Shown here: positions 1 through 32,504 of the stretch, in pieces
How positions within the stretch are numbered: the stretch's first letter is position 1
How the letters are laid out: the number at the start of each line of letters is the position of its first letter
Origin: Methanobacteriota archaeon
GTDB taxonomy: Archaea > Halobacteriota > Bog-38 > Methanoflorentales > Methanoflorentaceae
Reading direction: 5' to 3'
Length of the DNA stretch: 32,504 nucleotides
Assembly: GCA_003158275.1 (NCBI GenBank)
Contig: PMIN01000001.1
Span: 1,283 to 33,786, forward strand
The notes under the pieces: model-generated
What the model saw: only the letters and a program-made list of their open reading frames with translations
Database searches by the model: none
What the model was told of the DNA's origin: nothing
Made by a program: the position numbers and the translations under genes

Positions 1-116
1 GTCATCTTGTGTGCTTGTTTGTCTAGTTCGGTGAGCGGGATGGGACACAGCTTGTCGTTCCAGCGGCGCATTTCAGCCGCTTGAAAGAGCTCTACGAGAA
101 GGTCTTTTCCTACCAT
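1..116 (-). CDS. HD-superfamily hydrolase-like protein, N-terminal fragment (runs off the left edge)
   Basis: This is a partial gene: 38 codons read leftward from an ATG at 116 and stay open to the window edge. An AAGGGG ribosome binding site lies at 125-130, 8 nt upstream. The peptide begins MVGKDLLVEL and contains RRWNDK and, near the edge, TELDKQAHKM. That last motif resembles the N-terminus of small HD-domain phosphohydrolases in bacteria and archaea, which cleave phosphate esters of nucleotides using an HD metal site. The HD motif itself would lie outside the window, so the function is inferred from N-terminal resemblance only. It is on the same strand as the 1.8-6.0 kb gene run but separated from it by the plus-strand gene at 0.5-1.7 kb, so it probably has its own promoter. 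Confidence 0.55.
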   Translation of the reverse strand, partial: MVGKDLLVELFQAAEMRRWNDKLCPIPLTELDKQAHKM

Positions 117-225
117 GCATTTTTCCCCTTCAATGCTCTGGCGAGTCTATTGTTTGTTCTTGAGCTTTGGCGATTCGAAGTGCCATAACTGTTTGTGTCA
201 ATTTATTGCAAAGAGTACCATGACC

Positions 226-393
226 TCAATCACCGCCTACATAGAATACTGCATATAATCTTGCTAATACTATGAAGAGAATACCGAGTGGTGAGCAAAG
301 TATCAACGCCCCGATAAAAAACAAAATGGGGCATATAGTAGCACCACGACGATAATCACCCACAATATTAACGCTAATCCTAATTCTACACAT
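226..393 (-). CDS. Possible small membrane protein (55 residues)
   Basis: An ATG at 393 opens 55 codons ending with TGA at 226-228. The middle is strongly hydrophobic (CPILFFIGALILC, then GILFIVLARLYAVFYV), consistent with one long or two short membrane segments, after a basic N-terminus with RIRIS and DYRRG. Just upstream on the same strand, ending at 412, is another hydrophobic stretch without a good start. The ribosome binding site is poor (GTTGAAG only). AT-rich DNA often gives hydrophobic frames by chance, so this is tentative. No family is recognised. Confidence 0.28.
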   Translation of the reverse strand: MCRIRISVNIVGDYRRGATICPILFFIGALILCSPLGILFIVLARLYAVFYVGGD

Positions 394-526
394 CTTCAAC
401 TCTTTTCCAGTTTACAGAAACGCCAACACTAGAAAAAAGATGAAAAAGGCGGTGACCACCATGTTCATAAGCACAAAAACAATCAACACGAAAAAGGCCG
501 TGTAATAAGCACGGGCACGACAGGGA

Positions 527-1654
527 GTGGAGAGCGTGGCGAGCAAAGATCTGCTGGAAGCCATTCTCGGGACGGACCCTACCGAGCTAAACGCCGCGAG
601 GGCACGTGTTCTGGCTTCGAAGGGTAAGGGCGACATCAACTTGGTAGCTGATGTCGAGAAAGAGGTGAAGCGCGCGCTGCAGAGCTCGATCAGCTTCGAC
701 CCGACAGACTTGGCGACGGTGGAGGCCGGGGACCAGCGGTACTGCGGCGGACGCTTCGCGACCCCGTCCATCGGCGAGTTGGAAGCATCAGTCATAAAGC
801 GCGCTGCAAAGGGATCGCCCACTCCTACTATCTCGGTGATTGAGGGCCGGGATCCGGTCACCGACATCGGGGCCCTACAGGCAATGGCTCCTGCCTCCAC
901 GCTCTTTCAGGTCGCCTCGCAGTTCAACTGTTTAGAAGCCCCCGGCCCGCGATTGGTTGACGTCGCGGACTATCTATACGACCGAACGCAGGGTCCCCGC
1001 GCGGCCTTGTCGGCGTTCCCCGCCACGCTCGTACGTCACTACGCCGCACCAGATGGCCGAGGCGGAAGATTCACGCAGTCGCTCACGCATCAGATCGACC
1101 TCCTGGCCGAAGCGCTGCCCGCCGATCTTGGCCGAGTGAAAAACGGCTACCTGCAGGCCTCGCGAATCCGAGACCTCGGCGTGGCCGCTGCTGCAGTTGA
1201 GCAGAACTTCAATCAGATCCGTGTCGGCGTGCACGACGATGCACAGGTCGTTCTCGGCTACTCGAGGGACGGGGTGGTCGAAGGTGAACCGCGGATAGCC
1301 CAGGTCTTCACCTCGACTCTCGCTACGGGCGGGTATGGGCAGGGGGAGGCCATCGCCGGGCCGGCGGAGGCGCTCTGCCGGCAGCTTTTGCGTGCTGCGT
1401 ACCTCGGCACGCTCTTGGCGGCGGTGGACCTCGGCAAAAAAAGAGTGCCACTCACGATGATCGGCGGCGGGGTTTTCGGCAACCCGCATGAGCTCATCGT
1501 CGACAGCATCGTCTGGGCAGTTGATCAAGTGACAGCCCTTGGCAGCGGACCGCTTACAGTCGTGCTTAATGGTCGTGACCTCTCGCAGAGCGTCGATCGG
1601 GCCTGGTTACGCGATGAATGTGCACGCCGCGGCGGCGTCTACCGCAAGTTGTAG
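527..1654 (+). CDS. Macrodomain-like hypothetical protein (GC-rich, probably acquired)
   Basis: The product is about 375 residues. The start is GTG at 527, or GTG at 536, which has GGAG 8 nt upstream; an in-frame stop at 506-508 limits the 5' end. Features seen are FQVASQFNCLE near residue 128, DRTQGPRAAL near 151, and a C-terminal IGGGVFGNP near 313 followed by an alternating hydrophobic strand VVLNGRDLS. The N-F-x-x-LE and GGGxFGN elements recall the ADP-ribose-binding loops of macrodomain/PARG-fold proteins; this is inferred from motif shape, not a firm family match. Compared by eye, the gene is far richer in G and C (many GGC, GCG and CTC codons) than the AT-rich DNA before it. That points to transfer from a high-GC source. 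A hairpin terminator follows at 1705-1738. It faces the Cys-rich gene ending at 1774. Confidence 0.75.
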   Translation: MESVASKDLLEAILGTDPTELNAARARVLASKGKGDINLVADVEKEVKRALQSSISFDPTDLATVEAGDQRYCGGRFATPSIGELEASVIKRAAKGSPTPTISVIEGRDPVTDIGALQAMAPASTLFQVASQFNCLEAPGPRLVDVADYLYDRTQGPRAALSAFPATLVRHYAAPDGRGGRFTQSLTHQIDLLAEALPADLGRVKNGYLQASRIRDLGVAAAAVEQNFNQIRVGVHDDAQVVLGYSRDGVVEGEPRIAQVFTSTLATGGYGQGEAIAGPAEALCRQLLRAAYLGTLLAAVDLGKKRVPLTMIGGGVFGNPHELIVDSIVWAVDQVTALGSGPLTVVLNGRDLSQSVDRAWLRDECARRGGVYRKL

Positions 1655-1704
1655 GGATGGAAGCTCACCGTAAGAATTGGTCTCCGCAGCAAGATGCCCT
1701 TCAC

Positions 1705-1738
1705 TGGTGGTTTGAATAAGCACGCACCACCACTTTTT
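1705..1738 (+). terminator. Hairpin plus T-run terminator after the macrodomain-like gene
   Basis: TGGTGGT at 1705-1711 pairs perfectly with ACCACCA at 1726-1732 across a 14-nt loop. CTTTTT follows at 1733-1738. It sits 50 nt after the stop of the plus-strand gene at 527-1654. On the minus strand the stem is not followed by T residues, so it acts in the plus direction only. This intrinsic-terminator shape is more bacterial than archaeal, in line with that gene being foreign. Confidence 0.6.
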
Positions 1739-1773
1739 GAGCTTAAAAGCCTCCGTTGAAAAAAGAGTGAGAG

Positions 1774-2388
1774 TCAGCCTTCTTCACCTTTCCATTGATC
1801 GCACGTTTCATCGCCGGCCAGTATCCCACGCGGTATGAGGTCGGAGTGTATATCGCAGGTTACGCTCTCACTTAGATTTCGGTGATAGCGAACGCATTTA
1901 TTACAAATAGGAAAATAAAAGCCATCATCAGCCCCTCTACTAAAGGGATGTTGGCCGAACATAGCCCTCCCAACTAGGCTCCATTCCGTTATTACTCGCT
2001 TCTTGATAGACGGATCGTCACTCGGAAAAACGGCTGGCCGATGAAGGAGAAGCACATCAATCAGGTACGAGATCATTTCCGCGTCTCTTTTATCGCTGGT
2101 TTCTTTATATTGTTCTGGGTCTCGATTCACATCTGCTTCGATCATCACATATGAGTCACCATCTTCGATGAACCGAACGACATATAAGCAAAAACCTGTC
2201 CAACTGCGATGGAAATATAACGCATCACGTTCCCAGAAGACGAACCACTTGTCTTCCATCTGTTGAGGAACAAGTCCCTTGTGTATTTGACGCATCTCGA
2301 TTTCCGAGAAACGTCGATTGAGGGCAATGGCCGTGCGCTTTGATGGAAGTGCTTCGGTTTTCCAGTCCGTTTGCGTTGCAGTTTTCAT
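1774..2388 (-). CDS. Hypothetical protein with FHRSWTG motif and Cys-rich C-terminus
   Basis: The product is 204 residues from an ATG at 2388. Two conserved-looking parts are visible. The first is a region around residues 42-75 with EDKWFVFWERDALYF and HRSWTGFCLYVVRF; this W/F-rich pattern recurs in uncharacterised bacterial proteins I cannot tie to a function. The second is a C-terminal cluster, CNKCVRYHRN, then TCDIHSDLIPRGILAG, then TCDQW. The CxxC...C...IP-x-x-I-x-x-G layout suggests a small zinc-binding knuckle. There is no signal peptide or membrane segment. It is the last gene of the minus-strand run that starts with the ARPP-1 gene, lying 68 nt after the 61-residue ORF. Its 3' end faces the macrodomain-like gene. 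Function unknown. Confidence 0.75.
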   Translation of the reverse strand: MKTATQTDWKTEALPSKRTAIALNRRFSEIEMRQIHKGLVPQQMEDKWFVFWERDALYFHRSWTGFCLYVVRFIEDGDSYVMIEADVNRDPEQYKETSDKRDAEMISYLIDVLLLHRPAVFPSDDPSIKKRVITEWSLVGRAMFGQHPFSRGADDGFYFPICNKCVRYHRNLSESVTCDIHSDLIPRGILAGDETCDQWKGEEG

Positions 2389-2456
2389 TTTATCTCAGCG
2401 GACAATGAAACACAACAGTGGCAATGGCTAGCGTAATTGCCAGTCTGGGTCGATAC

Positions 2457-2642
2457 TTACGCATTCACTACTTGAAATTCCATCACATACTCTGCCGGCG
2501 CGTATTTTGCATCGCCTGGAAAGCTGATCTGGAACATGTGAGTCCCGACAGAAAGCTTCGCCGTATCCGCACGGGAAAGCTGCAGCTCCGCGTGCGGCAT
2601 TATTCCAGCTCCGCATTCGCCTTGCGTAGTGGGCGGCCTCAC
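2457..2642 (-). CDS. Small 61-residue protein coupled to the TPR gene
   Basis: The GTG start at 2642 shares the sequence GTGA with the stop codon of the TPR gene (stop at 2639-2641), a classic translational-coupling overlap. The peptide includes ELQLSRADTAKL, VGTHMFQISFPGDAKYAP and a final VMEFQVVNA. The alternating hydrophobic pattern with the SFPGDAKYAP turn looks like one or two strands of an immunoglobulin-like beta-sandwich (bacterial Ig-like repeats have comparable FSGDxxYxP elements). That is a resemblance only. It could be a free small protein, or the remains of a longer domain once fused to the TPR protein and now cut off by a stop codon. Confidence 0.5.
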   Translation of the reverse strand: MRPPTTQGECGAGIMPHAELQLSRADTAKLSVGTHMFQISFPGDAKYAPAEYVMEFQVVNA

Positions 2643-4954
2643 TTCCCGAAATACTTCTCCATCATCTCCGTAAATCTGGCATCCCTACGGATGCAGTCCA
2701 AGTCCTTATCCTCGTCGATGTACTTGCGATTGGGATATCCCTTCTCCAGGGCTTGCTCCAGGGAGTCGAAAGCCTCTTTTTTGCGCTCGGCGAGGGCGTG
2801 GAGACATGCGATCGAATAGATTGCATACGCTGGGAACGGTTCCCGCAACGGGAGCGAAATCGCTTTCTTGAAACATCGCATCGCCTTCTCCCTCCCGTCC
2901 TTCTTCCGGCTCAAGATGACGCCGAGGTCGTAATACCCCAACGCATATTCCGGGTCGATCGTGATCGCTTTTTTGAGGCAGGACACGGCCTCCGAGAATT
3001 TTCCGTCTGCGTCCAGGGCCTGGCCGAGAAGGTTCAGGGCCGAAGTGTCGTTCGGCTTGATCTCGAGAACTCTCCGGAACCAGACGGCGGCCTCCTTCGG
3101 CCGGTCCATCTGGTATAGGGTCAAACCCTTATTGAAAAAGGAGGATACGATCAGGCCGATGTTCTTGTCGAAACACGTCAGGGCCTCCTCGCCCCGACCG
3201 CTTTCCATCAGACAGAGTCCCAGGTTCGTAGTCGCTCCGAGACCGGGGTTCGAGCGCTGGTATTTCATTTCCGGATCGTCACTGAGAGCCCGCTTGGACA
3301 CGGCGACGCCTTCCTCGTATCGATTTTCCTCGTAGTAAGCCCGGCCGAGGTCGTAGTTGGCCATGACGTAGTTGGGCTGGAGGCGGACGGCTTTTTCGAG
3401 GATCGTGATGGCGTCTTTGTTCTGGTCGAGCGCGAGCAGGCAATCGCCGAGCCCATACAAGTTGTAAGGCGAAGGGTCGATCGCGACGGCTTTACGGAAC
3501 GCCTCGAGCGCGCCTTCCAGGTTGCCCGCCCGGGAGTAGCAATGGGCCAGGTTCATCCAAAGGTCGGCGTCTTTTTCTTCGGTCAGGGCGGCCTTCTGAA
3601 GATACGGAACAGCTTCCTTATAGCGTTGGGCCTTCATGAAGATGAGGCCGAGCTTTTTGCCGGCTTCGTCCTTGGTTTCCTCGGAAAAGTCCTCGGAATC
3701 CATCACTTTCCGCAAAACGCCGCGGGCTTCGTCGATCCGGTCTTTCGCGGCGTGGAGTCGGGCCAAGTGGAAGTATCCGATGGCAACATCCGGAGCCGCT
3801 TCGACGGTCTTTTCTGCCCAGACGACCGCCTGGGGGTCTTCTCCCTTCAGCGCGAGGACTGTCGAAAGTTCGTAGTACAGTTGCGGATTCCGGCCGCCGA
3901 GCTCGAGGGCTTTTTTGAAGCGCGTCTCGGCCGAATCCAGGTCGCCGGCATGCGCGGCCCGCAGGCCGAGGAGAAGCCAGCGTTCCGGGTCGGCGCATTC
4001 CGGATCTTCGAGCAAACGGGCGATGACGGCGGCCTGTTCGGCCTTTCCTTCGTTGATCAGGTCGCGCAGGACGGAAGCCAAAAGGTTGGCGTCGGACTCT
4101 TTGATTTGGAAACCCATGATATCACTCTTTTCAACACCTTCTAACTCCATCGAGACCACGTCTGGTCTGCCTAACCTATCATAGTCCCAATTCTTTGGCG
4201 CATACTGCTGCGTCCGCCCACCCCTTTGCTTGCCATCTTTGCGTTCCTTTACAAATGCTCGGAGTTCTTCCATCGAGCCATTGCGCTGGCACCACCCGCA
4301 CCACCAATAGTTCAACGCTGCATCGATGTATAGATGGCCTATCCTCGCTGGACATTGTGCCCACCAATGAGTGGGACCAGTACCAGTAGGTTTAGGACAA
4401 AGCCCGAGCTCCCGTGCAACCTGGATAATCTCTGTTTCTGTCTCTCGTGCCTTCTGGGAATTCTCTTCTAACTCTTGTTCGATTCTTTTTACAAGATTGT
4501 TATAAGCTGATTCACTGATGATGCCAGCAGCGAGAAACCCTTGAGGACTGCAGAAACCAACGTAGGCGCGGAAAAGACGGTCAAGAAGAGTCAAACAAGA
4601 GCTCGACTCGTCATCCTTCTTTGGTACTGCAAACACGCGACCGATTTTAAACACGTCTGTTCCTACAAGGTCGTTAGGGGTGGCGGTTCCGTCTACGATA
4701 CCTTTCACAATTGGAAGATCGAATCCTGAAGCTATCCACAGTTCATCGCTCGTTTCGGTTCGGCGAAAGAATGCAGCCTCTTCGATGAGGTCAACAACTA
4801 TATGCAGATCGTAAGCACACGCAAAAACAGCATCGTCAGGGAGCTTCGTTGTCTTTGTTGCCTTCTTAAGCCAAGGATCTGCGAACACCAGTTCGTCTAA
4901 TGATTCCTTTCGTGGAGACTGCGTGGATGGCACCGTCTTGTCTTGTTCGCTCAT
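2639..4954 (-). CDS. Zinc-ribbon and tetratricopeptide-repeat (TPR) protein
   Basis: The product is 771 residues from ATG 4954, chosen over the in-frame TTG at 4978 because AGGAG lies about 9 nt upstream of the ATG. The N-terminal third has no clear family but holds a four-cysteine ribbon: C186 in LCPKPTG, C201 in AQCP, and C219/C222 in WWCGWCQRNGS. This resembles the CHC2-type zinc ribbon of DnaG primases, with no primase catalytic domain following. From about residue 290 to the end are some ten or more TPR units (for example NLAHCYSRAGNLEGALEAF and LGRAYYEENRYEEGV), a protein-protein scaffold. Codon use changes near 4120: the TPR part is much richer in GGC, CTC and GCG than the ribbon part, so the protein looks like a fusion of pieces with different histories. 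It lies 60 nt downstream of the ARPP-1 gene and probably shares its transcript. Role unknown; a nucleic-acid-binding scaffold is one guess. Confidence 0.85.
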   Translation of the reverse strand: MSEQDKTVPSTQSPRKESLDELVFADPWLKKATKTTKLPDDAVFACAYDLHIVVDLIEEAAFFRRTETSDELWIASGFDLPIVKGIVDGTATPNDLVGTDVFKIGRVFAVPKKDDESSSCLTLLDRLFRAYVGFCSPQGFLAAGIISESAYNNLVKRIEQELEENSQKARETETEIIQVARELGLCPKPTGTGPTHWWAQCPARIGHLYIDAALNYWWCGWCQRNGSMEELRAFVKERKDGKQRGGRTQQYAPKNWDYDRLGRPDVVSMELEGVEKSDIMGFQIKESDANLLASVLRDLINEGKAEQAAVIARLLEDPECADPERWLLLGLRAAHAGDLDSAETRFKKALELGGRNPQLYYELSTVLALKGEDPQAVVWAEKTVEAAPDVAIGYFHLARLHAAKDRIDEARGVLRKVMDSEDFSEETKDEAGKKLGLIFMKAQRYKEAVPYLQKAALTEEKDADLWMNLAHCYSRAGNLEGALEAFRKAVAIDPSPYNLYGLGDCLLALDQNKDAITILEKAVRLQPNYVMANYDLGRAYYEENRYEEGVAVSKRALSDDPEMKYQRSNPGLGATTNLGLCLMESGRGEEALTCFDKNIGLIVSSFFNKGLTLYQMDRPKEAAVWFRRVLEIKPNDTSALNLLGQALDADGKFSEAVSCLKKAITIDPEYALGYYDLGVILSRKKDGREKAMRCFKKAISLPLREPFPAYAIYSIACLHALAERKKEAFDSLEQALEKGYPNRKYIDEDKDLDCIRRDARFTEMMEKYFGK

Positions 4955-5014
4955 TTGGTTCTTCTCCTCTCTCCTCAATTGACCTAACTCTGTTTTTAAA
5001 ACCTACTTAGAAGC

Positions 5015-5968
5015 TTATGCTTCGTGCCTAGTTCTGTATTCAGCACGTCTCGAGTAGTTTGCCATTCGACCAGTCTTAGTCGCTTGTTGTTCCCTAAAGA
5101 ACGCAGAATGGATGGCGGTTTCGTTGTACACAAGCGATGAGCCGACGATCGTGCCTCCTTCAAACCGAACGTCCCATCCGAGCCCTGTTGATTTGAACTT
5201 CTTTTGCGAACATGATTGCGTCTCTTTGACAAACGCGCGGCCATCGTCAAGCGTCGCTTTTCGGCGGCCACTCTTTTTTTGCAGCAATGCGTCCATCACG
5301 TAGCTCTTAACGAGCTTGGGGTGCAGCGCCTCATAGGCGGCGGCGCGTGAGATAAGGTCAAATCCCAAGACTTTTCCGTTGACGAAGACGATGAGCCCTT
5401 TCTGGTTCGGCACGTGCGAAAAGGCATCGAGGCAGGCATCAAGCTCCTTCTCTTTCGCTGCGTAGATGTCAGCCATTGCTCTGGTTGGGGATTCGACGGC
5501 TGCAGCTTCAGCCATGTGATCGATATCGCGCCACACAGCGCTCTGGTCGGAGCGATATTGTTGGGTTCGATCAAGGGACGCGGACACCGATCTTGTACGA
5601 TTTGCCCGCAAGTCCCGCGACATCACGTATCCGGACGCCTTGAAGGTGTCTGACGTGTAGGCCCAGCGTCCTGCCTCCGTGCAGCTGACCGGTATTATGG
5701 TCTCTGAGTGAGCATCCATGAGTACCGATGCGTTGAGTACTCGGTTCTGCTTCGCCCCTTTAAGCTCCTCTCCGTCGAGGAGAAGGATTGATGAGTCGGC
5801 GTCGTTAATCACCTTCAAATCGGGAACTGACCCCCCGGCATTGACTTCAGTCACCACTATGACGCCATCGCGCAGCGCTTCAGCAAGCGTGCCATAGGTA
5901 AGCGTCTCGGGCGCTGTGTGAAACAAAGGAACAGCTGTTACGTTTTTGAAATGCTGTAATTCCCCCAA
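5015..5968 (-). CDS. ARPP-1 (DUF6569) family protein
   Basis: At least 317 residues. The part seen matches the ARPP-1/DUF6569 family: ELQHFKNVTAVPLFH at the N-terminus, EALRDGVIVVTEVNAGGSVP, then SILLLDGEELKGAKQNR, IIPVSCTEAGRW near residue 100, and KGLIVFVNGKVLGFDL near 195. The family was named for its association with ADP-ribosylglycohydrolases and rhodanese-phosphatases; its biochemical activity is not established. The start shown is TTG at 5968, but the reading frame continues upstream through DYIAQIELGE, which looks like the usual family N-terminus. A near-perfect AAGGAGGG at 6008-6015 is placed for an in-frame ATA at 5999-6001, so the true protein may be 328 residues with a rare start codon. 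It heads the minus-strand run and is divergent from the CARF regulator. Confidence 0.8.
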   Translation of the reverse strand: MGELQHFKNVTAVPLFHTAPETLTYGTLAEALRDGVIVVTEVNAGGSVPDLKVINDADSSILLLDGEELKGAKQNRVLNASVLMDAHSETIIPVSCTEAGRWAYTSDTFKASGYVMSRDLRANRTRSVSASLDRTQQYRSDQSAVWRDIDHMAEAAAVESPTRAMADIYAAKEKELDACLDAFSHVPNQKGLIVFVNGKVLGFDLISRAAAYEALHPKLVKSYVMDALLQKKSGRRKATLDDGRAFVKETQSCSQKKFKSTGLGWDVRFEGGTIVGSSLVYNETAIHSAFFREQQATKTGRMANYSRRAEYRTRHEA

Positions 5969-6007
5969 TTCGATCTGCGCGATATAATCAAGCGTGTATA
6001 TGAGAAT

Positions 6008-6015
6008 CCCTCCTT
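6008..6015 (-). promoter_or_regulatory. Strong ribosome binding site of the ARPP-1 gene
   Basis: On the minus strand the sequence AAGGAGGG is followed by a 6-nt spacer and then ATA (5999-6001), in frame with the ARPP-1 gene. No ATG, GTG or TTG lies between the site and TTG 5968, which is 39 nt away and too far for this site. An in-frame TAG precedes it. Confidence 0.6.
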
Positions 6016-6024
6016 TCTAGGATC

Positions 6025-6050
6025 GTCGTAGTCAGGCTAATTACTACGAC
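6025..6050. promoter_or_regulatory. Perfect inverted repeat in the ARPP-1 leader, possible operator
   Basis: GTCGTAGT at 6025-6032 is mirrored by ACTACGAC at 6043-6050, an 8/8 match around a 10-nt loop. It lies just upstream of the ribosome binding site of the ARPP-1 gene and near the expected transcript start, so it could be a regulator site or a leader-RNA hairpin. No T-run follows on the minus strand, so a terminator is unlikely. Confidence 0.5.
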
Positions 6051-6154
6051 TTTAATGATAATATGGCTGATTACTATTTAATATTTTTTATTGAATTTAT
6101 GTTCTAATGATTTAATAGAAAGGAAGATTATTACTTATCTTCACTAAAACACAC

Positions 6155-6194
6155 TTTAAATCAAACAGATACACTTTTAATGTTTGATATTAAA
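6155..6194. promoter_or_regulatory. Long inverted repeat over the CARF gene promoter, probable operator
   Basis: TTTAAATCAAACA at 6155-6167 is the inverse complement of TGTTTGATATTAAA at 6181-6194, apart from one extra base. The 8-bp core ATCAAACA/TGTTTGAT is perfect and the spacer is 13 nt. The left arm contains a TTTAAAT box that could be the TATA element of the CARF gene (ATG at 6217). A dimeric winged-helix protein bound here would block its own promoter, so autoregulation by the adjacent gene is the simplest reading. Confidence 0.6.
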
Positions 6195-6216
6195 TATTCT
6201 AACCCGGAGATCTTTT

Positions 6217-6822
6217 ATGGTCAACGTAATGATTGCAACGGTTGGTTTTGAGTCCGAACCCCTCATCATCGGCATCCAGACCTTTAATATCAAGAGAATG
6301 ATCCTGATTCGAGAGACGGATCCACCTTCGGAGGTTAAGAAGGTCGAGAACCTTATGGCGTCGACCTTTGGAAACGTCATTGACATCGACATCAAAGAGG
6401 TTGATAACTGGTACGACATACTCAGCCTTGTAGACCTCGTCACGTACCTTATCAAAAGCGAGCACGACAAAAACAACCAGGTCTTCGTCAACATCACGGG
6501 CGGACGAAAGACCGCCTCAATAGGCGCCTTGTTGGGTGTTTTTAAGAACGTGAATAAGGTCAAAGAGGTCTTTTATGTCACTGAGGAGGAGCACGGCATA
6601 TTGCCGCTGCCCAAGATCTCGTGGACGCTGCAACGGACTAAGTACAACCTTTTGAGGATGATTTCCGAGGGCAAGAGCGATATTGAGGCACTCAAGGAAG
6701 AGCTTGAGATTAGCAGGACGATGACGTACACGCATCTTCGCGACCTCAAGGACCAAGCGCTGATTATAGAAACCCCCAACGGGTACGACCTTACGTTAGC
6801 AGGGAAACTGCTGCTCATATAG
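6217..6822 (+). CDS. Csa3-like CARF-domain winged-helix transcription regulator
   Basis: The product is 201 residues from ATG 6217, which has GGAGA 6 nt upstream (6206-6210); the frame opens earlier at 6184 without a ribosome binding site. The N-terminal domain has the CARF Rossmann-like layout: first strand VNVMIATVGFES, and the ligand-loop motif NITGGRKTASIGALLG near residues 90-106. The C-terminal part (about 145-201, with LLRMISEGKSDIEALKEEL and SRTMTYTHLRDL) is a winged helix-turn-helix. Csa3 proteins of this design bind cyclic tetra-adenylate or related cyclic oligonucleotides and switch CRISPR or cas promoters. No cas gene is visible here; the neighbours are a helicase-nuclease and BREX. 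It probably controls the divergent control region and/or the downstream genes. Confident on the domains, not on the ligand or target. Confidence 0.85.
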   Translation: MVNVMIATVGFESEPLIIGIQTFNIKRMILIRETDPPSEVKKVENLMASTFGNVIDIDIKEVDNWYDILSLVDLVTYLIKSEHDKNNQVFVNITGGRKTASIGALLGVFKNVNKVKEVFYVTEEEHGILPLPKISWTLQRTKYNLLRMISEGKSDIEALKEELEISRTMTYTHLRDLKDQALIIETPNGYDLTLAGKLLLI

Positions 6823-6867
6823 CCCAGTTGACGCAAAAAAGCACAAAGACGAAGCGAAGCACAACGC

Positions 6868-6873
6868 TTTTAA
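6868..6873 (+). promoter_or_regulatory. TATA-like box for the helicase-nuclease gene
   Basis: TTTTAA at 6868-6873 is centred 24 nt before GTG 6895 and 33 nt before ATG 6904. No ribosome binding site precedes either start. This spacing fits an archaeal promoter giving a leaderless or near-leaderless mRNA. Confidence 0.4.
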
Positions 6874-6894
6874 GTCTTTATCTTTCCTTTCAAC

Positions 6895-9800
6895 GTGTTT
6901 AATATGTTGCTCAACCCCTCTCAACAGGAAGCTGTCGAAGAAGATGGCATTCAGCTCATCATAGCCGGCCCTGGTTCAGGCAAAACCCGGGTGGTAACGG
7001 AAAAGATCCTACACCTCATTAAGAATGGCGTCAAGCCCCAAAGCATTCTCGCCCTGACGTTCTCCGACAAAGCGGCGAGCGAAATGCTCGAGCGGCTCGA
7101 GGGACATATTGACCCCTCTGACATCACGGCCGGCACCTTCCACTCGTTCTGCTGCGACGTGCTTCACGACAATGTCCTCGATTCGGGCATCAGCTTTGCC
7201 TCAGGCGTGATCAGCAGGACAAACCAGCTTGTGTGGGGGCTGCGCAACATAGACGCGTTTGGGTTTGAGGAGATTGAAATCGGAAATAATGCGATAGAAG
7301 TGGTTGAATCGATCATTGACGGGATCAGCGCCTTTAGAGATGAGCTTATCACCCCTGAAGAACTCGAGGTATACCTGCAACGCAAGGGCAACGAACAGCT
7401 CGAAGCAAATGAGCGAGCGTACCTCAACAAGCTCAACGACCTCCTTAAGGTGTACAAAGCTTATGGCGCATACAAGCGGAAGGAGTTGCTTCTCGACTTC
7501 GATGACATGATTCACGAGGCATCGGTGCTTTTTGACCGAAAGCCTACGCTTTTGCAGCGATACCGCGATCGCTACACGCATATCCTCGTCGACGAGTTTC
7601 AAGACACGAATTATGCGCAACTCTATCTCATCAAGCAGCTTGCTGGCGATAACGTCTGCGTCGTCGGAGACGATGACCAATCGATCTATCGGTTCCGCGG
7701 GGCGTACCTGACAAGCTTCACCGATTTTAAGGAGCACTTCGCTAGTTGCACGGAAACGCTTCTAGATCACAATTACCGAAATTCGCGAAACATCCTGATC
7801 TGCGCGCTCCAGCTAATGAGCAGCGCGCCCAACCGTGAGGAAAAGACCCTTGTGACGCGCAACCAGGACGGAGACAAGGTCATCGTTGCCCGCTGCGAAA
7901 ACGAGCAGTCCGAGACGCAATTTGTGTGGCAGCAAATCGAGCGATTGATTGGCACGCCGTTCTTCTCTCGAGCCGATAACAAGGAGCGAGCGCTCACGTA
8001 CGGCGACCTTGTCATACTAAGCAGGCGCCGCATGGAGGGGGCGAAGTACCACGCGGCACTGCGCAACCGGGGGGTACCATGTGAATTTGTCGGCGAAATC
8101 GACTTTTTCGCGACGGCGGTTATTCGCGACGCTATCGCGTATTTGCGCGTCATCGAGAACCCTCTCTTCGCAGGAGTGCATCTTAATCGCATTTTGAAAC
8201 TCTCTGGCGTGACTGAAGTGAACGTGCAGCGGCTTAACGCGTGTGCAGAGCGATTGGCATGGGAAGACGAATCGAGTGACTTCGTTTATGAGTGCATGCT
8301 GGACGCGGCCGCTCTGCTCGCCACACAAGCAGACCACATACGCGAAATCATGCGTACCATCGAGCTGCTGTTGCAGCGAAAGGAGCGCCTCACGCTATCG
8401 GAGCTCGTGTATGATCTTGTTGTGCGTTCGACGGACCTGTACAAACGGAGCCTCCACGACGAGAACTGGCGTGACTTACGGCTGTTGAACAAGCTGTACG
8501 AAATAGCACAAGAGTACGAATCGATTACGAAGCAGCCATCAGTAACCGACTTTCTTGACTATCTTGACCTCCTCAGCGGATTCCATATAGAGCTTGAAGA
8601 AGCTGAACAAACCGATAGCGTCAAGGTCATGACCGTGCACCAGAGCAAGGGCAAAGAGTTTCCGCTCGTTTTTATCGTTGACGCGGCGACCAACCGGTTC
8701 CCCTTACGGTATCAGCAAAAGCCGTTTTACGTGCCAAACGACCTCGCAAGGGGGATGAAGACGGGTGACGACGAGAAAGAGCTCTATCAGCAGGAGGAGC
8801 GCCGCCTCTTCTACGTAGCGATGACGCGGGCTGAGCAGAAACTTTTTGCAACCTACGCAGAGCGGTACGGCCAAAACGTCAACAAGACCAAGCCTTCAAA
8901 GTTCCTCGAGGAGCTTGAGTTTGAAGATAATCCGCGCGTTCAGGTCGTGGACGTGCGCCAAGAGTCCTCGCAGGATGTTAGAACGGTCGAAACCGCTATC
9001 GAACAAGCGAAGACGCGGCTTGAGGACCAAGCCATTCACGCTATCCAGAGCGTGCAGCCGAAGGCAGCGCTCCAGAAGATCGTTGAGCTCGAGAAACTCC
9101 GCTTTCTGGAAAGTGGAAGGCGGCTTGAGGATTTTGACGTGTCTAGCTTCTTGACGGTTGAAGAGACCGATTCCGAACTGCAGCGACTTTTTGAGGGAAA
9201 GCGTGCAGCTTTGATAAGCGAAGACCATCACTTCTCTGCATCAGCGCTCCAGACGTACAGCACCTGTCCTACGCAGTACAAGTTCAGTTATGTCCTGCAC
9301 GTTCCCACGGCCCCAAAAACCTACTTCAACCTTGGACTTGTGGTGCATGAGATTATCGAGCACCTCACTAAGCAAGAGTTGGAAGGTATCCCACCATCAA
9401 AGGAGCAAGCTGCAGCGATCCTCGAGCAATTCTGGTCTTCTGCTGCGTATGCGACGAGACAAAAAGAACGCGAGGACAAGGAGCGCGCTGCACATATGAT
9501 CGAGACCTTCTTAGTATGGCGGGAGCGCAACGAAAACGAGGTCGTCGCCGCTGAGATGAAGTTTCAGTTTACCCTTAACGGTCGGGTGGTGAAAGGTGTC
9601 ATAGACCGCATAGAAAGAACTGCCGACGGACAATACGTCGTAATCGACTACAAAACAGGGTATCAATCGGAGAATAAGAAGAGCATCAGGGAGAGCATCC
9701 AGATGAATGTGTACTCCCTCGCAATCCTTGAGAAGTTTGGCGTTTTGCCGGTTAAAGCCTCTCTCTTTTATGTAAAACACGGGAAAATGGTGGACTATAT

Positions 9801-9954
9801 CCCAGACCGCGAACACGTCGAACTACAGAAGATGCAGCTTGCGAACATAATAGATGACGTTCTGGCAGAACGATTTCCTGAGGCCCCCGCATATCACACC
9901 TGTCGATCGTGCAGTTACAGTGACCTCTGTGATGCTCAGGAGATTAAAGAGTGA
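6895..9954 (+). CDS. UvrD/AddA-like superfamily 1 helicase fused to an Fe-S PD-(D/E)XK nuclease
   Basis: The product is 1019 residues from GTG 6895 (ATG 6904 is an alternative). All superfamily 1A helicase motifs are present: NPSQQEAV, Walker A AGPGSGKT (24-31), motif Ia LTFSDKAASEM, Ib AGTFHSF, motif II DEFQD (233-237), motif III GDDDQSIYRFRGA, motif IV DHNYRN, motif V MTVHQSKGKEF, motif VI RRLFYVAMTRAEQ. The C-terminal quarter is a RecB-type nuclease with D904, D918-Y-K920 and four cysteines (C791, C1003, C1006, C1012; last three as CxxCx5C), the AddB/Cas4-style iron-sulfur staple. It should therefore unwind and cut DNA ends. The family otherwise works as AddAB pairs; here helicase and staple nuclease are in one chain with no partner gene beside it. 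It follows the CARF gene by 72 nt and precedes BREX by 132 nt, same strand. Confidence 0.9.
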   Translation: MFNMLLNPSQQEAVEEDGIQLIIAGPGSGKTRVVTEKILHLIKNGVKPQSILALTFSDKAASEMLERLEGHIDPSDITAGTFHSFCCDVLHDNVLDSGISFASGVISRTNQLVWGLRNIDAFGFEEIEIGNNAIEVVESIIDGISAFRDELITPEELEVYLQRKGNEQLEANERAYLNKLNDLLKVYKAYGAYKRKELLLDFDDMIHEASVLFDRKPTLLQRYRDRYTHILVDEFQDTNYAQLYLIKQLAGDNVCVVGDDDQSIYRFRGAYLTSFTDFKEHFASCTETLLDHNYRNSRNILICALQLMSSAPNREEKTLVTRNQDGDKVIVARCENEQSETQFVWQQIERLIGTPFFSRADNKERALTYGDLVILSRRRMEGAKYHAALRNRGVPCEFVGEIDFFATAVIRDAIAYLRVIENPLFAGVHLNRILKLSGVTEVNVQRLNACAERLAWEDESSDFVYECMLDAAALLATQADHIREIMRTIELLLQRKERLTLSELVYDLVVRSTDLYKRSLHDENWRDLRLLNKLYEIAQEYESITKQPSVTDFLDYLDLLSGFHIELEEAEQTDSVKVMTVHQSKGKEFPLVFIVDAATNRFPLRYQQKPFYVPNDLARGMKTGDDEKELYQQEERRLFYVAMTRAEQKLFATYAERYGQNVNKTKPSKFLEELEFEDNPRVQVVDVRQESSQDVRTVETAIEQAKTRLEDQAIHAIQSVQPKAALQKIVELEKLRFLESGRRLEDFDVSSFLTVEETDSELQRLFEGKRAALISEDHHFSASALQTYSTCPTQYKFSYVLHVPTAPKTYFNLGLVVHEIIEHLTKQELEGIPPSKEQAAAILEQFWSSAAYATRQKEREDKERAAHMIETFLVWRERNENEVVAAEMKFQFTLNGRVVKGVIDRIERTADGQYVVIDYKTGYQSENKKSIRESIQMNVYSLAILEKFGVLPVKASLFYVKHGKMVDYIPDREHVELQKMQLANIIDDVLAERFPEAPAYHTCRSCSYSDLCDAQEIKE

Positions 9955-10028
9955 GCAAAAGCTTGATTGCCGGTCTATCGCATTAGCAGAAGTTCTTTCA
10001 GAAGTCTGTGCATAAGTTAACCGTACTG

Positions 10029-10037
10029 AAATATATG
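10029..10037 (+). promoter_or_regulatory. Archaeal-type TATA box for the BREX operon
   Basis: AAATATATG at 10029-10037, preceded by CTG, matches a TATA element. It predicts a transcript start near 10058-10062, about 25-29 nt before the brxA start. AGGGGA at 10072-10077 would be the ribosome binding site. The box gives BREX its own promoter, separate from the helicase gene. Confidence 0.5.
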
Positions 10038-10086
10038 TAAGTCATAGAAATAGTTGAACAAGGCTAGCTAAAGGGGACGCTCTATT

Positions 10087-10866
10087 TTGAACATGCGTTA
10101 TAATACTTCGTTGGTAGAGTGTGGAGCGGTAATTCAGGAGAGTTTGATTCTGCTCGCGGAGTACCAAAAAACCCCAGACTGGTCTGAAATAAGGAGCCTA
10201 TCATATTCTGACAACATACTGAACAAGAGATCATCTGCCAGGACAAAAAAAGTACTGCGGACTTTCAGAAAAAGGTATGTCGATGCCGATGAGCTACCAA
10301 AAATCGAGAGCCTTTCTCTTTTCGTGACCAGGGATTTATCATATACGGCCAAAACGCAATCGTTGCTCCCATATGTGACGAGGGGCGATGCGTTACTTAG
10401 TAAGGCAACACATTGTTTGGTATGGCCCAGATTTGCGTCATCGAATACAAGTTCAAATCTGTCAAAGTCGGATGTTATGCGCTTTTTTGAGCAGGAGGGT
10501 GCCACCCATCAGGAGATGCAAGCATGGAGTCCTAAAGTAGTCGAGCGGTGGATTCAACACTTTTTGGCGGTTCTGCGCGAATTTGATCTTATGGAAAAAT
10601 CGCCGCGTACGAATTTGAAAAAGCCGCTAGTCAGGAAAGAAGTATTCGCCTTCTTCTGCATCTGGCTTCTAAATGAGGGAATATCTGGTATTCAGATATT
10701 CAATTTCCCTGTATGGAAAGATCTCCTCCTAAATGCGGATGAGATTGAATACCTTCTGCTAGAGTGTCACGAAATGGGATGGATTGAATATGCCCGAGCT
10801 GGTGACATCATTTCAGTCACTAGTCATTACGAATCACCAAAGGAGTGGATTTATGGCTTGGGATAA
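10087..10866 (+). CDS. brxA: BREX protein BrxA (DUF1819)
   Basis: First gene of the type 1 BREX operon, 259 residues. BrxA is a small protein with a DNA-binding winged-helix fold, needed for phage restriction in some BREX systems; its exact step is unknown. The sequence fits DUF1819: an N-terminal YNTSLVECGAVIQESLILL, a central basic region (RTKKVLRTFRKRY), and C-terminal helices ending in a short beta/winged segment (EMGWIEYARAGDIISVTSHY). The start is TTG 10087, 9 nt after AGGGGA; ATG 10093 is possible but the spacer would be 15 nt. It overlaps brxB by 14 nt. Identification rests on family resemblance plus the invariant gene order that follows. Confidence 0.85.
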   Translation: MNMRYNTSLVECGAVIQESLILLAEYQKTPDWSEIRSLSYSDNILNKRSSARTKKVLRTFRKRYVDADELPKIESLSLFVTRDLSYTAKTQSLLPYVTRGDALLSKATHCLVWPRFASSNTSSNLSKSDVMRFFEQEGATHQEMQAWSPKVVERWIQHFLAVLREFDLMEKSPRTNLKKPLVRKEVFAFFCIWLLNEGISGIQIFNFPVWKDLLLNADEIEYLLLECHEMGWIEYARAGDIISVTSHYESPKEWIYGLG

Positions 10867-11395
10867 AGACAAAATGGAGACGTTGAAGCAATTGGTTATA
10901 GCCACTATGAAAAGGTTGAGGCATACGGCTGTTCCGTTTTACCTATACTCTTATGCTCCGACCGATGAGCTAGTATGCTTGCGCGAATTTGATATTATGG
11001 CAAAAGAGTTGCAGTATCAAGGTCATTCAGTCGACTGTCACTACCTGTCTCAACTCCTGATAGAAGCGTTGCAGAATCTGGACTATTTAGATGAAGAAAC
11101 ATTGAACGAAGAAGACCAAACTTTCTTGGATATTGAGGAAAACCTACGAATTCGTCTGCCAAAGGAGCTGGTTTCCCTGCTGAATGTCGCGCTTAAGGGC
11201 GATCGTTCTCATTGCACAATCTTGCTAAGAGCAGGTTCTTTATATCCATTCGTCCACCCATCTACACTTCTCTCCCAGATGGAAGCGGTAATCCACACTA
11301 CGGTCGTTCTGCCGTTTCCCGGGAGAAAAGACGGTCCAATGCTCGGTGACCTTCAGTATGCAGGCAGGAGCTATTATCACGGAACGTGGTTGTGA
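10853..11395 (+). CDS. brxB: BREX protein BrxB (DUF1788)
   Basis: The product is 180 residues. ATG 10853 is chosen because AAGGAGTG lies directly upstream and MAWDKDKMETL is a sensible N-terminus; an earlier in-frame ATG at 10784 has no ribosome binding site and overlaps brxA far more. DUF1788 features: central EFDIMAKELQYQGHSVDCHYL, and the C-terminal VVLPFPGRKDGPMLGDLQY, a hallmark-like ending of the family. BrxB is an uncharacterised core component that appears in complexes with BrxC and PglZ in type 1 systems. It overlaps the brxA end by 14 nt and stops 5 nt before brxC, implying coupled translation. Confidence 0.88.
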   Translation: MAWDKDKMETLKQLVIATMKRLRHTAVPFYLYSYAPTDELVCLREFDIMAKELQYQGHSVDCHYLSQLLIEALQNLDYLDEETLNEEDQTFLDIEENLRIRLPKELVSLLNVALKGDRSHCTILLRAGSLYPFVHPSTLLSQMEAVIHTTVVLPFPGRKDGPMLGDLQYAGRSYYHGTWL

Positions 11396-11400
11396 CACAT

Positions 11401-14400
11401 ATGAAGATTGGCGAGGTTTTTGAGCGCGATCCAACGAGGCTGACGGATTATGTGGTTAAAGTCAGTCTTCAAGACCGCAAAGACGTAGGAAACGAAGTGG
11501 AGGAGTATGTTGTTACCCCGCAGATACGAAAGGATATTGACAACATCATCGATGGCTTTTTAGAGAGCAGACAGCGCCGGCCGTCAGACGTATGCAGCTG
11601 GATATCTGGTTTTTTTGGATCAGGGAAAAGTCATTTTTTAAAGATAATAGGATACGTCCTCGCGAACAAAGAGATCGAACTATCGAATACAGACGTAGTC
11701 GGGGCGGCCGAGTACTTCTGCAAGAAACACGACCTTGAGTATGGACCGATCCTTTCCAAAGAGCTCAAAACCAGATCCATATTTATAAACCTCCTCGATG
11801 ATGACACATTTGGCCAAAACGGTCCCGGAATCACGCGAATTATCTATAGGACGCTCCTACGGGAAACTGGCTTTTCAGATGTATTTTGGATCGCTGAAAT
11901 TGAGAAGGATTTACGCAGCCGAGGTGTTTGGGAGGCTTTTCTTTCTTCTGTAAGCGCGCAAACAGGATCTGATTGGACCAGATTAAGAGAGACGGCACGC
12001 GCTAGAAGCGCTCTCGTACACGGCCTCATGGACGTCTTGCCTGAAGATTACTCGGATATCACGCTCGCACAAGCTAGTATCGATGACGTAAAACACGATT
12101 TCAAGATTGAGCCTAGCAGATTGGCAAAGCTCCTTTACGAGGAGGCTTTGAACCTCGACCCAGAGACAGGACGGATCGTTTTGCTTCTTGATGAAGTCGG
12201 ACTCTACGTTGGAGAGAACGCTGATCGTCTGGCAGAGCTTGACATTCTTCCAGAGATGATCTCCCAACACGGAAATGGAAAAGTGTGGCTTTTTGTGACT
12301 GCACAAGAAGCGCCTGAAGAGATTCTTCCTCGCATCGCGAAGCAGCGCGGTCAATTTGAAAAGATACGAGATCGCTTCCCGATGAAATATCAGTTGGTAC
12401 CTGAAAACATCGACACGGTTGTGAAGCAGCGACTGCTCGACAAAACAAGTCTAGCGAGCGACAAGATTAGAAAACTCTTTGATGATTATTCTGGGGTCTT
12501 GTCAATGGCAGCGACAATAAAGCACCCTACGCGATTGGAGGCTTTGCTGACTCACGTCGAACGAGAAGACTTCAGGAAATCATATCCGTTGTTACCGTAT
12601 CACGTCAGGTTGATTCAGCAAATCCTAGGACTAATACGATCGCAAGGTGGCATTTTTGGTGAGATGACAGGCAGGGAGAGAGCTGTATTGTCGGTCGTTC
12701 AGTCACTTCTTGTGAACGATTTTAGCAAAGGAAAATTGATTGATGGGGAGTTAGGAAAGCTAGCGACTTTCGACCTTGTTTATGATGCAATAGAGGAGGA
12801 GCTCAAAGCGATCGGATCTGAACAGCAAAGCATAATAGGCAACGACATAGCAAAGCTAGGCCAGTTTGACTATCTTAGAATCGCTGACGTTGCGAAGGCG
12901 CTGTTTCTCCTCCAACAAGTGAGGGATTGGGTGCCCTGCACTTTGGAAAACATCGCCGCAGTTCTTTATCCTCAGCTTGGAACCAATAGAACATCGCACG
13001 AAAACCTAGTTGGTGAATGCATCAAGAAACTGACCGCCGAACAATGGATTTCAAGTGAAGAAGGGAACTATCGCTTCTTAACTGAGGTAGAAAGAAGCTT
13101 TGACCAAGAAGTAAACGAACGAGAGCCCTTTGTACTAAACGGCGACAAGCGTACGTTCGTTATTGAAAAAGTGAAGTCTGACCTGAAAGAGTACGGCACG
13201 TGCAATTACCGAACCAAAGCTTTCGATGTGATCGTCGAGGCTGATAATGAAGTCTTAACGTCGAAAGGATACATCAAGCTTGAATTTTTCTCACCTTACT
13301 ACGCGGCTAACGATCCGACGCTTGAAACAAGGTTGTTCAGAGAGAGCTTGGATCACGACGATACACTCTACTGGATTTCAGAAGCTATCCCTGAATTTGA
13401 ACAAGCTGTGACGAGGATAATAGCGACAAAACAAGTCCTTGGCACGAAGCAGAACAGAGCCCAGTCACGCGAAGAGCAGAAAGCATTAGACCGACCAACA
13501 AAAAACCTCATCGCACTAGAAGAAGACTTAGAGAGAAAACTCAGAAGGGGTACACAAAGAGGCAAGCTAATCCACGTAGGCGAAGAACAGCTCATTGAGA
13601 ACTCAAAGGACGCTTCTGAAATCGTTAAAGCCAAAATTCGAGATATAATACAGCAAATTTTTACTGAGTTCGAATTAGCGGCAGTGCAAGTTATAGGGGA
13701 GAATGAACTCATTCGAAAGATTCTTGGCTGGACGGGTTCGCCGCTACCATCGGTTTTTAGAGATCTTGAACTGATCGATGACAAAAATGAGATTCTAACA
13801 GATCGTCCTGTGGCTTCGCAGATCCTCTCACAGGTAAGACAACGGGACGATAGGAATAATACGGGACAAGACATTAGTGCTTTTTTTGAAGAACCTCCTT
13901 ATGGATGGGACCCGCGAGTAATTCGTCTAGTTCTTGCGACGTTGTTTTGGAATGGCACAATAAACGTGGAGCTCAATGGTAGAGTATACGAATCACCTAG
14001 CGAGGCAGGTTCTTTTGATGCTTTTACGGCAATAAAGTTTAGAACCGCCCATTTTCAGGTAGCGAAAGACGTTCCGGCGGACACAAGGGAGAAGATCAAG
14101 AATGGTATTTTGGAACTTTTTGGGGAGGGTTCTGGAAATGCCATAGATGAAATAGATAGCAAGCTGACCGTGATTATCGATCGCCGGCTTCCGGAAGCGA
14201 GAGACCTCTCCGGAATGGCATCAGCCCTTGACATTGCTACATCGCCATCAATTCTGGATTTCCTTCAATCCTTGCAAAGAATCAAAGACATGCCAAGCCG
14301 TCATCGGCGACTCTTTGGTTTCTTAGAAGAGTATGATTCACTGAAATCGACTAAGCCGAGCTTCAGCTCGCTTAAAAAATTCGCTGAGGATGGCAAGATT

Positions 14401-15033
14401 AATGAATATAAAGAGATTACGGCCTTCACCTCAAGTTGCTCCGAAGCGCTTATCTCGGCGGACGCGCAGCACGACGCGGAGATACGTAAGCTTCAATCTG
14501 ACATGCGCTCTGTCGAATTTGTTGAGCGGTGGAGTGCCATACGAGATGTTTTTGAGAGACTTCGCGAATCCTACAAGCGTTACTATACGAATTGCCACAA
14601 GAAGTTGGATGAGGAGGTGAATAGAGCCCTTCAATCGCTCCGACAGCACGAAAGCTTCAACAATGGGCTAGCACGGAATCAAGATCTCGAGCCGCTTACA
14701 CGTCTTCTATGCCAGGTCGCTAGTATTCAAGGATTAGATGAAACTCCATATAGGTGCGCTCAATGTGACAAGGGATACTTCCTCTTACGACAAAATCTCC
14801 AAAGCGTCTCCGCGATACAAGCCGAAATATCAAACGAGCTTGATAAGAGATGCGGCAAATCGGATGTTCCTATCGAGGCGTTAGTGATCGACAGATCCTT
14901 GGTATCAAGTAGCGATATTCAAAAGACGATCAACGAAATTAAGCTCTGGTCAGAAAATCAGGCGTTGCAGCACAAGAAAGTGCGCATTCTCGTGAAAATG
15001 GAGGTTATGAATGGACAGGACACGCCGAAATAA
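11401..15033 (+). CDS. brxC: BREX P-loop ATPase BrxC (PglY-like)
   Basis: The product is 1210 residues from ATG 11401, which gives the family-typical start MKIGEVFERDPTRL; a GTG at 11386 is in frame but lies inside brxB. Walker A GFFGSGKS is at residues 70-77 and Walker B LLLDE ends at 264-265, followed by the AAA+-like sensor strand VWLFVTAQEAPEE. A long helical middle (about 650-800, rich in E/K/R) and a C-terminal CxxC pair (YRCAQCDKGYF) follow. BrxC is the large ATPase of BREX, required for both DNA methylation and phage exclusion in characterised type 1 systems, and is thought to remodel or position the other subunits on DNA. Its last 23 nt overlap pglX. GC content looks lower by eye than in the helicase upstream. 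Confidence 0.93.
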   Translation: MKIGEVFERDPTRLTDYVVKVSLQDRKDVGNEVEEYVVTPQIRKDIDNIIDGFLESRQRRPSDVCSWISGFFGSGKSHFLKIIGYVLANKEIELSNTDVVGAAEYFCKKHDLEYGPILSKELKTRSIFINLLDDDTFGQNGPGITRIIYRTLLRETGFSDVFWIAEIEKDLRSRGVWEAFLSSVSAQTGSDWTRLRETARARSALVHGLMDVLPEDYSDITLAQASIDDVKHDFKIEPSRLAKLLYEEALNLDPETGRIVLLLDEVGLYVGENADRLAELDILPEMISQHGNGKVWLFVTAQEAPEEILPRIAKQRGQFEKIRDRFPMKYQLVPENIDTVVKQRLLDKTSLASDKIRKLFDDYSGVLSMAATIKHPTRLEALLTHVEREDFRKSYPLLPYHVRLIQQILGLIRSQGGIFGEMTGRERAVLSVVQSLLVNDFSKGKLIDGELGKLATFDLVYDAIEEELKAIGSEQQSIIGNDIAKLGQFDYLRIADVAKALFLLQQVRDWVPCTLENIAAVLYPQLGTNRTSHENLVGECIKKLTAEQWISSEEGNYRFLTEVERSFDQEVNEREPFVLNGDKRTFVIEKVKSDLKEYGTCNYRTKAFDVIVEADNEVLTSKGYIKLEFFSPYYAANDPTLETRLFRESLDHDDTLYWISEAIPEFEQAVTRIIATKQVLGTKQNRAQSREEQKALDRPTKNLIALEEDLERKLRRGTQRGKLIHVGEEQLIENSKDASEIVKAKIRDIIQQIFTEFELAAVQVIGENELIRKILGWTGSPLPSVFRDLELIDDKNEILTDRPVASQILSQVRQRDDRNNTGQDISAFFEEPPYGWDPRVIRLVLATLFWNGTINVELNGRVYESPSEAGSFDAFTAIKFRTAHFQVAKDVPADTREKIKNGILELFGEGSGNAIDEIDSKLTVIIDRRLPEARDLSGMASALDIATSPSILDFLQSLQRIKDMPSRHRRLFGFLEEYDSLKSTKPSFSSLKKFAEDGKINEYKEITAFTSSCSEALISADAQHDAEIRKLQSDMRSVEFVERWSAIRDVFERLRESYKRYYTNCHKKLDEEVNRALQSLRQHESFNNGLARNQDLEPLTRLLCQVASIQGLDETPYRCAQCDKGYFLLRQNLQSVSAIQAEISNELDKRCGKSDVPIEALVIDRSLVSSSDIQKTINEIKLWSENQALQHKKVRILVKMEVMNGQDTPK
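15000..15005 (+). promoter_or_regulatory. Perfect Shine-Dalgarno site inside brxC for pglX
   Basis: GGAGGT lies within the last codons of brxC and is 5 nt from the pglX ATG at 15011. It fixes that start over other in-frame choices and shows that the methylase can be translated independently within the overlap. Confidence 0.75.
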
Positions 15034-18000
15034 CCTCCGCACCGTTGTGGGAAAAGCAAGGAAGATAATCGAACAAGATTTAGGCACTCAGCTTCTTAAA
15101 TTGGGGATAAAGCCAAATAACGGTACGATTCGTTCTCGAAGCGCGATTGACCCCCAGCAAGCAAAAATAAGAGCAGCTATCGAAGACGTACTGCGAAAAG
15201 AACGAAGCGCAGTCGACAGCGACGAAGCCGCAATTCAGAGATACATTCGGCACGCCGGCTCCACTTTTGTCAATCGAATCGCGGCACTTCGAGCATTAGA
15301 AGTTAGAGGCTTCATAATCGAGACGGTAGTCCAACGTAGCAAGTTTGGAGGATTTAGCCTTCGCGGCCGAAACATAGCTGAGAAGGATCCGAAATTGAAT
15401 CCACAGCAAGTACTCGAAGCTACCCTCAGAGAAGCATTTGATGAAATTGGACAAGAAATAGGGGCGTTGTTTGAGCTTGATAATGAGTATAGCCTTCTTT
15501 TCCCTACCACTAAAGCGATTAAAGACCTAATATCCCTCCTTACGGAACAAGTCACCGAAGAGGATTGGCTACAAGACGACATCGTTGGCTGGGTTTATCA
15601 ATATTACAATGATGAAATTCGGGCTGAATTCAGAAAAACAAAAAAGCCATTGAACGCAGATGATGTGCCAATCGTAAACCAATTCTATACGCCTCACTGG
15701 ATAGTCCGGTTACTAACCGACAACACACTGGGGCGCTTATGGCTCGAGCGTCAGGAAAGATGCTCATATTTAGCAAGTGAGGGGCAGAAACGTCAATTTT
15801 ACGAACTGCGGCGAATAGAGCACGAAAAAAGATCGGAATACAATTCGTCTTTGAGCTTATCTCAGCGCAAATATCAGAATGTTGATACCTTCTGCTCGTA
15901 TTTCTTGCCACTACCGGAGAAACCACCACAACGGAGAAAAACAAAAAGAGCGCGAGACATTAAAATACTCGATCCGGCTTGTGGCAGTGGACATTTCTTA
16001 ATCTATGCTTTTGACGTTCTTTATCGGATATACCTGGAAGATGAGCCTGAGCTATCAAAAGAGGCAATTCCGCAACTAATCCTCGAAAATAACCTTTTTG
16101 GAATCGACATAGATCTTCGTGCTGTGCAGCTTGCCGCGTTAAACCTCTATTTGAAGGCCAAGTCATACAATACAGATCTTCGAATATCGAAGATGAATCT
16201 AGTGTGCGCTGATTCACATATCGCTAATAGCGAAAACCGAGAGAAGTTTCTGGAGCGGTTTGCCCGCGATCCCGCTTTGCAGAAAATTTTTAAGACACTT
16301 TTTGAAAAACTTAACCACACTAATGAACTCGGCAGCCTTCTTAAGGTCCGCGATCCTTTCGAAGAGCTGCTAGAAATACGGCGAACAAAGCCTACGCAAG
16401 CTCATTTCGTCCAGAATAATAATCTGGCAGTGGCGTCAAGAAGCAGCGCCTTGGAATCCGCCAAGCTAGCGATGGAACGCACAAGGGCGCATGAGGCGAT
16501 GGTGATTCCAAAGAAAACAACTATTGAAGAAATGTTGAATGAGCTGGAAGCTTTTGAAAGGGAATGCGTGGAGCGGCAGGATATCGGGAGCCTGATTTTT
16601 GCAGCCGAGACTGAGAAATCAACTGGCCTCTTATCCTTGCTTTCGCAAAAATATGACGTAATACTAATGAATCCGCCGTATGGCGGCATGCCGAAAAAAT
16701 CTAAGGATTACGCTAAAAAGAATTACCCAAAAACGCATCACGAGTATTCGGCTGCCTTCATTGAGCAAGCAGTTAACCTAGTTGAACCAGACGGATACAT
16801 CGGGGGATTAGTAAGTCGCAGCTTCATGTTTCTAAAGAGATATCAATGGCTTCGCGAAACTTTGTTGACAGAGGAGACATCTTTGAACTCCGTTTTCGAT
16901 TTAGGCTTAGGAGTTCTTGAAGGGGCCACTGCCAGATGGACCGCACTGGTAACTCAAAAAAGTGACCCGCGCGAACGCACTCTCGAGAGCACCTCTGAAA
17001 CCGCCTTTTTGCGTTTGGTTGAGGCAAACAGCGAGGAACAAAGGATTAGTTGCTTTGAGAAAGCGTTGAATTTAGTAGTTGATAGTCGTAAGAGCGACAT
17101 AGTCCATTACGCCTCACCTCAGGAGCTTTTAAAGGTTCCAGGGATGCCGTATAGCTATTGGATCACTCACTCAATTAGGGAGATATTTGCCCGCTTCCCG
17201 CCACTAGATAAAGATGGTGCTGGTGTCAAAAACCAGGTCAAGCTTGCAGATGTAAGAGAAGGTTTGTTAACGAGCCAAAATGAGAGATTCATTCGTCAAT
17301 ACTGGGAGATTCCAAAAGAGAGTCTTGGAGAAGCGAAATGGGTTCCGTTCATAGAAACAGGAGAGGGGACTAGGTTTTATTCTGATATATTACTGGTTGT
17401 TAACTGGGAAGACGACGGACGCGAACTGAAAGCGCTTAAGACATCCATAACACCAAATCAGAAATACTACTTTAAGGAGGGGGTGTACTGCCCAGACATT
17501 GTAAGTTCACCATGTCTTAGTTTTCGCAAACTACCGCCAGGTGTAATCTTCGGGGGCAACGTCTCAGCAGCTTTTCCTTCGAAGAACGACTACTCGCTCC
17601 CTTTGCTTGCACTGGGGAATTCGACTCTCCTTGCGTATCTTTTCAGAGTCTTAGACGATCTTTCGCATCATCGAAGCCCAAGCTACGTATCAAAACTGCC
17701 AATAAACCTGACCGGCTTAAGATCTAGGACTTTACTAGCTGCGGCATTAGAAGCATACTATTTGACCAAAGAGTATCATACAGGGTCAGAAATTTCGCCG
17801 TTATTTTTGAAACCGTGGCTTCTCCAAATGGTCGGGCCAGAATCATCAGAAGCGGAACTGTTATTGAAAGAATCACTCTCGAACGAACTGAGCTACTTGG
17901 ATTGGAGCCATATCCGCCGAATACATAACATTTCAGGCTCTGTCGATATGTCTTTGCGAGAACTTGCTCTGCGCGCGATAAGACGAAAACAGCTCCTTGA

Positions 18001-18928
18001 CGACCGACTCAAGGAGATTCAAGAGACGATCGATACAGAGGTTTTTAAGCTTTACACAGTCACAGAAGAAGATCGCAAAATCATTGAACTGGAGCTATTA
18101 GGAGATGCTGAAAAAAGTAGGGGTCGAAATAAGGCCCGGGACGCTAAATATCTTCCTGTCAAACAAGCGGAAGCGATCGAAATCGATAGAGCAATAAAGA
18201 GTGAAACGGCTGCCTTAGTCTCATATTACGTCAAACAAGCTATAAGTGAAGATCAAGACGGGGTGATTCCACTCAATGATTCTTATGAAGAGGATTCACT
18301 CGCTAGACGTGTAATAGTGGCGATGGCTAACGATTTTGGTGCAGATCGCATGAACTCTATTCTTGAAGAGATCCATGAATTGTTGGGGGCTGCACTCGAA
18401 GACTGGATACAAAATGACTACTTTGAGTATCACGTTGACCAGTACAAGCGCCGTCCAATTCACTGGCAGGTGACGTCTAAGGGATTCGCGGACTCTCGCG
18501 ACGAGGCAACAGCATTTTCCTGCTTTGTAAATTATCATAAATTGACCAGAGATACCATTCCGAAGATTATCGCGCACTATCTTGCGCCTGTGAAACGTAG
18601 TGTTTACACCCGACACGAGAATCTCGAGAACGACGTTTATCAAGCCAAACTGAGCAACGATCGAACGCAACTAACGCAAAAAGCGAAAGACCTGCAAGAT
18701 TCACAAAACTCCCTCAATCAACTGGAAGCTTTTGAAGATGCCCTCACAAATGTCACAAAACCGCAAATGAGCAGCTCGAAACCATCTATTTCCTCTTGGT
18801 TCCAGGAAAAGGTAAAAGAGACGTCAGAAAATGGCTGGAATCCTGTCTTGGACTATGGCGTGTTAGTTAATATTCAACCACTCAAGCAAGCAAATCTCCT
18901 GCAAAAAAGCGTGGCGAAGGTAAAGTAG
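15011..18928 (+). CDS. pglX: BREX adenine-specific DNA methyltransferase PglX (BrxX)
   Basis: The product is 1305 residues, near the usual type 1 PglX length of about 1200. N6-adenine methyltransferase motifs are intact: motif I DPACGSGHFL starting at D321 (S-adenosylmethionine binding) and catalytic motif IV NPPYGG at 554-559. Before them is QFYTPHWIVRLLTDNTLG, typical of PglX and type IIG/III-like methylases. The C-terminal half (from about 740) carries the target-recognition part, with ISPLFLKPWLLQM and a helical tail. It methylates one strand of a non-palindromic site in host DNA, marking self; unmarked phage DNA is blocked. No nuclease motif is seen. The start follows a GGAGGT site; the stop abuts the pglZ ATG with no gap. 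Confidence 0.95.
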   Translation: MDRTRRNNLRTVVGKARKIIEQDLGTQLLKLGIKPNNGTIRSRSAIDPQQAKIRAAIEDVLRKERSAVDSDEAAIQRYIRHAGSTFVNRIAALRALEVRGFIIETVVQRSKFGGFSLRGRNIAEKDPKLNPQQVLEATLREAFDEIGQEIGALFELDNEYSLLFPTTKAIKDLISLLTEQVTEEDWLQDDIVGWVYQYYNDEIRAEFRKTKKPLNADDVPIVNQFYTPHWIVRLLTDNTLGRLWLERQERCSYLASEGQKRQFYELRRIEHEKRSEYNSSLSLSQRKYQNVDTFCSYFLPLPEKPPQRRKTKRARDIKILDPACGSGHFLIYAFDVLYRIYLEDEPELSKEAIPQLILENNLFGIDIDLRAVQLAALNLYLKAKSYNTDLRISKMNLVCADSHIANSENREKFLERFARDPALQKIFKTLFEKLNHTNELGSLLKVRDPFEELLEIRRTKPTQAHFVQNNNLAVASRSSALESAKLAMERTRAHEAMVIPKKTTIEEMLNELEAFERECVERQDIGSLIFAAETEKSTGLLSLLSQKYDVILMNPPYGGMPKKSKDYAKKNYPKTHHEYSAAFIEQAVNLVEPDGYIGGLVSRSFMFLKRYQWLRETLLTEETSLNSVFDLGLGVLEGATARWTALVTQKSDPRERTLESTSETAFLRLVEANSEEQRISCFEKALNLVVDSRKSDIVHYASPQELLKVPGMPYSYWITHSIREIFARFPPLDKDGAGVKNQVKLADVREGLLTSQNERFIRQYWEIPKESLGEAKWVPFIETGEGTRFYSDILLVVNWEDDGRELKALKTSITPNQKYYFKEGVYCPDIVSSPCLSFRKLPPGVIFGGNVSAAFPSKNDYSLPLLALGNSTLLAYLFRVLDDLSHHRSPSYVSKLPINLTGLRSRTLLAAALEAYYLTKEYHTGSEISPLFLKPWLLQMVGPESSEAELLLKESLSNELSYLDWSHIRRIHNISGSVDMSLRELALRAIRRKQLLDDRLKEIQETIDTEVFKLYTVTEEDRKIIELELLGDAEKSRGRNKARDAKYLPVKQAEAIEIDRAIKSETAALVSYYVKQAISEDQDGVIPLNDSYEEDSLARRVIVAMANDFGADRMNSILEEIHELLGAALEDWIQNDYFEYHVDQYKRRPIHWQVTSKGFADSRDEATAFSCFVNYHKLTRDTIPKIIAHYLAPVKRSVYTRHENLENDVYQAKLSNDRTQLTQKAKDLQDSQNSLNQLEAFEDALTNVTKPQMSSSKPSISSWFQEKVKETSENGWNPVLDYGVLVNIQPLKQANLLQKSVAKVK

Positions 18929-21418
18929 ATGCAGAAAACCCGCCTCGAGGATGCTGTTCGAGATATCATCGAGTCAGACTTTAGAGAGAAGCAAATAATC
19001 GTATGGTACGACGAGGGTGAAACTTTAAAAACCGCAATCAAAAGAGCGATACCGGACTACGCGAAAGCCATCTTCTTTGAGGGAAGCTACCTTAAGGTCA
19101 GGGCCATCGTTGAACAGCAGGATCGAGAGTTTAAGCATAAATGGTTTATATATGTTGGCGACCAGCCACGAGAAAGAAGCTGGCTTAAGGATTACGAGCT
19201 ATTTGGCGTACGCCACGAATTGACTCTAGCAAGAATTCTTGCGAGCTCATTTGGCTTAAAGTCAAACACTCGTGTTAGGGAACTATTATCTGGAAAGGGC
19301 GGCCGACTTCTGACAGAGAACTGGAGTCGTTTCATCGATGCTACGGACGTTCCGCTAACTGCGAAAAGCGTCATCGAAGGTCTTCTTGCTGCTATTTTTG
19401 GAATGCTTCACGGTTTTGATATTAAAACAGCCGTCCTTACCTATCTTAGCGATCCAAAATACGCACGAGAACTCGCTGAGTACGACATTTATCCAGAATT
19501 TTGGCGAAAGATCTCGCACGAAATCTGGGGCAGCGAGCGTATCTCTAGCGTCCAGAATCAAACACAAGATCGTGAGCATCTTGCCGCTACGGTGCTTCTC
19601 ACTGAGTTTGTCGAGCGCTCCAACGGCTTCTGTGAAAACGAATTTGCGCAGTTGATTCCCAAGAAAGAGCGGCGAAGCACGTTGGTTGCACTGGTTGACG
19701 AGTGGACGCAATACGGCCCATTCGCTGATGCGTTTTTCGAATGGGCAAGTCTTGTCCAAGCAAAATATGGTATAGAGGACCGAATCCAGAATGAGCCGTC
19801 GATTGCACGAAGTGTCAGTTTTGAAGCTATTGATACCGCCCTACTCAGGCAACTTGTGACGCGAATTAATCGAGAGGGGATAGAAAAGACTGTTCCACTG
19901 ATGGAACAAATTGCTCCAGTCCGCAGTCAAACTATCTGGGCTCGCAGCAAGAAAGTGGCTTTTTGGGATGCAATCTCTGTGGCGGCATCCTTGATGCGCC
20001 GGATCAAAGATGCACAGAAGCAGATTGCGAACGAGCGTCTATCTGCTGACGATCTGATACGACGGTATACTGACGATGATGGATGGTGGGAATTGGATGA
20101 CATGTCGATCTCTTTGACTGCGCTCGGACCTTCAGGTGGTCCGGAGATGCAACATGCCATCCTGGAGCCAGCTACTCAATATTATGGCAAATGGCTATCC
20201 AATTTGGGTACACGTTTCTCTGAAGCCGTTGTTCAGTCAAAAATGTGGACTTCGCACACGATAGGGCCACAGAGGACCTTTTTTAACGAAGCGGCCGTAT
20301 CAAAAAATGAGCGAGTGGCGATCTTGCTGATCGACGCGCTCCGTTATGACCTTGCAAAACGATTAGCGGCGAAGCTTAGCGATAAAGGCTACGAAGTAAC
20401 GACCCGTAATGTCCTCTCGTCATTACCCTCTACGACGGAGGTTGGCATGGGGGCGCTTCTCCCATACCACAACAATAACTTCCTTCTCGACGTCAAAGAC
20501 AGTAAGATCAAGGTTGCGATAGGGGCGAACGAAATAACCACGAGAACGCAGAGAAAAGAATGGATTACTAGATGTTTTCCGAGTGCTGTTTTTTTCGACA
20601 TTAATGAGATAACCAGAAAAACTCCTCGACAGCTTCATGACACGATCGAAAATGCCTTCCAGCTTTTTGTCCTCGACCACGAAGTAGACCAGATGGGCAC
20701 ATTTAACACAACGGACGTCAGTGCGAGCGTGTTCTTAAGCCTCGTCGACCGAATAGCAAAAGCGGTTGAGTCACTACACCAAGCAGGTGTATCTAAAGTA
20801 GTCATAGGAACTGACCACGGCTTTCTTGTTTTACCACGTGAGCTGCGAGGAGATGCTCCGATTAAGGGTATTCCAGGGAACCAAGATACGTTCAAATCGT
20901 GGCGTTTTGTAATCGGCAAACCTCCTGGTGATCCAACTCTAATTTCATTCAGCTACGAAGACCTAGGGCTCGGGTCTGGCGGAATCGCACGCTTCCCTCG
21001 TAGCACGCATATATTCGCTTTGCGCGGAACTCAAGATTTCTTCCACGGCGGAATCAGCCTGCAAGAGAATTGTCTTTTATGCATTACGTCGGTTAGCAAG
21101 TTAGAAGATCTGGAGCTGGTCAAAGTGCACGTTGAAGTTCCGGAGCAACTCAACCCTCAAGATATTCCCATTACGCTAAAGCCAGAACATAACGTTACTA
21201 GGTCGCCTCGGAGCGTTATCGTCGAGGTGTTGGAGGGCGAGAAGGTTCTTTATCAAACACCGGAGCATAAAATCTTCGTAGAGCCCGTGCACGTCCACAT
21301 TGCGCTGCAGGAGACCCCGCAGAACTTGAGGATTAAGGTCTACGACGTCGACACGTATGAAGTGCTCTTTAGCGAAACACGAGATACCATAAGCCGCGGA
21401 TTTGATGATTTTCTCTAG
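18929..21418 (+). CDS. pglZ: BREX alkaline-phosphatase-like protein PglZ (BrxZ, type 1)
   Basis: The product is 829 residues, standard for type 1 PglZ. The ATG begins immediately after the pglX stop, with AAGG 8 nt upstream. The N-terminal half is the family-specific part (IIVWYDEGETLKTAI near 22). The alkaline-phosphatase-superfamily core starts with LLIDALRYD (D469, D474: metal and substrate region), continues with SSLPSTTEVGMGALLP, and includes the late metal motif GTDHGF (D629, H630). PglZ is essential for BREX; members have metal-dependent phosphodiesterase or nuclease-like activity in vitro and are structural partners of PglX and BrxB/C. The metal ligands are conserved, so it is probably active. 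It is followed after 14 nt by brxL. Confidence 0.94.
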   Translation: MQKTRLEDAVRDIIESDFREKQIIVWYDEGETLKTAIKRAIPDYAKAIFFEGSYLKVRAIVEQQDREFKHKWFIYVGDQPRERSWLKDYELFGVRHELTLARILASSFGLKSNTRVRELLSGKGGRLLTENWSRFIDATDVPLTAKSVIEGLLAAIFGMLHGFDIKTAVLTYLSDPKYARELAEYDIYPEFWRKISHEIWGSERISSVQNQTQDREHLAATVLLTEFVERSNGFCENEFAQLIPKKERRSTLVALVDEWTQYGPFADAFFEWASLVQAKYGIEDRIQNEPSIARSVSFEAIDTALLRQLVTRINREGIEKTVPLMEQIAPVRSQTIWARSKKVAFWDAISVAASLMRRIKDAQKQIANERLSADDLIRRYTDDDGWWELDDMSISLTALGPSGGPEMQHAILEPATQYYGKWLSNLGTRFSEAVVQSKMWTSHTIGPQRTFFNEAAVSKNERVAILLIDALRYDLAKRLAAKLSDKGYEVTTRNVLSSLPSTTEVGMGALLPYHNNNFLLDVKDSKIKVAIGANEITTRTQRKEWITRCFPSAVFFDINEITRKTPRQLHDTIENAFQLFVLDHEVDQMGTFNTTDVSASVFLSLVDRIAKAVESLHQAGVSKVVIGTDHGFLVLPRELRGDAPIKGIPGNQDTFKSWRFVIGKPPGDPTLISFSYEDLGLGSGGIARFPRSTHIFALRGTQDFFHGGISLQENCLLCITSVSKLEDLELVKVHVEVPEQLNPQDIPITLKPEHNVTRSPRSVIVEVLEGEKVLYQTPEHKIFVEPVHVHIALQETPQNLRIKVYDVDTYEVLFSETRDTISRGFDDFL

Positions 21419-21432
21419 TAAAAGTGATAAAA

Positions 21433-23463
21433 ATGGACGATCTAGATCAAAAACTCGTCTCCCTCTTTCCGGGAAAAATCGTCCGGAAAGATCTCGTTCT
21501 ACCTCTAAAGGGTCAATTAAACGTTCCTACGTACGTGCTTGAGTACCTTCTAGGGAAGTATTGTTCTTCATCAAATGCTGAAGTTATTGAGGCAGGACTG
21601 AGAAAAGTCCACGAGATTCTAACTGACAATTACGTACGGCCGGACCAAAGCGAGCTTGAGAAAGCCAAGATCAAGGAATTTGGTCGGCACAAGATTATTG
21701 ACAAAATCAAGGTCAAGTTAGTTGAAACAGACGATAAATACTGGGCTGAGCTATCCAATCTTCAGCTGGACTACATAAACATTTCTGATTATCTCGTTAA
21801 CAAGTATGAAAAACTGCTGACTGGAGGAATCTGGGCTATGGTCGAGATTGAATATAATCGAGGCCTTACCCATCGAGGCGTAAATAGGCCTTTTAACATT
21901 ATTGATCTGCGGCCAATACAACTTGCAATTTCAACTTTAGGTGAGATTCAAGAGAAACGCCACTTTTTCACGCGGGATGAATGGCTTGACACGCTGCTAC
22001 GCAGTATAGGCATAGAGCCGAGCAATGACGAGCTCACCCACCGCACAAAGATGCTTCTGCTGGCACGGCTAATTCCCCTCTGTGAAAACAACTTCAACTT
22101 TGTGGAGTTGGGTCCTCGAGGAACGGGCAAAAGCTACGTATATCGAGAGATTTCGCCGTTCTCCATACTCATATCAGGTGGGAAAACCACCGTGGCCAGT
22201 TTGTTCGTTAACATCGGCACCAGAAAGATAGGGATGGTGGGCCTTTGGGATGTGATTGGATTTGATGAGGTAGCGGGAATGGCGTTTCGCGACACTTCAG
22301 CCATCCAAATCTTGAAAGACTATATGGAGTTAGGAAGCTTCTCTCGTGGACGAGAAGAGATCCACGCTATGGCTTCAATGGTGTTCAACGGAAATATTGA
22401 CGATGTTGAACGCGCGCTTGAGACATCACATCTTTTCATAACGTTCCCGCCAGAGATGCAAGACACTGCGCTTCTCGATAGGCTGCATCTATTCCTTCCT
22501 GGATGGGAAGTACCAAAAATGAAGGACGAATACTTCACGCAGAATTACGGATTCGTCGTAAACTACGTATCCGAGCTTCTGCGCGAACTGCGATCTGTTA
22601 CGTTCGTAGGTACCCTCGATACGTACTTTGATCTAGGCAGCCACCTCAACACGCGCGATGCCCGAGCCGTTCGAAAGATTGTGTCTGGATTCATCAAACT
22701 GTTGCATCCTGATGGAACTGTCTCAAAGGAGGAGCTCGAAGAATACCTTATACTAGGCCTGGAAATGCGCCGGAGAGTGAAAGAACAGCTGCGAAAAATC
22801 GGAGGCAAGGAGTTCTGGGAAGTCAACTTCTCATATGTGGACAAGGACACGAATATCGAAGTTGATGTGGATGCTCCGGAAATTGCCAAGTTTAGGAACA
22901 GACGAATCGATCTAGCTGAGCCGCGCGTGGGGAGGATCTACGGATTGGCCGCTACGGGGTTCGGAGGGAGTTTACTGGTCCTCGAGGTGGCTGCGATGAG
23001 AGGATCTGGACGGCTGAAGATGACCGGCGGTCTCCGCAAGACGATAAAAGAGTCGATCGTCACAGCGTATGATTATCTTAGGGCCAATTACGAGAAGTAC
23101 GGTATTGCCAAGGATTACTTTAACGCCCACGATATCCATTTTCAAGCCGTAGAGCTTGCGGTTCCAAAAGAGGGGCCATCCGCAGGCATAACAAGCGCCA
23201 CTGTCCTCTTGTCAACTGCAACAAATCGCAAGATAAGGTCAGACATGGCCATGACCGGTGAGCTAACCATCCATGGAGAGGTGTACCCAGTCGGAGCTAT
23301 CGATGAAAAAGTCACCGCTGCCTATGAAAATGGCATAAAACTCATCGTGGTGTCTGAACGGAATAAGAAGGATGTTGAAGCCCTCAGTGAAGAAATAAAA
23401 GAGAAGATGCAATTCGTTTTTGCCAAAGGTATTGATGACGTATTCCAGGTTGCCTTCATTTAG
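21433..23463 (+). CDS. brxL: BREX Lon-like protein BrxL
   Basis: The product is 676 residues from ATG 21433, giving the typical N-terminus MDDLDQKL...VRKDLV; GTG 21424 is in frame but less likely. Three parts are visible: an N-terminal DNA-binding-type region with NVPTYVLEYLLGKYC; an AAA+ module with Walker A GPRGTGKS (227-234); and a C-terminal Lon-like domain. The Lon Ser-Lys pair is preserved, S583 in KEGPSAGIT and K626 in GAIDEKV, a spacing of 43 residues, the same as the S679-K722 pair of E. coli Lon. BrxL forms DNA-binding oligomeric barrels and is needed for phage exclusion but not for methylation. It completes the type 1 operon, and no further gene follows for about 200 nt. Confidence 0.94.
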   Translation: MDDLDQKLVSLFPGKIVRKDLVLPLKGQLNVPTYVLEYLLGKYCSSSNAEVIEAGLRKVHEILTDNYVRPDQSELEKAKIKEFGRHKIIDKIKVKLVETDDKYWAELSNLQLDYINISDYLVNKYEKLLTGGIWAMVEIEYNRGLTHRGVNRPFNIIDLRPIQLAISTLGEIQEKRHFFTRDEWLDTLLRSIGIEPSNDELTHRTKMLLLARLIPLCENNFNFVELGPRGTGKSYVYREISPFSILISGGKTTVASLFVNIGTRKIGMVGLWDVIGFDEVAGMAFRDTSAIQILKDYMELGSFSRGREEIHAMASMVFNGNIDDVERALETSHLFITFPPEMQDTALLDRLHLFLPGWEVPKMKDEYFTQNYGFVVNYVSELLRELRSVTFVGTLDTYFDLGSHLNTRDARAVRKIVSGFIKLLHPDGTVSKEELEEYLILGLEMRRRVKEQLRKIGGKEFWEVNFSYVDKDTNIEVDVDAPEIAKFRNRRIDLAEPRVGRIYGLAATGFGGSLLVLEVAAMRGSGRLKMTGGLRKTIKESIVTAYDYLRANYEKYGIAKDYFNAHDIHFQAVELAVPKEGPSAGITSATVLLSTATNRKIRSDMAMTGELTIHGEVYPVGAIDEKVTAAYENGIKLIVVSERNKKDVEALSEEIKEKMQFVFAKGIDDVFQVAFI

Positions 23464-23665
23464 CGATAACACCTTGCTTCTCGCAATTCTGTCTCTGGTG
23501 CAAGCCAACTTGTGTTACAGCTGAAGTAAAGTCACGAAAGCTACTTTATCTAAGATCGGCATAAATACCCCAATTGTCAGAAAGCAACCTCAAAGCACAA
23601 TGGGCTGAGGGCACTGGTTGAAACACAAAGGCATTGTGGTTGTGAAGCGGATTTGAGGCATAGCT

Positions 23666-24151
23666 ATGAAAAAACTTGTTATTGTCTCGGGCTCTAGTAA
23701 AATTCGTGAATTTCCAAAAGAGCCTATTTTTGCTCTAGAACGATTCGCTGGTCCTGCAACAGGCGTTGCAGCGAGGTACTTCAAAAATAGCCAGCTGCAA
23801 AACATAGACGTAATGATCTTATCACCCACATACGGGTTAGTCGAGGCGAATCAAAAAATAGGCTACAAGCAGCCGGCAAAAGCAGAGAGAGGCTGGTCCA
23901 ATTTGGATCTGAACGAAACAGATTTGGACAAAATGAGAGATTCTAACTTAGCGAAATTGAAAAACAAGTTTGCAGGGGAGCGATACGACGAAATCTACGT
24001 AAATATTGGTAGGGAGTTCTTACCTATGGTACGAGGGTTAAGGAACATAATTCCAAAGACCGCAAAAATCACTTGCGCTGAAGGTGCAGGCTTTGGGTTC
24101 AAGTTGGCACATATGAAGGACTGGTTCGAAAAAAACACTAGTGGCACGTAG
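23666..24151 (+). CDS. DUF6884-like protein
   Basis: The product is 161 residues from ATG 23666, with GAGG 7 nt upstream (23655-23658). The N-terminal strand KKLVIVSGSSKI, the motif MILSPTYGLVEANQKIGYKQP (near 52-72) and IYVNIGREFLPMVRGL (near 110) match the pattern of DUF6884/YaaA-like proteins, where a strand ends in LSA-x-x-GLL before a conserved Pro/Tyr. These proteins have a Rossmann-like fold and often sit near 7-deazaguanine DNA-modification or defence genes; their enzyme role is unclear. Here it lies 202 nt after brxL on the same strand, with a TATA-like ATAAATA near 23561, so it is probably a separately transcribed accessory of the BREX island. A T-run follows its stop. Confidence 0.65.
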   Translation: MKKLVIVSGSSKIREFPKEPIFALERFAGPATGVAARYFKNSQLQNIDVMILSPTYGLVEANQKIGYKQPAKAERGWSNLDLNETDLDKMRDSNLAKLKNKFAGERYDEIYVNIGREFLPMVRGLRNIIPKTAKITCAEGAGFGFKLAHMKDWFEKNTSGT

Positions 24152-24165
24152 ATAATCTTCTCTCA

Positions 24166-24172
24166 TTTTTTT
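24166..24172 (+). terminator. Oligo-T archaeal terminator after the DUF6884-like gene
   Basis: Seven T residues lie 14 nt past the stop codon, without a stem. Archaeal RNA polymerase can terminate at T-runs of this kind. It is the likely right end of the plus-strand defence island. Confidence 0.45.
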
Positions 24173-24857
24173 GCAAAGTTTAGAGGATGCTTATGTGTTT
24201 GCTGACAGGATCGGCAAGCTTCCTGACAAAACGGCATTGGATTTTTAGGCCCTCAGTCGAATTGAGGTGAATTTGTAACTTCTTCAAATAGCTCGAACAG
24301 CCACTGCAGAATAGCGGTTGTAAGATCTTAGAATTCCGATGCGGCTAGGGCCAGCCATCTTTCATGCTTTTCGTTGTTGTCAAGAGCATTTGCAGTGAAA
24401 AATGGTTAAAAAGTCATTAAGCTAGTGCAGCTATTTTACGTAGCGTCGCTGCCTTTGACTTTAAAGGGGGCCACGTACGGCAACTTTTTTGTCGAGAGGA
24501 TTCCGTCACTCATCATATGAATCGTAAGCAGTATACCTGGGCTCGGACTCGGATTGAGGTGCGTTGGACCGCAAGAGAGCATGCTGATGAATATTGCTTT
24601 AGCTCTCGTCAACCCATACGGTCGAAGAGACAAGCTCCACGAAGAAAGATGCAGGCATAAGAATCCAAAACTATATACCTGGTTTTAGTCCTTGTTCTGT
24701 GTCTAGCTTTGTGTGTGAGAGCAGGCCGTATTGGTATCAGCTCGGCGGCTTGCTCTCGATTCTTTTTGTTATTCCTTGTAACTCGATGAGTGGATCAACG
24801 TTAGACTCGCACCGCTTAGAGCGGTTAGAATCTGCGCGGACCCTCGCTGCATTTTAA

Positions 24858-25040
24858 TGCATTCTGAGACAACTGGGGGTCCCCCAGCACGATTACGATC
24901 GCGAGGACGTGTTTGCTGGATTTCTCCGCAACTACGAACGATTTCTGCGCTTCTATCAAGACGTTGCAGGGACGGACCGCGTAACGTCTTTCCCAGCGAA
25001 ATCGAAAATAGTCACGTCTTTGCTTTTATACGAGCCGTGA
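24858..25040 (+). pseudogene. Possible 3' remnant of a lost protein gene
   Basis: Sixty codons are open from after a TAA at 24855-24857 to a TGA at 25038, without an initiator or ribosome binding site. The translation contains LGVPQHDYDREDVFAGF, LRNYERFLRFYQDV and KIVTSLLLYEP, which has the residue balance of a real helical C-terminus rather than random DNA. No family is recognised. An overlapping frame (24857-25090) reads as low-quality Arg/Ser-rich sequence. Confidence 0.25.
24873..24887. repeat. Perfect GC-rich 15-bp palindrome
   Basis: CTGGGGG and CCCCCAG flank a single T. It stands out in otherwise mixed-composition intergenic DNA and lies inside the possible gene remnant. Confidence 0.5.
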
Positions 25041-25072
25041 AATCGAAAGCCACCGGCGATGGCAGGCGCGCG

Positions 25073-25441
25073 CTAAACTATCCCATTTAAGCTGCTCTTT
25101 TGCTTACAGCGCAGAGCCGAGCCTCCATAAGCCGAGAGGTGCGCGTGCTGTGCCTGTAACTGGGCATCGTAAAACAGCCCCTCACACGAGACGTCGGGTT
25201 TATACGGCGTTGCCTTCGCGTACCCCTCTCGCACGAGTTCGTAGTTCACGAGCATATTGCCCACAAACACGAAGCGCAGCAATCGCCTGTAGCTGTCGGT
25301 TTCAGAGACATCTTTGACAAAGATTACCGTTTTGCCGGCGACCAGCTCCTTGTCCCGTGCGGTGGCTTCGGGACCAAGCCATTCTTTCTTCGTCGTGTCT
25401 TCGGGCGTGCCCATTCCAATGCACAGCACCTCGTATTCCGA
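25073..25441 (-). pseudogene. Truncated staphylococcal-nuclease (SNase-like) gene
   Basis: The frame is open for 122 codons on the minus strand but lacks the gene start: a TGA at 25442-25444 interrupts it and no good initiator exists (GTG 25429 has no ribosome binding site). The residues follow the SNase/thermonuclease core: SEYEVLCIGMGTPED, then GPEATARDKELVAGKTVIF, DSYRRLLRFVFVGNMLVNYELVREGYA, and a C-terminal FYDAQLQAQ. At the active site, the family RLxGIDTPE motif reads CIGMGTPE, so the catalytic Arg and the calcium-binding Asp are lost, while the Glu and the later Arg remain. The N-terminal strand with the DGDT motif is missing or out of frame upstream. I take it as a decayed calcium-dependent nuclease gene, downstream of rad50 on the same strand. 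Confidence 0.6.
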
Positions 25442-25549
25442 TCACCTGCTCGGATGGGCTGCGGCCCTTCCGTAGATCGTGTGACAAACGCTTGGTCCGA
25501 TCTTACGTTTTTATGCGTGAAGCATGGGAAAAGAGCGAACACGAATTTT

Positions 25550-25587
25550 GGTTTCAATAGTTGTTTTGCTAGACCCCCTTGTGCAAT
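25550..25587. repeat. CRISPR-repeat-like direct repeat, copy 1
   Basis: A 38-nt segment beginning GGTTTCAATAGTTGTTTTGC matches the segment at 25764-25802 over about 32 positions, including GGTTTCAAT, TTGTTTTGCTA and CCTTG. GTTTCAAT followed by a T-rich tract is the usual beginning of many archaeal CRISPR repeats. No regular array or cas gene is present. Confidence 0.45.
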
Positions 25588-25763
25588 TTATCGCCTCAGC
25601 CGTCTTACCTGTGACCTCAACGAATCTGAATACCGAAGCATTTTATTTGCCGCCTTCGGCTTGATTCGTCTCAGCATCGCTCGCTTCGCCGTTGTTTTTA
25701 AACTCAATCTCAACCAGCATCCCTCCTTAGGATCAACAGGCTTACACCACCGGCCACCCAAAA

Positions 25764-25802
25764 GGTTTCAATCCTTGTTTTGCTAAAACGCCTTGCGGCA
25801 AT
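25764..25802. repeat. CRISPR-repeat-like direct repeat, copy 2
   Basis: It begins GGTTTCAATCCTTGTTTTGC, 214 nt after copy 1 in the same direction. Its GGTTTCAA is mirrored by TTGAAACC at 25810-25817, so this copy also has a terminal inverted pair. The sequence between the copies shows no further clear repeat. Confidence 0.45.
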
Positions 25803-25926
25803 GCACTGCTTGAAACCTCTACTCCCGTTCTAGTTCGACACGACTTTCTTTGTTTTTGAATACGCGCGTTGTCGAAAAAACACTAACATCTTCCATTTTC
25901 AGGCCAAGCTCGTGCACTATGCCGCG

Positions 25927-27951
25927 TCACACTGCTGCTATCGTAGAAATCCCGCGCTCTTTTGAAACCCGAAATATCTGATCCGCAAAGCTTTCGAGCT
26001 CTCGTTCGTGCGAGACGATAATCACCTGTGGGCACTCGAGCTCGGTGAGGATATCCTGCACTTTGAGCAGCTGCTCTTTGCTGAAGCCATCCGTGGGTTC
26101 ATCAAGGATAAGCAGATTCGATTCCATCGACGTCGCGACCTTGCGCACGATCATATTAAGCGCGAGCCGGTACGCGAGTGCCACGCTCGTTTTCTCACCG
26201 CCACTCAGATAATTCACGTTTTGCTCGTAGCCGTCCTGCTCGACTATGATGGAGAAGTCCTCATCGATACGGGCGCTCTTGGTGGGATCTTCCACCAGTA
26301 GCTCAAACCACTGCTGGAAGAACTGATTGAACTCCTGCTGGAACGCGATCATGACGTGCCGCTCAATCGCTTCCAAGGCCTTTATGAAGTAATCGCCAAG
26401 CCAGATCCTATTTTCAGTCAAAAAGCGCGCTTTTTTGATGTCGCGCTCCTTCGCTTCAACTTCCCGTTCCAGGGAGGCTACGAGCTTTTTTTGCTGCTCG
26501 ACAGTAGCTTCTAGTGACGACACTTCCTTTCCGATCCTCGACACGGCGTCGGCCGTTTCGCGTCTTTTGCCCTCTAAGTTTGCCAGATCCACGGCGATCT
26601 GCTTCATTTTTTCTACTTCATCGCGCGCCTTTCCTAACGACGATCTCAGCGTTGCGACCTCCAGCTCGGCGGCGCCTATTTTTTCCTCGTTGCGCGCGAT
26701 TTTCTGTCGTACCATCTCCGCTGGCGCTTGCAGCAGCGCAAGTTTGTCTTGCGACCGGCTGTACGCTTCAAGAGCATTGAGCAGCGCACTCGCCTCAGTG
26801 AGGCCTTGCTCTATGTCGTCGATTTGCTGCTGCAGCTTATCCTTTCTGGCCTTTTCAGCTGCGATCTTTTTCGTAAACTGCGCAGCGTCGGCCTCTCGTC
26901 CACACGTTGGGCAGACCCCTTCTGCGCGAATACGCTCGTAATTTCTGAGGGCAGAATCAACAAAAGCAGCTTCCTTCGCACATTTAGCTTGCGATTGACC
27001 GAGCGCGTCAATCGACGCTTTGAGCTCGCTCTCGTCTTGCTCAGTCGGCCTTTTGAGCGCTCGCAATCCTTCGATCTCCCCCTCCCGCGTCGTGAGCTCT
27101 CTAGTGGCGTCAGTGAGTTCACGTTGTGCGACCCGGATGTCGTCTTGTGCTCTTTCTATTTGTCGTTCGAGCTGCGGAATTCTTCCCTCGGCTTGAGCCA
27201 GTGCCTCTTTCTGGCCGCGCAAATTTTTAAGTTGCTCATCAAGGGCGTCAAGCTCGCGTTGCAGCGCATCCTCCTCGATCCGTTTGTATGCGATCGTCTG
27301 CTCGGCGTGGCTGATATCACCACTCAGGGAGAGCACCTCGGCGCGCTTGGTTTCCACGTCTGACGCGGAGGCCTCGAGAATCGCGGCTCGAGTGTTGCAC
27401 GCTGTTGAGACGAGTTGAGCGTTATCTCGCGCGATCTTGTAGTCCTCGATTCGCAGCACCTTGTAGAGCGTTTTTAGCCGCTCCTGTGGATTAAGCGCTA
27501 GAATTGCCTTCATCTCCTCTTGAGGGGTGAAGATCGCATAGCGATAGATCAGGCTCTGCGATCGCGGGTCTCGAGGCTCGTTGAACCTCAGTATCTCCAG
27601 GATGCGCTCCTTTAGCTCTGCCGGGCTGAAACCCGTCACGCCGTTAGGCCCTTCAAGGTGCCCCTCCGCTTGTTGGACGTTGCCGCCTTTTCGCACAAGG
27701 GTCCGGCGCACGACATATTCGTCGCCATCGACGGCAAATGCGAGACTGACGGAGCCTTTTGCCTCATTTGTTTTAAGCAAGGAACCCCCCTTCTGCGATC
27801 CAAGGCCGAAGAGCGCAAATTCGATGGCCATAAGGATGGTCGACTTTCCCGAACCGATGTCGCCTTCGAAGAGCGATATGCCTTGGCGGAACTCAATCGT
27901 CGCCGTCTTGTAGCTCCTGACGTTTTCAAGTTTAAGTGAGCGTAGTATCAC
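25927..27951 (-). CDS. rad50: Rad50-like SMC ATPase of the Mre11-Rad50 complex
   Basis: The product is 674 residues. The GTG start at 27951 overlaps the mre11 stop in the sequence GTGA. Walker A GDIGSGKS is at 30-37, the Q-loop region reads YAIFTPQEEMK (138-148), and a coiled coil runs from about 180 to 330. The zinc hook CPTC is at 347-350, followed by a second coiled coil to about 525. The ABC signature LSGGEK is near 582 and Walker B LLILDEP at 613-619. With Mre11 it tethers and processes DNA double-strand breaks, with HerA-NurA resecting the ends. It is shorter than most archaeal Rad50 proteins (about 850-900), so the coiled-coil arms are short, but no motif is missing. Last gene of the operon. 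Confidence 0.93.
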   Translation of the reverse strand: MILRSLKLENVRSYKTATIEFRQGISLFEGDIGSGKSTILMAIEFALFGLGSQKGGSLLKTNEAKGSVSLAFAVDGDEYVVRRTLVRKGGNVQQAEGHLEGPNGVTGFSPAELKERILEILRFNEPRDPRSQSLIYRYAIFTPQEEMKAILALNPQERLKTLYKVLRIEDYKIARDNAQLVSTACNTRAAILEASASDVETKRAEVLSLSGDISHAEQTIAYKRIEEDALQRELDALDEQLKNLRGQKEALAQAEGRIPQLERQIERAQDDIRVAQRELTDATRELTTREGEIEGLRALKRPTEQDESELKASIDALGQSQAKCAKEAAFVDSALRNYERIRAEGVCPTCGREADAAQFTKKIAAEKARKDKLQQQIDDIEQGLTEASALLNALEAYSRSQDKLALLQAPAEMVRQKIARNEEKIGAAELEVATLRSSLGKARDEVEKMKQIAVDLANLEGKRRETADAVSRIGKEVSSLEATVEQQKKLVASLEREVEAKERDIKKARFLTENRIWLGDYFIKALEAIERHVMIAFQQEFNQFFQQWFELLVEDPTKSARIDEDFSIIVEQDGYEQNVNYLSGGEKTSVALAYRLALNMIVRKVATSMESNLLILDEPTDGFSKEQLLKVQDILTELECPQVIIVSHERELESFADQIFRVSKERGISTIAAV

Positions 27952-29210
27952 TTTTCAAAGGCTCCTTTCAGTTGAAGAACCCCGAGCGCGTCTTCGAGCA
28001 TGCGCGCCTCGTACTCCTTCTGCTTCTCAGCAGTGTTTTTATCCTCTTTCAGAACTCTCAATAGCTCAAGGGAAAGCTTGACTCCTGAATCACCCTGGAG
28101 CTCGGAGATACTGGTTTGTACCGTCCCAATGTTCTCCTTGAAGAGCCGTTCTTCAATGACCGTTACGTCCTCGCCTGCGACCTTAATTGCAGCGTAGTCT
28201 GCTGAGGTGAGGCCGCGGCGACCGAGATGCACGTCGACAGCGCCGCGGTCGTAAAGCACGTTCTGCAAGTGCACAAAGTCTATATCAGACGTCTTTCCAC
28301 CGGATAATTCGCCCCGTATCTTCAATACGACTATCTTACCCTCAACGTCGAGGCTGCCAAATGATTCGGCGAGTGCGTCCTGGGCGCGCGACGAGTTGAG
28401 CGCGGTTAAATTATACTCTTTATACGTGCTCTCGACCAAACCCGTCTCAACGAACTCCACGTCTGTGACCGTTTCATTGAAGCTTACGATGTAGAAGCCT
28501 CGCCGCTCGCCCTTGGCTGTGAACTCAAAGTCACGCCCATAGCCGGCGAAAAGCGGCCCGGGGAACACGATCCGGTCGTATCCCGGGAGGCGGTGCTCTG
28601 AGTGCTGATGAACGTGTCCGCCGGCGTAGTAGTCAAAACCCTTTGGGAAGAGCGAGATAGGGATTGAGTCCATCCTACTGAGGTACTCGGGCTTGAGCTC
28701 GTCAATGCCGGAGTGAAAGGCAAAGATCTTGAACCCGTCGAGACGTTCGAGGTCCTCTCGATCGAGCATGTCGTAGTACTCGCGCTCTAACCCCATCCGT
28801 CGTGCGGAGATACCTACGAGCTTCGCGCCCGTGCGCGCGTCCTCGACGCACTGGAGTCTGAGCGTGCCGTCGATGACTTGTGGCTTTACAATCTTCGTTA
28901 GGAGGCCAGCGCTTTCGATCACGTCTATAATGGACGTGCTCGTCGGCGTATAATCATGGCTTCCGTAAATAGCGTAAATCGGTATGCCGTGTTCGGTAAC
29001 TTCTCGCATCTTTGCAACGGCTTGCCGTACGGTGTTGAGATCCGAGGGCACCCCGACGTGGAACAGGTCCCCTGAGATGACAATGAAATCGACCGTGCGC
29101 GTAATGCACATGTCCATGGCCCGCACAAATGCGCCGATCTCCAACTCCGCCATCTTCCCGTGTCGGTTTGCGCCGAGATGGACGTCTGCCATATGGGCAA
29201 ATTGATGCAT
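27948..29210 (-). CDS. mre11: Mre11-like DNA double-strand-break nuclease
   Basis: The product is 420 residues from ATG 29210, 11 nt after the herA stop. Metallophosphoesterase motifs are in order: I MADVHLG (D9, H11), II SGDLFH (D48), III YGSHDY (84-86, S in place of the usual N of GNHD), then FAFHSGIDE and GGHVHQHSEH. The C-terminal 130 residues, helical and charged, should bind the base of the Rad50 coiled coil. It is a Mn-dependent exo/endonuclease acting with Rad50 on broken DNA ends. The S in GSHD also occurs in some archaeal homologues of this operon type, so activity is probably kept. It overlaps rad50 by 4 nt. Confidence 0.93.
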   Translation of the reverse strand: MHQFAHMADVHLGANRHGKMAELEIGAFVRAMDMCITRTVDFIVISGDLFHVGVPSDLNTVRQAVAKMREVTEHGIPIYAIYGSHDYTPTSTSIIDVIESAGLLTKIVKPQVIDGTLRLQCVEDARTGAKLVGISARRMGLEREYYDMLDREDLERLDGFKIFAFHSGIDELKPEYLSRMDSIPISLFPKGFDYYAGGHVHQHSEHRLPGYDRIVFPGPLFAGYGRDFEFTAKGERRGFYIVSFNETVTDVEFVETGLVESTYKEYNLTALNSSRAQDALAESFGSLDVEGKIVVLKIRGELSGGKTSDIDFVHLQNVLYDRGAVDVHLGRRGLTSADYAAIKVAGEDVTVIEERLFKENIGTVQTSISELQGDSGVKLSLELLRVLKEDKNTAEKQKEYEARMLEDALGVLQLKGAFEK

Positions 29211-29221
29211 CGTTGAAAGCC

Positions 29222-30814
29222 TCAGACAACTCTTCGGTTGGATTTTAGGTGAATGTCGTGCTTATCTTCAGGGGTATCTCTAGCGGGGTATTCTGCCACG
29301 TAGTCGTCAAAGAGTGGTACCTGGATAGGAATTGCAAATTTGGTGAATATGCTGCTTACGATAGCCTCCCCTTTGTCCAAACTACCAATCGTCGCGTAGT
29401 CCTCCTTGAGGTCTTGCGCGGCGCTACTGATGATCGCGTTTCGTTCGCTCGCCATCTCGTTTCCGAAGATGATTTTAGTATTCAGGTTTGCTAAGACCGT
29501 AGTGGGGATGACGCTCGTTAACTGGGTAATCGCCACGAGGCCTATCTTAAATTTCCTTCCTTCGCGCGCGACGGTGCTGTACGTTGTATCGCCCCCCTGA
29601 CTTAGCACGTCGGCGCCGAGCACGCGCGGAGCCTCTTCGATCACGATGCTTACGACGGGCTTATCCTCGAGTTTGGAAACGCCGCTGCTCCCGGTCTCTT
29701 GTTTGTACCTTTGATACTTCGTCAAAATCTCGTTTATGACCAGGCTTCCGATAAGGAGCTCAGCTTTGTCGCTAAGCCTCGACGTATCAACGACAACGAT
29801 CATTCCGCTTTCCAGCGCTGCGATCATTTCGCTGAGCGTCGACTCTCCTGAGGTGGCGCTAAAGGCTCGGTTGTAACAGATAAGGTCTCCTTGCTCGTTG
29901 ACGTCTAAACCCAATGCCGTCTTAAACTTCCTTTGAAGGACGGCCGCGGTCATTGGGGCGACGTTTTCAGGTCGCTCGTCTTTAAAGATGGCTTCGATCC
30001 ACTGTTTGTCCTTTTTATGGGCGAAGTAATAGCCGTACAGCGCTTCAGACTGTGGGTCGGTGAGGTTAACAAGCTCCTCAATATGCCACGGCATTATCGA
30101 TTTTAGGTTAATGACAAGCGTATTTGCTCCTGCAGGGGCCGCAAGCGAGTAGTACTTAATCTTGTCTTTTGCGTCAGGGTGATTGCACAGGCCGAGTTCT
30201 TTGCCCCTGCCGCCATAATACTCGTCGTGCGGGTCGAGGACCAACACCCCAAGGTTATCGTCGTTCACCACGCTCCACAGCAGGACCTTGACAAGGTTGC
30301 TTTTTCCTCTGCCAGTTGTCGCAGGAATGAGCACGTGGTGGGTGAACAAGTCCTGCGCGTTGAGTCGTACGGGCACGTCGAGGACGTTCGACCCGCTCCG
30401 CACCTTGCCGAGGTACGCCGTGTTCTCAGGAACGTCCATAAACTGAAGGTCTTCGTTAACCACGTGTCGAACTGAAGAGAAAAAGTCGGGCAGCGCCTTT
30501 GGAATCGTGACCAGGTTTCCGGAAACTAAAGCGACGGCCCGAGCTTCGGCCAAAACGTAGTTACGCAGACTCTCATCGAAAAATTCGAGACTGCCCCCTC
30601 GTCCTTCAAGTTCGAGTCCCGCGGTGAGTTCAAGAACTTCTCGGGAAACTTGGCTTCCGTAGAACAGGTTGTGGACCTGGAGGATGAGTGAGCCGTTTCG
30701 GCTTTCTGCAACTAAGAGATTCCCAAGCTCTATTTTCGTGTCAGTCTTCTCTCTGATGATGATGTGCGCGACTTTGCCTGCAATGATCTGGCCGATGATT
30801 TCCAACTCTTCCAT
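29222..30814 (-). CDS. herA: HerA hexameric DNA translocase
   Basis: The product is 530 residues from ATG 30814, preferred because GGGGTGA lies about 5 nt upstream. A GTG at 30823 overlapping the nurA stop (GTGA) is an equally legal start and would add MTR. The N-terminal HAS-barrel (about 1-150) is followed by a RecA-like FtsK/HerA ATPase: Walker [10 protein letters not shown] (near 165-173), Walker [11 protein letters not shown] (near 190-199), and later [11 protein letters not shown] and an arginine-finger region around TVAREGRKF. HerA pumps double-stranded DNA through its ring and feeds it to NurA, making the 3' overhangs used in homologous recombination. It sits between nurA and mre11, the standard archaeal arrangement. 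Confidence 0.93.
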
Positions 30815-30819
30815 TCGTG

Positions 30820-31932
30820 TCACCCCAGTTTGTTTAAGACGTTATGAGCGTCCGTAGCCTTAACGTGCCGATAAAATTTCTCCCACTTTCCTATCGCTGC
30901 CATCTGAGAGCGCAGCATGGTGAAATAATGGTCACGCTCAGAACTCGTTACTCGCGCAAACCGGTCGGCATCGATGAGCCCGTAAGGGTATCCAGGGAAC
31001 GTGTAATCCGCCGAATTTCGCACGAGCAGTGTGAGCACCTCGTTGAGCTCACGTTCGTCAAGTGACAGAAATTGATCTCTCTGGATCTCTAATCGGAATA
31101 TGCGCTCTGAAATCGCGTTGAGCTTAACGCCGAGTATGAAAACGAAGTGGTCTTTGCTCGTCCCGTCCGCTATCGGGTAGTACCATTCTGTGGTGATGCC
31201 GTATTCAGCTGAGAGCTTATCAAGTGCGCCGAGCAGGGAGTAGCCCGTGTCAGTGAAAAGAGCGCTGGTCTTGGAAAGTCCTGCGAGGATGACCCCTTTT
31301 TTCTGTGCCGCTTGACTGAGTTCGTCCAAATACGCGTACTCATGTGGAAACGCCGTTTGAAGGGTGCCGTCGAGCACTATAACGTCGCCAGGCGCAAGCT
31401 CATTTTCAACGACGCTCTTTGCGAGTACGAGTTCTGAGAATCGTCGAGAGATAGAGCCGACCCGATAAATATCTGCTCGTTGGTTTCCGACGGTGATCGA
31501 ACGATCCATCGAGCTAAAAGAGAGGTCACGTTCACGTGGGAGCGGGCCCCCCTCGCCAGACAGTGGGAAAAGCGAGGTGTTGTAGTGAATCTCTCCTCTT
31601 TCGAAGTCAGAAAACGTCGCAGCGAAGAACTCGATCTGTTTGGGGATTGACCTTTCCGGAATCCTTTTATTTCCGCTCCAAATGCCAAAATAGACCCGGT
31701 TCAGTTGGACTGAAAAGTTGGGTGCCCCTAATACTTCTTGATTGCCGCCATCAACGAAGGCCGTTTTCTTGTCAGAATCGACGTTTTGGATTGTCTTGAA
31801 TCCATCAGTCGTCAGTGGGAAAGGCTGTATACCTCGCTCAGGAAAAAAGGGGTTGCCTATGTTCTCATCGTTGAGATGGGTATCCAAGCGTTTGATAAGC
31901 TCGTTGGCAATTTGTGAAGTTTCCTTCTTCAT
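30820..31932 (-). CDS. nurA: NurA 5'-3' nuclease
   Basis: The product is 370 residues from ATG 31932; TTG starts 5' of it (31953, 31956) lack a better ribosome binding site. The NurA RNase H-like core shows its two key aspartates: D61 in [11 protein letters not shown] and D188 in [13 protein letters not shown]. Downstream are [11 protein letters not shown] and, near the C-terminus, [10 protein letters not shown], whose acidic residues could complete the metal site. NurA forms a dimer on the HerA ring and degrades DNA during end resection. First gene of the four-gene repair operon; a 168-nt region separates it from a divergent plus-strand ORF. Confidence 0.9.
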
Positions 31933-32049
31933 TTTAAGACCTGTCGGAGGCAACAAAGCGTTATGAGTGCAAAAATTGACAACAGTACACAGTCTTACTA
32001 TTACTTGCTATTTGTCGAGTTTACTTTTGCAGATTCGGCATAACTGCAC

Positions 32050-32059
32050 GACTATAGTC
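32050..32059. promoter_or_regulatory. Palindromic TATA-containing site between nurA and the right-edge ORF
   Basis: GACTATAGTC is a perfect 10-bp palindrome in the 168-nt divergent region. Its TATAG core lies about 47 nt before the ATG at 32101, so it could be a promoter element, an operator, or both. Confidence 0.3.
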
Positions 32060-32100
32060 ATAACTTCCAGTCATGTGTCAATCGCTGGAGGGAATGATAT

Positions 32101-32504
32101 ATGTGCCTCGTGCACACGCCGAAAGTGTCTGGCCGTTACGGACGCTCTTTTCAACGTATCGCAGCTTTGTCGACCTGGGGACTGTTGCGCTTTCAAGTAC
32201 GCTGGGGACAGCTCCATCACGTACCCTATTCGGTGCTTGTACACATGCTCGTCGTGGCGGTACTCGCATCTCTAGAATGGAGCCAAGGAGATCGCCCGAC
32301 CTACGCGGACGTGCTTGACATCGGCGAGACGACCACTCCATCAATTTGTGATAAAGACCTAGCCGCCGTCAGCACAAACCCCAGGCAAGACACGGCCTGT
32401 TTTAAAGCGGTTGGTCAATTACAGCATAATTTGTGGCTCTCCTATGATCAAAGTTCGCTGAGAAATTGCCAGTGGTGTGAAGGCCTAATCTCCGTCGCCC
32501 AACA
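32101..32504 (+). CDS. Unrecognised protein, N-terminal part (runs off the right edge)
   Basis: ATG 32101 follows GGAGGG at 32087-32092 with an 8-nt spacer, a very good ribosome binding site. The frame stays open for 134 codons to the window end. The translation has a basic N-terminus (RYGRSFQRI), a hydrophobic stretch (YSVLVHMLVVAVLASLEW, about 42-60) that could be one membrane helix or a buried core, and a Cys-containing later part (SICDKD, DTACFK, NCQWCEG). I recognise no family. Overlapping frames of 81 and 88 codons on either strand have no ribosome binding site. The open frame could be chance, but the start signal argues for a gene. Confidence 0.4.
   Translation, partial: MCLVHTPKVSGRYGRSFQRIAALSTWGLLRFQVRWGQLHHVPYSVLVHMLVVAVLASLEWSQGDRPTYADVLDIGETTTPSICDKDLAAVSTNPRQDTACFKAVGQLQHNLWLSYDQSSLRNCQWCEGLISVAQ

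What the first reader, a model, noticed from the sequence alone, without database searches (positions are those of the whole stretch)
6217..9954. CARF regulator without cas genes next to a single-chain helicase-nuclease and BREX
A Csa3-like CARF/winged-helix protein normally serves CRISPR systems. Here it is 72 nt upstream of a UvrD-like helicase with an Fe-S nuclease domain, followed by a full BREX operon on the same strand. A cyclic-oligonucleotide-sensing switch on a helicase-nuclease or on BREX would be a new coupling. The motifs are seen directly; the functional link is inferred from adjacency.
Basis: partly seen in the sequence, partly recalled or inferred. Interest (0 to 1): 0.72.

Follow-up and report, generated by a model that had tools for sequence, protein, structure and literature searches.

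The report
CRISPR-type regulator beside defence helicase-nuclease
In a peat-fen archaeon a sensor-type gene regulator normally found with CRISPR sits beside a DNA-unwinding-and-cutting enzyme and a BREX anti-virus operon, with no CRISPR gene found in its genus; the regulator-enzyme pairing recurs in several unrelated methanogen lineages, so it looks like a real CRISPR-independent defence module whose trigger signal is unknown.

Summary
A Csa3-like CARF/winged-helix gene (6217-6822) lies 72 nt before a single-chain UvrD/PD-(D/E)XK Fe-S helicase-nuclease (6895-9954), followed by a complete type-1 BREX operon (10087-23463). Comparison makes the CARF-helicase link more than an accident. It recurs in a second genome of the genus without BREX, in Methanolobus (four loci, three with BREX nearby), in Methanomethylovorans (one on a plasmid) and in Methanobacteriaceae. 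The CARF tree needs at least five changes of this label. In Methanosarcinaceae-like genomes the helicase-nuclease itself is strongly BREX-linked (11 pairs within 15 kb, 0.19 expected). The link is not obligate: the same genus has CARF-less copies beside Dnd or type I R-M genes, BREX is seen in one of seven genomes, and about half of CARF relatives adjoin cas genes. Cyclic-oligoadenylate control is unsupported: Cas10 was found in none of 13 genomes tested, and the Csa3 cA4 pocket is only partly conserved. Best reading: a CARF regulator, placed like the WYL regulator BrxR, controls an accessory helicase-nuclease that serves exchangeable modification-based defences. Its ligand is unknown; a divergent ARPP-1 gene hints at a nucleotide- or ADP-ribose-type signal. 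Function is inferred.

The parts
5015..5968 (-). ARPP-1 protein (predicted sugar/ADP-ribose-associated enzyme), divergent from the CARF gene
   Evidence: Pfam PF20208 329 bits; ARPP-1 beside a CARF also in Methanobacteriaceae L191 and in Methanolobus-type L120, and as a joined remnant in G001 L017
6025..6076 (.). candidate operator region: inverted repeat GTCGTAGT-10-ACTACGAC (6025-6050) and direct repeat GGCT[A/G]ATTACTA (6035-6046, 6065-6076, 30 bp apart)
   Evidence: read from sequence; inverted repeat listed, fold z -1.65; function not tested
6217..6822 (+). CARF + winged-helix regulator, Csa3/HFX_2341-like
6861..6894 (+). promoter-like stretch of the helicase-nuclease, shared with CARF-less copies
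   Evidence: DNA homology to G004 C79 and G000 C84 begins at 6861/6867; alignment
6895..9954 (+). single-chain UvrD helicase + Fe-S PD-(D/E)XK nuclease (UvrD-Cas4/pfam12705-type fusion)
10087..10866 (+). brxA
   Evidence: PF08849 78 bits
10784..11395 (+). brxB (start codon may lie further 3')
   Evidence: PF08747 40 bits; PADLOC BrxB
11386..15033 (+). brxC
   Evidence: NF033441 583 bits, cut-off 400
15011..18928 (+). pglX (BREX methyltransferase)
   Evidence: Eco57I / N6_Mtase domains
18929..21418 (+). pglZ
   Evidence: PF08665 57 bits; PADLOC PglZ 199 bits
21424..23463 (+). brxL
   Evidence: TIGR02653 781 bits, cut-off 628
25927..31956 (-). rad50-mre11-herA-nurA-type operon, the far anchor of the exchangeable segment
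   Evidence: Pfam; homologues on alternative contigs G000 C84 (rad50 96%) and G004 C9 (rad50 95%), and nurA in G002 C184

Best explanation
This is a CRISPR-independent use of a Csa3-type regulator. The CARF-wHTH protein most likely forms a dimer that binds repeats at its own promoter and sets expression of the neighbouring UvrD/Fe-S nuclease. The helicase-nuclease is an accessory DNA degrader of a variable defence island: in the window it sits with BREX, elsewhere with Dnd, type I R-M, DISARM-like, Wadjet-type, DUF499/DUF1156 or type I-B CRISPR genes. It would degrade DNA that these modification-based systems have blocked or cut. The CARF pocket would sense an infection-linked nucleotide not made by Cas10. 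Shown: domains, active-site residues, recurrence, several changes of partner on the CARF tree, no Cas10 or Cas1 found in the genus. Inferred: dimerisation, DNA binding, direction of regulation, ligand, joint action with BREX.
For: Same genus: CARF+helicase again in G002 without BREX. Methanosarcinaceae-like family (112 genomes): 5 CARF-helicase pairs within 5 kb against 0.05 expected by uniform placement, plus a contig-edge case in G332; four are divergent with about 420-510 bp between. M. hollandica plasmid NC_019972 carries annotated csa3 and an ATP-dependent helicase 2.9 kb apart. Of 56 CARF loci, 12 adjoin a UvrD-type helicase, including 7 of 13 in Methanobacteriaceae, where no cas gene was detected nearby. 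Two of those are single-chain UvrD-PDDEXK and five lie beside a UvrD gene; in the member scanned (L220) that helicase is accompanied by a separate PDDEXK gene and an Exo_endo_phos gene. A more distant bacterial relative (L229) overlaps an SF1 helicase-REase gene. CARF tree: the helicase label needs at least 5 changes on well-supported branches. The helicase family is BREX-linked: 11 BrxL-helicase pairs within 15 kb against 0.19 expected. G246 assembles BREX, Wadjet-type genes, helicase, ARPP-1 and a different CARF-wHTH.
Against: Orientation is not conserved: codirectional in the window genus, divergent in Methanolobus, convergent in Methanobacteriaceae. Only the divergent form implies a shared control region. 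CARF-less helicase copies exist in the same genus, with the same upstream box. Both genes live in defence islands, and uniform placement ignores island clustering and shared ancestry, so the chance figures are too optimistic. The Methanosarcina mazei CARF-wHTH protein MM_0565 bound its own promoter and CRISPR leaders but showed no direct effect on cas transcription (PMC7465815), so adjacency need not mean regulation. 17 of 56 CARF loci have neither neighbour.
Confidence: 0.5

Rival explanations
1. Defence-island hitchhiking: CARF regulator and helicase-nuclease are merely neighbours in a hot spot where defence genes are exchanged; the regulator acts on itself or on distant genes.
For: The locus is an exchange site: homology to sister contigs breaks at 6861 and about 9950 and resumes at about 25100, with BREX, type I R-M, Dnd or CHAT genes found beside the helicase in different copies. 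Orientation varies, CARF-less copies exist, and about a third of CARF loci have neither cas nor helicase.
Against: Short distances repeated in at least four lineages, also with a split nuclease and with a different CARF subfamily in G246; 12 of 56 CARF loci adjoin the same helicase class although defence islands hold many gene types.
Confidence: 0.3
2. One reading: CARF senses cyclic tetra- or hexa-adenylate and switches the helicase-nuclease and/or BREX.
For: Csa3 of Saccharolobus binds cA4 (PMC8844856). The window CARF keeps V-G-F of motif 1 and T94-G95-G96-R97-K98 at motif 2. The trio with BREX recurs.
Against: Cas10 palm domain not found in 13 of 13 genomes, several 99% complete. Motif 1 lacks N/D11 and F14 in the window and lacks the glycine in Methanosarcinaceae. 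BREX absent in sister genomes. CD-NTase cyclases were not searched.
Confidence: 0.12
3. The CARF protein is a leftover Csa3 from a lost CRISPR-Cas locus, now decaying.
For: Most relatives with an identified partner serve cas operons (27 of 56 have at least one cas gene). G001 holds only a truncated CARF joined to a truncated ARPP-1.
Against: 94% protein identity and intact frames in two genomes while the neighbouring helicase has only 78%. No Cas1 in the whole genus. Helicase linkage also in lineages without nearby cas genes.
Confidence: 0.08

Closest known systems
Csa3 / CasR CARF-wHTH regulators (TIGR01884; Csa3 of Saccharolobus, MM_0565 of Methanosarcina mazei)
   Same: Domain order, size, best fold match (2wte, 6wxq, 6w11), TIGR01884 above cut-off.
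   Different: No cas genes or Cas10 found in the genus; partner is a helicase-nuclease; cA4 motif 1 only partly kept.
UvrD-Cas4 (pfam12705) helicase-nuclease fusions described in PMC5704561
   Same: Same domains and Fe-S cysteines; predicted there to be an ancillary part of several defence systems, next to type III R-M or Dcm/Vsr genes.
   Different: That paper's text mentions neither CARF nor BREX or Dnd. Here the partners are CARF-wHTH, BREX, Dnd, type I R-M and others.
BrxR and other WYL regulators of BREX and defence islands (PMC9122589, PMC9122601)
   Same: Works-like comparison: wHTH plus ligand-binding domain just upstream of a type-1 BREX operon.
   Different: CARF instead of WYL, and a helicase-nuclease gene between regulator and brxA; the sensing domains are different families.
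ARPP two-gene neighbourhoods with a WYL regulator (PMC9503650)
   Same: ARPP paired with a ligand-binding transcription factor.
   Different: Here ARPP-1 is divergent from a CARF-wHTH gene.

Membership tests
Csa3 (TIGR01884 CARF-wHTH) | score over curated cut-off | tested here: met
   73.4 bits against 60.2
Csa3 (TIGR01884 CARF-wHTH) | CARF fold followed by winged HTH | tested here: met
   model m60701cd6d699; best PDB match Csa3 2wte E 4e-9, whole-chain TM about 0.5
Csa3 (TIGR01884 CARF-wHTH) | linkage to a CRISPR-Cas locus | tested here: not met
   no cas gene recognised in the window; Cas1 in 0 of 7 genomes of the genus
Csa3 (TIGR01884 CARF-wHTH) | cA4-binding motifs 1 and 2 as revised in PMC8844856 | tested here: inconclusive
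   motif 1 V-G-F-E-S-E-P lacks N/D11 and F14; motif 2 T-G-G-R-K has K in place of R98
UvrD-Cas4 fusion (pfam12705) | UvrD helicase plus PDDEXK_1 in one chain with four-Cys Fe-S site | tested here: met
UvrD-Cas4 fusion (pfam12705) | same monophyletic helicase branch as in PMC5704561 | not tested
   no tree with that paper's sequences was built
BREX type 1 | six genes brxA-brxB-brxC-pglX-pglZ-brxL in order | tested here: met
BREX type 1 | WYL regulator BrxR upstream (present in some, not all, type-1 loci) | tested here: not met
   no WYL gene among the scanned neighbours; CARF-wHTH present instead
cOA signalling (type III) | a Cas10 cyclase in the same genome | tested here: not met
   PF22335 in 0 of 13 genomes; control genomes ring; window MAG 70% complete

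The most novel reading that the evidence does not exclude
CARF regulators paired with helicase-nucleases form a widespread CRISPR-independent signalling arm of archaeal innate immunity. A non-Cas10 nucleotide signal, perhaps handled by ARPP-1, induces a DNA-degrading enzyme shared by BREX, Dnd and R-M cassettes.
Probability: 0.3. Interest if true: 0.82.

Novelty: new variant of a known kind. Interest (0 to 1): 0.6.

Why it matters
The cA4-Csa3 structure paper (PMC8844856) names Csa3 homologues in organisms lacking Cas10 and CRISPR as of high interest for finding other ligands. The window genus, and the helicase-linked CARFs of cultured Methanolobus bombayensis, M. psychrotolerans and Methanomethylovorans hollandica, give concrete test proteins: no Cas10 was found in their genomes, and each has a nearby candidate target gene. 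BREX has been described as lacking a nuclease (PMC9122589); a helicase-nuclease found within 15 kb of BrxL in 11 pairs in one archaeal family is a candidate for the missing degrading step.

Tried and rejected
First genome-contig scan with the single CARF protein found nothing; it worked with the alignment. CARF relatives in viral contigs: none. A shared CARF operator motif across cas-linked and helicase-linked promoters: enriched 8-mers were weak and not consistent, so not claimed. Rfam and tRNA scans of the window: nothing. The idea that CARF is the dedicated regulator of BREX was rejected, because BREX is missing next to the same CARF-helicase pair in G002 and from the other six genomes of the genus. 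Sequence search of the PDB with the CARF protein gave only weak partial hits; the fold search settled it. One fold-strand stretch (L117) did not cover the whole hairpin it was aimed at. The single-sequence structure job was superseded by the alignment-based one and its result was not used.
Full report
Observation. The window is contig C59 of a 2.1-Mb, 70%-complete MAG whose class holds only seven genomes of one genus. A sister genome is deposited as 'Euryarchaeota archaeon isolate fen_29' (PMYA01000004.1), that is, a fen archaeon. A CARF/winged-helix gene (6217-6822) precedes a 1019-aa UvrD-PD-(D/E)XK protein (6895-9954) by 72 nt, and a complete type-1 BREX operon follows after 132 nt. All lie on the + strand. 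The CARF protein passes the Csa3 model; its AlphaFold model is confident and matches Csa3 and CRISPR ring nucleases in the PDB. The four Fe-S cysteines and the nuclease residues of the helicase-nuclease are invariant in 17 aligned family members.

Within the genus. CARF and helicase recur together in G002 (94% and 78% identity), followed there by a CHAT protein, not BREX. BrxL is found only in the window's genome; the other six have only Lon-type partial matches. G004 has an 88%-identical helicase without CARF, next to an HD nucleotidase and dndBCD-dndA; a second helicase copy in the window's own MAG (77%) lies beside hsdM-hsdS-hsdR. G001 keeps only a truncated CARF joined to a truncated ARPP-1. 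At DNA level, homology between the window and the CARF-less copies starts at 6861-6867 and stops at about 9930-9950. It resumes at about 25100 towards rad50-mre11-herA-nurA. So the helicase and the rad50 operon bracket an exchangeable segment, here filled with BREX, and CARF/ARPP-1 is an optional block on the other side. The short box upstream of the helicase is shared with the CARF-less copies, so the helicase probably has its own promoter.

Beyond the genus. In a 295-genome sample of the phylum, 29 genomes carry a clear helicase-nuclease homologue. In the 112 held genomes of the Methanosarcinaceae-like family, 30 have the helicase, 41 a CARF homologue and 33 BrxL. In genomes with both genes, 11 BrxL-helicase pairs lie within 15 kb (0.19 expected) and 5 CARF-helicase pairs within 5 kb (0.05 expected), under uniform placement. 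This null ignores island clustering and relatedness, so only the direction of the result should be trusted. CARF, helicase and BREX occur together in G260, in M. psychrotolerans (BrxL 13.9 kb from the helicase, whose frame is interrupted by a stop), and in M. bombayensis contig 2 (BrxC and PglXI). G246 combines BREX, a Wadjet-type jet operon, the helicase, ARPP-1 and a CARF-wHTH of another subfamily. The M. hollandica pair sits on plasmid NC_019972.

A scan of the genome-contig collection with the CARF alignment returned 56 loci. By my reference models 21 lie beside two or more cas genes, 6 beside one, 12 beside a UvrD-type helicase, 17 beside neither. In Methanobacteriaceae 7 of 13 loci are helicase-linked and none showed a cas gene. 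Two of these are single-chain UvrD-PDDEXK (L181, L191) and five are Methanobrevibacter-type loci with a UvrD gene; in the one scanned with Pfam (L220) a separate PDDEXK gene and an Exo_endo_phos gene lie between it and CARF. L191 also has ARPP-1 divergent from CARF, as in the window. Pfam scans of some neighbours in other Methanobacteriaceae loci showed no Cas protein, but rarer cas types could be missed by my models. In the CARF tree the helicase label needs six changes, at least five on well-supported branches; the Methanolobus/Methanomethylovorans group (99/91) is nested inside cas-linked relatives. The association was therefore gained or lost several times, not inherited once as a frozen pair.

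Signal. Cas10 was found in none of 13 genomes and Cas1 in none of the genus's seven. The Methanolobus-type genomes do have Cas1. Published cA4 motif 1 (hydrophobic-G-F-N/D-x-hydrophilic-F; PMC8844856) reads V-G-F-E-S-E-P here, so two positions fail; motif 2 reads T-G-G-R-K. A nucleotide ligand remains plausible, cA4 is doubtful. The ARPP family is proposed to act on ribose moieties of ADP-ribose and is known beside WYL regulators (PMC9503650). Its repeated position beside CARF suggests, without proof, that it makes or removes the ligand.

Mechanism and rivals. The best-supported model is a CARF regulator that controls an accessory helicase-nuclease serving exchangeable modification-based defences. 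The main rival is island hitchhiking, favoured by variable orientation and CARF-less copies. The cOA-switch model is weak. M. mazei MM_0565, a CARF-wHTH protein tied to a type I-B locus as our Methanosarcina relatives are, is dimeric and binds its own promoter, yet had no direct effect on cas transcription (PMC7465815). This warns against reading regulation from adjacency.

Literature. The UvrD-Cas4 fusion is known as an ancillary defence protein (PMC5704561), without mention of CARF or BREX. The 2026 BREX survey (PMC12839542) mentions CARF only in its reference list and UvrD not at all. The main CARF classification paper was not available, so priority for the CARF-helicase link cannot be fully excluded.

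Noticed in passing
L117, L134, L133, L130, L138, L139, L119: about 160-260 nt upstream of the CARF start: The region upstream of CARF in Methanolobus and Methanomethylovorans holds a hairpin (GGCAGCAT/ATGCTGCC in one genus, CCGGGTCACTGT/ACAGTGACCCGG in the other; fold z about -4 in L133 and L138) and a second inverted repeat ATTCAC..GTGAAT beside the CARF TATA box. It may be an operator or a small RNA.
   Followed up: partly
G000:C59:299-1300 (overlaps and precedes the window start), L014 8538-9743, L016 11932-13137: A YfbR-like HD nucleotidase gene is the divergent neighbour of the helicase-nuclease in the two CARF-less copies and lies near the CARF block in the window contig and in G001.
   Followed up: partly
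window 9951-25100: Exchangeable defence segment: BREX here, type I R-M or Dnd beside the same helicase in other contigs, CHAT protein in G002.
   Followed up: partly
window 23666-24151: 161-aa ORF after brxL with no Pfam or PADLOC match.
   Followed up: no
L112, L113 (G201, G186): Helicase-nuclease followed on the same strand by SNF2 helicase, a small gene, N6_N4 methylase and a second helicase: a DISARM-like cassette.
   Followed up: no
L229 (Marinamargulisbacteria MAG): CARF-wHTH gene overlapping by a few bases an 1800-aa SF1 helicase with an MTES_1575 REase domain; could be a bacterial version of the same pairing.
   Followed up: partly
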